In this document: piece after piece, positions 1 to 64,000 of the stretch
How the letters are laid out: every line of letters starts with the position of its first letter
How positions within the stretch are numbered: position 1 is the first letter of the stretch
Origin: Coniferiporia sulphurascens
Taxonomy: Eukaryota > Basidiomycota > Agaricomycetes > Hymenochaetales > Hymenochaetaceae
NCBI GenBank assembly: GCA_002794785.1
Contig: NBBA01000001.1
Coordinates: 558,001-622,000, forward strand
Length of the DNA stretch: 64,000 nt
Reading direction: 5' to 3'
The notes under the pieces: model-generated
Databases searched by the model: none
Seen by the model: only the letters and a program-made list of their open reading frames with translations
Told to the model about the DNA's origin: nothing
Made by a program: the position numbers and the translations under genes

Positions 1-507
1 ACTTCCCCTTCGTCATCATCAGTCAGTGCAACTCCCCTATTTCTCTGCCTTACTCATCCTTATTCATCCTACGCCATAAGACGCCATGATGATGCCTTAA
101 TTGCATCACCATGACGTGCTTTGCTTACTGATAGCCCTACTTGTATTACCAAGGCATCCCTTGGGTTTCCATGACCTTCCATAGTCTGGTAAACTACCCT
201 ACACAGGCTGCTACAGTAGTAAACACATAGAGTAGCATATAAGCATGTAACTTCGGTAGCACAAGCCCTAAGCTTGTGCTCTTTGTTCATACAAGCCCAT
301 TATCTGTTACCACCAGTCTACTGTGTGCCTCTTGGCCATTAGTTGCTTTGTCGTAACCCGACTCGCTATAGAAGCCTACCGCGTCCACATCGATGATCAG
401 GAAGCCCCATCGACGATCACCCTCAACTTACGACATCTAGGAAGCCCCGTTGCCGTACCATCAGTTCCGACGATTGGGAAGCCCCGACGTCGATCACCGT
501 GTAACCG
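1..507. other. intergenic, no gene seen
   Basis: No supported gene. Between about 400 and 490 the motif GGAAGCCCC recurs three times (about 401, 442 and 478), each followed by a related CGACGATCAC-like segment, so this is a small degenerate repeat. WD40 homology begins abruptly at about 514, so the breakpoint of the truncated WD40 copy lies here. Confidence 0.5.
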
Positions 508-1512
508 TTGAGCTTAACACTCACAGGCCATTCATACTGGGTTAACTCTGTTGCCTACTCCCCTGATGGAAGGCATATTGTCTCTGGCTCACTTGACAGG
601 ACCTTGAAGATCTGGGATGCTCAGACTGGGAGTCCTGTGGGAGAACCCCTCACAGGCCATTCAAGCAGAGTGGTGTCTGTTGCCTACTCCCCTGATGGGA
701 GGCATATTGTGTCTGGCTCATATGATAATACCCTGAGGATCTGAAATGCTCAGACTGGGAGTCCTGTGCAAGAGCCCCTTACAGGCCATTCATACTGGGT
801 CCATGCTGTTGCTTACTCCCCTGATGGAAGACATATTGTGTCTGGCTCATATGACAACACCCTGAGGATCTGGGATGCCCAGACTGGGAGTCCTGTGGGA
901 GAGCCCCTCACAGGCCATTCAAGCATTATCTGGTCTGTTGCATACTCCCCTGATGGAAGGCATATTGTGTCTGGCTCACATGACAACACTCTGAGGGTCT
1001 GGGATGCTCAGACTGGGTCTCCTGTAGGAAAGCCTCTTAGAGGCCATTCAAACTGGGTCACCTCTGTTGCCTACTCCCCTGATGGAAGGCATATTGTGTC
1101 TGGTTCATATGACAAGACCCTGAGAATCTGGGATGCTCAGACTGGGGGTCCTGTGGGAGAGCCCCCCACAGGCCATTCAGGCCCTGTCCTGTCTGTTGCC
1201 TACTCCCCTAATGGAAAGCATATTGTGTCTGGCTCACAGGACAAGACCTTAAAGATCTGGGATGTGAACAGTTCTGTAGCTGGATTGGTAAAATCATTTT
1301 TATCCACTGGAATTGACAATGATGGATGGATGAGAGATTCATCTGGCGGACTCCTGTTTTGGTTCCCATACAGCTATTGTGATGCAGTCCTTGGTGCACA
1401 TCTAATGCACCTTCCAGAGCCTACAGATGGTCATTTACTTGGGTTTGATCTAGGCAACCTCTCAAGATATAGTGGTTCTTCCTGGGTCAATATTGTGAAG
1501 AGTTCTAATTAG
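508..1512 (+). pseudogene. 5'-truncated NACHT-WD40 fragment with in-frame stop (six WD40 repeats plus C-terminal tail)
   Basis: The frame opens directly inside a WD40 repeat, with no ATG, NACHT domain or upstream exon. It carries six 43-residue repeats of the pattern GHS-x-x-V-x-SVAYSPDG-RHIVSGS-x-D-x-TLRIWDAQTG. In repeat two the invariant Trp of IWDAQ (TGG elsewhere) is TGA at 742-744; the same frame then continues to the natural stop at 1512. The C-terminal tail, with GWMRD, LLFWFPY and GSSWVNI, matches the tail of the intact gene ending at 14195, so this is a diverged copy of that gene's 3' end. Known of the family: WD40 propellers are the ligand-sensing part of fungal STAND/NLR proteins. 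Inferred: a dead fragment, possibly a donor for gene conversion into the intact copy. It could be translated only by stop readthrough. Confidence 0.85.
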
Positions 1513-2046
1513 GTGTGATACATTTATGTCGATGTATAATATTTGTTCCAACACTGATGTGTCTTTTCTAAGTATCTTCGATTCCACATTGCGTGTACCT
1601 TTTCAAATTGTATTATGATCGTCACGACGTCAGATAGCTCGTGATCAACCCTAGCATTCATTAACCAGTAGTATGTACATAGTCTATATTTAAAGCGTTT
1701 ACGATTTCAATAAATATAAGATCCGTGCACGCCATTATTGTGTGAGAGATTACGGATCGTATAATTACTTCGGTAGAAAATGCGATTCGCACCTGGTTCA
1801 CCCAAGAACCCAAGTGTGGTCCGCACTCGGCTGCCTTGAAATAAACACGATTGAGAATCGCTCCCTGGGTTGTTAGGTCACCCAAGAGCAATTCGAACTC
1901 GGCTTACTGTACCTGCGGAACCTGACCGGACTCTCTGCGCCCGGATGGTGATACGGACATCATGCACGATCATCATGTCCGAGTCAAGTGCTTGCACACC
2001 GTCGATGAGCCTAACGGAGTTCGCTATGACGAGGCATGTCCATCGC

Positions 2047-3600
2047 TTAGGAGGCACCGTTGATGCTCTTCCGTATTGTGCTCGACGAGGCTGTTGACAA
2101 ACTTAGACGTCGTTTTATGACGTTCGAGATGACCGCGGCGTACGTGTACCGTTGTCTTCGTGCCCTCGAAGAGGCCAAGGAGTCGGTCATTCTTCCCGTA
2201 TCAATAGCAAAAAATATACATACTTCGATCGCACGTCGAGCGTTTCCATGCGGAACAGTTGCACTCTGCGCGCTATCCTCACTCCTCCGCCGTCTCCTCA
2301 CGGTCCAAATGAGCAGGGCGCCCCCATGTCTTGCCCTCCGTCGAGCACCTTACTGTTGAGCTATCTGTGTACGGGTGGCTAGCAGGGCTCCGAGCACGTA
2401 CTGCATATTTTCGGGCGACTCGATGGTGGTCTCCTTCTTGAGCACAGGCACGATGATGATGGCGTGTGCGAGCTGACAGTGCGTCGTACAGGAGCGCTAA
2501 CAGGGTGAGCTCAGATTGGTAGGAGCTGACGGGAGTGGCGGGGAATAAGGTGAGATCCGCTGGGACGGGAATGATCGGGCGATTGGGTGGGGCACGGTCG
2601 GTCGATCGGGCGGCTGGTTGACCCGTCTGAGAATTCTTTGGGGTTTTCGCTTGCAAATCCCGAGACCTGGTCGATGTGTTCGAGATGATCTAGAATCCGG
2701 ACAACAGCTTGCGGATACGTTTTTGAGGGAAAGTAAGAGCGTTGTGGTATCGTGGAGCCATGCGTTAGAGATGGTGTTAACGAGCCGCAGAGTCGTATTT
2801 GAAGTACCCACCTTGAGCTCGACTACTTGGAGCTAGAAGACCTCAAACGTTCCCCAAGGTGCCTCCGGGTATCTTCAATGGCGGCGCCTTAAAAGGTCGA
2901 CGTTTTAGAAGCGGAGGCCCGGGTTCGAAATAGAAATATGGCCATTCGCTCTCGTTTTGGCCTTCTGCTCTTTTCGCCGGCCGTCTCGGTGTTACATCCG
3001 CCTGGCGTGTCGTCTCCTCTGGGTCCTGGGTCTCTCGCGTGGAAAGTCTGATGATGACGGTCTACTTCATGCTGAGGGACTACTCAAGCCGAGAAGCGGC
3101 GGAGAAGAGAAAACCAAGGGAGTACAGATGGTACTCGCCAGTGAAGACTTGGATGATGATTTCTAAAGTACTTCTGCGTGATGACGTCCTTACAGCTGAC
3201 GCCCGCTAGAGGATGGGTGGCAGGACGATGAGCTGGTGCGTGTCGGGTCGACGCCATCGAGCGTGCTGAGCCGTACTGTAGGAGGATCGTTTCGGCGAGG
3301 ATGCGCATATCGTGCAATAGCTCCTGGACGGACCCGAGCCTGCCTTACGCCAAAGAGGCTAGTGAGGCTTCCGACTGGACGCTGTGAACTGAAATGGGAT
3401 CAGTGAAAAAAGAGGGCGCAGCGGAGAAATACGTACCCCTTGTTGTTGCTCATGGTTAGTCCACTCATATAGCGGCTGAGGAAAAGGACGCGGGTGTTGC
3501 AATTAATGACTGCCAGGTTGAAAGGACGATCCATCCGCCGATCCCGGGCCGGCACTCCCATGAGGCGGAACCAAATTTGCATCCGGGTATTTGTCACCTC
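2047..3600 (-). pseudogene. VPS35: VPS35 (retromer subunit) remnant, copy 1
   Basis: On the minus strand, peptides typical of the retromer core subunit VPS35 appear in the right order but in changing frames. QIWFRLMGVPAR (about 3580-3540) corresponds to a QVYMLILGAPVRKTMDDPRG-like segment. TTTLLLSLKNVSASCCPD (about 2760-2700) corresponds to the ITALLVSLTNLSLSCYPD region. SSYQSELTLLALL (about 2530-2490) corresponds to NSYQSVLTLLAL. A segment RQRYTYAAVISNVIKRR (about 2160-2110) corresponds to the ERMRYTFPALISSAIK segment near the VPS35 C-terminus. Stops and frame changes separate these blocks and there is no start codon or N-terminal half. VPS35 is the scaffold of endosome-to-Golgi retromer; this copy cannot encode it. 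The intact gene is expected elsewhere in the genome. Confidence 0.75.
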
Positions 3601-6600
3601 TTACTTCCGGTCAGCGAAAACACCCACAACTGTCAACCAGCCCCAAGTGTCTACGGAGTCGCCGCAGTCCGTAGTCCAAGAGATCGCAGAGCTTGTACTG
3701 TCACGTGCGATATCAACGTCCGCGGCCCGCCCTCGCGTTCTGCCTCAACATGATCCTTGAAGTGTCTTGAGGATGTCCTGGGATGGGCGCGCGGCCTGGC
3801 TCCCGATTTTCAGCGGTGGTGGACTTCATTACGTCAGTGAGCTCAGTGCTCACCAGATGTTGATGTTCAAGTGGGGTATTTCCGCAGATGGCACTCCAGC
3901 ATGTGCTTTAGTCCGAGTGTGTGGGCGTCGTACACTCCCCATCTTTCCTAAAGTGAGTGGCGAAGACCCGAAGGCTTGGAGAGCATGACAAACCATGGAT
4001 AACTGCTAATGTCTATTAGGATCTTGTCAGTGCATGTCCCATTAGTAGGGTTCTGGTAGAGGATCAAGCATTTGGCTTCAGCGAGTCGAGCCGTATCGCT
4101 ACTCACATGGCACATGAAAGCTTTGGCTCGGGCTAAGGCACTCCCACCCACAAGGCCGAACTCGGACTTACTAAGCTGGAAGGCGGAGGCAGCATGTGTC
4201 CTACTGTGCTGGCGTTGATTTGTCCATAGCTGCCGAGCATTGAAATGCTGGTGTGGTATGGGTATGGTCCAGTGAGCCATGGTACTACACATTTGGGACT
4301 GCTGGGATCCCCGGACCCCGGCTTGACAATACTCTGCAAACCTCCGTGGACCGGACCCTTCAATGCCTTGGCCAGCCTGCTTCCTTCGGACAAACTAATA
4401 TTTTATCCATTCGTTGGCGTACGCACTTCAAGCCGGGATAACGCCATAACACAGGGAAAACCCAGTTGTAAGCCATTTTTGCTTCCTAATTCACTTCGGA
4501 AAAGCTCGACCCTTATTAGAATGCCCTATTACAGTCCACACGCTAAGCACGGAACGCATCACGTATGCTACACCTGCATGGAAAGACTCGCTTTGGCATG
4601 TGAGTCATGTAGTCTCACTCTGACGATACGCTAATTACTTACACACGTGCTTACAAGTTCACTGCACCCACGGCGTGGCAATTCAACTCCTTCCGTAGCC
4701 AACTAGGTTCGATACCAAAATCGTACGTGTTAGTTTGCCGTGCTGTGAGTCTGTCTCACGAGTCCCGCTAATCTTGTATGCTGCTAATAGCGGATCCAAT
4801 CATCAGCGCCTCTTGTACACGCCCCTATCGTACACTCTACTATATTGCACTCTTACCATGGAAAAGCGCTCTGCAGGAATCTGGAAACCACCGCAAGGTG
4901 GAAACACTCAAGTAGCTGATAGGACCAGACTGTATTTCAAGACGTCGGAATCTAGTAATATACATGATCTAGTTTTCTACTCACCTGTATTTCAAGACGT
5001 CGGAATGAGAGTCTCGAAACACAGGTGTGGCAGCTTATATGCGCATACTAAAGAGGAAATTATCTACGAAGGGGAATAAGATCGCCAGTGGCAACCGGGA
5101 GGTTACAGAATCGTTACCTCAAAAGTGAGTGTGCACGCGCTGGGAACCTCGGAAGCACTGCGTGAAGCTCAGGTCCAGTTTCCAAATACAAGCATTTACG
5201 CGCGACTGCGGACCAGCTCGAATTCCGCGTGCTCGTATTCGCGGACCCAGATCAGGTCGACGCGACTCTGGCTAGAATAGGGAAGGCGCGGTCTATCGGG
5301 ATTGAGGTTCAATGTTCATAACCAAGCACCTATTCATCTGCGACTTGGAAACGAAGCGTGCGCTTATGATGAACACGTTGACGGCTCGGTAGAGTCTGTA
5401 ACAAAATTCTTGTCTGCTCTTCGATCACCCGGGAGGCTGGCTCCCGCCGCAGTCATAATGGGACGCGATCCTAATATGTGGTGCGGTGCAGGGCGATCGC
5501 TATATCGCTATATCGCCAACAAGTGCACAACTTCGTTAAGGGCGTGGAGGCGCTTGGTATAGATGGCTTGGAAGTGTGTTTGCCAAAGCCGACATACTCT
5601 GAGAAAGGGAAGACCGAAGATGGGAACTGCTGGCTAAATGGGAGAAACGCGACATGCGCTTTGGGGTTTCTAATGGCGGAGTCTGTAGCCAGTCAAGCTG
5701 AGAGGGCGTGTCGTGAGGAGGCGTGTCGTTGGTTGGATTGCTTTCTGTATGTGTCTGCTACAGTTTGTGATTCGTCGCATATCTTGTCGCAATGACGGCT
5801 TCATGCCTGCTGAACGACCCCAGGACTGGATACAACAGGCAGCGTACACTCGAACTGATCGACCGTAACAAACGGGCGGGTTCATGAGATACGCTATCCC
5901 TGCGGGCACGAGTAAGCCACTATTCCTGGCATGCCCTGACGCTCGCGTTTTCCTGGTAGTAAGTGAAATTATTTTTGTCAAATCCACGAGATCTCAATTC
6001 GTCGAGACTCCGGCCCGGTGCTATTTCCCACGATCGCAAAATGCCGACGCAGCCGATACGCAAGTTCCATCCTTGTTTGCGGTCTCTCCTACACTCGTGC
6101 ATTTATTCAAAAGATGAGCGGGAACACAAAGCTCCGGCGCCGAGCGGTCGGTGCTAACCACTGAGTTGCTAATGAGCGTAGGTGGACTTAGGCCTGGAAG
6201 ATGAGAGGCAGAGATGATGGTGAGTTCAGTAGCGTTTTCTTGGGCCAAGCTATGTGTAATGTCTGTCGAACAGCAGGACGTTTCGGGCGTAGTGCTTTTC
6301 ATACTGCATGATCTGCTAAAATACAAGAGGTACTCCATGGACAGGCAAGGGGGTCGGGGAGTTCGTCGACGGTGTACGTGGAATCTTCACGCGCGGGGCT
6401 TCAGCGGGGGCTTCTTCCAGACTTGGCACGCTGCCACCGACTTCGTTTATGGCCGCGACAATCGTGCAAAGTGGAGCCGGGCCAGGGTGTGGAATGGATC
6501 GACGGACTAGATGTCCGAGCAGCTCGCGTCACTCCTGCCGACTGTGGTGTGCACAAACGACGCTGTTACCGTCTTTTTGTGGACCAGCTTATAGGGCCTT

Positions 6601-8985
6601 TAGACGCCTCCTTTCGGCCAACAGACAATGGCGAACATAACAGAGCACTGAGCAAACGGGGGCTTCAGCTCTATCTCCCGGTTCCCGGAAAGATTGCCGG
6701 CCTGTGGACCCGACTGCTAGGTGAGAATTGTCCTTCGACTATTCCCGTCCCTCGGTATTCTGTAAGACTTATCAGTTACTTTTCATCTTTCTCTTCTCCC
6801 TCAGCTAGGCGGTGGCTGTAGGCGTCGAGACATCATCTTCGTTAGCCAGTATCTGAAACTGGCAGTAATGACGAAGGCAACAATTACATCTTCCATAAAA
6901 TCCATTGTCGCCGATAGCAGCATCACTGACGTCCCGGGAAACATAGTTGCAACTCCCAATCGTACTTACGTCCGAACCTCGTAGGGAAGACGCTCGGACG
7001 GAAACCGTGAATCCCGTAAATTCTCGTAGGATGTACTTGTCGCCTTTTTCCTCGTCCCAGCTCCCAAACCTCGTTCGCACCACTTCTAGATCAGCTACAC
7101 CTGGAAAGCGCGGCAGTACGTGAGCTACGTTCAGACGTCTTCTGAGCTCGTGCATTGTGTCATTGCCATCTGTGCTAATAATGCTCTCCACACTACGAAT
7201 CAACCTGTAGAAGCTGGTGAAGTCGCACTACGCATACTGTCGGAGAGCCCCATCTTGCGAGAGGCTCCGCGGATCCAAAGATGCTGATCAATACCAATCC
7301 AAACACGAAGGATGGGTGTGGCTTGTATCATTTACTGTAACGCCGACCTCACGTTGCTTCGCCGAGCGCTGGCAGCTCTCATTCGCTCACGGGAACCACG
7401 CACCACTATCGCCGTTTGGTTATGGCGAACGTATCTGGGAGCACATACACGTGGGAGGTAAAAGCAACACTGTTTGCCAGTCGAGTCGGGAAGGTGCACA
7501 CGCACCATGCAAGAAATTGTCTGCGAGGCTGTGCCAGGACAAGGGCGCCCATCCTGTCGATGCGGGTGCACCTGGTACTCGCCGGACCACGGTCTCAATT
7601 CGCTTTCCATACACGCGTCCCGGCCTACTGTCCCCGTTGGAACATCCATCCTTCACGCAGGCTTGGGTCTTCATCAAGAATACGTAGCAACCAGCCTACG
7701 GCAGTGCTTTGTGGTCGTACCTCAAGACTAAAGAGCCCACTTGTTTCTATGCTACGTGTACGCTTGCGTGTGCGGGGGAAAGCTGAAAAAATAGGGACAG
7801 GAGGGCACACGCGACCAGTCAGCCCCGAATCAGTCGTCCTCGCCGACGTTTACATCTAACGTCTCGCATTCAGCTGTCCTCATATCACACTGAATGCCAT
7901 TTGTACCCCGCACGCTACAGTCCAGCTCCATCCACTGCTGTCCAGTATAATCCATACTCAGCGCCTCCTCGTGATTATGTTCGGGTACGGTTTCCGGACG
8001 GGAGCGTCCGAGTCGTTTGAGAGAAAGAGCGTGGACACACGGATGCACAGGCACTTCCGCTCCTGTGACTGCATACGCCATGCCAGTATCAAATTAGAGA
8101 ATAAAAACCTGACGAAGGGCACGAAGGAGAATGGTTCGCAAACAAGTATCACCGTACGCAGGTACGGCTACAGAAGAGCCTTCCGGAGCCGCACGAGCAT
8201 AGGTGGCGGTACGGATTTTTATTAGTGTGTTACTACCCGACATTACTGGCTTTCCTTGTTCCTTTATTTTCCCCTTCTTACAATGGTACCCTTGCGTAGT
8301 CGACGAAATGAAGTACAACTGCGTGCATTGCACAGAAGGGGCGAATTTTGTAGGAGATCTTTACCGTACACCCATTCCGTTCTTTCATTTCTTTCCACCT
8401 TACCCGCGCACTCATATCCGGCCCTTCCCTCCGTCGCTACTTGACACATTTTCCTCTTCCTCTGTGCAGCGATCCGTGTAACTCATAACCATGCGCCCCC
8501 GACCTTTTATGTGGTATTAGATGTCAGAAAGGATAAGCCAACTGCACATCTCGATCTTGTTGTCGTCTGCTCTTACCTAGTGCATATTCCTATAAAGTTT
8601 ATCTCCGACATCTACGGTCTATACCTTCGTGCGTTTGCGGCTTGCTTTTCGCCAAGTCGTTCAAATCCACGCTGGTACGGCAGACGACCCCCGGTGGCGG
8701 TCGTGAGGCCAAAGGCCCAAATACCGGAAAGTTTCTCCAAGTTGGTAATGCTATCGTTGTTTAACTGGTTTAGCCACAGCTTTTTGAATGTCGTTGAGTT
8801 CTGTCTACCGCATGTATGATTACAAATCCTCACGTGTATGCACCGTGGCGCCTGATGGGGAAGCATCTACATGGGGCAAATGCCAGACAGTCCGTTGATG
8901 GCGACCTGTGCTCGCAACTCGCTCTTGACCACCATCGTCATCTCGCACAAGTCGCTAGCAACTCAACAGAACCAATCAAACAAAC
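3601..8985. other. gene-poor 5.4 kb, no recognised gene
   Basis: No open reading frame here shows a recognisable domain with consistent splice sites. Some short stretches look protein-like but I do not recognise them: minus strand 6805-7203 (a 132-residue frame opening with MIRSVESIISTDGNDTMHEL, with a GTAAG-type donor inside) and plus strand about 5478-5795 (contains QQVHNFVKGVEALGIDGLE). They may be exons or relics of decayed genes. A 22-bp direct repeat lies at 4930-5006. The stretch separates the duplicated WD40/VPS35 block from the intact NLR gene. Confidence 0.4.
4930..5006. repeat. 22-bp direct repeat pair
   Basis: A 22-base word that includes TGTATTTCAAGACGTCGGAA is present at 4930-4951 and again, identical, at 4985-5006, 55 bp apart. 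Its role is unknown; it could be the footprint of a small duplication. Confidence 0.8.
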
Positions 8986-11900
8986 ATGCCGCAATCTGAA
9001 ATCAGCATCGCTATCAGTCAAGAGTGAGTTGGCGCGCTGCATCAGGTCTCTGTGTTTAATTATGAACTGTTCGATTGTGACGCGCAGGGTTTTGTACCTT
9101 ACCGGTGACTTATAGTTCACAATATTTTGTATCAGCTACGAACTCACGTTGAAAATACTCCCGTAGAAATCGAAATCGATTTCAAAGGCAACCGTCCGGC
9201 CCGTCCGATTTTCGTCAAAGTCAAATCCGGCGAGGACTCGCGCAAGTCCACGCGCTTTGGAAGGGATGGTCCCGTAAAATGGGCCCTGGCGAACTATCTG
9301 TTAGTACGATGTCTTACGGCCAGTCCGACGTCCTATGCTAATACAGCGACAGCCGTATTCCAGTGCCTACGGAACTTTCCATTCACATCGAAGAGGTTCA
9401 CAAGACGCGTCGAAATAGGGATACTGCGGCCTTTAAGTTAAATGTCGCGCCTGCGAAAGTCAGTGAAGGGGGCATTACATCTGTGGAGGGTATGTTATTC
9501 TGGTCGATCGACGTTTGATGCTTATTTCTCAAGTGCCTTAGCTGCGGACGGAAGGGCCCTCGCAAACCTACTGTTCGTGTCGGCGGTGAGTGAGCCCACA
9601 GCTAGAGACCTCGCGCGGCACTGACGGACCAAAAAGACCGATGTACTCATCCAAAATCTAGTCAAAGAGGCTCAAGCTGTAGTTGGCAAAAAGAAAGTTG
9701 TCCTGGAGTCCCTTGGCACAGCGGGTAAAGTTTTGGGCGTCCTCATGAAGTTCACGGATTTGGCGGCCGATGTAAGTCTATGATTTCTCTCATGTCAATG
9801 TCTCTTCAACGTATGAAATCATTACAGGTTCATCCTGCCGCTAAGGCAGCTTTTAAAGTTGTTGACGTTCTGTTTGAGGTAATGTGGACAACAAATTCGC
9901 TGCATAGATGCATGTCGTAACATTCGCCATAGCAATTTAAAGGGCAGCAGGAGTATCACGAAGCGACTTCGGAGCTCATGGAGGACCTGGTCTCATTCCT
10001 GCCATTTATTGGTGGTGACAGTTATGATCTTGTCAAGAAGGACAATGGGATCAGGCGGATGGTCAAGGAGATGCTGGAGCTTTTCTGCAAAATTTCTGGG
10101 CTCGTCATTGAATATTTGGGAAAGGGAATGCTAGGTAGATTTGGGTCTACCAACTGCAACATTGAATACTGAATTATCTTTTCAGCGGACCTGTTTTCGT
10201 CTAAGAAAGATGAGATATACTCACTGAAGGATGAATTCGAGAGGCTGAAAGCCGCTTACGATTGGAGTGTTAAGATGGAAGTCTGGAGGTCTGTGATCAG
10301 TACAGGTAAATCAAATGTACGGCAGGTTATTATATTGTTGACTTTGCCTTGCAGAGAGCCACATGGAGGATGCTCAGCTACGGCAGCTGCATCCTGCGGG
10401 AAAGGCTAGTTATGATATTGGGAAGATGTGTTTGGAAGGGACCCGTACTGGTGTTTTGGAGAAGGTTGAGGATTGGGCTGCTTCTGAGTCGAAGCTTTTC
10501 TGGTTGCATGGTGTGGCAGGATCTGGGAAGAGTGCAATTGCGAACTCTGTTGCGCATATGTTCCGGGGGCAGCGGCAGCTTGCTGGTTGTTTCTTCTGCA
10601 AGAGGGATGATCCTGAATGTTGCGAGCCGGAAAATGTCATGCCCACTCTGGCATATGATATATCTAAGTGGCACGCCGCCTATCGTTTGATTATTCTTTT
10701 TGCTGTGAAGGGGAAGGATGAGCTGAAACTCACAAAAAGCGTGCAATGGCAATTTGAGCTCCTGTTCAAGGAGGCTCTGTGTACCCTGGCCGCTTCTCCT
10801 GAGGATATGCCGCCAAAATCGCTGGTTGTTGTCATTGATGCACTCGATGAATGTGGCGATTCAGATTCCAGGTCTGAACTGGCTGAGATACTGCTGGAGA
10901 TAGCCAACCTTGTTCCCTGGATCAAGGTATTCGTTACTAGCAGGCCCCTACCAGAGCTAAAGCAGGTCTTTCGCAGCTCTGCGGCAATGCCACTTGTTCT
11001 AGACATCAATGTTGACATTATCTCCGGCGGTGTGGAAGAGGATATTCTGCAATATACTAGGTTCTGTAATGAGAAATATAGAGTGAATCTTTCAGAGAAT
11101 CAGATCACAGAGCTTGCATCCAAGGCATTAGGTCTTTTTATCTGGATTTTCACTGCCTTTCGTTATATTAATGGGGAGATTGACAGACAAGATGCAATTT
11201 CCAAGCTCCTGGATCAAAACTCTGCAGGCAGCCAAGAATCTGAACTTGACGGCATCTATACTCTTGTTCTCAAAGACACATCTGCAAAGTCAAACAGAAA
11301 TGCACAGATTGTCAAAGCAGTGCTCAGTGCAATCATCTTCACAGCCAAAAACAGGCCACTCCCTGAAGATGCACTTTTTGAGTTCTTGGTAGCTGTACAA
11401 CATGACTTGAGCCAGATAGTTGTTAAAAGTACAATTGACAGGCTTCAAGCTGTTTTGTACAGAGACGAAAGTAGAAATGGTGCTATCCGTGTTTGTCATC
11501 CATCTTTCCTTGATTTCATGAATACTAGAATGCGCTCTGGTGATTATTGGACTGAGCCCACATCCATGGACTCCATCATGGCTACAAGGAGCTTGGAAAT
11601 CATGTCTACTCAGCTGAAATTCAATATCTGCAATATGGAGACACCATATCTACCAAACAGTGCTATCACAGACCTCCAGGACAGGATTGCCCTGCACATT
11701 CCACAGCACTTGCAATACAGCTGCCTATATTGGATGAATCATCTTGCTAGTTCTAGTTTGGATACAAGTGATGAGCTGCAAAAGCAATTGGAGAATCTAC
11801 TTTGTGATTCATGGTGTTTGTTCTGGTTAGAGTGTCTGAGTATTATGGGGCAAGTGAAAACAGGCATAGTTATCTTAGAGAAGTTCTTGAAGTGGTATAA

Positions 11901-14195
11901 GGTATGTTTGTTTGCAGCATTTATATGAACTAGTTCTCATTAATACTATTCTGTGAATAGTTATCTGGGATGCCATCTGCTATTGCCTATGATTTATACA
12001 GATTGGTGACTGTAAACTACACACCAATATCTGTCAGCACTCCTCATCTATATATCTCAGCATTAACATGGGCTCCTACAGAAAGTTCTGTAGTCAAGCA
12101 GTTATATCCATATTTCTCCAACCAACCCCTTATTACTTCAGGAAAGGAGAGAAGCTGGAAAACAAATCTATGGATATCTGATGCAGGTAGTGAGGTCAAT
12201 GCTATTGCTTATTCCCCCAATGGAAAGCATATTGTGTCTGGTTTGGATGACAGCTCCCTACAGATATGGGATGCTCAGACTGGGAGTTTGGTGGGAGAAC
12301 CACTGACAGGTCATTCAGATGGTGTCTTGTCTGTTGCCTATTCTCCTGATGGAAGACTTATTGTGTCTGGATCATGTGACAAGACCCTGAGGATCTGGGA
12401 TGCTCAGAATGGAAGCCTTGTGAGAGAGCCCCTCACAGGTCATTCAGATGTTGTCAATTGTGTTGCCTATTCCCCTGATGGAAGGCACATTGTGTCTGGT
12501 TCAGGTGATGGCACCCTTAGGATCTGGGATGTTCAGATGGGGAGTCCTGTGGGAGAACCCTTCACAGGCCACTCATGGTTTGTCTTGTCTGTTGCCTACT
12601 CCCCAGATGGTGCACATATTGTGTCTGGCTCAGGTGACAACACCTTGAGGATCTGGGATGCTCAGACTGGGATCCCTGTGGGGGAGCCACTCTTAGGCCA
12701 TTCAGATGATGTCAATTGTGTTGCCTACTCCCCTGATGGAAGGCAAATTGTGTCTTGCTCACATGACAACACCCTGAGGATTTGGGGTGCTCAGACTGGA
12801 AGTTCTGTAGGAGAGCCTCTCACAGGTCATTCAGACTGGGTGAGGTCTATTGCCTACTCCCCTAATGGAGGACATATTTTGTCTGGCTCTCATGACCAAA
12901 CCCTGAGGATCTGGGATGTTCAGACTAAGACTCCTATGGGAGAGCCCATCACAGGCCATTCATATGATGTTAATTGTGTTGCCTATTCTCCTGATGGAAG
13001 GTATTTTGTGTCTGGCTCAGGTGACCAAACACTGAGGATTTGGGATGGTCAGACCAGTAGTACTGTGGGAGAATACCTCACAGGACATTCAGGCATTGTC
13101 TATTCTGTAGCTTATTCCCCTGATGGAAGGCATATTGTGTCTGGCTCACATGATGGGACCCTGAGGATCTGGGATGCTCAGACTGGGTTTCCTACAAGAG
13201 AGCCCCTCACAGGCCATTCATCTGATGTCAATTGTGTTGCCTTTTCCCTTGATGGACAGCATATTGTATCTGGCTCTTGGGATAGTACCTTGAGGATTTG
13301 GGATGCTCAAACTGGGAGTCCTGTGGGAGAGCCCCTCATGGGCCACTCAGACTGGGTTATGTCTGTTGCCTATTCCCCTGATGGAAGGCATGTTGTGTCT
13401 GGATCACGTGACAACACCTTGAGGATCTGGAATGCCCAGACTGGTAGTCCTGTGGGAGAACCCCTGACAGGCCACTCAAACTGGGTTATGTCTGTTGCCT
13501 ATTCCCCTGATGGAAGGCATATTGTGTCTGGCTCAGATGACCACACCCTGAAGATCTGGGATGCTCAAACTGGGAGCCCTGTAGGAGATCCCCTCATAGG
13601 CCATTCACACTGGGTATCATCTGTGGTCTACTCCCCTGATGGAAGGCAAATTGTGTCTGCCTCAAGTGACAAGACCCTGAGGATCTGGGATGCTCAGACT
13701 GGGATCCCTGTGGGGGAGCCACTCTTAGGCCATTCAGATGATGTCAACTGTGTTGCCTACTCTCCTGATGGAAAGCATGTCGTGTCAGGTTCATATGACA
13801 ACACCCTGAGGATTTGGGATGCCCAGACTGGAAATGCTGAGGGAAAGCCACTCACAGGCCATTCTGGCCCCATCTTGTCTGTTGCCTACTCCCCTGATGG
13901 AAAGCATATAGTGGCTGGATCATATGACAACACTTTGAGGATATGGGATGTCAATAGTATGGAGAAGGTCCCAGAAATGAGCAAGCCATTTTTATCAAAC
14001 AGGATTAGTGATGATGGTTGGTTAAGAGACCAATCTGGCAATCTCTTGTTTTGGTTCCCATACATGTACCAACATGCAGCTTTTGATACATCTATACTAT
14101 GCCTTCCAGGATGTATGGATGGTAGTTCAGCCAAATTTGACTGGCAGAAACTCTCAGAATATGGTGGTTCTTCTTGGGTTAATATACTAAACTAG
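8986..14195 (+). CDS. NACHT-WD40 STAND/NLR-like protein (N-terminus damaged)
   Basis: A large STAND NTPase gene of the fungal non-self-recognition type. A clean exon chain is 9641-9771, 9828-9878, 9933-10134, 10186-10305, 10355-11901 and 11961-14195, joined by GT-AG introns of about 50-60 bp with matching phases. Order of domains: a helical linker (9641-10305), then NACHT with Walker A GVAGSGKSA (about 10510), Walker B LVVVIDALDEC (about 10820) and sensor VFVTSRP (about 10930). The last exon encodes 14 WD40 repeats of 43 residues (two likely seven-bladed propellers) and a tail with GWLRD, LLFWFPY and GSSWVNI. Upstream, exon 8986-9023 begins MPQSEISIAISQ and joins a C2-like segment, but that segment needs two frame changes and contains stops (see 9136-9640). 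The protein may therefore start inside the linker, for example at Met 9746 or 9978, or the gene may be dying. Known of the family: HET-E/HET-D-like proteins act in vegetative incompatibility or immunity by oligomerising after ligand binding. Confidence 0.85.
9136..9640 (+). pseudogene. decayed C2-like N-terminal exon of the NLR gene
   Basis: After the acceptor at 9135 the frame reads YELTLKILP and stops. The homology continues in a second frame (VEIEIDFKGNRPARPIFVKV, then RKSTRFGRDGPVKW, about 9169-9280). It then continues in a third frame (GPGELSVSTMSYGQSDVLC, stop TAA at about 9340, then IPVPTELSIHIEEVHKTRRN to about 9510). Another stop (TGA, about 9622) precedes the conserved linker KTDVLIQNLVKEAQ. 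The pattern resembles the C2-type membrane-binding domain found at the N-terminus of many agaric NACHT-WD40 proteins. Two frameshifts and at least three stops within 500 bp contrast with the fully open 4.2 kb that follows. Confidence 0.65.
12186..13962 (+). repeat. 129-bp tandem WD40 repeat array (14 units)
   Basis: Fourteen in-frame units of about 129 bp. Each contains GT(T/A)GCCTA(T/C)TCCCCTGATGGAAG and a GGATCTGGGATGCTCAGACTGG-type segment (split here to stay short). The units are close to identical except at a few codons: after GHS (DG, DV, WF, DD, DW, YD, GI, SD, NW, HW, GP) and around SGSxDxT. Those positions face the top of the propeller in related HIC-type repeats, which vary under selection in HET-E/D/R proteins. 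The high nucleotide identity predicts frequent unit-number changes. Confidence 0.9.
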
Positions 14196-16360
14196 TCTAA
14201 TTAGGTGTGATCTATTTATGCTAATATACAATCTTCATTTTGTTTTGACAGTTTTTCACTCTAGCTTCCTCGACTTTACAACGTGAAGTCCCTTTCTAAC
14301 ATTATTTTTTTGATCATCGGGGAGCTATCTGTATGGTCAGTCCCAGTAGTAACTACATAGTCAGATAGTCTATAGAGTGTTTACGGTAAACATAAGAAAG
14401 AGATCAATGCACGCTATTGTATGGAGATTAAAAGTCGTATAAATGTATTTACTTTGGTAGTGTGAAAATGTGATTCACTTCTGGTTCATCCAATAGTGAA
14501 TCAAGTGTGAATCGCCCTCGACTTACTGGAAATGTACTAAATTGCAAACCGCATCTGAGTCGTTAGGTAATCTAAGAGCATCACGTAGTACTTTACTTTT
14601 TTTTGCCTTTCGGGCTTGCATGTATGGAAAAGTGTTGCGGACATAATGCCGTGGGGATTTACATGCCACTGCCGGTAAGCACCAGAGCCATGCGCTGCGA
14701 TGCGTGCATGTACGTAAAGAGATGCTGTTACTGTATATTCGCGATGAGCTCGACGGGACTGCTAACAGAACCGAGTGTCATTTTATGGTTTTCGAGATGA
14801 GTTACCATATTCGCTCTTTCCAGCTTTGAAACGTCTTCGCGCTCCTTGAAAAGCCTAGCATTTGGTCAATTCCCTCCGCATGAACAGCAGAAAAATATGC
14901 ATACCCGAATTGCACGTCGAGCGCATCCATGCGGAACAGTTGCAGTGGGTCTTGCGCGCCATCTCTGTTCCTCCGCCATCTCCACAGGTCCTCGTGGGAC
15001 CCTCGACGCTCTCGCCGCCCTCGTACACGTGTCCCGCCCGCCACTGGACACAATACTGTGAACTACTTGTGTATAGGCGCCTAGCAGAGCTTTGAGCACG
15101 CCCTGCACGTCTTCGGGCGTTTTGATGACGATCGTTCTTGAGAGCATGGACGCGATGATGCCAGTGGCATGCGTGAGCGGGCGGTGCTTGGTATACTACA
15201 GGGGCGCTAGCAGGATGAGTACAGGTTGGTAGGAGTTGACGGAAGTGGCGAGGATTTAGGTAGGATCATTTGTCGTTGCGCGCAGGTCCGGGTTAGGACA
15301 GGAACGGTCGAGCGAGTAGGTAGGAAGCGATCAATCGATCGAGCAGCTAGCCGACCTGTCTGAGAATTCTTTGGCTTGCAAAACCCGAGATCTGGTCGAT
15401 GCATTCGAAGCAATCTGCAGTCCGAATGACAACTGACGGAGGGAAAGCAAGAGCGCTGTGATATCGAGGATGAACAAGTCCGGCCTTGCCTTAAAGATGG
15501 CGTTAACGAGCCACCGAATAGTATACGAAGTACCCACCTTGAGCCCGTCCACTTGGAGCCAGAAAACCTCAAACGTTCAATGGGACGCCTCTGAGTTTCT
15601 TCAATGGCGGCGCCTTTTCTCTTTCCCTTCTCTATCAGCGGCTTCCAGTCGTTCAGCGCTGCCTGTCTGTCGCTCAGATTATGATGGTCCGGGAAAGAAA
15701 CCGGGCAAGAAAAGCCAGGCCTATGTCATTCGTTCTCGTCTTGACATTCTGCGCTTCTCACCAGCCGTCTCGCTGCCGCCTCCGCCTGGTGGAACGTCTC
15801 CTCTGGGTCCCCGGCCTCGGTTTCGCGCGCGGAAAACCTGTCGATAAGGGCGAAGACGGACTGCCGAAGCCAACCGGCGGCGGAGAGGAAGGGCCCGAGG
15901 GAGGAGAGATGGAACTCGCCAGTGAGGACTCGGATGGCAAATTCTGAGGTACTCCTGCGCGATGACGGTATTACAGCTGATGGCCCGCTCAAGGATGGGT
16001 GAGAGGATGATGGATTGGTACGTGCTGGGGTCGACACCGCCGAGTGGGCTGACCCACAGGAGGTTCATCCAGACGAGGATGTTCATACCACGCAATAGCT
16101 CTCGGCCGAACCCAGAGCCTGCTCTCCCGATGAAGCTGGTGAGGCTTCCCTCTGGGTGTTGTGAACAGGAATAAGGTTAGAGAGAGAAGAGGGCACAGCG
16201 GAGAAATACGCACCCCTTATCATCGCTCACGTTAGTTCATTCAGATAGCGGGGGAGGAAAACCCCGCGGGTCGTCCATAGTTTTTCTGACGGGCGCACCG
16301 AGGATGAGCATGTACACCTGATCGTAGATCTTCAGCTTCAGCCTGACTACTGAGCGGCCA
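12800..16360. repeat. segmental duplication, copy 2 (WD40 tail + spacer + VPS35 remnant)
   Basis: The second copy of the block at 508-3600: the last WD40 repeats and tail of the intact NLR gene, a spacer at 14196-14800 that holds no gene, then the minus-strand VPS35 remnant. The left edge inside the repeat array cannot be fixed because all units are alike. The right edge is where VPS35-like coding is lost, near 16360. Confidence 0.75.
14802..16360 (-). pseudogene. VPS35: VPS35 (retromer subunit) remnant, copy 2
   Basis: Better preserved than copy 1. Reading the minus strand from 16355 down: IYDQVYMLILGAPVRKTMDD, then a +1 shift in a G run, then VFLPRYLNELT and an intron-like gap. Next come LLRGMNILVWMNLLWVSPLG and GVDPSTYQSIILSPILERA then AQEYLR (about 16105-15965). 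In another frame follow IRVLTGEFHLSSLGPFLSAA and DPEETFHQAEAAARRL (about 15940-15760). Further on are FEVFWLQVDGLK, KARPDLFILDITALLLSLRQ, KTPEDVQGVL and LFRMDALDVQF (about 14950-14900). All match the C-terminal half of VPS35 in order. At least three frame changes and the missing N-terminal half make it non-functional. It lies tail to tail with the NLR gene, as in copy 1. Confidence 0.85.
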
Positions 16361-19103
16361 CTTTAGACTTCACCAGATGGGATTTGAAGTTACAATCCCG
16401 CCGGGTATTCAAGTTTACCTGTTCTCTGTTCCCCAAATTGATTGGAGCAACGGGCTAGCAGAAGATAGAAAGTACAATGCTTCACGTGCTGTAAAGAGCA
16501 ACGACCTGTGGGAAAAACAAAATCGTGAGAATAAAAGCCACACACGTTATGCTTCAGATCATGTCCGCCGCTTTTCATCATTTTAAACGACTTACCTCAA
16601 ATTGACTCCCCGTATCAAGGGAGCTACTGTGTAGGTCTGTACCGTAGATCCAATAATATGCATTTATTTCTTAGCTTTGTTGAATCAAAGAATTACAGTA
16701 ACTTGATTACCTTAACCTACTCTAGAGGAAATACCCGATTTTCGTACTTTTTCACCTCTGTAAATTTAGCTACTACACACGTGGCTTTTAAGCTTTACAA
16801 GGAACGAGCTGCACATGTATGGAGAACGCCCGAATCTTTTCAAGAATTTAGCATGTTTATGAATGAGAAATGGGCGGGTGTATAAAGTTGAGGTGTATGA
16901 AGTGCCGGTGGTATACCGTAGATGGCGCCGGCGGTGATCGCGAACTTGTAGAGATTGGCGGGGCGGCATTTACCGTGCCATAGGGAGTCGGACGTGGGCT
17001 GTGGCCATGTCCGCGAGGAGGACGCGTATCACTATTACAGTAGTCGGTGACGAGCGGCGTATACAGTGTAAGTGCCGCATTCAAGTTGGATGTAAACCGG
17101 ACTAAGAGCGGGCTTAGCAATAAGAATCCAGAAGCCAAGAGCGCTGACGCGGATTTCTGCTCCAGTCAGGTTGCGCAGTTGATTGGTTGTGGGATACGAT
17201 ATGATACGGTACGGGTTTGGGTTCGACGTTGGAGGGTGATCGGGCGTGTGCGAATTGGCGGATAAGCGAGCGGTCGGGCGAAAGCGGGGGAGGGGGGATT
17301 TGAGGGACAGCACTAGTGCAAGTCCTCGATCATTGGATCCTCTTGGCAGGCTTCGCTTCTCCCCTCGGTATACATACCTAAACCGCCTCCTTACTTATCT
17401 CCATACACATCTACAGAGCGACGCGCCTCCGTATGAGGGACGCGGAAGACCTCTTTCCGTAAACATATGACAGCGCCCAGCTCAATGCCAAGCTCTCTTT
17501 TCTCCTTGAGTCATTAGTCGTAAGTTGTATCTCGTGGGGCGTAGATTGCGAGTCGCTCTCGAATAACATGCGCATCGTAACCGGCGTCGTACCGTATGTC
17601 TCATCCGTGCGATCTGCTCCGGGCTCTGCGAATCTCTCCGATCATGCAAGAACTAGTGAAAGTTTTCGGGAGAGCTTCAGGAACCTGCGGGCGAATCGGA
17701 TCCGTTATATCTGTAAGGCAGGTCGTGTATCATGGAGTAAAGGTGTGTCCGTGTCCGCCCTAGGTGTAACTATTTTTCTATCCGCTACATGTACCAGACC
17801 GCCCAGGGCCCGGAATTGGATGCCTAGATCCCCATCGACGAGTGATGTACACAAAATACGAGCTATCTTTGTGATGAAGTCGGCACAGCTGTAGGCAACC
17901 TAGCAGACACTTTCATTTTATTACTTCACCCTATTGTGGATACGATTATTAGAGAAGACTATTGTACCCACAGTACTTCTTCAAAGTGCCAACCAAGGTT
18001 TTCGAACTTTAAGAGGAGCTTGAGATCCCGTCCTAACTTCCGGGGTAAACATTGACCCGGATTGTCCAATTATCAATGGGCACAATTCTTGAATTGTGGC
18101 GAGGCAGCCGCGTCCTCAGCCGCAGCCGTTGTATAATCGTTTCTACACCCTTTCATCTCCAAGGGTGATTGGTCGGAGTCACTCGGAATCCTGTCGAATC
18201 ATTCTCCAGCTGACTCGGACCAGCACTTTTCTAGTTGTCAGGGTCCCTGCCTGAATCCTTCTCCTACTAACATCGTGATAGCGCACAGACACATCCAATT
18301 CAGAGTCCATGATCATGCAGGATCCTCTACACTGCAGAGAGTGTGCGCACGCGCGGCTGGCCGGTCCGGTCCCGGTCCCCGTGGGGCGTTGGATCGGGCA
18401 CTAGGAGGGAGCCCGACCCTGACAATAAAGAAATGCTTCCGCTCGAGCCCCGCGCGCTGCGGGGTGCGGTTGTGATCGCGTGGATGGACGGACGGGCGGA
18501 CACAGGGAACAGGGCCGAAGGTCACTCGTCTTTTGTCTTCTCTTTCGCGCACACACTGGCAGCTGCCTACTCGCCGAAAGTGGCAGAAAAAAAGCACGAA
18601 CGTAGTCAATAAAGCAATGTATCTTCTCAGGGGGCTACATGGTGCAATGGAAACCTCTACTTGCCTCGTCCTGGAGCGAGAAAACAGAAGTGGAAGGGCG
18701 CAGCGGTTCGAGCCCCGCAGTGTCCCATCTCTCTGCTTTACCAAGCCAATCCCTTGCACACGCCCCCCACAGTAGGGACTCTCTCACTAGCGCTAGTGAG
18801 TTGAGACCCCACTAACCACCCTCTCCACCCCGGTGCTAGCAGCCAGGTGCAGCCCGCGGTTCCCACCCCCCACCCCAGATGGTTCGGACTGGGGCTCCTT
18901 TTTGGTCCCGCTTCCGGGCCGCAATGAAGAGGCCATCTCCGGTGAGAACTTCCTGGACAAGGGCGTGTGAACTGAAGTGGATGACGGAGACGCTGTTGGA
19001 GTAGGCGAGTTCATCCAACCAATCGCAAAGCTCCTTCCTGGTGGCCTAGACTACTGCATGTACCAAAAATTTTAACACTCACATATCCGTAGTTTTCTTT
19101 TAA
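16361..19103. other. intergenic, no recognised gene
   Basis: No supported gene. On the minus strand at about 19018-18836 a 60-residue frame (contains NSVSVIHFSSHALVQEVLTG) looks protein-like and could be a relic exon; I do not recognise it. Around 18700 a GGTTCGAGCCC word resembles a tRNA B box, but no tRNA fold closes around it. Confidence 0.4.
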
Positions 19104-21520
19104 AAACGTATCCTAAGGGGCATAATGGACAGCGAGAAACTGGGAGCTCCACAACCAGTTCAAACTCAGTTTAAATAAACCGATCGACGGATCTGCAAAT
19201 CATGTCATCATAGGGCCTGCAATCAATGATCAACGCGAGCCCTTTTCCCTTTAGCCACCACTACTTACTGCCATGTCTATCTGGACTATCAATGAACAAA
19301 AGCATTGCGTTCAACGCTGTGGCCCTAAGGTTGATATAATTGAGAAAATACGGGATCCTCGTGCAATTGTCCTCAGAGTCGTTCTAGACCCATGATTTCT
19401 TCCGGAACCGCCACCAAAAGGCAGTCTGAACTACGATAGCCGCATTTCCAGTCTTCATACCAATCACTGACGATATATATGAGCACATATGTCCCATTGG
19501 CTCTTCCTAGGTGTGTTTGCATTTGTTTCCATCCGAAACAGCCCACAACAGGCGCGAAAACGCATGCATTCTGGTCCAGACCTCTCGAAGCCCCAGCAGC
19601 TCTTTGACTGCTACACCCATCATCACGCTTTCGTGCTACCATTATCCTCCCCTCTCCCCCTCTCTCCCTCTTGCTCTCTCCTCGTCCCGGACCTCGCGAG
19701 ACGCTACTCGGGCGTGCGACGGACGTCAGACCTGGCGGGGGAGCACAGGGAAGGTGCCTCTTCTCTGTGCTTCCTCGTCGGTGTCGCGGCGTGGAGGAAC
19801 TTGGGGTCGAGTTATACAGACGAGTGCCTTTCTTCATTCCATCTCTTGTGCACTCGCTTCTGCTCCCACAGAATCTAGATCGCGAGACGCTGGGGCGTGC
19901 GACGGATGCGACGGCGATGGCGAGGATTCTCAGGGAGACTGGCCACCTCCTTGGGTCTCTAGAGCTTGAGTCTGAGCGTGAGGGAAGGGATTGAGACATA
20001 TTGGCGAGTCTCAACCACTTCCGTCACATTTACCTACTCGCTTGATCCCTCCCTTAGATCCTATTAGAACGACGTTGGAGTGAGATGTGGTTCCCGGGCG
20101 AGCGACATGTGCCGGTACTGGTGGGACGGCCAGGGGAGGTGCCTCTTCTCTGGTTTTCCCTCTCGGTACCGTGCCATGTCGCGTCGCGCCGTGGAAAGGC
20201 GGGGCGAGGCGGGGCGATTCTGATCCAGACAAGTCCCTATATTCCCATATCCATCCTTTTCTCCGCTTCGCTCCTTTCTCACACGCCTCGTTTTGTCTCC
20301 GGCTGTTTTTCTTGCAGGGCAGGTCAGACAGCCGCGAGACGCTAATGGGCGTGCGACGGACGCAACGGCAATGGCGACGAGACCCGGAGAGGCTGGCCAC
20401 CTCGTCTTGTCTCTGAAGCTTGAGTCTGAGCGTGAGGGATCGGGCCGAGATGGTTCTAGCGAGTCGTTTCTTTTCGTCTCACCAGTACGCTCACTTGGTC
20501 TTTTCTTCGCTCAGCACTTGAGTTAGCAGAAATTATTGGATTTGGGATGGCGGGACGTCTGTACCAGGAGAGCGGCGAGCGTCCGAGTGAACGGGGGAGG
20601 ACGGGGAAGGTGCCTCTTCCCCTGACTTTCCCGTTTGCCCGCGACGTGTCGCGATGTTGGAGATTGGCCCGTGTCTTGGACCTCAGAGCCCTTTTCATTT
20701 TTTCTCCCGTGCTTCATATCTTAGTCCATACTGATCTTGATTAGTCAGGTATTTCCTCGCGAGACGCTTTGGGCGTGCGACGGACGCGATGGCGAGGGCG
20801 AGGGGAATGCAGGAGGCTGGCCACCTCCTAGGTTCCCTGTAGCCTGAGTCAAAGCGTGATGGAATGGTGTTGCGTGTCACGATGAGTTCTCCTTTTCGTT
20901 CTCACCTATACGCTCGCTCGCTCGTCCTCTTCTTTTTTCAGATTCCTTTTGCAGCGGAGCGGACCTACAGTCGGAGGACGCGGCGGGACACGAGGGGGAT
21001 AGTACCGGAGGACCGAGGAGGCTGGCCACCTTCTCGGTTCTTCGATGCTTGACCTCGAGTGTGGAGAGGGGAGGCGGACGCACCGGCGATGGCTGACGAG
21101 TCGTGGAGGCTGGCCACCACCACGACTTTGACGCTTGACCCTCTGCGACCATCATTAAGTGGAAGGAGGAGGGGAATGGGGAGAGTGGGGAGCTGAGCGG
21201 GAGGCAAACCCTCCCGTGAGTTTCTTCGTTATTCATTCACTTATTGAGACAGACAACTGACCTTTTCCTTTTCCCTTCCTCTTCTCTTTTTCCCTACGTC
21301 TTCGTGTCCTCGCTACTCGACGTTTTCCGACGGCCGCACGCGGACCCCTGGAGTTGCGCTACGCGTACGGGACCTGGGCCTGGAACTTGCGAAGCCGGCC
21401 ACCCTCGTGGGTCCGACGGCCCACGCCAGCCAACGGAGGAGGGAGCGCGCTCGAGGACCAAGGAGATGCGGGTTTGCGGGGTGCAGATTTGTCTGGAGAA
21501 GTGTGGACTCTTCTTGCATC
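19104..21520. repeat. large inverted repeat, left arm
   Basis: This 2.4 kb segment recurs in reverse complement at about 26,872-29,320. Matching landmarks include CGAGAAACTGGG (19132 and inverted near 29300), CGGGATCCTCGTGCAA (19351 and near 29050), the segment around GAGCGTGAGGGA (about 20430 and about 27975), and CTTCGTTATTCATTCAC (21226 and near 27180). In a 130-bp stretch compared by eye (20331-20460) only about four to five bases differ; the outer 200 bp at each end are less alike. No long ORF with a recognisable domain is present. The arm contains a series of similar exon-like modules (separate entry). Confidence 0.85.
19690..21430 (+). repeat. array of degenerate exon-like modules inside the inverted-repeat arm
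   Basis: Modules of roughly 100 bp recur at about 19690, 19881, 20331, 20757, 20960, 21061 and 21320. The better ones share CGCGAGACGC, GGGCGTGCGACGGACGC, GGCTGGCCACCTC and, at the end, TTGAGTCTGAGCGTGAGGGA. Three of them read GRATDATAMAR then GHLLGSL or similar in the same phase. They are separated by pyrimidine-rich stretches ending in CAG (for example before 20319 and 20941) and followed by GTGAGGG, which looks like acceptor and donor sites. A second element, GGxGAGGTGCCTCTTC or similar, alternates with them (about 19750, 20135, 20605). They may be repeated exons of an unknown gene, a long non-coding transcript or a satellite-like repeat. Confidence 0.55.
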
Positions 21521-22100
21521 TTGTCTCGTCTTGATTTGCTCTTTCGAATTTCGTCTTCTGTGTACTCGATCCGTTTTCTCTTGCTTTAATATTGAATTTG
21601 AAATCGAATCTTGATTCTTCAAGTTGTTAATCGTCGTGGTTAAAGTTCCGTATTTTCCGTTTTATTTCTGAGTAGCGCAGAAGAGACCCATCATCCCAGT
21701 GCTGTCGGAGCTCAACCTTGTTTTCCTCTCCGGCCGGAGGTTACCGTGTGACCCAATGCGTGACGGAGCGCGTACCGCGTCGGAGGCGAGCCGGCCCGGT
21801 CCCAGGTCGTTGCGTATCCGCACGCAGGTCAAGGCGTACTAGTAAAGACAACACTTGGTAGGTACTGTAGCACCGAATGAAGGCCAACCGAAACGTCGCT
21901 TTCGTCGGCGAGCGGGTGATTCTGGTTCCGTATAGGTGAGCAGTTGCATGCGTAGGTGTCGAGTGTGTACGTGAGCGAGCGATGGCGACTGATTACTAGT
22001 TGAAAATTTATTGGACTTTTTGGCCGACCCGCTGCATGACTGTATAACTGTCGTTGCTGTTTGCCGCCATTCGCACCTGTGTCTTGACCCTCGGACCCGT
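21521..22100. other. intergenic between the inverted-repeat arm and NAT9
   Basis: No gene seen before the first recognisable NAT9 codons at about 22123. It presumably contains the NAT9 promoter and possibly its unidentified first exon. Confidence 0.4.
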
Positions 22101-22122
22101 GCTCGTACTGTGTCGTTGGTGT

Positions 22123-23345
22123 AGGGAGGAACACGTCGAGGTAAGCCTGTCTCTCTCTGGTTTAATCATTCATTTTCCGAGACTGACTGACTGACTGACT
22201 GACTAATTCCTACGTCTTTATCTCTTTCTACTTTCGATATTTGCTCCCTGGGGCCTGGACGATACCCAACAACCCCACACCTGCACTAAAACGTCGTACC
22301 GTCGTACCCCCCAGAGGTATCATGCATGGATGACCGACGCGGAGCTGCGCGAGTTGACGGCGAGCGAACCGCTCACTCTCGAGGAGGAGTACGAGATGCA
22401 GCGTGCGTAATTAACCCCCATTCCTGTCCGTGCATTAAAATCATGTGTGCTTTGGTGTTTTGAACGACCTTGCTCATTCTTATTTGTGTTTTTTTTTTTT
22501 TTCGTTTCGTTTCGATCTCCCCCGACTTCGATCCCGGATCTCGATTATTTTTGAAATACGACGGCGTTTGGGTTCATATATATATATGGACTCGGTGACC
22601 GCGTTTCGTACGGATGGAGCAGGGAAGTGGCAGGAGGACGAAGATAGTACGTCTTTATTTACATTTTACATTCACATTTCCACTCCCTGTCCCCGTCCCT
22701 GTCCCTGTCCCTGGCGCCCTGGGTATGAATATAGAGACAGGAGACTGATGCTCGCAACACGCGCAACACGCAATGCAATACAATAACAATGATACGTAGA
22801 ATTGACGTTCATCGTACTCGCGCGCGAACCCGACCGCGACCCCGCCTCCTCCCCCGCTCTTGCACCAGTACTGTCATGGTCGGACTGCGCCGCAGCGCAG
22901 ATGATCGGAGACGTTAACCTGTTCTTCAACGGTACGCCCGGCGCCGCGGCGGACGACGACGAGTTCGAGGTTGAGGCAGAAGTCATGATCGCCGGTGCGC
23001 TTCCCCACCCCCATCCATCTCTGGATCTCTGGATCTCACCCCAAACTGCGTTATCGCACAGAGAAAGAATACCGTCGCCGCGGCTACGCCTCCGAGGCCC
23101 TCCAGCTGCTCCTCACATACGCGACCTCGGCGACGCACGCACCGGCTCTGCCCGTCGCGCCCGGCCGACTCGTCGTGCGCATCGGGGAGCGCAACGCCGC
23201 GAGCGTAGCGCTGTTCTCGGCGTTGGGGTTCGAGGTTACGCGCCGCGTGGAGGTGTTCGCCGAGTTGGAGATGCGCCTTGCGGACCCTGCTGTTGCGAGG
23301 GAGAGGTGGAAGCGGGGAAGCGTGGTGGAGATCGAGCCGTTCTGA
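22123..23345 (+). CDS. NAT9: NAT9-type GNAT N-acetyltransferase
   Basis: A predicted acetyl-CoA-dependent N-acetyltransferase of the NAT9 family. Exons I can join: one ending at 22140 (reads REEHVE), then 22315-22402, 22623-22646 (only 24 bp), 22800-22994 and 23062-23345, with consistent phases. The joined protein reads REEHVERYHAWM, ELRELTASEPLTLEEEYEMQ, KWQEDEDKLTFIVLA, MIGDVNLF, EVEAEVMIA, RRRGYASEALQLLL and ENAASVALF-like GERNAASVALFSALGFEV. LTASEPLTLE is a NAT9 hallmark and RRRGYA is the acetyl-CoA-binding R/Q-x-x-G-x-A motif. About 196 residues follow the join at 22315; the family is usually 200-240. The first exon (expected to encode something like LVGERVVLVPY) is not found: the sequence just upstream gives only a poor match, so the 5' end is open. 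The gene lies in the spacer of the large inverted repeat. Confidence 0.8.
22179..22204. repeat. (GACT)n microsatellite
   Basis: About six GACT units within the NAT9 intron at 22141-22314. Confidence 0.9.
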
Positions 23346-24036
23346 GGACGCGTGAGTCACGCCCGGTGTAGAATCAAATGTTGTTTGTGCCGAACTGTAT
23401 GTATAGCACTAATTTCCACGCTTTTTAAGAACGTGAGGGTGTTCGAGTCACGAAGTTGATATGGCGCGATGGATTCCCTACGCTGTGAAGGACTTATCGG
23501 AGTATCGATCAGCCTGAGTTGCTAAAATCGCGACGGCGCGGATAGGGAATTGTTAGAGGAGGGACGTCATTGGCCGATTTACAGAAGCTCAAGTTCTTCC
23601 GTTCGCGTAAGGCGGGGGTTCGAAGCAGGAAGCAGCGAAGTTGTCGCTCAGAGACCGGCTCGGTCCGAAAATCTTGTTCGTGGTCGTGATGTCCACCCCG
23701 GATCCACAATTTATTTGAAATGAATAGAATATGTACCGGGGATGCGGGGCGAAGTTTAAGGATCTAAGATGCGCGGGGAGACTCGTCGGGGCGCACGACG
23801 GCGGCCGCGCAGACGGGAGAGAAATGTTATGCGGGGACCCGAGTCTACCCGCGGGCGACCCCGTGTGCGAAATGGCAAGCAACAGCCTCGGACCGGAAGG
23901 GAGAGACAATGTTGGGGAATTCGTGCTAATCAGACTCGGACTCGGACTGGGTGGACGACGCGGAGGGGTCATGGGGCCTTCCCAGCTGCGAATTCTCATG
24001 TGACATTCCTACTGGTTCTCTGGGCGTCATCCCCTC
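23346..24036. other. intergenic between NAT9 and aldehyde dehydrogenase
   Basis: No gene seen. It holds the NAT9 3' flank and the upstream region of the ALDH gene, GC-rich towards 24 kb. Confidence 0.5.
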
Positions 24037-24042
24037 TATAAA
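24037..24042 (+). promoter_or_regulatory. TATA box of the aldehyde dehydrogenase gene
   Basis: TATAAA lies 59 bp upstream of the ATG at 24101, followed by a pyrimidine-rich CCCTCCCACC stretch, the usual arrangement of a strongly expressed fungal promoter. Confidence 0.6.
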
Positions 24043-24100
24043 GTATCCATCTGGCTTGTCCCCTCCCACCACTCCCCCGACTCCCCCCTTCCTCTCCACC

Positions 24101-25865
24101 ATGCCGATCACATTCACCCACGAGTTCAACACCCCCGTCTACAAGGGCAAGACCTCCTTCAACACCGGCCTCTACATCGGCGGCAAGTTCGTCGACGCCT
24201 CCGACGGTGCCACACATGAGTCCGTTTAGCCGCATATACGCGCATACACCCAGTCCTTACTCTCCTTCCAGCGTCGTCAACCCCTCGACCGGCAAGGTGA
24301 CCACCACCATCTCCATGGCTTCCGCCAAGGACATCGACCTCGCCGTCAAGGCCGCCCGCGACGCGTACGACAACCGCTGGGGTCTCAAGGTCCCCGGTTT
24401 CGAGCGTGGCAAGATGCTCATGCGTCTTGCGCAGCTCATGGAAGAGTGCCAGGAAGAGCTCGCCGCCATCGAGGCGCTCGACAACGGTCCGTCCTGATCG
24501 ATATATACGTCATGATCGTCGCTGACCGCTTCCTCCACAGGCAAGACGTTCCAGTGGGCAAACACAGTCGACGTGCCTGCGTCGATTCAGTGCATCCGGT
24601 ATTACGGTGGCTGGGCGGACAAGAACCAGGGAAAAGTAATAGAGGTGCGTTTATCTCGTCTTCCCCGGATTTCCCCGCATCCGCCTTAAATCACGTGCTG
24701 ATCCGCGACCGATCTGCCCCGCACTTCCTTCCGCCCCGCAGACCGACGAGAGCAAGCTCGCATACACGCGCCATGAGCCAATCGGCGTCTGCGGTCAGAT
24801 CATCCCCTGGAACTTCCCGCTCATGATGATGGCATGGAAGCTCGGCCCCGCACTCGCTACTGGCAACACGCTCGTTCTCAAGCCGTCCGAGTTCACGCCG
24901 CTCACCGCGCTGCGCATGGTTCCCCTGCTCGAGGCTGCAGGTTTCCCGCCGGGCGTGGTCAACATCGTCAACGGCCTCGGCAGCGTTGCGGGTGCGGCGA
25001 TCGCCGGACATCCTGATATTGAGAAAGTCGCGTTCACGGGCAGCACAGCCGTTGGACGGCGCATCATGGAGACCGCTGCGCAGACGAACCTCAAGAAAGT
25101 GACGCTCGAGCTCGGAGGGAAGAGCCCGAACATCATCTTCGACGATGCGGATATCGACCAGGCTGTCAACTGGGCTTCGCACGGTGTGTTCTGGAACCAC
25201 GGCCAGGCGTGCTGCGCGGGTACGCGTATCTTCGTGCACGAGAAGATCTACGACGAGTTTTTGAAGCGCTTTACTGCCAAGGCGGCGTCGCTCAAGATCG
25301 GCGACCCGTTCGGCGTGGAGACGTACCAGGGCCCGCAGGTCTCGCAGCTCCAATTCGACCGCATCATGGGATACATCGACGCGGGTCTGCAGGAGGGTGC
25401 GACGCTCCACGCAGGTGGCGCACGCCACGGGGACGAAGGGTTCTTCATCCAGCCTACCATCTTCACAGACACGCGTCCAGACATGAAGATCGTGCGCGAG
25501 GAGATCTTCGGTCCGGTAGGCGTGGTGATCAAGTTCCACGATGACGAAGACGTGATTCGTCAGGCGAACGACACTCATTACGGGCTTGCGGCTGCTGTGT
25601 TCTCGCAGAACATCACCCGTGCGCTATCGGTTGCGCATAGGCTGCATGCTGGTACGGCTTGGATCAACTGCGCGAACACGATCAACACGCAGATCCCGTT
25701 CGGTGGGTATAAGCAGAGTGGTATCGGGCGTGAGCTTGGCGAGTACGCGTTGGCGAAGTGAGTATTTATGTTTTTCTTTTCGGAGGAAACTGGTATTTAT
25801 ATATCTCCTTCTTAAGCTACACCGCCGTCAAGGCAGTGCACGTTAACCTCGATATGAAGCTCTGA
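24101..25865 (+). CDS. NAD(P)+-dependent aldehyde dehydrogenase
   Basis: Oxidises aldehydes to carboxylic acids (acetaldehyde-type cytosolic ALDH). Five exons: 24101-24219, 24272-24486, 24541-24644, 24742-25757 and 25817-25865, giving 500 residues, the normal family length. The first donor is the slightly unusual GTCCGT; it is chosen because it restores DGATHDVVNPSTGK. Seen motifs: IPWNFPL (Asn of the oxyanion hole), GPALATGNTLVLKPSE (cofactor binding), FTGSTAVG, ELGGKSPNI (general-base Glu), NHGQACCAGTR (nucleophile Cys at residues 303/304), EEIFGPV, and the C-terminus ELGEYALANYTAVKAVHVNL. All catalytic residues are present and the frame is intact. The third intron (24645-24741) and the others are GT-AG. 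It sits in the spacer of the inverted repeat beside NAT9, same strand. I cannot tell the physiological substrate from sequence. Confidence 0.95.
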
Positions 25866-26871
25866 GTCCAGCATTCCCACCCCGCCCGCCCTGCCTCGTA
25901 ATTCCCTCCTTTCGTCTCATTAGCACTGATCGCAACGCAACGCAACCTCGGATTTATTGTTCGACCCTTTCTTCCTCCTCCTCCTCTTCCTTCCTTTGTA
26001 ACCGCACCAACCAGTCTCAAAGTCAATATGTTGTTTACAATTAAGTATGATCTAGTACGAAAACAAAAAAGAAATTGCTTGTATCATGTTCATGTTCATG
26101 TTTTTTAGCAAAGAATGTTCTGGAGAAGAATAGAAGAAGGAGACTAGGCGAAGAGAAGAAAGGAGAAGAGAAAAAAGGAGAAGAGAAAATGAAAAGAGCC
26201 GACGAGTTTCTTTCTTTTTCTTGACTCGGATGCCTTTTGATGATTTTCTTTTTTCTCCGTGTCGTTGGCGTCGTCGTCGTAATACTTATTGATCACATTT
26301 ACGACTCGTCCGTTGTCCCTCGTCCATTGACCCTTTTTGAATGTAATATTCAAGTTTAAAGCTCGAACCTTGATCGGTAGCGGTCTGGTTATTGGTACAG
26401 TACGGTACAGTACAGTATATACCGTAGCCGAACCGAGAAATCGGCCCGGGGTTACGGAGTCACGTAGGAGCCCAGCCTGTAGCTGATGGCGGACTAAGCC
26501 CAAAAACATGGATTTTTGATAGCCTGAGTACGACCTGAGGGTCCTTTCTTTTCAACCCCCCACTAGTACTGGCGTTGCATATACTGTACGGGGAACTTTC
26601 TTTTTCAATCCCCACTGTTCAAGTTATTGCATATACTGTATACTGTATACTGCATATACTGCATATACTGTGTATGTCGATCGACAACAGTCTCAGGCTG
26701 AGGGGATCCGCGCCATTAATTGACACTCTAGTGATTAGGGTACATCGTGAACCTATGAATCGTGGTGCAGCACTGCAAGAGTGAGGCCCGGGGGTTGAGG
26801 GGTTCGAACGAGTATAGAATTTCGGAGGTACGTGTACACTATGTACAAAGTCAAGGGACTATAGTGTAACT
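25866..26871. other. intergenic, includes ATACTGTATACTGCAT-type simple repeat
   Basis: No gene seen downstream of ALDH. At about 26,630-26,675 is a short tract of TATACTG/CATATACTG repeats. The right arm of the inverted repeat begins near 26,872. Confidence 0.5.
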
Positions 26872-29320
26872 TGGAGCAAGAAGAGTCCGTACGGCTCTGG
26901 ACTGATCTGAACTCCGATTCACGCATCCCCCAGGCTCCGCGTCCTCTGACCCCCCTCTTCCGTCCGTCGGCCGGCTTGGGATACCGGAGGCACGGGAGTG
27001 ACCGGCTTCGTGAGTCCTCCGGCTCGAGTCGCGTACGCGAAACGCAATTCCGGCGGATCGGCGTACGGCGCACGGCCGTCGGAGGGTGTCGAGCGGCGAA
27101 GACACGAAGACATAGAAGAAGAAAGAAGAGGGAGGAAAAAGGAAAGATTAGCTAGTTGTCTGTCCCAATATGTGAATGAATAACGAAGAAACTCACGGGA
27201 GGGTTTGCCTCCCGCTCGGCCTCCCACCCGCCTCGTCCCCTCCAACAATCAACGACAGTCACAGAGGGTCAAACGTCAAAGTCGTGGTGGTGGCCAGCCT
27301 CCACGACTCGTCAGCCGTCGCCGGTGCGTCCGCCTCCCCTCTCCACACTCGGGGCCAAGCACTGAAGAACCGAGAAGGTGGCCAGTCTCCTCGGTCCTCC
27401 GGTACTATCGCCTCCGTGTCCCGCCGCGCCCTCCGACTGTAGGTCCACTCCGCTGCAAAAGGAATCTGAAAAGAGAAGAGGAAGGACGAGCGAGCGTGTA
27501 GGTGAAAACGAAAAGGAGAACTCATTGTGACAATGCAACACCAGTCCCTCACGCTACGACTCAGGCTGCAGGGAACCCAGGAGGTGGCCGGCCTCCTGCA
27601 TTCCCCTCGCCATCGTCATCGCGTCCGTCGTACGCCCAACGCGTCTCGCGAGAAAATACCTGACTAAAGAAGAATCAGCCTGGTCTAAAATATGAAACAC
27701 AGGAGAAAAAATGAAAAGGGCTCTGGGATCCAAGACACGGGCCGATGTCCAACATCGCGACACGTCGCGGGCAAACAGGAAAGTCAGGAGAAGGGGCACC
27801 TTCCCCATCCTCCCCCGTTTACTCGGACGCTCGCCGCTCTCCTGGTACAGACGTCCCATATCCTAAATCCAATTTTTTCTGCGAACCCAAGTACTGAGCG
27901 AAGAAAAGACCAAGTGAGCGTACTAATGAGACGAAAAGAAACGACTCGCTAGAACCATCTCAGCCCAATCCCTCACGCTCAGACTCAAGCTTCAGAGACA
28001 AGACGAGGTGGCCAGCCTCTCCAGGTCTCGTCGCCATTGCCGTCGCGTCCGTCGCACGCCCATTAGCGTCTCGCGGCTGTTTGACCTGCCCTGCAAGAAA
28101 AACAGCCGGAAACAAAACGCAGCGTGTGAGAAAGGAGCGAAGCGGAGAAAAGGATGGATATGAGAATATGGGGACTTGTCTGGATCAGAATCGCCCCGCC
28201 TCCCCTCGCCCTGCCCTTCCATGGCACGGCACCGATAGGGAAAACCAGAGAAGAGGCACCTCCCCTGGCCGTCCCACCAGTACCGGCACATGTCGCTCGC
28301 CCGGGAACCACATCTCACTCCAACGTCGTTCTAATAGGATCTAAGGGAGGGATCAAGCGAAAGGGTAAATGCGACGAAAGTGGTTGAGACTCGCCAATAT
28401 GTCTCAATCCCTTCCCTCACGCTCAGACTCAAGCTGCAGAGACCCAAGGAGGTGGCCAGTCTCCCTGAGAATCCTCGCCATCGCCGTCGCGTCCGTCGCA
28501 CGCCCCAGCGTCTCGCGATCTAGATTCTGTGGGAGCAGAAGCAAGTGCACAAGAGATGGAAGATGGAATGAAGAAATGCACTCGTCTGCGTAACTCGACC
28601 TCCAGTTCCTCCACGCCGCGACACAGACGAGGAAGCACAGAGAAGAGGCACCTTCCCTGTACTTCCCCGCCAGGTCTGACGTCCGTCGCACGCCCGAGTA
28701 GCGTCTCGCGAGGTCCGGGACGAGGAGAGAGCAAGAGGGAGAGAGGGGGAGAGGGGAGGATAATGGTAGCACAAAGGCGTGATGATGGGTGTAGCAGTCA
28801 AAAGCCGCTGGGGTTTCGAGAGGTCTGGACCAGAATTCATGCGTTTTCGCGCCTGTTGTAGGCTGTTTCGGATGGAAACAAACGTAAACGCACTTCTGAA
28901 AAGCCAATGGAACATATGAGACCATATATATCGTCAGTGGCTGGTATGAAGACTGGAAATGCGGCTATCGTAGTTCAGACTACCTTTTGGTGGCGGTTCC
29001 GGAAGAAAACATAAGTCTAGAACGACTCTGAGGACTGTTGCACGAGGATCCCGTATTTTTCTCTCTTTCCTCAGCTGTAGAGTTGCAGAGTTAAAAACTA
29101 AAGCTTTTTTTCCATTGATAGTGTATACCGTATCAGTGTGACGGTCATGGAGGTAGTACTAGTGGTCGAAGGGAAAAGGACTCACGTTAATCATTAATTA
29201 ATATTGCAGGCTATGATGCGATGATCTGCAGATCAGCGCATCGGTATTTTAAAGCGGAGTTGTATTTCTGGTGCTTGGAGCCCCCAGTTTCTCGATGTCT
29301 ATTTAGTGTACTTTTAGGTC
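26872..29320. repeat. large inverted repeat, right arm
   Basis: Reverse-complement partner of 19,104-21,520, carrying the same exon-like modules in opposite orientation. Both arms therefore read inward towards the NAT9/ALDH spacer. No recognisable protein domain is encoded; the long minus-strand frames here are the same low-complexity frames as the plus-strand frames of the left arm. Confidence 0.85.
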
Positions 29321-29898
29321 ATGTCATCATTGTGTAAACGAGTGTATAATTTCAGCACATTTGGAACTCTATACTATGTAAATCCCGCACCGACAGGTAC
29401 ATCCGTCCACCGTGGACAACTTGTGCGGGAGTACAGAGCGCTCGACGGACCGCATATACTTGACCCTATGGTGTCGAAGTCGATATGGTTATAGTACGAG
29501 AATAACACTAAAAACTTGTAGCAAAATATTTAAATATGTCCCTGGAGTGGCTTCTATGGTAGAGATGAGAAGCAGATACCGAGGATGTTTCCTTACATCC
29601 AATACCGTGGTTCTCCGCTGGGTGAACCTGCTCGTCCGACGCCCATATTGGTTATCTATTAGACCCTTTCCGTAAGTCATTCTCCCGTAATTTTTTAAGT
29701 ATTGTACTTTCGCAAGGGATTATGAAATTTCGCATTCTGTTCCATTCTAATTTTTGGAGGACCTCATTTGGAATTTCATCGTTCCTCAATTTAATGCATA
29801 CTAGTATCGCGTATTTTTATTATTATCAGTCTGTCATATTCTCACTCTGCTTCCTATCCCAGGAGCCCTGGAACGGGGGAGTATACCGTTTGCCTGGT
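29321..29898. other. intergenic before the tRNase Z-like array
   Basis: AT-rich; no gene seen. It ends in the CACGTG-containing promoter of the first paralogue. Confidence 0.5.
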
Positions 29899-29928
29899 CA
29901 CGTGGTTAATTTCTTACTTGGTCACGTG
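29899..29928 (+). promoter_or_regulatory. paired CACGTG boxes upstream of tRNase Z-like copy A
   Basis: CACGTG at 29899-29904 (GGTCACGTGG) and 29923-29928 (GGTCACGTGA), 24 bp apart, the second 57 bp before the ATG. TCACGTG is the core bound by bHLH regulators such as Cbf1 and Pho4. Confidence 0.55.
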
Positions 29929-29984
29929 AAAAGACGCCTCTACAGGCGCAAAGCGCTTTTCTTGAACCACAACGCGTTTGGCAT

Positions 29985-31803
29985 ATGGCGAGCAAGACGG
30001 CGACGGCGCTTGCGCGCGTTAAGCGCATGTCTCTGACATTCTTGGGAACATCTGGTGCCGGAGGACCCTCACGCACCCGTGCCGGCACTGCAATCAGCCT
30101 TAACTTTGAAATCGATGGCAAGAGCAGGCCGCAGCACTGGCGTGAGTCCTTGCGACCGCGTACGCGTCCCTCTACGCTTTTGACTACTAAAACATGTATA
30201 TACAGTGGTGGACTGCGGAGAAGGAACCCGCCGGCAGATGGACCGCGCTCTCCGCCCGGTCATCATGAAAGAATGTGTTCGGAAGGTCTTTGTTTCGCAA
30301 GTTAATAGTGAGCGTTCGCACCTCCTTCTCATAACTTGTTTCTCAGCATTGTATAAGTATGCTAGGCTCATACACACCTGTTTTACATTTCCCCCCTAGT
30401 GGAACGTTGTATGGGGATTATTCCGTTGATGTACAACGTCATGAACCCCCAAACCGTCGGAAAAAGTCGGAAAGAAAATGCGGTACGCGTTTCCTCCTTA
30501 TATCTCTCATCCCTGCGAGCTGGGACGATGCGCTGAGGTTGAAGTGCTAAGCGCTTGCGTGTAGCCGTTGCTAGAGTTCTATGGTCCACGTGGTCTGCGT
30601 AAATTCATCCGCAATGGCTTGAGGGAAAATAATGTATGTCTGTTCGGCAAGTATGTGGTGCACGAGCTGCATCTGCCGATCAGAACAACAAGCCGCCAGG
30701 CGCTGCTGATGGATAGTAATGCAGGCGAGGTTTCTGAAAAGCCAAAAAAGGAAAACAAACACCGGAACGAGATCCCTGGGAAGGATATACTGTGCATACC
30801 CGAGATAAGACGTCTGTGGCTGGATATCATACCCGAGTCACCGGGCGTACGAGTCGATGCTGGCCCTAGCATGGAACGGAGTCCGTCCGTCTCCTCTCCT
30901 CTCCACCATTTCCAGCTTTCCCTATGCCTGGTCACATGTTTCCTGGATATGACGCTGATGCTAGTGCAGGGGGAGGTCTGGGTTTCGTTTTCACCGAGCG
31001 CGTTGCTCCAAATGGTTGCATTTCCCGGAAAATCGCCATTCTAGGGAGCACGAAATACCCTCACCCTATGCAGAAGGTGACCATAGACGCGACGGTTATG
31101 GTTCACGGCTTGAGATATGCATGGGTCCCTCCTGGCGTATCAAGCTCCGCAAAGGGGCAGCAAACCAGCATGGGAGAAGATGTCGAACCCCTGTCCGAAG
31201 GTGTTTCTGTTACGACACAAGCTAGTACTGGTGAATCGCCACCTGAAAGCGAGATAACCGACGTAAAATCTGCCATCGTAAAAGACGAACAGGCTACAAT
31301 ACCTCAAGTCAAGTTTGTAAAACCTATAGACTCATCTCGTAAACAAGATGATGACGCAGAAAAGACGAAGCTCATGTCATTTGCCAACCTACGTTCGCGT
31401 GCCGCCCTCCATAATCACGTAACACCAGACATGGTGGGCGAGTTCGCGCGCTCTGTCCGAGCGCGCAGGCTCTTCCTCAGCCAGTTTTCCGAGAGGTACG
31501 TCGATCTACCGTTACCATGCTCATCCTACCCACTTTGGTCGTGACGTTGTCTGTCCTTTTTATCGAAACATCTTTTCCCGCAGGTTTGCCTCATCAGAGC
31601 CGAGCGTCTATCCAGATGGTCTGGAAGGCGGCGGCGAAAGCCCGCTCCGTTCACCTGTGATGGCCGAGATTGAGCGGCAGGCGAGTGAGGCGTTTGGCGG
31701 ACGCGCAGTCGCGACGCATGACCTACTTGTCGCCTTCGTAGACCTGATCAAGCTGACAGGGTCGTCTGCGGAGACACTCGAAGACGCCGAATCGTCTTCA
31801 TAA
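29985..31803 (+). CDS. tRNase Z (ELAC)-like protein, predicted inactive, copy A
   Basis: Six exons: 29985-30141, 30206-30307, 30400-30482, 30565-30880, 30970-31495 and 31584-31803; 467 residues, frame intact. The fold is tRNase Z-like: LTFLGTSGAGGPSRTR, LVDCGEGTRRQ, LLEFYGPRGLRKFI, RVDAGPS, LGFVFTER, KIAILGST, ATVMVHGLRYA, VTPDMVGEFARSVRARRL, MAEIERQASEAFG. Known tRNase Z enzymes bind two zinc ions through HxHxDH and further His/Asp residues. Here the position of THLHGDHC reads SQVNMERC (split by intron 2), the usual GDT reads GST, HEAT reads HGLR, and HST reads HVT. The His before the GYVF-like strand is also absent. tRNA 3'-end cleavage is therefore unlikely. A Ser/Thr/Glu-rich insert of about 100 residues precedes VTPDMVG. 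It may bind RNA or a partner without cutting. Confidence 0.85.
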
Positions 31804-32231
31804 AGTGGCCGCATGCAATCGACTAGGCTGTTCCACGCTTCAGTCAATAGTACTGTATGTATGTTTCTAGAACTGCAGGACTGTGCCTTGGGTCGGAGCA
31901 AACCTCTGCATTTACAGCTGGGTACTCAGATCGGCCTAGTATTTGACTGGAGACGCTAGTGTCGCAGACTATCTATAGCGTTAGATTCAATGAATTTACC
32001 GGCGTTACAGTTTACTTAGTCTAAAAGACATGTATCCACTGACACACTCATAGTGTTAGTACATTTGGTATATGATGCGGACATTCGTTCCTTACCTCAA
32101 GTTACCGAGCTCGAGCTTTACATGTTTCTGCTGTACCGACTTTCTTCCGTACTTAAGAGTCTAGTTATACACCATATATTACAGTTGCTACTTCAAGTAC
32201 TTGTCCGGGCCGAACTTCCGAAGCTATGCGT
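31804..32231. other. intergenic between copies A and B
   Basis: No gene seen; 3' flank of copy A and upstream region of copy B. Confidence 0.5.
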
Positions 32232-32267
32232 CACGTGTATTACGCGCTCCGCAAATGTGATCACGTG
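32232..32267 (+). promoter_or_regulatory. paired CACGTG boxes upstream of tRNase Z-like copy B
   Basis: CACGTG at 32232-32237 (CGTCACGTGT) and 32262-32267 (GATCACGTGA), 30 bp apart; the second lies 84 bp before the ATG at 32351. Confidence 0.55.
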
Positions 32268-32350
32268 ATATTTCACGTTTGCCGAATCCTGCCCTTCGGA
32301 GAGCGGCCTTGAACTTCAAGCGACCAATTCTTCCTGCGGAACAGTCGGCG

Positions 32351-34226
32351 ATGGCAGAAACAACGCTCGCGCGCGTTGGGCGCATGTGGCTCACATTCCT
32401 GGGTACAGCCGGCGCTGGGGGCTGCTCGCGCACACGTTCTGGTTCTGCGACAAGTCTCAGCTTCGAGACGAGCGATGGAGTGCAAAACTGGCGTGAGTTC
32501 GATTCCCAACCCTCGTCTATGTCTTCTGGCTAATCTTCGTGTCCTGTTAACGTAATGGCTAGTGGTGAACTGCGGCGAAGGTACCAGACGGCAACTGTTT
32601 CGCACACACCACCCAAGTATCAAAAGCAGGAGTATTCGGAGGGTGTTCGTGTCGCAATTGGATAGTAAGCGTTCCTCCTTCCGTTGTAAAGCCATATTTA
32701 GTGTACGGGGGTTAATGTACCTTTCGACCTTCCTTCCTCTAGTGGATCATTGCATGGGTATACTGCCGGTAATGTCCTCCGTCATGGATATCTACACCGT
32801 AAGGAAACGCCAAAGTGAGGTACGCTCTCCCGACTCTATCCCCTCCCTGCCTAGTCAATCACGTGTTGAGCTATTGTGCTGTAACACTGCGTCTGTTTTC
32901 CTCTGTTAGGCATAGAATCTAGCACTAATTGCTTATGTTTAGTTGACACTCGAGTTCTACGGTCCAAAAGGTCTCCGCCGATTCATCCACGAAAGCATAC
33001 GATTGAATAGAATGCATGTGGGAGGAAAATACGCAGTACACGAGTTGCAACTGGAGGGAAAAGATGATACAGCCTACTGGGAAAATATAATGTACTCCTC
33101 AACAAACAAGACTCGTGCCGAGAGTCCTAAAAAGGGGGATAAACACCCGAACGAGATCCTCGGAAGAAATCTCTTGTGCAAACCCACGGATGGAAAACTG
33201 TGGCTAGATATCGTGCCCGAGTCGCAACACATACGAGTTGATGCTGGTTTGGGCCTTACGACTGGTACGTACGTTACCTCTTGACTGTCTCACGATCTTC
33301 CTCATTCATTTTATTTCCTTTCTCTGCAATATTAACGCTTGTATGAGAGCAGATGGGGGGTTAGGTTTCGTTTTTACAGAGCGCGACGCCCCGACAGATC
33401 GTACCCCTCGCAAAGTCGCCATCTTAGGCTGCGCGGAATATTCGTCTCATATGAAAGAAATTTCCATGGACGCAACGGCTATGGTGCATGGTATGAGATA
33501 CGCAAGGATTTCTCCGGAATTAGCAAATTTTGAAAAAGGAGTATATGTTCCCCTTTTGGAGGAAGTAAAACGACCGTCCGAAGACGACCCAGGTGCGACT
33601 AAAGTCAACACAAGCGAATCACCCTCCTTAGACGCGACCGATTTGGACTCCGTTGCCACCGATTCGAACGACCTTCACGGCGTACGGGAGCCAGACTTAC
33701 GAACGCCAGATGTACAGACGTCGGTTCCTCCAGCTGAAATTGCAGAGCCTTCGATGCCCTTATTTGAGTTGCTAGAACAAGGCGGAAAAACGTTGCATAA
33801 TGACCCGAGGCCCGGCTCGCGCCCAAATTTCACTCGCCGCTCGTATGTTACTCCGGGTATTGTAGGAGAGTTCGCTCGATCTGCGCGCGCGCAACAGCTC
33901 TACCTCAATCACTTCATACCAAGGTGTGCTATGCCGCTACCACGTCACTCGTCCCACGGACACTACACCTTTTTCCCATACCATTGATGCACGGTATTTT
34001 CCGCAGGTTTCCTCAAGCCCTACCGCCTACCCGACGTTCTGTTTTAAGAGACAAAGTCTCGCCTAATGAACCCATAATTTCGGAGATCGAGCGGCAGGCA
34101 ACAGAAACGTTTAAAGGACCCTGGGTAACTGCAGCATACGATCTGCTCGTCGTCCCGGTGCTGCCGGTAGAATTGAGCGCACCTGTGGAGGCACCTGTAG
34201 AGGCTTCTGAGGATACAGAGAAATGA
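32351..34226 (+). CDS. tRNase Z (ELAC)-like protein, predicted inactive, copy B
   Basis: Same six-exon structure as copy A: 32351-32492, 32563-32664, 32743-32819, 32943-33264, 33353-33923 and 34007-34226; 477 residues, intact. Shared blocks: LTFLGTAGAGGCSRTR, LVNCGEGTRRQ, LTLEFYGPKGLRRFI, KHPNEILGRNL, LGFVFTERDAP, KVAILGCAEY, ATAMVHGMRYARISPE, VTPGIVGEFARSARAQQLYL and SEIERQATETF. The metal motif reads SQLDMDHC, so Asp and His of the canonical HxHxDH are kept but both leading His are lost. GDT is GCA, HEAT is HGMR and HST is YVT. With one or two possible ligands left, catalysis is improbable. A long acidic/Ser-rich insert (about 33560-33830) lies before VTPGIVG. Confidence 0.85.
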
Positions 34227-34991
34227 ATACGAGTCCGTGGTCGACTATCAACAGGGAATGACGCACTAAGTGTATCACGTTGGAAAAGGGACGTTGTCGA
34301 GCACAGGCACTGCAACGTCTTAACGCCGACGCTGGCGTATTGAGCAATGCACATTTTCCGGTCCCTGATGCTGTCTCTTGGCGGAACGGACCTTCGCATT
34401 TGCTGGGCGACCGCAGCTGTGTATTCGGCTGTAGATTGACTCGGTATTGACTGACGACATTGCGCCTGCTAGATCGTGATACAGACTTCGCTTTGGCTGT
34501 CTTAGAATTATCCTAGGTTGTACGGTAATCATCTTTAATCTTAGACGATGCACGTATTTAAAAAAATAAGATGGTAAGGTCCAAAAAGAACTTGAAAGTC
34601 TGGTCGTAAAGTTGGAACCCGAGAAATCCGACTGTGTTATTACGTGTTCTTCAGTGATCTCTGCCTCTAAGATGGGAATAATAGTGTCTAGACCGGACGC
34701 TACGCAGCACAAAAGTTATCAGTCCTTAGTAATTGTACGTTGTACGCTCTCTACTATCATATGCCCTCTCTTACAAAGTCACATCCGAATTTAAAAAACT
34801 GCTTTAAATGCGAGAACACCTCAAGGTCTTATCGCAAAAATCAGCCAGAAATATTCATACATTACACATATGCTCCCATGCAATTTTTTTGATGCCTTTA
34901 CTATAGGGTAGAAACCGAAAATTCAAAGTTTGTCTAAGGATGTGACTTTGAAAGAGACGCCATACGATAGTACCGTTAGTACGGGTGACCG
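34227..34991. other. intergenic between copy B and the retroelement insertion
   Basis: AT-rich, no gene seen. Confidence 0.5.
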
Positions 34992-36001
34992 TAACGACTT
35001 GATGATGATGATGAAGGTTTATTAGGTGCCGTGTAAATACATATCTACTTAAGCGCCCCGGCCCCCGAAGGGGCCGGAACTAGAAGTTGTGATGGTAAAT
35101 TTAAAAAGAAGGGTTCCAGTCCTCACCGGTGAAAATCCTGCACTCCCGCGTATTCTCTCAACCCTGTTTCCGAAGCCGTGAGCGTCAGACAGACGCGATT
35201 CCTCTCTCCTTTGTAAACCGTCCCCCCCCAAAAAGATTCCGAAATTGTGCAGGCGGCCTGTCAAATTGCTGATTGAGGGCCTTGGAGTGGTGTGCCCATT
35301 CCCTAGTTAGGAGATTGGGCATCATTGTGGTGCGTGGATCCATCTCGGCAAACCTCTGCATATAATTGCTATGGAGAGCTGGGCTGGGCTGGCCTGTTAG
35401 GGTGGGTCACCTGCTGGTGCCCAAATCGTGGTGTGGGAAAGACCCCGCTGCGGTAGCGGGGGCCCGGTTGCGAAGTGGCGATCTGAATGGCTGTGTGGGT
35501 CGTGTGGGAAAAAGAGTCATGAGGGACCAGGTCAGAAATAAACAGTGGGAACATCGTCGGTGTCGCAGTTTCCTTCGGCCAAGGCAATGAAGGGACTGTC
35601 CCCTTACCCAATGTTTCAGAGTTTGAAGGCGTGCGTACGTCGCACTCAGCGGGTCATCGTCCTTGGTGTTTACGTTGTTGCCAGTCCAGTCATGACCCCT
35701 CCATGGGCAGTCAGTAGTTCTGGTGCAAGAGGCGGGCCACTCACACTTCCAACCACCAACCCCTTATTAGGGGGTCCGGTGGGGTAGGTGTTGGGGGGGT
35801 GGCAAGTCCCCACGCAATGAAGTCGGCATCTACCCCAGGACGTTAACATCATAGCCCCCCCAAGTGACCCCAGGGTATGGTCGGGGTAGTGCCTGCAAAC
35901 CACTCAGGCCCCCTTCCTTAGACGGATCCCCCCTCGCAGCACGCTCTCCAAAGGAGATGGTGGTGGTAAGAGGTCAAGAAGGGATGGACCATAACGACTT
36001 G
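34992..36001 (-). mobile_element. non-LTR (LINE- or SINE-like) insertion with 10-bp target-site duplication
   Basis: The 10-mer TAACGACTTG occurs at 34992-35001 and 35992-36001, exactly 1000 bp apart, as expected for a target-site duplication. Read on the minus strand the element ends CCTAATAAACCTTCATCATCATCATC directly before the repeat (AATAAA followed by a short ATC-type tail; the two parts abut), the mark of target-primed reverse transcription. The interior is GC-rich and unlike its flanks, with no recognisable reverse transcriptase. It is therefore a 5'-truncated LINE or a SINE. It splits the promoter side of copy C from copy B. Confidence 0.7.
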
Positions 36002-36070
36002 CTGCAGGGCCGGTCCTTTTGACGCGTGCTGTCACAGCAAGTCACATACTTAATCCGCCCGTCACAGAAA

Positions 36071-36076
36071 CACGTG
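36071..36076 (+). promoter_or_regulatory. single CACGTG box upstream of tRNase Z-like copy C
   Basis: AACACGTGAG, 51 bp before the ATG at 36127. The partner box seen upstream of copies A, B and D is not present; the retroelement ends only 70 bp further upstream. Confidence 0.45.
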
Positions 36077-36126
36077 AGAAGTTGAGTTCCAGCTCGGCTG
36101 CTTCAAGTCGTTCATCTGCAACGGCG

Positions 36127-38042
36127 ATGGCTGCAATGGCGGCGATGGCGAGTAGAGCGGTCCCGAAGCTCGCGAGCGTTGGTAGCATGTCCCTTACATT
36201 CCTGGGCACATCTGGCTTCGGCGGGTTTTCACGAACGCGTTCCGGTCCTGCAATCAGTCTCAACTTTCAGGCTCTCGACTCGGACGGCCCGGGGACGAGC
36301 ATGCGTAGTTGGCGTAGGTCTAATTCTACTCTCGTGTCCGCGTTTATTGATTGGGACTTTATTAACCATCACTGCTAGTCGTGGACTGTGGCGAAGGCAC
36401 TCGTCGCCAATTGGCTTGCGCAAGTAGCCCATATATTAGTGACAGCAGTGTTCGGAAGGTATTTCTGTCGCAATTGGATGGTGAGCGTTCCTCCTCTGAC
36501 AACTTTCTTCCACTGCAACACGCGCGTGTATGTGATCGTGTGCAATTTTAATTCGCCTTTTCTTCTTCCATAGTTGACCATTGTGCGGGCATTATACCAC
36601 TAATGACTAGTGTCATGAGCACCCGCTCAGTCAGCCGCGACGAGGAACTTAAGGTATATCCCCCTTTTCAAGTATCCCTCCTCCTCACAAAGATGGGGCA
36701 AATACGCTGGCTATCTAGTATTTTCTCAATGAGTCTGCGAGGCTTATTTTTTGTTGGAAATCCGGGATGAAAACTTTCAAGACTAAACTTTTGTGTTCAG
36801 CTACTACTCGAATTCTATGGTCCAATGGGCCTGCGCAAATTCATCCGTGACAGTTTAGGAGTAAACAACGTGCGGCTACGGGGTCTTTACAGGGTACACG
36901 AGCTAGCGACTCAATATGTGTACTCCCGACGCCAGTTGATGGACGGAATTACGAACGGGGATTTTGGATACAGTGCTGAAGAGGGCATTGAAAAGCATCC
37001 AAATGAGCTTCCAGGAGGTGATCTCGTCTGCAAATCCGGTCAGAGACAACTGTGGATGGACATCGTGCCCGATTCGCCACACATACGGGTTGATGCCGGC
37101 TCAAATGCAAAACGGGGTGCGTCTATCTCCCATCCGCTGTATCTTTCCGTCCGTCCTTCAGCCTTTCTGTTTTGTATCAGATGCTCATGAGTGAAACAGG
37201 GAAGGTTCTGGGTTTCGTTTTCACGGAGCGTAGTGCTCCGACGGGATGCCCTTCTCGCAAGATTGCTGTTTTGAGCAGCGCATCATATCCTACAGCCATG
37301 CGAAAAATAGCAATGGACGCGACAGTAATGGTACATGGTGTGAGAAATGCTCGGATTTCCCCAGAAATACTCGACCGTGGGAAGGGGCTACGTACAGTAG
37401 AAGGGAGGTCATCTGATCACTTATCCGAGGACGCTACAGTTGTATCGGGAATCAATCCGAGCGAACCCCCCTCCAAGGACTCCATCGATGCAGTCTCTTC
37501 TGTTACAAATCCCGACGACCTTCAGGACACACAGGTTTTAGAGTCTTCAGCCAGAACCGTGGGGTCTTCAGATTCCTTGTCTCGTCTCGAAAACAATAAC
37601 GTGGAAGAGCCGAAATTGTACTCAGCGGCCAGCCTCCGCTCGCACGCTGCACGTCAAGGCTATGCTACTCCAGACATGGTGGGCGAGTTTGCTCGCTCTG
37701 CTCGCGCGCGCCAGGTCATTCTCAACCAGTTTATCCCAAGGTGCGTCTACTCGCCGCTGCTTTACCCGTCTCGCTAACATCGCCCCACCACTCCTTTCTG
37801 GTGCGCGTTATTCGCACAGGTTTGCGGACCCCCGTAGATCCCACCGCTTGTTGACATCGCAGGACGACCCACCCTCGCTACGTATGCGCGTAATGGCTGA
37901 TATCGAGCAACAAGCAATAAAGGCATTTGGCGGACATCAAGTAACCGCTGCGACTGACCTGCTTGTTATCCCGGTGGAGCCGGAGTCTCCGCCTGAGTCT
38001 GCGGAGACGGAGGTTCCTGTGAATACAGAAGAACAGGTATGA
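36127..38042 (+). CDS. tRNase Z (ELAC)-like protein, predicted inactive, copy C
   Basis: Six exons: 36127-36313, 36379-36480, 36574-36653, 36801-37116, 37200-37740 and 37820-38042; 482 residues, intact. ATG 36127 is chosen because it opens the frame; the downstream ATGs at 36136 and 36145 are also possible. Blocks: MSLTLFGT-like LTFLGTSGFGGFSRTR, LVDCGEGTRRQ, LLLEFYGPMGLRKFI, KHPNELPGGDL, RVDAGSNAKRGKVLGFVFTE, KIAVLSSASY, ATVMVHGVRNARISPE, ATPDMVGEFARSARARQ and MADIEQQAIKAFGG. HxHxDH is SQLDVDHC; GDT is SSA, HEAT is HGVR and HST is YAT. The insert before ATPDMVG is Ser/Asp/Glu-rich. The interior introns sit at the same codons as in the other three copies. Confidence 0.85.
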
Positions 38043-38316
38043 GCCTGTGATCGAATGTCGGCGAAGGATAGTGCACTGTATATCTCGTTGCTGGCGCGAG
38101 CGCTGGATTTATTTTATTGCCGATGCTGACATGTTAAACAATGTTCATTCTTCTCATTTTCGGAATCATGTCTCGAGCCTCGACGAGAATGTAATCTTAC
38201 GTATGTATTAGCTATCGTTGTACATCTAGTGCTGTATAGTAAGAGTCGTTGGTGCTTCCACTAGACGTAGCCATTCCGAATCTGGGCCGGCCGGCTAACG
38301 CGTTCTAAGCGCGGGT

Positions 38317-38346
38317 CACGTGCTTACGTACTCACTATATCACGTG
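38317..38346 (+). promoter_or_regulatory. paired CACGTG boxes upstream of tRNase Z-like copy D
   Basis: CACGTG at 38317-38322 (GGTCACGTGC) and 38341-38346 (TATCACGTGA), 24 bp apart; the second lies 65 bp before the ATG at 38411. This is the same geometry as copy A. Confidence 0.55.
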
Positions 38347-38410
38347 AAGGAGCCGAGGCCGACGCGGCGGCGCACGAAAACTCCCGCAACTCGTCTTCAT
38401 CCGCAAAGGG

Positions 38411-40328
38411 ATGGCGAGTATGGTGAAGCCTATGCTTCCGCGTTCGAAATACCTATCTCTGACCTTCCTAGGTACGTCGGGTGTGGGCGGGCCGTCATCC
38501 TCGCGCGCTGGCGCTGCGATCAGCATTAACATGGGGAACGAGTCTAATAAAAACATGCAACACTGGTGTGAGTCTGGCCGTTCCACTTCCGCTCTCAACG
38601 TTCAATCTGACTGCTGTCGAAATCCACAAAAAAAACAGTGGTAAACTGCGGTGAAGGCACTCGTCGGCAGTTAGCCCGTGCATCTCACCCCACCATCGGT
38701 GTCCGCAATGTCCGGAAGGTCTTCCTGTCGCAAGTCAACAGTGTGTGTCCCTTTCCTCTAACAAGTCCTTTTCCTACCCTATAGACGAGGGTGTATGGAG
38801 CTGACTCTCGTTTCTTCTTTCTTTCCTTCTTTCTTTCTTTCTTTCATTCCTCCCGCAGTGCGCCAATGCATGGGCATCATTCCACTAATGGCCAATATCA
38901 TGAACTCTCACTTCACCGGCAAGGAAAACGAGGTGCGTTTTTTCTCCCTTCGCGGTGTCCGCTCAGAGATGGGGTATGCCAATCGGACATCTGGTTCCAG
39001 CGTGACGAATTTGCAAGATGTCATCTATCTTTCGTCCGGAATTTAGAATGAAGAGTCTGTCTCTAAGTGCTCATTTCTAGCTGCTATTGGAGTTATATGG
39101 TCTAGCGGGACTGCGTAAATTCATTCAAGATAGCCTAGAAGTAAATGACGTACGCCTGAGCGGCAATTACATGGTGCACGAGCTGCATCCGGCGACCGAC
39201 CTCGAATACGAGCAGAAACTGTCGAATTTCGATAAAGCAGCCAAGGCTTGGCGGGACAAAAGCAGGAAAAAGAGCAAGCATCCAAACGAGATTTTCGGAA
39301 AGGATCTAGCATGTAAAAACGAAAATGGCCGTTTGTGGCTCGATATCGTGCCAGACTCGCCAGATTTACGTGTCGATGCATGTCTGGGCAGGATGCAGAG
39401 TGCGTTCATCTTGTCTACTTCTTCTAGTTGTGCCAATGCATTTGATCTCATGTCTACATTTCTTCATTGTACTCGTAGAAGAAGGTCTGGCATTTGTTTT
39501 TACGGAGCGTCGGCCTAAGGGAGACGGCGCTTCGTTAAATTACGCCACCCGCAAGATCGTCATTCTCGGCAGCACGATGTATCCGCCGGCAATACGGAAC
39601 GTGGCTATGGATGCATCAGTGTTAGTTCACGGTATGCAGAATGCACTGATCCCTCCCGAGGTGCTGAGTTCTGCAAAAGAGTCGCACACGACTTTAAAAG
39701 ATCCAGTTGAACGTCAGTCCGGGGATGCCTCCACTGTAACAGAAGCCAGGGTCAATGAAATACATCTTCGGGACGTAGCGAATGCGAAACCTGTCGCTGC
39801 TATCCTGAACGGCAATTGCGACACGCAAACTGCTAAATCTACGACTAAAATTACAGAACCTTCAGATTCTTCAACCTTTTCAAAGAGTAGCTCCAAGAAT
39901 CCGGGATTGCGTTCAACGGCCCTAGATGCCGTTTACTCTGGCTACGTTACTCCAGATATTGTGGGCAAATTCGCTCGCTCCGTCCGCGCGCGCCGGCTCT
40001 ACATCAACCAGTTCAGTCCGAAGTACGTCATACTACTATTAAATCACTCGTCCTGCAAATTCCGCCCCCCTTTCTTTCATCTTATTAATCTACGTGTCCT
40101 CTACATAGCTTTCAGTGCCCCGAACCGTTATCCACTACAAACAGCTTAGAAAATAGCCATGTAAACCTTCGTCGTTCGCTCATAATGGCCGAGATCGAAC
40201 GCCAGGCGACAGAAACTTTTAGAAGCTGCCCGGCCATCGCAGCACACGACCTGCTCGTCGTCCCCGTGCTCCCGGGGAAGCAGGTTGCGCCTGTGGGGAG
40301 CACTGGGAATACTAAAGCATCCGCATAA
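38411..40328 (+). CDS. tRNase Z (ELAC)-like protein, predicted inactive, copy D
   Basis: Six exons: 38411-38567, 38639-38740, 38859-38932, 39081-39399, 39479-40022 and 40109-40328; 471 residues, intact. Blocks: LTFLGTSGVGGPSSSR, LVNCGEGTRRQLARA, LLLELYGLAGLRKFI, KHPNEIFGKDL, LAFVFTERRP, KIVILGSTMYPPAI, ASVLVHGMQNALIPPE, VTPDIVGKFARSVRARRL and MAEIERQATETF. This is the most degenerate active-site motif: HxHxDH is SQVNMRQC; GDT is GST, HEAT is HGMQ and HST is YVT. Intron 2 (38741-38858) carries a (TTTC)n tract. It is the last member of the array, all on the plus strand. Confidence 0.85.
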
Positions 40329-40774
40329 AGTTGTGGCTAGGTGTCGGTGTTAAGTGGAAGGTCAATTGTTAAGAACCACTTTGGAAATGGCCATCAATTG
40401 AGCACGAGCTCTGAATTAATTTACTGTATTTTCCGACTATTCTTATCAAAATATACATAATTATCTCCGATCTCTAAGACTGTGCCCCGAATTTCCTTAC
40501 ATATGAGGAGCACTCGCTACTGAGCACTCGCGGGAGACAGCCCACATCTGGAGCTTAACGGATCCCACACGTTCACAGATCGCAGTCGCGCCCTCATCCT
40601 AATACCTCTGGCGCTACACTTCAGTAAGCTTGATCTATGAAGTTGTCTAGGCCAGGTCAGCTTGAAGCGCGGAACCCGGCGAGACCGGTCTGCCGTAGCA
40701 CGGGGATGGAACAATCTGAGCACAGAGAAAGGATGGGTGCGGTGCGAAAACCCAAGGAAAGAGTGGAGAGGGTA
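40329..40774. other. intergenic after the tRNase Z-like array
   Basis: No gene seen. Confidence 0.5.
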
Positions 40775-40776
40775 TA

Positions 40777-40954
40777 CGGTCGAACCTCTTGACTTGAATC
40801 TCCCTCTATTTGCATAACCTCATGTTTTGCATAGGAGTTTGTGTCCACCAAGTCGTCCAATATAATAAAGCCATGCCCCTTTAATTGCATAACCCCGTGA
40901 ACTGCATATAAAAACCCTTCCACCAATCTCCATCCAAATCGAGGGGTTCGACTG
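40777..40954. mobile_element. pogo-type MITE
   Basis: A 178-bp element. The left end CGGTCGAACCTCTTGACTTG and the inverted right end CAGTCGAACCCCTCGATTTG form imperfect terminal inverted repeats, flanked by TA on both sides (40775-40776 and 40955-40956). CAGTCGAACC ends with a TA target are typical of pogo/Tigger elements (Tc1/mariner superfamily). Inside are two related words, TTTGCATAACCTCATG (about 40809) and ATTGCATAACCCCGTG (about 40884). It is too short to encode a transposase and so is non-autonomous. Confidence 0.7.
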
Positions 40955-41322
40955 TAATGTATAACAGGCTATGCTTTCTCAGGTATCGACGTTCCGGGAG
41001 CCGTTAGACACTTCGCGAGAAACAAGAAACCCGACAGGAAGCATCAATTCGCAGCCTTCAGGTGGTATCGCCTTCCGCTTGATCGTGACGGGACACCCCC
41101 GAAGCAGATCAGGCGTCGATTTGATCTGATAGAATCCGCCCAGTCTAGACACAGGGGTCACGGTAAAGCGATGAATCATTTCGGACGCAGCCAGCATAAT
41201 TGTTCCAGAAGTTCCTCCTTTAAGTCGCGAGTGGATGGGATGTGCCAAAAAGCCAAACTGTGCATAGACAGGAGTATTCTGCATGGCCATTGTTCGCTAG
41301 TATTTTTTGTACATGATCAACT
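40955..41322. other. intergenic 3' of cytosine deaminase
   Basis: A minus-strand frame of 103 residues (40979-41290, contains GFYQIKSTPDLLRG) is open but unrecognised; it may be chance or a relic. Confidence 0.35.
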
Positions 41323-41970
41323 TTACGGCTCCCCGATGTCTTCATTCCACTCCTGACAAACGCAATCCAGTTTATTGGGATCCATTGAAACAGACGCAAA
41401 CAAGGAATAAACTTGCCTCGGGATGTTCCTCTATGAACTTGGCCATCAAGTCCTTGCACTCTTGATTGTCAACAACAACGACCTCGACGCCCCGCGATCG
41501 CAGATATTCCTCGCCGCCTACGAAATTAGCGTTTTCGCCGATTACTACACGGGGGATGTTGTAGAGAAGGATTGCACCGGTGCACATGTCGCACGGGCTA
41601 TGAACAATTCAGCCTTCTTTTCGTGCGCCGGTAAGGCGGTGAAGACTTACCTGAGAGTGGTGTACTACGAAAGTTTGATGGTATGAAGTTAGCACTGGTT
41701 AAAAGCGATGCATAAATGGCGCACAATTGTCGAGTTCCGGTAGACGCTCGCCTTCAATCTTCCTGCCTGCTCAAGGGCAGCTGTCTCTCCATGAAGAATG
41801 GCAGAGCTCTTCTGGACGCGCTGATTGTGTGAGGCGCTGAGGACTTCCACCACACCGTTCACATTCGCCAGGATGGAGGAACCAATCGGTACACCGCCTT
41901 CACTTGCGCTCTTTTTGGCTTGTTCAATAGCAAGACTGAGCCCATATGCATCGTCGAACTTCGCGTCCAT
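41323..41970 (-). CDS. FCY1: cytosine deaminase (Fcy1 type)
   Basis: Zinc-dependent deamination of cytosine to uracil in pyrimidine salvage. Exons on the minus strand: 41970-41725, 41664-41651 (14 bp), 41597-41417 and 41352-41323; 156 residues, against 158 in yeast Fcy1. Motifs: KSASEGGVPIGSSIL, HNQRVQKSSAILHGETAAL (His and catalytic Glu of HxE), YTTLS, PCDMCTGAILLYNIPRVVIG (the two zinc Cys), EYLRSRGVEVVVVDN and the terminal EWNEDIGEP. The 14-bp exon encodes YTTLS and is needed to bridge STI to PCDMC. The last intron (41416-41353) is of the GC-AG type (GCAAGT). All active-site residues are present, so the enzyme should be functional. Confidence 0.93.
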
Positions 41971-42917
41971 AGTTCAGAGCCGCGGTGGTTGTGGCAAGAA
42001 ATTTTCGGACTTCACGCCGCTATCGACCGATACCTAGATGCCAGTGGCCGCCGACCTTATCACCCCGGATAAATTTCTGTCATTTTGGGGGCCTGATTAT
42101 TTTTCATTTACCGGACGATAATCATGGGACAAGTTCTGGATCGGAACGAAGTGTCCATGCAACATGCTTACAAGGCGGCCAGTACATGATAAATAAACCG
42201 ACCCCAGGGTTGCAGAGGAATGTCATTACGTAACCCCAAAAATGCTACTGCGAGGCTCCCGACAAGTACTTTCGTCAACTACACTCATGTTCGCCTCAAT
42301 CGCTTCTCAGTTTTTTTGTATTTCACTTCATTTTTTCGTTCTGATGCGATTGTCGTATCAGTATCCTCCGAATACTGTGGTCATAAGTCGCATTTTCGTG
42401 ACGACACTTGTCGAGGCTGTGATACTCGCGCTTACACCGCCCCTTCATCAAGTTCGTCCCCTTTTTTCATAGCACGGGAACATCTACGTTCTCCAGAGGC
42501 CTTCTGAGGTGCTTCCTTTTCCCCCACCCAACAGTTTCTGCAGTGCCTTCTTGATGTTCTGCGACCTCACGCTCCATAGCTTTAGTTGGATAAGTACACC
42601 TGCTTATCTCCAGCGTTGGACGTCGCTATTCAATTCACGATTGCATAAGCACTGCCTCACACCCACGAATCCCCCTTATGGGTGTTATGGGGCTTTAGAC
42701 GTACTACGGCCTTTCTGAGAGTTTCAATTCAAAGGACTTCTTCCTATTTTCATCCGGATGCTGCGGATGTATAAGGGCAAGACCGGTGGTATGTTACAGT
42801 TATCCAACGTCCGTGTGGAATCAGCGCCATACACACCACAGTGACCTGGCGACAGCTTCACGTCCGCATTTTTCTTGCGATTCTCTCTGAACTACTGGGG
42901 CAAAAGCAAACTTCCCA
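41971..42917. other. intergenic, divergent promoters of FCY1 and the first helical-domain gene
   Basis: No gene seen on either strand that can be supported. Confidence 0.5.
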
Positions 42918-43807
42918 ATGCCGACCCTAGCGGGGAGGCTGAAGAACGCCCTTCGGCCTCCTCCCAGAGCCGCCCATGATGACTTGTCCGAACCAGACGA
43001 GTCAGCATCGGCTAACAGAAGGAAGAAACGAAAAAAGAAAATTATGCACGCGATTCCTGTCGTCCTTGAAGAGACGATGGACCTCCTAAATGAAAGTTCC
43101 GATTTTTGTCCACCTTTAAAGAGCGCCGTCGGAGGTCTGAGTCACATTGTCGCAATTGTAAAGGTGATTGATTTTATTTCCCTCTGGAGGCCGTACCGTT
43201 TCCTTCCCTTTCTAACGCACTCGTTTCTGACAAAAGACGATGAACGGAAACAAAGAGGATGCACAACGGTTGTTCCAGAAAGCAGACAGCCTCCTTAGTC
43301 TCCTCTCAGACAACATCCCTGATTGCACCAAAATTCATCCAGACATGCTCAAAGCTGTCGTAAGGTTGGATAGACAAGTGATAATGCTTTTTTTTTCGAA
43401 CAACGATTACTAACCCTGTCGGTGCTGTGGATTTTAACAGCGAGCTGGCACGGGTCTGTCAAGAAGCGGACCAACTTCCGAAAAAGCATCCCGTTGTCCG
43501 TTTTTTTAAGACAAAGAGTGAGGGAGACGAACTGCGTGTCCTCCGAGAACAGCTTGACGATGCTGTAACCCACTTTATGGTCGGTTTAGTTATCTCAAGT
43601 CTGACTACTTCCTTACTGATGTTCTACCTTTTTAAACAGCTTGCATCTGTTGTCCGTGCTGCGCTCAACCATCCTACGATTGCTGACCAGACAAATACTT
43701 CATATTCTGGTCAATCTATGCAAATTTCACCTGCCGCGCTTCCTCACGCAGACATTCAAAAGCTCATTTCTTGCCTCATTGCGTCATCTTTTAATACCTT
43801 GTACTAG
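42918..43807 (+). CDS. small helical protein resembling fungal MLKL-like/HeLo-like N-terminal domain, copy 1
   Basis: Exons 42918-43163, 43237-43373, 43441-43579 and 43640-43807 give 229 residues. After a basic patch (NRRKKRKKK) comes a predicted all-helical domain: HAIPVVLEETMDLLNESSDF, CPPLKSAVGGLSHIVAIVK, LSDNIPDCTKIHPDML, SELARVCQEADQL, VVRFFKTKSEGDELRVLREQ and LDDAVTHFM. The PPLKSAxGGL core and the FFK...LRxLREQLDD helix match the four-helix domain found at the N-terminus of many agaric proteins, related by fold to MLKL and HeLo cell-death domains. There is no NTPase, kinase or repeat domain. The join from exon 2 to exon 3 needs a donor at 43374 that reads ACAAGT instead of GCAAGT (copy 2), so normal splicing may fail. 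An alternative, GT at 43378 with acceptor at 43444, stays in frame. Function is not known; assignment is by pattern. Confidence 0.6.
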
Positions 43808-44036
43808 GGCTCCTCTGCCAACCTCGCAGATCTAAAATCGGTCGCGTCTTTGGGCGCGGTTGGTAGTGTACCCTGCATTTTGCTTTGTGTTGTTTTTCAT
43901 ATTTATTCTCTTCTTCCTCTCGCATCACCCGATCGTCGATAGACGTCCCCCCCCCCTTCTTAACCCCTCGATATTCTGATCTTACGGACTTTCGCATTTA
44001 TACAATGTTGGGTATTCATGTAGGTAAATGCTCCTT
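43808..44036. other. intergenic
   Basis: No gene seen; it contains a C-rich tract (about 43947-43960). Confidence 0.4.
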
Positions 44037-44143
44037 CTATCCTTAGTTGTCGGGGGCGGGGTCCCACGGCGGGGGGGTCCTGGGCTGGGGTCGTGGCTGG
44101 GTCCCCGCCGCCGTGGGACCCCGCCGCCGACAACTAGGGATAG
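44037..44143. repeat. GC-rich fold-back (hairpin) element
   Basis: Two arms of about 36 bp (CTATCC-TTAGTTGTCGG-GGGCGGGGTCCCACGGCGG and its near-perfect reverse complement ending at 44143) flank a G-rich loop of about 30 bp. Only one or two mismatches are visible in the arms. The sharp GC contrast with the AT-rich flanks suggests a small fold-back transposon or MITE; no clear target duplication is seen. Confidence 0.7.
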
Positions 44144-45098
44144 AGGGTGCGCTAGATAAATAACTTAGATTGTATAAATATGGAGGTTTTATATACCTGG
44201 GTACAACCCATTTTTCTCAGTAATTGCTGGAGATCATCGTGAGCACTCCGAGGTAATCAAGGCGGTCGAATCAAAGTGTAATGCTAGATCTTGTGGTGTC
44301 CACACGACCCATGTTCTTCCGTTCAATCCGTTCAATGGCATCCAATCGTTGATTCCACGACCAAAGAAAATTATTATCAGTACATACAGTATTCAGGATA
44401 TATCAGACCTTGCAGAACTACCACTACCTACCGGGACCTGAGCCTCGGGAAGTCGTCCCGGGGAATTGTGACAACATTGATGCAGCGTAGGAGTTCTAAA
44501 GCACACACGCACTTCAGTAAACTCAGAAATAAAAAGAAATACGAAAGTTGTGAATCCAAGGTTTAGTCGTTGTATTTACTGATGTGTTGTGGCTCATGTG
44601 GTAATGACGAAGCAAACGGCCCGGGCATTACCGAAAGACACTACGTGCGGTGCGTCCATCACAACGTCTGCCAGGCTGGACGCACTGCCGCCACACCTGT
44701 GCTGTTGGAATTCGGCAATCACCGGTTCAACCCGGGATAACGAATTGAACATGTGCTGCTACTTTGTGTACTGCCCTCAGGACGAAATCTGCCAGCGTGG
44801 ATAGCTGGTTCTGATTGCACCATCTCTTGCTCATATCTGTATATGATCACTGCCGAATGGGGTCCCCTAACTGCAAACTCCAGCACGACCTTGGGTAGGA
44901 AAACTTTGAGTGTTTCATTAATGTTATTTTTGTTCGTGTCATTTAGGTATAAAGTCCGGCCATGCTCGAGGCACCCACCCATCATTGGGGAAGTGCCTCT
45001 GCCCTAGCTACAGTTTCTGTACGTGTATTCTCTGCTATTTCTGGGATACTACTAGCATTGGTTGGCTATAAGCCTGACTCGGAGGGGGGGTGTGACTC
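44144..45098. other. intergenic between the two helical-domain genes
   Basis: No supported gene. Confidence 0.45.
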
Positions 45099-46059
45099 AT
45101 GCCCCCACTTACAAGGGGACCAAGGGACGCTCTCCGGCCACCTAGAGTCATCGACAATGGCTCCGATACCCGGCCAGAGGGGTCAGTGTCGACAAACAGA
45201 AGGAAGAAACGGAAAAAGCAAATCCTACACGCGATTCCTGTCATTTTGGCTGAGACGATAGGCTTTTTGCACGAGAGCTCTGACTTCTGCCCTCCCCTTA
45301 AGAGCGCCGTTGGGGGGCTAAGTCATATTATCGACGTTGTAGAAGTGAGTTATATTTACTCTCTGGCCTGAATGTTATTGTCTCAATGTGTACTAAATGA
45401 TCACTGTTTAAAAGACGATGAAGGGAAACAAGGAGGATGCACAACGACTATATGAAAGGGCCGAAACACTCCTTGGTATCCTCTCGGACGCCATTCCCGA
45501 CTGCACCAAAATTCCTCCTGACATGCTTGAAACTATCATCAAACTGGACAGGCAAGTGGCACTGTTGCTTTGTTTATTGTAATGGTGTGAGCTTGAGGTC
45601 AGCATACTTACCTATTAATTTTATGATTGCATATAGTGAATTAGGACGTATGTCTCGAGAAGCGGGGCAACTTCCCAAAAAAAAACATAGTTATCCGCTT
45701 CTTCAAGGCAAAAGGAGATATGGATAAACTGCGCACTATCCGGGAGCAGCTTGACATAGTCATAGCGGATTTCATGGTCAGCTTAGTGAACATAATCTGA
45801 ATTACAGTGCTTCCCATTAATATTCTCGCCTTTCCTATAGCTTGCCTCCACCATCCGTACAATGCTCATCCTTCCTACCATTAATAACAAGACAGACACC
45901 TTAATGCAGGCCGTTTTATCTATACAAACTTCGTCTCCCCCTCTTTCCCGATCTGATATTCACAAGCTTTTCCGAGTCCTTTGTCTCCTTGCACCCTCTT
46001 TTGATTACCTGTACAGGGGCTCCACTATCCACCCGGTCCTAGAGCTTATCACTCCTTAG
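45099..46059 (+). pseudogene. helical MLKL-like/HeLo-like domain gene, copy 2 (frameshifted)
   Basis: Tandem paralogue of the gene at 42918 with the same four exons: 45099-45344, 45415-45551, 45637-45776 and 45841-46059. Blocks: MPPLTRGPRDALRPPR, STNRRKKRKKQILHAIPVIL, CPPLKSAVGGLSHIIDVVE, SELGRMSREAGQLPKK. An A9 run at 45677-45685 puts the frame out by one; with eight A the reading continues IVIRFFKAKGDMDKLRTIRE and the rest of the gene is open to the stop at 46057. Intron 2 (45552-45636) is of the GC-AG type. The terminal exon is longer than in copy 1. The single homopolymer indel could be a sequencing error; otherwise this copy is a pseudogene. Confidence 0.65.
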
Positions 46060-46862
46060 TGCTCGGTAGGACTGGGCAGCGTACCCCGTTTTCAAAGTTC
46101 GTTCTTCGACAGCCTTACGGCAAAGATAATCAGCATACCGATAATATCAATCTTACTACATTAACCGCTCATAATCATTTCGACTCGAACGCTTGCAACT
46201 TTTGTACATATTGGAACTTCTTGTGCTTATAAGAAACTAGATACCTAGTCTCAGGCCTGCGTCGCTTGTGCGTAACCCGTACGTACGATCTGGGTATAAG
46301 CGCGCGCCTGTACGAGGGGATGATGGGTAAACGAGATGAATGGGAAGTAAAGAAAAAAAAATGAGAGATAAAGGGTGAAACGGAAGAGAGGAGTGGGGAG
46401 AGGCCTACATACAGTACACACAAAAGGAAGAGTTACTAAAAGAGAAGAAATCATTCGAAAGACTGGGCGAGTTGAATAGGAGAAGTGAAGCGTGGAGCTG
46501 TACTGACTCTCAACAGGCGACAGCCACATTGGCGAGAAAAGGAGCCAGACGCAGAACGCAGGACAGCCTGAAATAGCATATATGTTAAGCGGGCAATTGT
46601 ACACTGTGACAGAGATGGAAATGAGTAACAGTGGCGTTGTCCGGCGTGGGCAGTCATCAGAATTCGTGGGGCAGAGGCTGGGCGATGGACAGAAAAACAG
46701 AGTAAGACAATGGTGTATATATACATTGCTTGTGAGGGGCAGCAGGAGACCAAGGAGATCACGATCACGCGGAATGAGACCTGACGGAGTGCATGAATGG
46801 AATGGAAGAATCATTGCAGGGAAAGGAGAGAGGGCAAGAAAGCCGCCAACCGCAGTCCGAAA
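46060..46862. other. intergenic, 3' flank of ATG4
   Basis: Pyrimidine/purine-rich simple sequence; no supported gene. Confidence 0.45.
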
Positions 46863-49800
46863 TCAGAAGTCGCTCGAGTCATCAATATCGGAGGCGACAA
46901 TCCCGCGCACACCGCCACTTTGCGTCCGTCCGCCGTCTCTTGCGAACGCATTCCGGATGCGCGATCCGCCGCCGCCGCCATTCCAGGTCCCACTTCCAAC
47001 ACCATTTCCGTTGGCATTGCCACCACTATACGTATCACGCATCACGACACTTGCAACAGGTGTACGAGAAGACGCCGCCGTTCCTGTGCGTTGTCGTATA
47101 CTCCCGGAGACCGGGTGGCGTGACACACGCGACTCCTCCGACTGCGACGAGAGTTCTTGGAACTCCCCATCGGCATCGGCATCTACGTCGTCCGGCTCAC
47201 GATCGTCCACAACTGGGAAAGGGAAGTACTCGGGTGCTGTCGAGGATGCGGAAGACGCGTGCTCACGCCTGGCGGTACTTGAGCCGGACTTCCCGGATCG
47301 CATCTTCGACGAGCGTCGAGATTTGTTCTCTTTATTTTCTCTATTCCCCTTCTCCTGCTCGCGCTCACGCTCACGCTCAAGTTCCCGTTCTCGCTCCATA
47401 TCCTTCTCACGTTCACGTTCGCGATCCCTGCTTGCGCTCCCATTTCTGCCTTCGGGTCCGGACTGTCGCTGCAGACTGCTATACGACGATGAAGCGGACA
47501 CGTACGAATCAGTCGTCGCAGTGGAGTCCGCCGAATTCGCAGGCGACATGGGCACAGCTGAGAGCCACTGGGGGTGCGCTGCACGCGGTGTCGGAGTCGG
47601 CAGGCTAGGATCAACCCATTCCTCATCGTCTCCTAGTAAGTCAATATCGTCGTCCTCCGGTTCTCGATCCCTGGACGTCCTGAACAGATTCCTCTTGTCC
47701 CTGACCTTGCTTTGCCGCTTGCGCCTGCGCGTGTCGGAGGGCCTCGGCTTGCGCATGAGTTGTAGCCCCTGGTCCGGGCGTAACTGGGTCAACTGGGTCC
47801 TCTTCTGTCGTCGCCTCTTCGCTCCGTCTGTTACGACTCCTGCCATCCTCGCCCTCGTGGTCACCATCTACAGCGCTTTCTCTATCATGTTCCCCTTCCG
47901 GTTCGGGCGATAATGAGAACGCATCCTCTGGTCCATCGATGTCGAGTTCCACTGCATCCACGTCTGAAACAGACTCCATTCCCAAATCGTCGGAGTCTGA
48001 CGGCCACGACGGGGGCTCATCTTGAATTGCGAAGATGGCTTTGTACTTGCGCGACATCTACAAGAACATCGACCGTAAGTGAGTTTGGGAGAAAAAGAGA
48101 GAAATAAAACATAAATACGAACCACCGTGACTCTCTCGCGCAGGTCCCGCCAGTCGCGTTCATCGCGGCACAAGAACCCTATAAGCATGCTTGGGTCGAG
48201 ACCAGAAAGAGGCATCTTGCGTACGCGGTCACAGTGGAATGTGCGTAGCTCCGAAGGTGTGTATGAAGAAACATAGTGCTCCTGCATCGCATCCAATTCG
48301 CCTGTAGCACCAAACAAGCTTTGTCCCGATGCGGATCCTTGCGAAGGCGCGGGCGACATTGACATTCGAGAAACGTACGAAGATGCAGATGACGATGTTT
48401 GCATATGTCCGGGTCTGTGCATTGGTTGCGCATCGCGGTAAGATGAAGGTGGTGAGTCAGCTGGTAAGCGCATCGTTGCATGACCAGTCGTCGGTGGGTG
48501 CCGGAAGGGCACTGCCGGGCGCGCGTGATGCGGATCGAGATAAAACAAGCTATCCGCCTGCGCACCCACAAAATAATAGGACGATGACGGTCGTCCGCCG
48601 GCAATGCCGACCGATTGCGGGAACGTGTACAATTCCTGGTAAAGACGTCATCAGATTTATTTATTTCTCGACGACCATTTGGCCCGCGGGGAAGCAATGA
48701 GAGAATCCGCACCTTCACAGCATCGTAATAAATCGGGTTGACACAGTCAATGCCGAGCCTTATACCAATAAGCACAAGCACGGGACGTTGTCCCCAAATG
48801 GATATAAGGCTCTGCGGCTGCGCGCTACGTCGTCGCCTGGTATTGGGTGATGCACTGCCCATGCGTGAGTGGCGGAACATGTACGGGCCAGCGTTGGAAG
48901 CAGCAAGGACGTCCGTTTCGTACACGACACCGTCGCTGGCGACGGATACACCCAATCCTGCCTCTGCGAAGGCGTGCACGAGGGTCCTGAGAGATAAGAA
49001 GCGGTTAATAATTGAATGTCTTATGTACTTCGATGCGATGGTGGAGCGCGCGACGTCGGGAATGGACAGATAAAACCGATAACGCACTTGATGGCACCGG
49101 CAGCAGTGCTGGGTCCAAACCAAGACCCAACATCCTTTCCGAGGTCTTTTCCCGCTAATGCCATGCGATGGACACTAAACGGACAGTGTGGATCGGGCGA
49201 GTCAAAAAACCAAGTCAAAATCTTGACATAAGTAGCATAGTCGGAAGTGGGCACGGGGTGGGGTGGTCTGCGCCAGTCTAATTGTGAATGCCAAGATGAG
49301 CAAATGTGCAGGCATGAGGCAAATGTACACATACCTCGACCGAGATGAAGGTGGATCAGCGCATTTGCAAGTAAAGACTGGCCGGTCCGCAACATGCAGC
49401 CCCATCCCGCATCGCTCGTCCATCCCTTCTCCCCGCCGACCACCCAATTCCATTTCCGCGGAGATGCCGCCACAGGCTGGGGCATTACCATGCTGCAAGC
49501 TTCCGTTTCAAGCTGAGCGAGCGACTGGTCGCGGATCGGTGGGTAGTGGCTCCGATACGTGAGCCAGACGCGCGACGTGAAATCTGCGTAGAAAATTGGC
49601 GGCCAATGCGCGCTTGGGTGTTTATTAGCATTATGCTGGATCATGCTCGGTTCTGGTGAAGACGTGGCAGCGCGCATGGAAGAAACCGAGGTACGAAACG
49701 AGGAGGAGCGGCGCATGTCGAGCGAGCTCCGTCTGCCAGACGGGGGCGGCGAGGTTGGCGGTGGTGGCGGCGGCTCGTAACCGGAGTGTTGTACACCAAG

Positions 49801-50538
49801 CAGCCAGATCGGTTCCCCACATTTATCGGGAGTAGCATCACTATCGAGCAGGTAGCGAACGGCCTTGTCGAGATGGCCCTTGCCATGGCGGGCAGCAGTG
49901 AGGAGCCCCAAACCACCCGTCTTGGACTTCGGAGAAACAGACATGGGAGTTGTGTTAGATGAGAGAATAGCGGGGAGCGAGAGGTCCGTAGAGGACGTGC
50001 TAAAGGTATGTGAAAACCAGCCCGAAAGGCGAGTGCTCATGTCTGAGAGGCGCTGCGTCGAATGCGAAGGATAGTAAGACACAGCGGGATGTGAGTCAGA
50101 TGACGATGTACTGAGCGGCCGCTCGGAACGCGTGCGCGTGCGCGACGGCGAGAGGACGGGCTCGACGATAACAGGCGTCTCCTCCGCGCTCTCCTCGTCC
50201 CGCTCATCGTGGGTATTCGGACTTTGGCTCTGGCCGATCCTGTCGTCCTTGAGCTCCTTGAGCACACCCTTGAGTTTGCTCGACCGCCGATCTGAGCGAT
50301 GCTTCGTCTGCGACTGCACGGGCTGCCCCTCGCCGCTGGGGCTCGTGCTGGACGAACAGGAGGACGAGCTGGTCATACTGCTGTCCGCGCTGTGTTGCAT
50401 GATTGGGTCCACGACGGACTTGCTCCGGTCGCGCGTGGTCTTCTGGAGAAATTTGGGCAGCTTCGAGCCGTGCTGCGGTGCAGGTGTCGGCGCGGGTGTC
50501 GGGGGCGCCCTCGGCGGCTTGCTGCTACTCATCGTCAT
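46863..50538 (-). CDS. ATG4: ATG4 cysteine protease (autophagy)
   Basis: Processes and delipidates ATG8 in the autophagy pathway. Minus-strand exons: 50538-49335, 49277-49088, 48986-48713, 48635-48126 and 48057 onward. Seen: a Ser-rich N-terminus of about 300 residues, FTSRVWLTYRSHYPPI, TSDAGWGCMLRTGQSLLANA (catalytic Cys381), FSVHRMALAGKDLGKDVGSW, FGPSTAAGAIKTLVHAFAEA, WGQRPVLVLIGIRLGID, LYTFPQSVGIAGGRPSSSYY, FYLDPHHARPAV (catalytic Asp and His), LRTFHCDRVRKMPLSGLDPS and AIFAIQDEPPSWP. All catalytic residues are present. From 48057 the frame runs to a stop at 47641 (864 residues in total). A conserved-looking acidic/basic tail (DDDIDLLGDDEEWVDP, then RERE-rich, ending near GGRTQSGGVRGIVASDID at 46863) continues in a different frame. 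A shift near 47,660-47,740 is therefore likely, by indel or sequencing error. The short-tail version is the minimal reading. Confidence 0.9.
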
Positions 50539-52438
50539 GCGCAGCGTCGCCGTCGTTGGTCTTTGGGTGCGTGGTCGTGGAGGATGCTTGTGGCGAGCGA
50601 GCCGGTTTGAGCGGAGTCTAAACCTTGCTTACATGAGGTTAATGCATTTACTTAGGTGACTAGCTTGAGAACCTACAGCAACTTAGCTCGGATCGAGCGG
50701 TAACACCAGCGTGCTCTGAATCGTCAGTATGTCGGTGATAAGTAATATCTCTACTCAAAACTTTACAGATCAAGCACTGCTAGCAACGCGCAAAACCTAG
50801 ACTCCACTTTAATTCCGGCCTTGAAGGCAACTTCTATATGTAATCTGAGTTCTTCCGAGTCGTCATCTATTCTTTTATCGACGAGTCTCTTCCGTTCCAC
50901 GTAACTAAAGATGCGGGTCTCCCCGCACCCCATTTCTTTCATTGAAAGCGGCCAAAGGAAGCTGGTTGCTAACACGCGCCACAGCTTCACTTCGAGCCAT
51001 CTTCACTTCTGCCCGCTTCTCGAGTTCCTGCATTTTGTTTGGGATCCCCGAGCGTCGTTGCTAACCGAAAAAGGGACCAAGGTTTATGTGCTGAGATATA
51101 GGCACAAAGGGACGAACTCGACTCACCAGTCGAGATACGCTGCCAGTCTCGACTGACGAATCACCGTACAGAGAGAAAGGGTTTCCAGACACTCAAAGTC
51201 GAGTCCCACAGATTCAATTACACACTGTCTTCGGACGCCCATACGAAAAACGAAGGTAGCCTCGAGCTCGTCTCCAATACAGCTGCAGGCCAGGCTCAGC
51301 TTCGCGCGTGCCTCAAGGCTTCGCAAACCGTCGCGGAGCTCGAATATCGGGGCTACCCGGCACCCTATCGCCCCTTCTCCAAGCTTCATCCGAGTCCGCA
51401 CCGCAGCGCCGCACACTGCGCCGCCCGAGTCCACAGAATTGAGGCCGAGCTTGAGCCCGCGTTCTATGGCGAAAATTCCCTCGGGACGTACGGTCCCAAA
51501 TCTGCCAGACCGCCTTTGCTCCCGCAGTTCCCGTGTTCATACTACTTCAGCTGAGCTACGTCTTAAGGCTTGAGCGGGGGTGCACACCCAGACTCCTATT
51601 CACATTTATCATCCCCAACACAACCCGAATCCACCAGAACAGTCGGCGTGCCACATAGTTCATGAAGGACCGTTGCAAATCACGAGTCATCGCAGGCCAC
51701 GAAGAATGCCGAATCGAATCATTCTCAAGTTCTTTATCATCACCCGCAGCTCAATCTTCTTATCCAGGGCTCCTCAGCCGTGGCTCCCTCCCGTCCCTAT
51801 CGGACCTCGAGGCACCTTAAGCCTCGAGCTCAGCTCAGTTCAGCATCGCAGAAGATCGCCGAATCATCGTCCTTCCTCATCTGAGCGAGACGAAAGTAAA
51901 TGTCCCGATTACTAATACTGTGCATTACAACGAATGTCGATTACAAAAGTAATTCCCATCACGTGAATCCGCGTGCTATTTGGTCGGAAGCACTTTCGGC
52001 CCCTCCTCGGACACGCTGGCTTTGGTGCGTACTATGGATGCATTCCGGGGTGCAACCTCCTCTGTCCCTCTCGCCAAGTCCCTCAGACACGAGCACGTCT
52101 ATTGCTCTCATGTCCCTCTACCCTCACCGACCGTCAGGCTGCGTGAAAAACCCCCATACCCTCTTCCGAAGAGCTCTGGTTCTCTAAAGACGGGCTACCG
52201 CACCTCACATCCTTCCTTGCCGCCTCACCTGCCTTTGAGGCAGACCCCATCTTGGTATTCAACCCTGGTGGCCCTACTGTTGTCCATATCTCCACTACAG
52301 GCCTAGCAACTGGCAACTGAGCGGAGGACACATTTTCTCATTCCACTGCATACCTTTCTGGTACCCAGTCCCCCTTTCTGCTTACGGCGCCCCCATATTT
52401 TGTGTAACCCTTTATACCACATACCATCTCACACAATA

Positions 52439-52459
52439 CAGGGGCCTAAAGGCCCCTGG
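52439..52459. repeat. short perfect hairpin
   Basis: AGGGGCCT and AGGCCCCT arms around AA form an 18-bp palindrome. No adjacent gene is recognised, so a terminator role cannot be claimed. Confidence 0.5.
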
Positions 52460-53363
52460 AGCATATTTTGTACTAGATAGTCATGATGCGCTATAGAAAT
52501 GCATTTAAAAAATAAAATAAAAAAGCACTTTCGGCTTGGCGGGTTACTGTTGACCCCCAGTTTGGATTTCTGGATCTTGCTGCCAGTAAATAACGGCCTT
52601 ACATGGTCGCCCGTTTCCGGGGAAAGTTCCGCAGCAACTTACGAACAAGTTCTAAAAAAAAAAGGCGGACCACACATGTACAATGCGGGGCGTCCTTGAC
52701 CAAATCGATATCGCGAAGGACTGAGTCATAACATCGATCTCCGAACTGGTGAAAGGACGAGCTCCGTAAGTAAATGAATATCTTATAAGGACTCGAGCCT
52801 CTTCGACTATCGATATGACCAGCCCGAGCCTTCGAGTCCTGAGCTCAAGATTGTCTCAATTTCCGATCCTCGATCTCTCGAAATCGCAAATACGACAGTT
52901 GCATCGGAGGGGCGTGTGGTAAAAGGCGCACGCATACGATACCGTCGGGGAATTATTCTTGGAAGGAGATCGCTCGGATTCCGTGTACCTACTGGTACAG
53001 CATTTACAAGGTACGCAGTTACTTATTCTAATGTAATGTAGTTCTTCCTCTGACGTCCAGAGTCCAGATGATCCCGAAGCGCGGCTGAAGCAAGTTGATG
53101 AGGCACTATTTAATTGCCCTACTGTATGGGATAGAGGGATATAGCGATTAATGCTTGCATATACAGTCCACCCCTATACAGTCCACCCCTATACTTGTCA
53201 GCCGACGTGGAGGAGACGATCGCCAGGCTTTCAGCACCAAGGCGGTACATGTTAAGTTTCCCTCTGCGACCTAAAGGACACAGTTCACCGTTACTTTTCC
53301 AGTCCAACGACAGCACAACGGAGGCGCTTCCGGACTTCTCCAATGTGATGTTGCTTCAAGGGA

Positions 53364-53454
53364 AACTCGAAGACTATTTCATTCCACAGGAAGGTTTCGG
53401 GAAACGGCAGCTCGCTGTCTATCTCTTCCTGTGGAATGAAATACTCTTCAAGTT
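53364..53454. repeat. inverted repeat, 19-bp perfect core
   Basis: TATTTCATTCCACAGGAAG (53375-53393) is perfectly complementary to 53425-53443. The match extends imperfectly outwards about 11 bp on each side (AACTCGAAGAC against AACTTGAAGAG). The loop is about 31 bp. Confidence 0.75.
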
Positions 53455-54878
53455 GCCGCTGGCCATACCTTTTGAGTACTTTGCATGGGTGACGACGTTG
53501 GAGGAGGAGCCAGGCTTGTAAATCCTCATGGACAATATTATGCATCGGTCTGAGTTGAAAGCGATAATGACGATCCCGTTCGTTAGGCCGCCAGAACTGG
53601 CTCATGGCAGTCGGAAATTCGCCACTTCGAAACGTCCGGGATCTTTTTATTGCGCGCAGCTATCACTAATTTGGTGTTTATCTTAGAGGAAAACAGTGGC
53701 CTTTCCGACACGTTTTGTGAGAACATCACACAGAGATCAGGTCACAAAGTATCAACCGAAGACTGATTTCAGTTCTATGTCCATTCAATTTCGAAGTGCC
53801 CTCCGTCATTGAAGAGGTTGTATCAGATATAAATGAAACAACCAGGTGGAGGATGCCCTGACAATCCGAGTCCAGTGCCCTGGCGCGCCTCGGAAATCTC
53901 TTGGCTGAAGAGAAGTCTGCACGGACCTTCGATTTGATACCAGCTGTATAGTTGTCGTCACAAATAATCTTATCGCGGAAAGACACTTTTTCTACTAACC
54001 CAAAAAAAGTATGGGGGGGGGGGGCTCAGCTCGTCGTTGCGTTTTACTCTTCGTGATAATTTATTTTTTCGTCCCCAGACCACGAGATCTATGCTGATTT
54101 TTTCCCCTTAGGACACCTTTCGAATATTGGATCCCCCACCTGCCATGCTACCTGGACCACTGAAACCCTCGGACCCAGCTGACGCAGCGTTCATGAAAGT
54201 GTTGTCTCAGGCTGCCGTTATGGGCCCCTCCTCCGCCGTCGCGTGTGTCGCCAGATGCCGAGTGGGCAAGAGGACTGATCGTGGGAGAAGCTGCTAGTAA
54301 CAGGACTCCATTGGAGAATCAGGTCTACGAGGTCCTTTGTCTCTAGTCTTTTTGCATCGCACAATATCTGCTCATGTTGAATGTTTTACTGTAGCTCTAG
54401 ACTAGGGTATACCCTGTTGGTATCTCGTTTTATTTAAGCGGAGCTCGACCGCAGCTGCCAGCATTTTCTTCTGCGACGTAAAAGGCGCCGGCGTGTATGA
54501 AATAAAGGGGTTTTTTTTTTTGCGAAAACTGCATAATTTCCCATTGTAAAAACAGGAAGAAATCGCCCCGTAAAATCAAGTGCATAAATGGAGAATTAAA
54601 CGAACAGCAATTACAACGACTCGAATAACACCGCATCTGACCCTGAGACGAATCGCAATCTCATTGCTTTGCGACCCTATATAGTTTGTTTTTAAATTAC
54701 ATCGCGAGTAACCTCGGATTGCACTTTGCCTCTGTCTGCACAAGACCTTTCATGCAAGAGCGAAGACGACTCAAATGCCATTTATCTAACTCGATATCGT
54801 TGCAGAATATAAAACCCATTCATATGTTAGAGTGCAACGGCATAGACGAATCCACAAGCCAAACCACCCCCGACTCAT

Positions 54879-55853
54879 TCACTCCAAGTCGAACACAAGC
54901 GCTCTCACCTCGATCGACTGTCTCCTCGGCGCACTTTCAGCGCTCGACGAATCAACGAACGCAGTATGCGGCGTCAGACGCGCCTTACTCTCGTCCGAGT
55001 CAAAGCACTTGATCAGCGTCACCTCGTCCGGCCGCTGGTCGCTCAAGTAATGCCACCGCAGCTCTGCGCTGTACCTGACCGAGAACGTGCTGCCGATACG
55101 GTCTGGATAGACGAGGCGCACGGGGACGAGGTCGCGCGAGGCGTCGAGCGTTCGCCAGTCTGCGAGTGCTAGCGGTTTATGTGCGACTGGGTGCTTGATT
55201 GGACGCCAGACGTTGATGATCCGGACACGCCCCTTCAGGAGGCGTTCGGCGTCTTCGCCCATGTGCCTGTGAACGCGCGCGATGGATGCGTCGAATGTCT
55301 GGTCTACGTGGACGCGCTCCTGGGAATCGCAGTACGATTTCAGAAAGGCTCAAGGAATTGAGACGATGTCCGGGCCGCTTACGACGGGTCCGCGAATATG
55401 TCTGTTCCCCTCAGGCGCGTCAACGTGATTGCGTCTGGCGGTCAACAAATATGCCTATCAGCACCAACATGCTCACTTCATACACACCCTTCCGTATCAC
55501 CTGATCGTTCGATCAAATATAAAAACACGCCTCCCACCAGTCACGCGCTTGAGGAGCTCCTCAACTTCCCCATAGTACACCGTACGCACACGCTCCTCGT
55601 CGACGAATTCCGACTCCACGCTCTTGTGCTTGACGAACTGAAAACCCGTCGTGTCGAGGCTGACGGAACCCTCCTTACCGCGCACGTCGTGTATGACCAC
55701 GGGGTGATACTCTCTGCCGAGGTTGTGCTCCGGAGTCCCCGCGGGCGGTTCCTCTACGTATTGGAATGGCTTTTCGTCGCCGATGGGGGCGTAGAAATTG
55801 AGAGTTGTGGGCACATCGTGCGGCCCGGGGGCGGATACTTCGACGGTGGTCAT
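54879..55853 (-). CDS. AsaB/CmcJ-type hydroxylase/desaturase family protein
   Basis: Minus-strand exons 55853-55501, 55434-55383 and 55319-54879; 281 residues. Blocks: TTLNFYAPIGDEKPFQYVEE, DVRGKEGSVSLDTTGFQFVK, FVDEERVRTVYYGEVEELLK, VTGGRRVFIFDRTIRR, RGPVERVHVDQTFDASIARV, LLKGRVRIINVWRPI, PLALADWRTL, DLVPVRLVYPDRIGSTFSVR, WHYLSDQRPDEVTLIKCFDS, HTAFVDSSSAESAPRRQSIE and VRALVFD. This is the family named for AsaB and cephamycin CmcJ, common in fungi, often in secondary metabolism, and thought to be 2-oxoglutarate/Fe(II)-like because of the HVDQ and RALVF motifs. Substrate unknown. The splice joins restore the conserved IRGPVERVHVDQ segment. The gene stands alone; I see no biosynthetic cluster around it. 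Confidence 0.88.
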
Positions 55854-56847
55854 TAATATAGTTGGGGGATTGACACTGTGACAGTATATGTTGGTGTGTG
55901 CGCTGAGCGAAAGTGCTATTTGGCTAAGACGGGCCTCTCAAGAACTAGTATCTGAAGCTGCTACTACTAGTACTGTCTGAGTAAGCTTGATCTGCATATA
56001 TGCCTTCCATTCGTAATCCAACTTTCTTTTTAGTACTTGCTTTTCAAGCAACATCTAATGATGTGTAAGCCACCGACCACAATACCGACACCAACACCGA
56101 CACGTACAAACCCAGGAAAAAACGCAACCCCAGCCACGTAACCGTACCATCAAAATAGCCAACCCCTCCGAGTCGTACCTCACCCGACGTAGACAGCATG
56201 ACAGACAACGTCCGTCCTTCTTCCCCGAAATACATTTTTTCATGCCCGAAATACCCACCAACACCCATAAGACAGCACTCAACCCTCAGAAGAAAGTCAT
56301 CCGAACTTCGTAATTTCCCGTTAAAATAACCAACGAATGACACTCCAAGCTCCGATATTTCCAGACCCAACTCCCACCTGCACAACACGTCACGAGGGCC
56401 CAACACAATCCTAACCCTCAGAACGAACGCATGAAATTACTTTACATAGGTTACACAATTGACACTAAAAAAAGCCCCTTCGTCAACACTAACACTGGCC
56501 GGCTGGCTGGCTTCAACAGAAATATGACGGGAAAGAGAAAGAAAATAAAAATTAAGGGTGGCAAGCTATACACTATGTGAATGTTGCGCGCCAGCTCCGG
56601 AAAGCAGAGGTGCTCGTAATGATGGTAATATGTAGTAGTCGAAACACCTGTTTTTTCCTCCGTCCTCCTTCTTCTTTCCGATATCCATCCCCATCTGGAG
56701 GTACGATCTGATATACTACTGGAGGCAAGTCATAAAAAGTAAAGAAAAACATTATAAAGAAAGGGAGAAGAAACACATAAAGTTGTGACAAGAGCTGGCT
56801 AAAGACAGACAATGGATAGTGGAGAAGCTGTGACTCGGCACAAGACC
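55854..56847. other. intergenic between the AsaB-like gene and the Ato transporter
   Basis: A 120-residue minus-strand frame (56044-56406) with several GYF/VGYF words is open, but it looks like a short degenerate repeat rather than a gene. Confidence 0.4.
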
Positions 56848-58127
56848 TCAGTCGTTCTTAGGTCCGGGCACCGGGAGGAGCGGGAGCATAAAGAACGACG
56901 ACTCTCGCGTGAGCATGTTCGCGCAGCCACAATAGTATGCGACGAACGCAGTGATAATACCAAATCCACCACCGGCTTTGGTAATATCGGGATTCGGGAC
57001 GAATTTGCCGATCGCAAGGAACATGAAGGTCAACATCAGGAAGAAGAACAGCGAGATGAGACCAGCGTTCGAGCGAAGTGACGCGATACTAGAGAAAGTG
57101 CTTAGTCATGTGGTAAAAGTATGCTGAACCGAGGACGTACACCATGATAAACGTAAAGATAAACCACACAGAAAGGTAGAAGCCAACTGCGTGGTCGAGC
57201 TCCGCGGTAGTGGTATAGGTGCTGGCAATCTCAAGTCCAGGGACATAGATAGAGCCAAACGAGAGCCAAAAGCCTCCGTAGGACGAAAAGGCTGCAAAGC
57301 GACGCAATCAGTAATCCACTCGGACTAGCGGTGCCTTGGAACAGATCAGGGACGCGGCGGACGGGAGGAGGGGCGGCTTTCCAAAAGGGAAATGCCGATC
57401 ACCAATCGGGCGATAGGCCCAACTCCGGATCAGCGGTACGGCTACGCGATACAGCGGAAGGCACGGCGCGGCGCCGGCAAATAAATAGATTTATTGAGTT
57501 CGCAAACAGAACCCGTCCGCCTGCCCAGCACGTTTTGTCATCCGACCAACACTCACCAGTTGCACCAAGCGTGTTGCCCGCTGCAAACTCCCACATGCCT
57601 GCGAGCAGCTGCACAAGGCCACCGACGAAGAGCGCCATAGCGACAGCAATGTTCGGGGTAGTCACTCCGTCTGCCTGCACGTTGATGAGCGAGAGAACGA
57701 GCGTTGTCGACGCGAAGGAGAGCAGGCCACTGTGTTGGGGCAATTGATTTCAAGGCGTGGGACGATTCCGGGAGCGCATCATCACAATTAATGTCCGAAC
57801 GAAGGTGGCACAAGACACAGCGTGCGACGCAATGCAGAATACAGGAACAGATCGGAATGACGCTGGTCAGGAAAGATACGACGCTGCGATGGTGAAAGGA
57901 GATTGTACTCACAGAGGCGCTGGGTTGCCGAGCTTGCGAAGGGAAGGAACGCCACCTTGGTAGAGCTGCTGCTGAAGCGCGTTCGCGCCGAGGGTGTACG
58001 GATACTGTCCCCCAGGATCCGCGCCGAGAGGCCAGCGACCGTTCTGCCCGGCGATGCTCGTGAGTGTGCCGCTGGAGGCGATATCGCCGTGTCCGTGTCC
58101 GTTTCCGTGTTTCTCGATGTCAGCCAT
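56848..58127 (-). CDS. GPR1/FUN34/YaaH (Ato) family acetate/ammonium transporter
   Basis: A plasma-membrane six-helix transporter family, with acetate or ammonia export/import in yeast (Ady2/Ato). Minus-strand exons 58127-57913, 57729-57557, 57291-57141 and 57088-56848; 259 residues. The family signature NPAPLG is built across the first intron (GNPAPL + GLLSFASTTL). Others: ALFVGGLVQLLAGMWEFAAG, NTLGATAFSSYGGFWLSFGS (across the second intron), ELDHAVGFYLSVWFIFTFIM and VIASLRSNAG (third intron, donor GTACGT). Then come LFFFLMLTFMFLAIGKF, GGFGIITAFVAYYCGCANML and a hydrophilic C-terminus ending PGPKND. All six membrane segments are present. The cytosolic N-terminus is Gly/His-rich (HGNGHGHGD). 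A (TGG)n tract lies in the 5' leader. Confidence 0.92.
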
Positions 58128-58166
58128 GTGTGCGTGGTAGGGTGGCAGGCGCGACGCGGCGTGGTA

Positions 58167-58201
58167 CTGTGGTGGTGGTGGTGGTGGTGGTGGTGGTGGT
58201 G
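58167..58201. repeat. (TGG)n microsatellite
   Basis: About eleven TGG units just upstream of the Ato-family start codon (minus strand), so it is transcribed as (CCA)n leader or promoter sequence. Confidence 0.9.
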
Positions 58202-61200
58202 TGATGTGTTGCGCGTCGGCGTCGGGGAACGGGGTTGCGCAGGCGGGTTGCGGGGAGACAAGAAAGGCGGAGTGGTGGTGGTTAGAGGAGGAGAGAGAGA
58301 CGGGCTGGAGCGGGACGCTGGGAGCTGGTATTTGAGTGGGCAGGTCTGCAGCGGATATCCATTCTTGGCAGGTATGACAGTGGGTCCGGGGCTAGTACGA
58401 GTCGCCCGCTAAAATACGCGCAGTCATCCGTTCACCCATTTCTGAGATCTGATTCTAGTCGCCCGTCCCTTCCGCACGTTCTATCAGATCCACCATCATC
58501 CGCCCAGCCTAAACTCTCCTACGCGTCCCTGCCGATTCATATTCCTTCCAGTACATCCGTTCTTTTCTCCCCGGGTTCCTTTAGCTCTCGTCCGCTTTCT
58601 GCATCCCCAAGTTTAGAGACAGGAGCCAGCATTTGTGGGCGTGCAATGAACCGAGCAGCTGTCCTAGTGCGGTGATGGCTGGGGACAATTACCACACGAT
58701 CCCAAAATGAAAAGAACTCCCTGCGTTATCGCACCAGCGTAAACGCATAACGGGGATCAAAGTTCAGCTCCCCCACCTATCTCCAACTTACCAAATTACG
58801 TCCTCGTGCACTCACGGTCGTCCACGAGACACCCCCTCAGGATCTGCCTGCGTAGACTGCTCGGTGTAAACGACAAACGTGGGGGTGCTGATGAGCAGCT
58901 GGACCATTGAGGGGCCGAATCTCCATTTCCATTGCGTCAATTTTCTCCGACCTTCCGAGCCAGAAGCCACGGCAGCTACCCGCAATGAAAGAACAGCCGG
59001 GTAGAATGTAGAAGAACTTGGTCCGGTACCCCAGACTCGGACGAACACTAAAAAAAGAATTAAGTATGCAGAAGCGTCGCGATCACAAGAGCGGCGCATT
59101 TGACTTTCACGCGCATAGCGGACTTACCCGGCCCTCAGCGATCTGGGCATTCGACAACGACGCCGACTCGAACGCCAACGTCGTCCATCTGTCCGTCTAC
59201 GACAATCGCTTCGGGTTAGAACTTGCCTTCTAAGGCAACCCCGACTCCCCGAGGACTAGCCCGGGTCCCGACCCGAACTCAACTCCAACCCCCATGTCTG
59301 CTATCGTACATCCCCAACGGCTCATCTCTGATCACGATCACGATCACGATTAAAGGAGCGCTAAGTGCATGCGGCGGAGCTGTGGGGGTGAATTGTGAAT
59401 TGAGTCAGTGAATTGAATACGAAAGGGAGACTCGGATCTCGAGATAAAGTTAAGTGGGCGCGCGCGCGAAGTGTGGGGAAACCGGATATGAGGAAGGGTC
59501 GAGCGCTGCGGGAGTACTACAGTAGAGCATGGGCCGCTAGGCGTGCTTACCTTGGTGCTTCACCGTCGGACGCCGGACGGCAAGTACCGAACACACTGGC
59601 AAAGGGATTATCCAGACCTAAACACCAGTAGCAAGAACGACGACGATACTCACCACTACGTCCTCCCCGACTCCGCTCGAGGAAGTGCAGCTTGAATCCC
59701 ATCTATTTCCACACGCACGCAGCGCCACGCAGTGAGCCTACAACCGCCACGATCGCCACGACCGCACCCCGGATCCATCCACGCCGATCCCGATCCACCC
59801 ACACCCTTCCCCGTATCCCCACATCCTGCCATTTTGCGCATCCACCCAAGAATCAGCACAGCATCCCAGTCCACATCCATGCTTCGACTTCGGGATCTAC
59901 ACACTTTAACAATTTTCATTTACTGACGCCTCGGGTTGAGCAGAAGAAGACGAACCACCCTTTTCAAGCTTCTCCAGCAAAGCTTTTCTTTTCTCCGCGG
60001 CTGTGCGGCGTGCTACCGCCGACTCCGAGCGCGCACTTGAATAACCAAGGTTATTTACTATTCAATTCACGGCCGCGCAGACACGCTCGCGTTCCCCGAG
60101 TTAAACTCAGTTCACTCCCACAAAAGCGTGGAGGCGTGCCAGTAACGGGGCAGGGCTCCGGGCAGACTCCGACTCCAGGAGCTGGGCCTCTATTTCGGTC
60201 CTCGAGACCCGTAATTGCGTAATGTGCACGAAGGGCGATGCATATACCCAGTGCGCCGTAGCACACGTTTCCAGGTGAGAATGCATCAGGCCGCACTCCG
60301 AGGGGTGCGCAAGCGCCTCGTCTCATCGGTTCCAAAGATGAAACAAAACAAAACAAAATGAATCGAATCAAAGCAAACCAGAAGAAAACCGGCGCATTAG
60401 TATCAACCAACATCGACACTTTTCCTCTTTTTATCTCTCTTCGCTGCAACTGCCCAGACCAACGAGACGCCGGAGGCTCGCAATACCCTCTCAGCTATAA
60501 GCCGCGCAAGCTCGGAGCTTATGATAAGCCATCTTGCTCTCGGAAGCAGCTTAAACGGGATGGCGAGTGACTGCGAGCCCTCAAACGTGCTCGGTTCTCG
60601 AGGACATCCGGCAGCCGGCAGCGAGGGATGGGAAGCGAGCGCGATGGCGTCGCCGCCGCCGCCGCTGCTCCACGAGGAAAAAATTCAAGACGGGAATACA
60701 TATCGGAAGTCGGACTTCGACTCCGTCAGACTCGTGTCCGCATTCGTGTTCGCAAATGCGTTCACCTTGTTTTCGTCCTCGAGACGCAAATCTGCTTCGA
60801 GCGCCACGAATGCCACGAGAGGTATGAAGATAGACATGCGTACGCTCAGATATGATTTGACCATCTTTTCCGGCGCCGCAAAATCCAAGAACGGGTAGGC
60901 GTTCGGTTTCGTACCGGCCGTGCAGGGTCAATGATGTGCTCCTCGCAATCTGCGCCCGCCGTCTTACACTGACCGATAAATTGCACGGTTTGATTTTTCT
61001 ATAATGTTGCGCGTTACGAGATGTCTTCTCTTCGGCTGGCGACTGGAATCGTGCCCCGCTAGCTTTGGGAATACCCGATTGTATGTCGATTTCTTGAAGA
61101 CGTTCGACTCTGACGGGTGTCGCTAGATTTCACTTCACTTTTCACATATCTAGCCGGCTGTCACTTTGCGAGATGCTTTGCTCACAGAGCATCAATTCGG

Positions 61201-61523
61201 TACCACGGGCGTCTGTGGGCTCAAAGTTGCATAGAGCCACCCATAAAGAGGATTTCCCGATCGGCGGGAGTCCGGCTGGTTCCGTAATCCAGAGCACGTG
61301 ATTTGAGAAATCAGGAGAGTTCGCGTGAGACGATCCTTCCAAAAGGGGACTTCGCGTTAGCACTAACCGAACCCGAACCGACAGGAAAGAGAGGGGGGGG
61401 TGTCGACACTCACGCGAGGGCCAGCTTGAGCTGAGCGACGACGACGACGACAACCGCATGAAAACGTGAAAAAGAGCGACGACGAACCTCCGAGCTTGGT
61501 ACCGTCATACCAGCGAGCTGCAC
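58202..61523. other. gene-poor 3.3 kb
   Basis: No gene is supported. Several short frames are Arg/Pro/Ser-rich and look like chance. It contains GATCAC repeats (about 59328-59350), CAAAA repeats (about 60340-60357) and a CGCCGC-rich tract (about 60648-60668). Confidence 0.45.
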
Positions 61524-63294
61524 ATGCGCACCATAAAGCTGGTCATTATCGGCGACTCTGGTGTTGGCAAGACCAGTTTTAGGAGTCAGGTTTGTCTCCG
61601 TCTGTCGCTTTGCCCACTTGGTGCCTCACCGCACTTTCTGTCGTAGTACATCCTGGGCCGTTTCTCGACGGGATACCGCGCGACGATAGGTACCGACTTT
61701 ATCACGAAGACGTTACCGCACCATAAAGACCCAAGCGAGTCTGTAACGCTGCAGATATGGGTGCGTCGTGCCGCCTCCTTGTCATTGCACCATACCCGCA
61801 CTTACTTTCGTCTTCATGACGCACAGGACACAGCCGGCCAAGAACGCTTCTCGAGCCTCTCAAGTGCGTTCTTCCGCGGCGCAGACGCCGCACTGCTCAT
61901 GTTCGACGTGAACCGGCCCGAGACGCTCGCGGGCTCACGCGCTGGTGGGCCGAGTTCCGCGCGTGTGCGCCGGTGCTGGACGCGGATGCGCGGGACTACT
62001 GCGTGGTGGTTGTCGGGAACAAGGTTGATCTCGACCCCGACCGCGGGGCGGACGTTCATATGGGTCTGGGTGCGGAGAGGGGGTGGTGGTGTGGCGGGGT
62101 TAGAGGGGCCCCTGCTGCTCCTGCAGGCGAAGTCGGGCCCGCGGGTCTCTGAGGCGGAGGCAGAGCGCTTTCTGGAAGATCTCGTTCCACCACAAGTGGA
62201 AGTTCCGAGCGACGAAGACGAGTGTAGCGTCTTGGATGAGGATGCGGATGTAGATGCAGATACGGACGACCCGTTCGTGGTGCGCGAAGGCGAAGGTGGA
62301 AACGAACACACGAACGCACGGACGAGCGCGTTTTTCTTACGTCCATCTATTTCCGGCTTCTCTCTCCACTCCGTGTACCGCCGGCGTAGGGCCAGCACCA
62401 ACGCCGAGGACTTTGACATAAATGGCGACTATGGCTCCGAACCGGAGTCGCCCCAGCGCCCCCGCACGCAGTCTATTTCGATCCAGCGCAGCGGCAGCGG
62501 GAGACTCGCACCGCCCAACCCAGGCTCGCTCCGCGTCTCAAAATCACACGCGTCCGACCGCTCGCACCTCGTAGGGACGATGAGCACCATGCGCACCACC
62601 CACACGCTCTACCACACCCCCGCGTCCTCGCTCTTCGGCACCGACGCGTTCGAATCCGCCCCGTCCTCGCCGCTGCCCTCCCGCTCCCATTCCCATGACG
62701 GCAGCTACGACGATCCAGGGCCGTGGGGAGGATCAGCGTCACCCCTTGCGTTGGCCACTACACCCAGCGGCCGCGCCCCGCGCCGCATGACGTCCTCTTC
62801 TTCCACTTCCTCCGTTCCGACTATCACGCCGAGCCTCTTCATGCGTGCCCAGGCGTCCGCCTCGCCGTCCGCCGCACCAACCCCGCCTACACCGGTCGAA
62901 GCACATGGCGACGCAGCGCACTTTTCGTTCGCCCGATCCGCCCCCGCGCCACCAATTTCCCAATCTACATCCACCTCCGCCCAATTCACATCTGTGCGCG
63001 GTGAAGGCCGCGGCCGTCACCGCGTACACCTCCCACCACGCCCCGAGCGGGGTCCGCGGCTATTCTTCACCTCTGCAAAGACAGGCGCGGGCGTCGCGCC
63101 GTGTTCGAGTACATCGCACAGCGCGTGGCGATGCGCTGCGAATACGTCGAGGCGCGCGAAGCTCTGACTGGGGGCCGCGCCATGACGACACGTTACGACT
63201 CACTGACGCACGGAGTACAGCAGGGAGTAGTAGTATCAGCAGTGGGTTTGGATGGGTGCGCGTTCCGGGGGGAGTACCGTGTTGTGGGTCGTAG
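61524..63294 (+). CDS. Rab7/Ypt7-like small GTPase with long internal insert, frameshifted in this sequence
   Basis: Exons 61524-61589, 61647-61760 and 61827-63294. G1 is [14 protein letters not shown], the effector region is [17 protein letters not shown]3 is [20 protein letters not shown] and [14 protein letters not shown] follows. After about 61935 the frame must change to read [19 protein letters not shown] and [11 protein letters not shown] (G4). It changes back by about 62150 ([16 protein letters not shown]). A Ser/Pro/Asp-rich insert of about 290 residues follows (contains [17 protein letters not shown] and [12 protein letters not shown]). Then [13 protein letters not shown] (G5) and, in another frame, [17 protein letters not shown]. 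The end, in yet another frame, is [20 protein letters not shown]...CCGS, a Cys-Cys prenylation-type end. Rab7 acts in late endosome-vacuole fusion; agaric Rab7-like proteins with inserts here are, as I recall, a known variant. At least four single-base shifts mean either sequencing errors in GC-rich DNA or a pseudogene. Confidence 0.7.
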
Positions 63295-64000
63295 AGCTTT
63301 CACGGCCCCCGCATGGCTTACAGATGTATCACTTGGTGTGCTTCTTTATATATACGTTATGTATTAACTTTCCTACGTAGTGCAAGCGTGCATTTTGCGT
63401 TTTCGTCTCTGCGCTTCTCGTTCTCCCGTCCCCCTTTTTCGCCCTTCCGTTCCGCACCTCAGTCTTTTCTCCCTTACCCTTCCCGCGTTCGTTTAGGGCG
63501 CCGAGGTAACTTATAGCTGCTTATGCTTTCTCCGGGATCCGTGCACGGAACAGAACAGAACAGAACAGATGGACCTGCTATTTCTGACTGAATTATTTTT
63601 GAAGTTATGGTGGATGATGACGATGTTGTTGTTACCCGAATGGAATATAAGCTCGCCCGCGCTCCTTTTTCAGTACTACACGCGCTTATTCTCAGCTTTC
63701 TTTACACCAGCTAGCGCGCCTTCTGCTCACAAAGGGACTCAGAGTTGTGCGCATCTGCCTATTATTGATATTCCTGTCTCTTCCCTCTTTAGAACAAACT
63801 ACAGGCATTAGACTTCGGAAGGTGGACTTGCTTGCATAATCGGGTTCAACACGCATACGCGGGATACGGTGAGAACCCGCGCACGCGCGACGGCTCTCCG
63901 CCGCGGGTCACCGCCACGCGCACAGACGCTTCGACCGCGGCTTTCAACACTCCCTCCCTCTCGCTTCCGTCGGCCGCACACTCAACCGAACTCTCTCCTC
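63295..64000. other. intergenic to window end
   Basis: No gene is supported. It contains (AACAG)n at about 63548-63566. The last 150 bp are GC-rich and could be the upstream region of a gene beyond the window. Confidence 0.4.

Follow-up and report, generated by a model that had tools for sequence, protein, structure and literature searches.

Four related genes lie in tandem at positions 29985-40328 (+) of the window, the 64,000-nucleotide stretch of DNA from the wood-inhabiting fungus Coniferiporia sulphurascens analysed here (contig NBBA01000001.1, positions 558,001 to 622,000). The initial annotation had described four intact genes of 467-482 aa at these positions, and rebuilt gene models, here named A to D, confirmed this. 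A dispersed repeat, for which 48 further matches were found besides the window's own, interrupts the array.

29985..31803, plus strand: gene A, putative tRNase ZS pseudoenzyme, 467 aa; six-exon model (29985-30141, 30206-30307, 30400-30482, 30565-30880, 30970-31495, 31584-31803); orthologue P0002
32351..34226, plus strand: gene B, 477 aa; six-exon model (32351-32492, 32563-32664, 32743-32819, 32943-33264, 33353-33923, 34007-34226); orthologue P0003
35000..35986, no strand assigned: dispersed repeat of about 987 bp in the gap between B and C, outside the genes
36127..38042, plus strand: gene C, 482 aa; six-exon model (36127-36313, 36379-36480, 36574-36653, 36801-37116, 37200-37740, 37820-38042); orthologue P0001, with its AlphaFold model
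38411..40328, plus strand: gene D, 471 aa; six-exon model (38411-38567, 38639-38740, 38859-38932, 39081-39399, 39479-40022, 40109-40328); orthologue P0004, with its AlphaFold model

All introns in A-D were GT-AG and each frame was open to a single terminal stop; no broken frame or splice site of the kind expected in a pseudogene was found in the four genes. Conservation of intron positions also held: the five introns share alignment column and phase among A-D and with a canonical gene, E, on the same contig (C1:503215-504686, 384 aa, about 83 kb upstream of the array; phases 1,1,0,1,2; 5/5 identical in each of A, B, C and D). The genome comprises 39.3 Mb in 31 contigs, and a genome-wide search with gene C returned 25 exon matches: 20 in the array, two in gene E, the canonical short tRNase Z, two in an armed short form on contig 2 and one in a partial copy of the armed form. 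No fifth family member was seen in this search, which sets the family size at four or more. Gene A had no match when searched for similarity against plasmids.

Canonical tRNase Z was sought elsewhere in the genome, and two short forms were found. Gene E carries complete motifs (HLHFDH, GDT, HEAT, GHST, LNHFS) and lacks any insertion separating motifs III and IV, a trait of the armless group in the accessible text of Zhao et al. 2010 (PMC2942849). The armed short tRNase Z, at C2:1862.2-1863.5k, read complete by eye. From their sequences, the genome appears to hold at least two active short tRNase Zs. The long form, tRNase ZL, did not turn up: the single PF13691 match fell within the armed short form, and a DNA pattern for the histidine motif gave no genome matches, although an intron within the motif would hide a gene from such a pattern. 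Profile matches across the genome numbered four for PF12706 and eight for PF00753, and some of these were followed up; one, on C3, did not resemble tRNase ZL by eye.

The closest named relatives by protein were from Coniferiporia weirii, also a basidiomycete of the Hymenochaetales. Each gene had a 1:1 orthologue there, predicted as a full-length protein, with identities of 77% (A/P0002), 63% (B/P0003), 70% (C/P0001) and 78% (D/P0004), compared with 94% between gene E and its orthologue. The C and D orthologues carry consecutive locus tags on equally sized contigs, consistent with a C-D neighbourhood kept in C. weirii.

The residues that define the tRNase Z active site were largely missing from the array. 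Motif II, canonically HxHxDH, reads SQVNMERC in A, SQLDMDHC in B, SQLDVDHC in C and SQVNMRQC in D, exactly as first reported. Replacement of the GDT Asp (Ser, Cys, Ser and Ser in A, B, C and D), of the HEAT Glu (Gly in 4/4) and of the HST His (Tyr in 3/4, with His retained in gene A) was likewise upheld. The broader claim that nearly every zinc ligand was lost needed qualification: it is strictly true of A and D (0/7 kept) and fails for B, which keeps 3/7 (the Asp and last His of motif II and the His of motif V), and for C, which keeps 2/7. Each C. weirii orthologue retains the same zinc ligands as its partner. Among the eight members, A-D and the four orthologues, none had an intact HxHxDH, the motif III His or the motif IV Asp, and two kept the motif V His. 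The HEAT Glu was Gly in 8/8 and the HST His survived in 2/8 (gene A and its orthologue), while the first His of motif II was Gln in 8/8. The Cys of gene B at the GDT Asp is Ser in its orthologue. In canonical proteins, by comparison, all seven ligands were kept in 113 of the 120 listed among 709 relatives of E; six of the other seven had an alignment gap at a ligand (one of them also an Arg) and one had a plain substitution. Because the motif II His-to-Gln and HEAT Glu-to-Gly changes are universal in the eight members, these two losses most simply predate the fourfold duplication.

The fold itself appears to have been kept. In Pfam, B and C gave sub-threshold Lactamase_B_2 matches only and A and D gave nothing. 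A profile of all eight members matched ELAC1 at E 1.3e-26. No better match to another beta-lactamase-fold family emerged: no NCBIfam profile outscored RNase Z on the four orthologues, RNase Z entries ranked first in Foldseek and VIA searches with the C. weirii models, and other metallo-beta-lactamase (MBL) families were rejected on these grounds. No beta-CASP domain was matched in Pfam at E up to 10 in A-D or the four orthologues. A retained tRNase Z fold is supported by the AlphaFold models of two orthologues, P0001 and P0004, whose input alignments (56 sequences) contained canonical sequences and so bias the models towards that fold.

In a tree of 36 selected rows, the eight members formed one 100/100 clade of four pairs on a stem of 1.98. 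In a tree of 32 selected rows, a 100/99 branch divided 27 rows from 5 and put the family with the armless forms; the stem is long, and the placement holds for that side as a whole. The sequences thus show descent shared with an armless tRNase ZS, and A-D are probably paralogues of this fungal enzyme that form one clade and are catalytically dead. An origin within Coniferiporia, with that genus's canonical gene as the family's sole companion, was disfavoured (AU p 0.021); p was 0.079 for grouping with Hymenochaetaceae-type canonical genes and 0.364 with those of Hymenochaetales. The family may predate Coniferiporia and have been lost in other lineages. Protein searches, which scored only the 8000 and 7999 candidates with the most words in common, placed the family in C. 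weirii alone (4/6 and 4/28 matches). HxHxDH was present in 19 of the 20 matches outside both the family and the 120 canonical proteins, the exception being P0005 (298 aa). Canonical genes were detected in Fomitiporia, Sanghuangporus, Phellopilus and Phellinidium (partial). An Agaricus match, P0123, has 469 aa, the length given for AbiTrz4 in PMC2942849, and is presumably the same protein.

Codon models were fitted to the paralogue pairs, as the comparisons with C. weirii involved proteins only. Over 343 core codons, dN/dS (omega) was 0.24-0.33, approximate values given a paralogue dS of 1.3-1.75, and likelihood-ratio tests of these pairs against omega = 1 returned statistics of 50-84; in comparisons with gene E, saturation of dS left omega unusable. 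Across a 70-codon linker, five of six pairs were indistinguishable from omega = 1 and the sixth (A-C) gave a statistic of 7.3, with linker dS inestimable in 2/6 pairs. When sequences were randomly mutated to the observed identity, by substitutions only and with indels not counted, frames stayed free of stops in 12 runs for A, 0 for B, 3 for C and 19 for D, out of 2000 each, compared with 731/2000 for gene E at 94% identity. Orthologue path lengths were 0.24-0.66 in the family and 0.058 for E, which makes the family's evolution roughly 4- to 11-fold the faster. The initial annotation had preferred a selected, non-catalytic function to decay, and the core dN/dS, well below 1 among the four copies, the ligand-matched 1:1 orthologues and the neutral simulation all support that preference.

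The protein core has become basic. Over 297 core columns, net charge was +5 to +16 in the eight members (pI 9.0-10.1), while 118 canonical proteins averaged -1.4 (sd 3.0, range -9 to +8; E = -2) once P0015, P0061 and P0066, in which motif II is truncated or gapped, had been excluded; the ranges overlap at the family's low end, +5 (B) and +8 (P0004). The mean shift was 11.9, with 2.2 due to ligand and catalytic columns. Twenty-five columns shifted by at least +0.6 and 13 by -0.6 or beyond, the latter including near-invariant canonical Arg beside motif III and before HST. At E positions 47, 69, 204 and 283, which are Thr or Asn in E, 8/8 members have Arg, and Arg replaced E K280 in 8/8; one new Arg sits within motif I, and the HEAT Thr became Arg in 6/8 and Gln in 2/8. 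Since the eight proteins are related, a single change in their ancestor is the simplest account of the basic shift.

Conservation differed among regions. Motif I ranked top of the 13 regions compared, with 40/40 positions identical between orthologues and 93% among paralogues. Identity between orthologues was 49/56 in the PxKxRN loop, 70/76 in the HST helix and about 0.5-0.6 in linkers; the HEAT-HST linker, 90-106 aa in A-D, is much shorter in E. The motif II loop was identical at 33/36 positions between orthologues and 54% among paralogues, as expected if the pocket had been remodelled copy by copy. No special constraint was found on the nine former ligand or catalytic columns: 30/36 positions were identical versus 1007/1308 in other core columns, a value reached by 2952 of 10000 random sets. 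The basic core and invariant motif I lend indirect support to RNA binding by A-D, although motif I and the PxKxRN loop may instead be retained for folding.

In RNase Z dimers, the arm of one subunit serves the other subunit's site. The sequences themselves establish the family's descent, the loss of its di-zinc site, purifying selection on intact frames and the basic shift, and models support the fold. Lacking a complete zinc site and a flexible arm, A-D would be expected to act by binding. The explanation we favour, and hold to be somewhat better than evenly likely as a whole, is that they are dead armless tRNase ZS paralogues under purifying selection, with the fold kept, working by binding RNA ends, by entering the short-form dimer, or both. 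One of the two most likely actions, alone or alongside the other, would be to hold tRNA acceptor-like RNA ends without cutting them: retention of motif I and of much of the PxKxRN loop points this way, as do the Gln, Gly and often Arg now at former active-site positions. The retained acceptor-binding elements and basic charge would suit the gripping of RNA. The other would be to occupy one place in the short tRNase Z dimer, the working form of the enzyme in the accessible text of PMC11649783. An armless, siteless partner would leave a dimer with restrained or silenced activity, so that A-D could tune or block both apparently active short forms of the genome. A more specific version is possible, though we would not bet on it: the zinc site would have been swapped for an Arg- and Gln-bearing phosphate-holding pocket and a basic surface, and the four specialised copies would grip different tRNA-like 3' ends uncut. 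They would thereby serve as decoys or guards, with tRNA-primed retroelements as one conceivable target, or else would poison short tRNase Z dimers as subunits.

The strongest competitor, which we rate as a minority view, makes A-D regulators that act through protein-protein contacts: they would join the active short tRNase Zs as dominant-negative or scaffold partners and would not touch RNA themselves. It overlaps the partner half of the favoured explanation, and the likelihoods given to the readings do not sum to certainty. Short forms function as dimers (PMC11649783), armed-armless heterodimers were suggested for Basidiomycota by Zhao et al. (PMC2942849), armed and armless forms are both present in this genome and read complete, and active MBL nucleases have inactive partners in CPSF100 and INTS9 (PMC4819959), as far as the accessible text of these sources goes. 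A pure partner, however, would need no basic shift.

It is rather unlikely that A-D are changed enzymes with a rebuilt mono-metal or metal-free site and another reaction. Gene B and its orthologue retain an Asp and two His from a single zinc site, and since these are three of its four residues, weak metal binding or residual chemistry is possible in this pair. The Cys of gene B at the GDT Asp could be read in the same way, as could motif II loops conserved between orthologues and divergent among paralogues, as if each pocket had its own job. Yet A, D and their orthologues keep no ligand, the Cys is not shared by the gene B orthologue, and the HEAT Glu is Gly throughout.

A role in conflict or defence (allorecognition, antiviral or anti-element), which the initial annotation had drawn from the expansion, seems improbable. 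The family is tandem, fast evolving and found so far in one fungal lineage, dispersed repeats adjoin it, and an NLR-like ORF pair lies about 16 kb away. NACHT-WD40 genes are common in such fungi, however; the four copies form stable 1:1 orthologues in two species and no birth-and-death set, and core omega is low. That A-D are dying pseudogenes, duplicates without catalysis now drifting, would fit their rapid evolution and near-neutral linker but is very improbable and already largely refuted by the open frames with GT-AG introns, full-length C. weirii orthologues, core omega and rarity of stop-free neutral runs.

MBL-nuclease pseudoenzymes are already known. The fungal armless tRNase ZS (the AbiTrz4/LbiTrz3/CciTrz3/PplTrz3 group, PMC2942849) share with A-D the lack of a motif III-IV insert, motif I, most of the PxKxRN loop and a place on the armless side of the tree; the exon structure of A-D matches E, this genome's armless copy. 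The fungal short forms aligned in that paper have motifs I-V, HEAT and HST, whereas A-D have lost zinc and catalytic residues and have both a basic core and a long HEAT-HST linker. The accessible text of the same paper raises, without favouring, pseudo-tRNase Z status for Basidiomycota short-form genes. The N-terminal half of tRNase ZL (ELAC2/Trz1) is also a tRNase Z-derived MBL domain without a zinc site (PMC11649783; pseudo-motifs in PMC2942849), but it is fused to the catalytic half and bears the exosite, while A-D are free-standing and armless. CPSF100 (CPSF2) and INTS9 are MBL-fold nuclease relatives minus catalytic residues (PMC4819959), and A-D share the loss of zinc ligands on a kept MBL fold, the latter judged from the P0001 and P0004 models. 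Those proteins pair with active paralogues (PMC4819959), whereas for A-D pairing is a proposal; CPSF100 and INTS9 are parts of the mRNA and snRNA 3'-end machinery, and CPSF100 bears a beta-CASP domain (PMC4819959), for which A-D gave no match. No description of a free-standing pseudoenzyme family from short tRNase Z was found in the accessible text of the open-licence PMC literature. The new element, judged from sequence, would be a pseudoenzyme that is free-standing, armless and derived from tRNase ZS.

Four copies with an intact relative in one genome, and orthologues in a second species, offer a natural experiment on the non-cutting roles of tRNase Z. The family also bears on the reason why an armless short form is retained beside another short form in some Basidiomycota, a question on which the accessible text of Zhao et al. 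(PMC2942849) gave only suggestions.

The four tandem pseudoenzyme genes (A-D) carry 90-106 amino acids between the tRNase Z motifs HEAT and HST, a linker that is far shorter in gene E, the canonical armless short tRNase Z of this genome. Abundant linker residues in genes A-D were S, T, P, E, D, K and Q. In the AlphaFold model of P0001, the Coniferiporia weirii orthologue of gene C, linker residues 300-354 were predicted with low confidence. Under the codon model, linker dN/dS was not distinguishable from 1 in five of six pairs among A-D.

Repeats were found within and upstream of the array:

Window 35000-35986: dispersed repeat of ~987 bp, between genes B and C
Window 28000-28964 and 19440-20408: second repeat, two copies in inverted orientation

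The 987-bp repeat had 48 further matches in the genome, ~25 of them near full length (76-87% identity). The inverted copies shared 93% identity, and at least 15 additional near-full-length copies were located on other contigs.

Other ORFs in the window were as follows:

745-1509: WD40 ORF
10342-14192: NACHT/NPHP3_N ORF, then another WD40 ORF (14 repeats matched)
24643-25758, +: aldehyde dehydrogenase
41692-41973, -: cytidine/deoxycytidylate deaminase-like
48182-50628, -: Atg4-type peptidase C54
61647-63164, +: Ras-type GTPase

The NACHT/NPHP3_N ORF and the WD40 ORF that follows it form an NLR-like pair. The last four, which are the flanking ORFs, had no evident link to tRNA processing.

Two further tRNase Z loci were mapped:

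Contig 2, 1872.3-1872.5k (L028 about 4283-4549): a second, incomplete copy of the armed short tRNase Z gene
Contig 1, 503215-504686 (L026 3215-4686): canonical gene E, on the array's own contig

The partial copy, ~9 kb from the complete armed gene, reads KKT at the HST motif and is possibly a further paralogue, decaying or changed. Gene E lies ~83 kb from the array, a position that would fit an origin of the array by local duplication.
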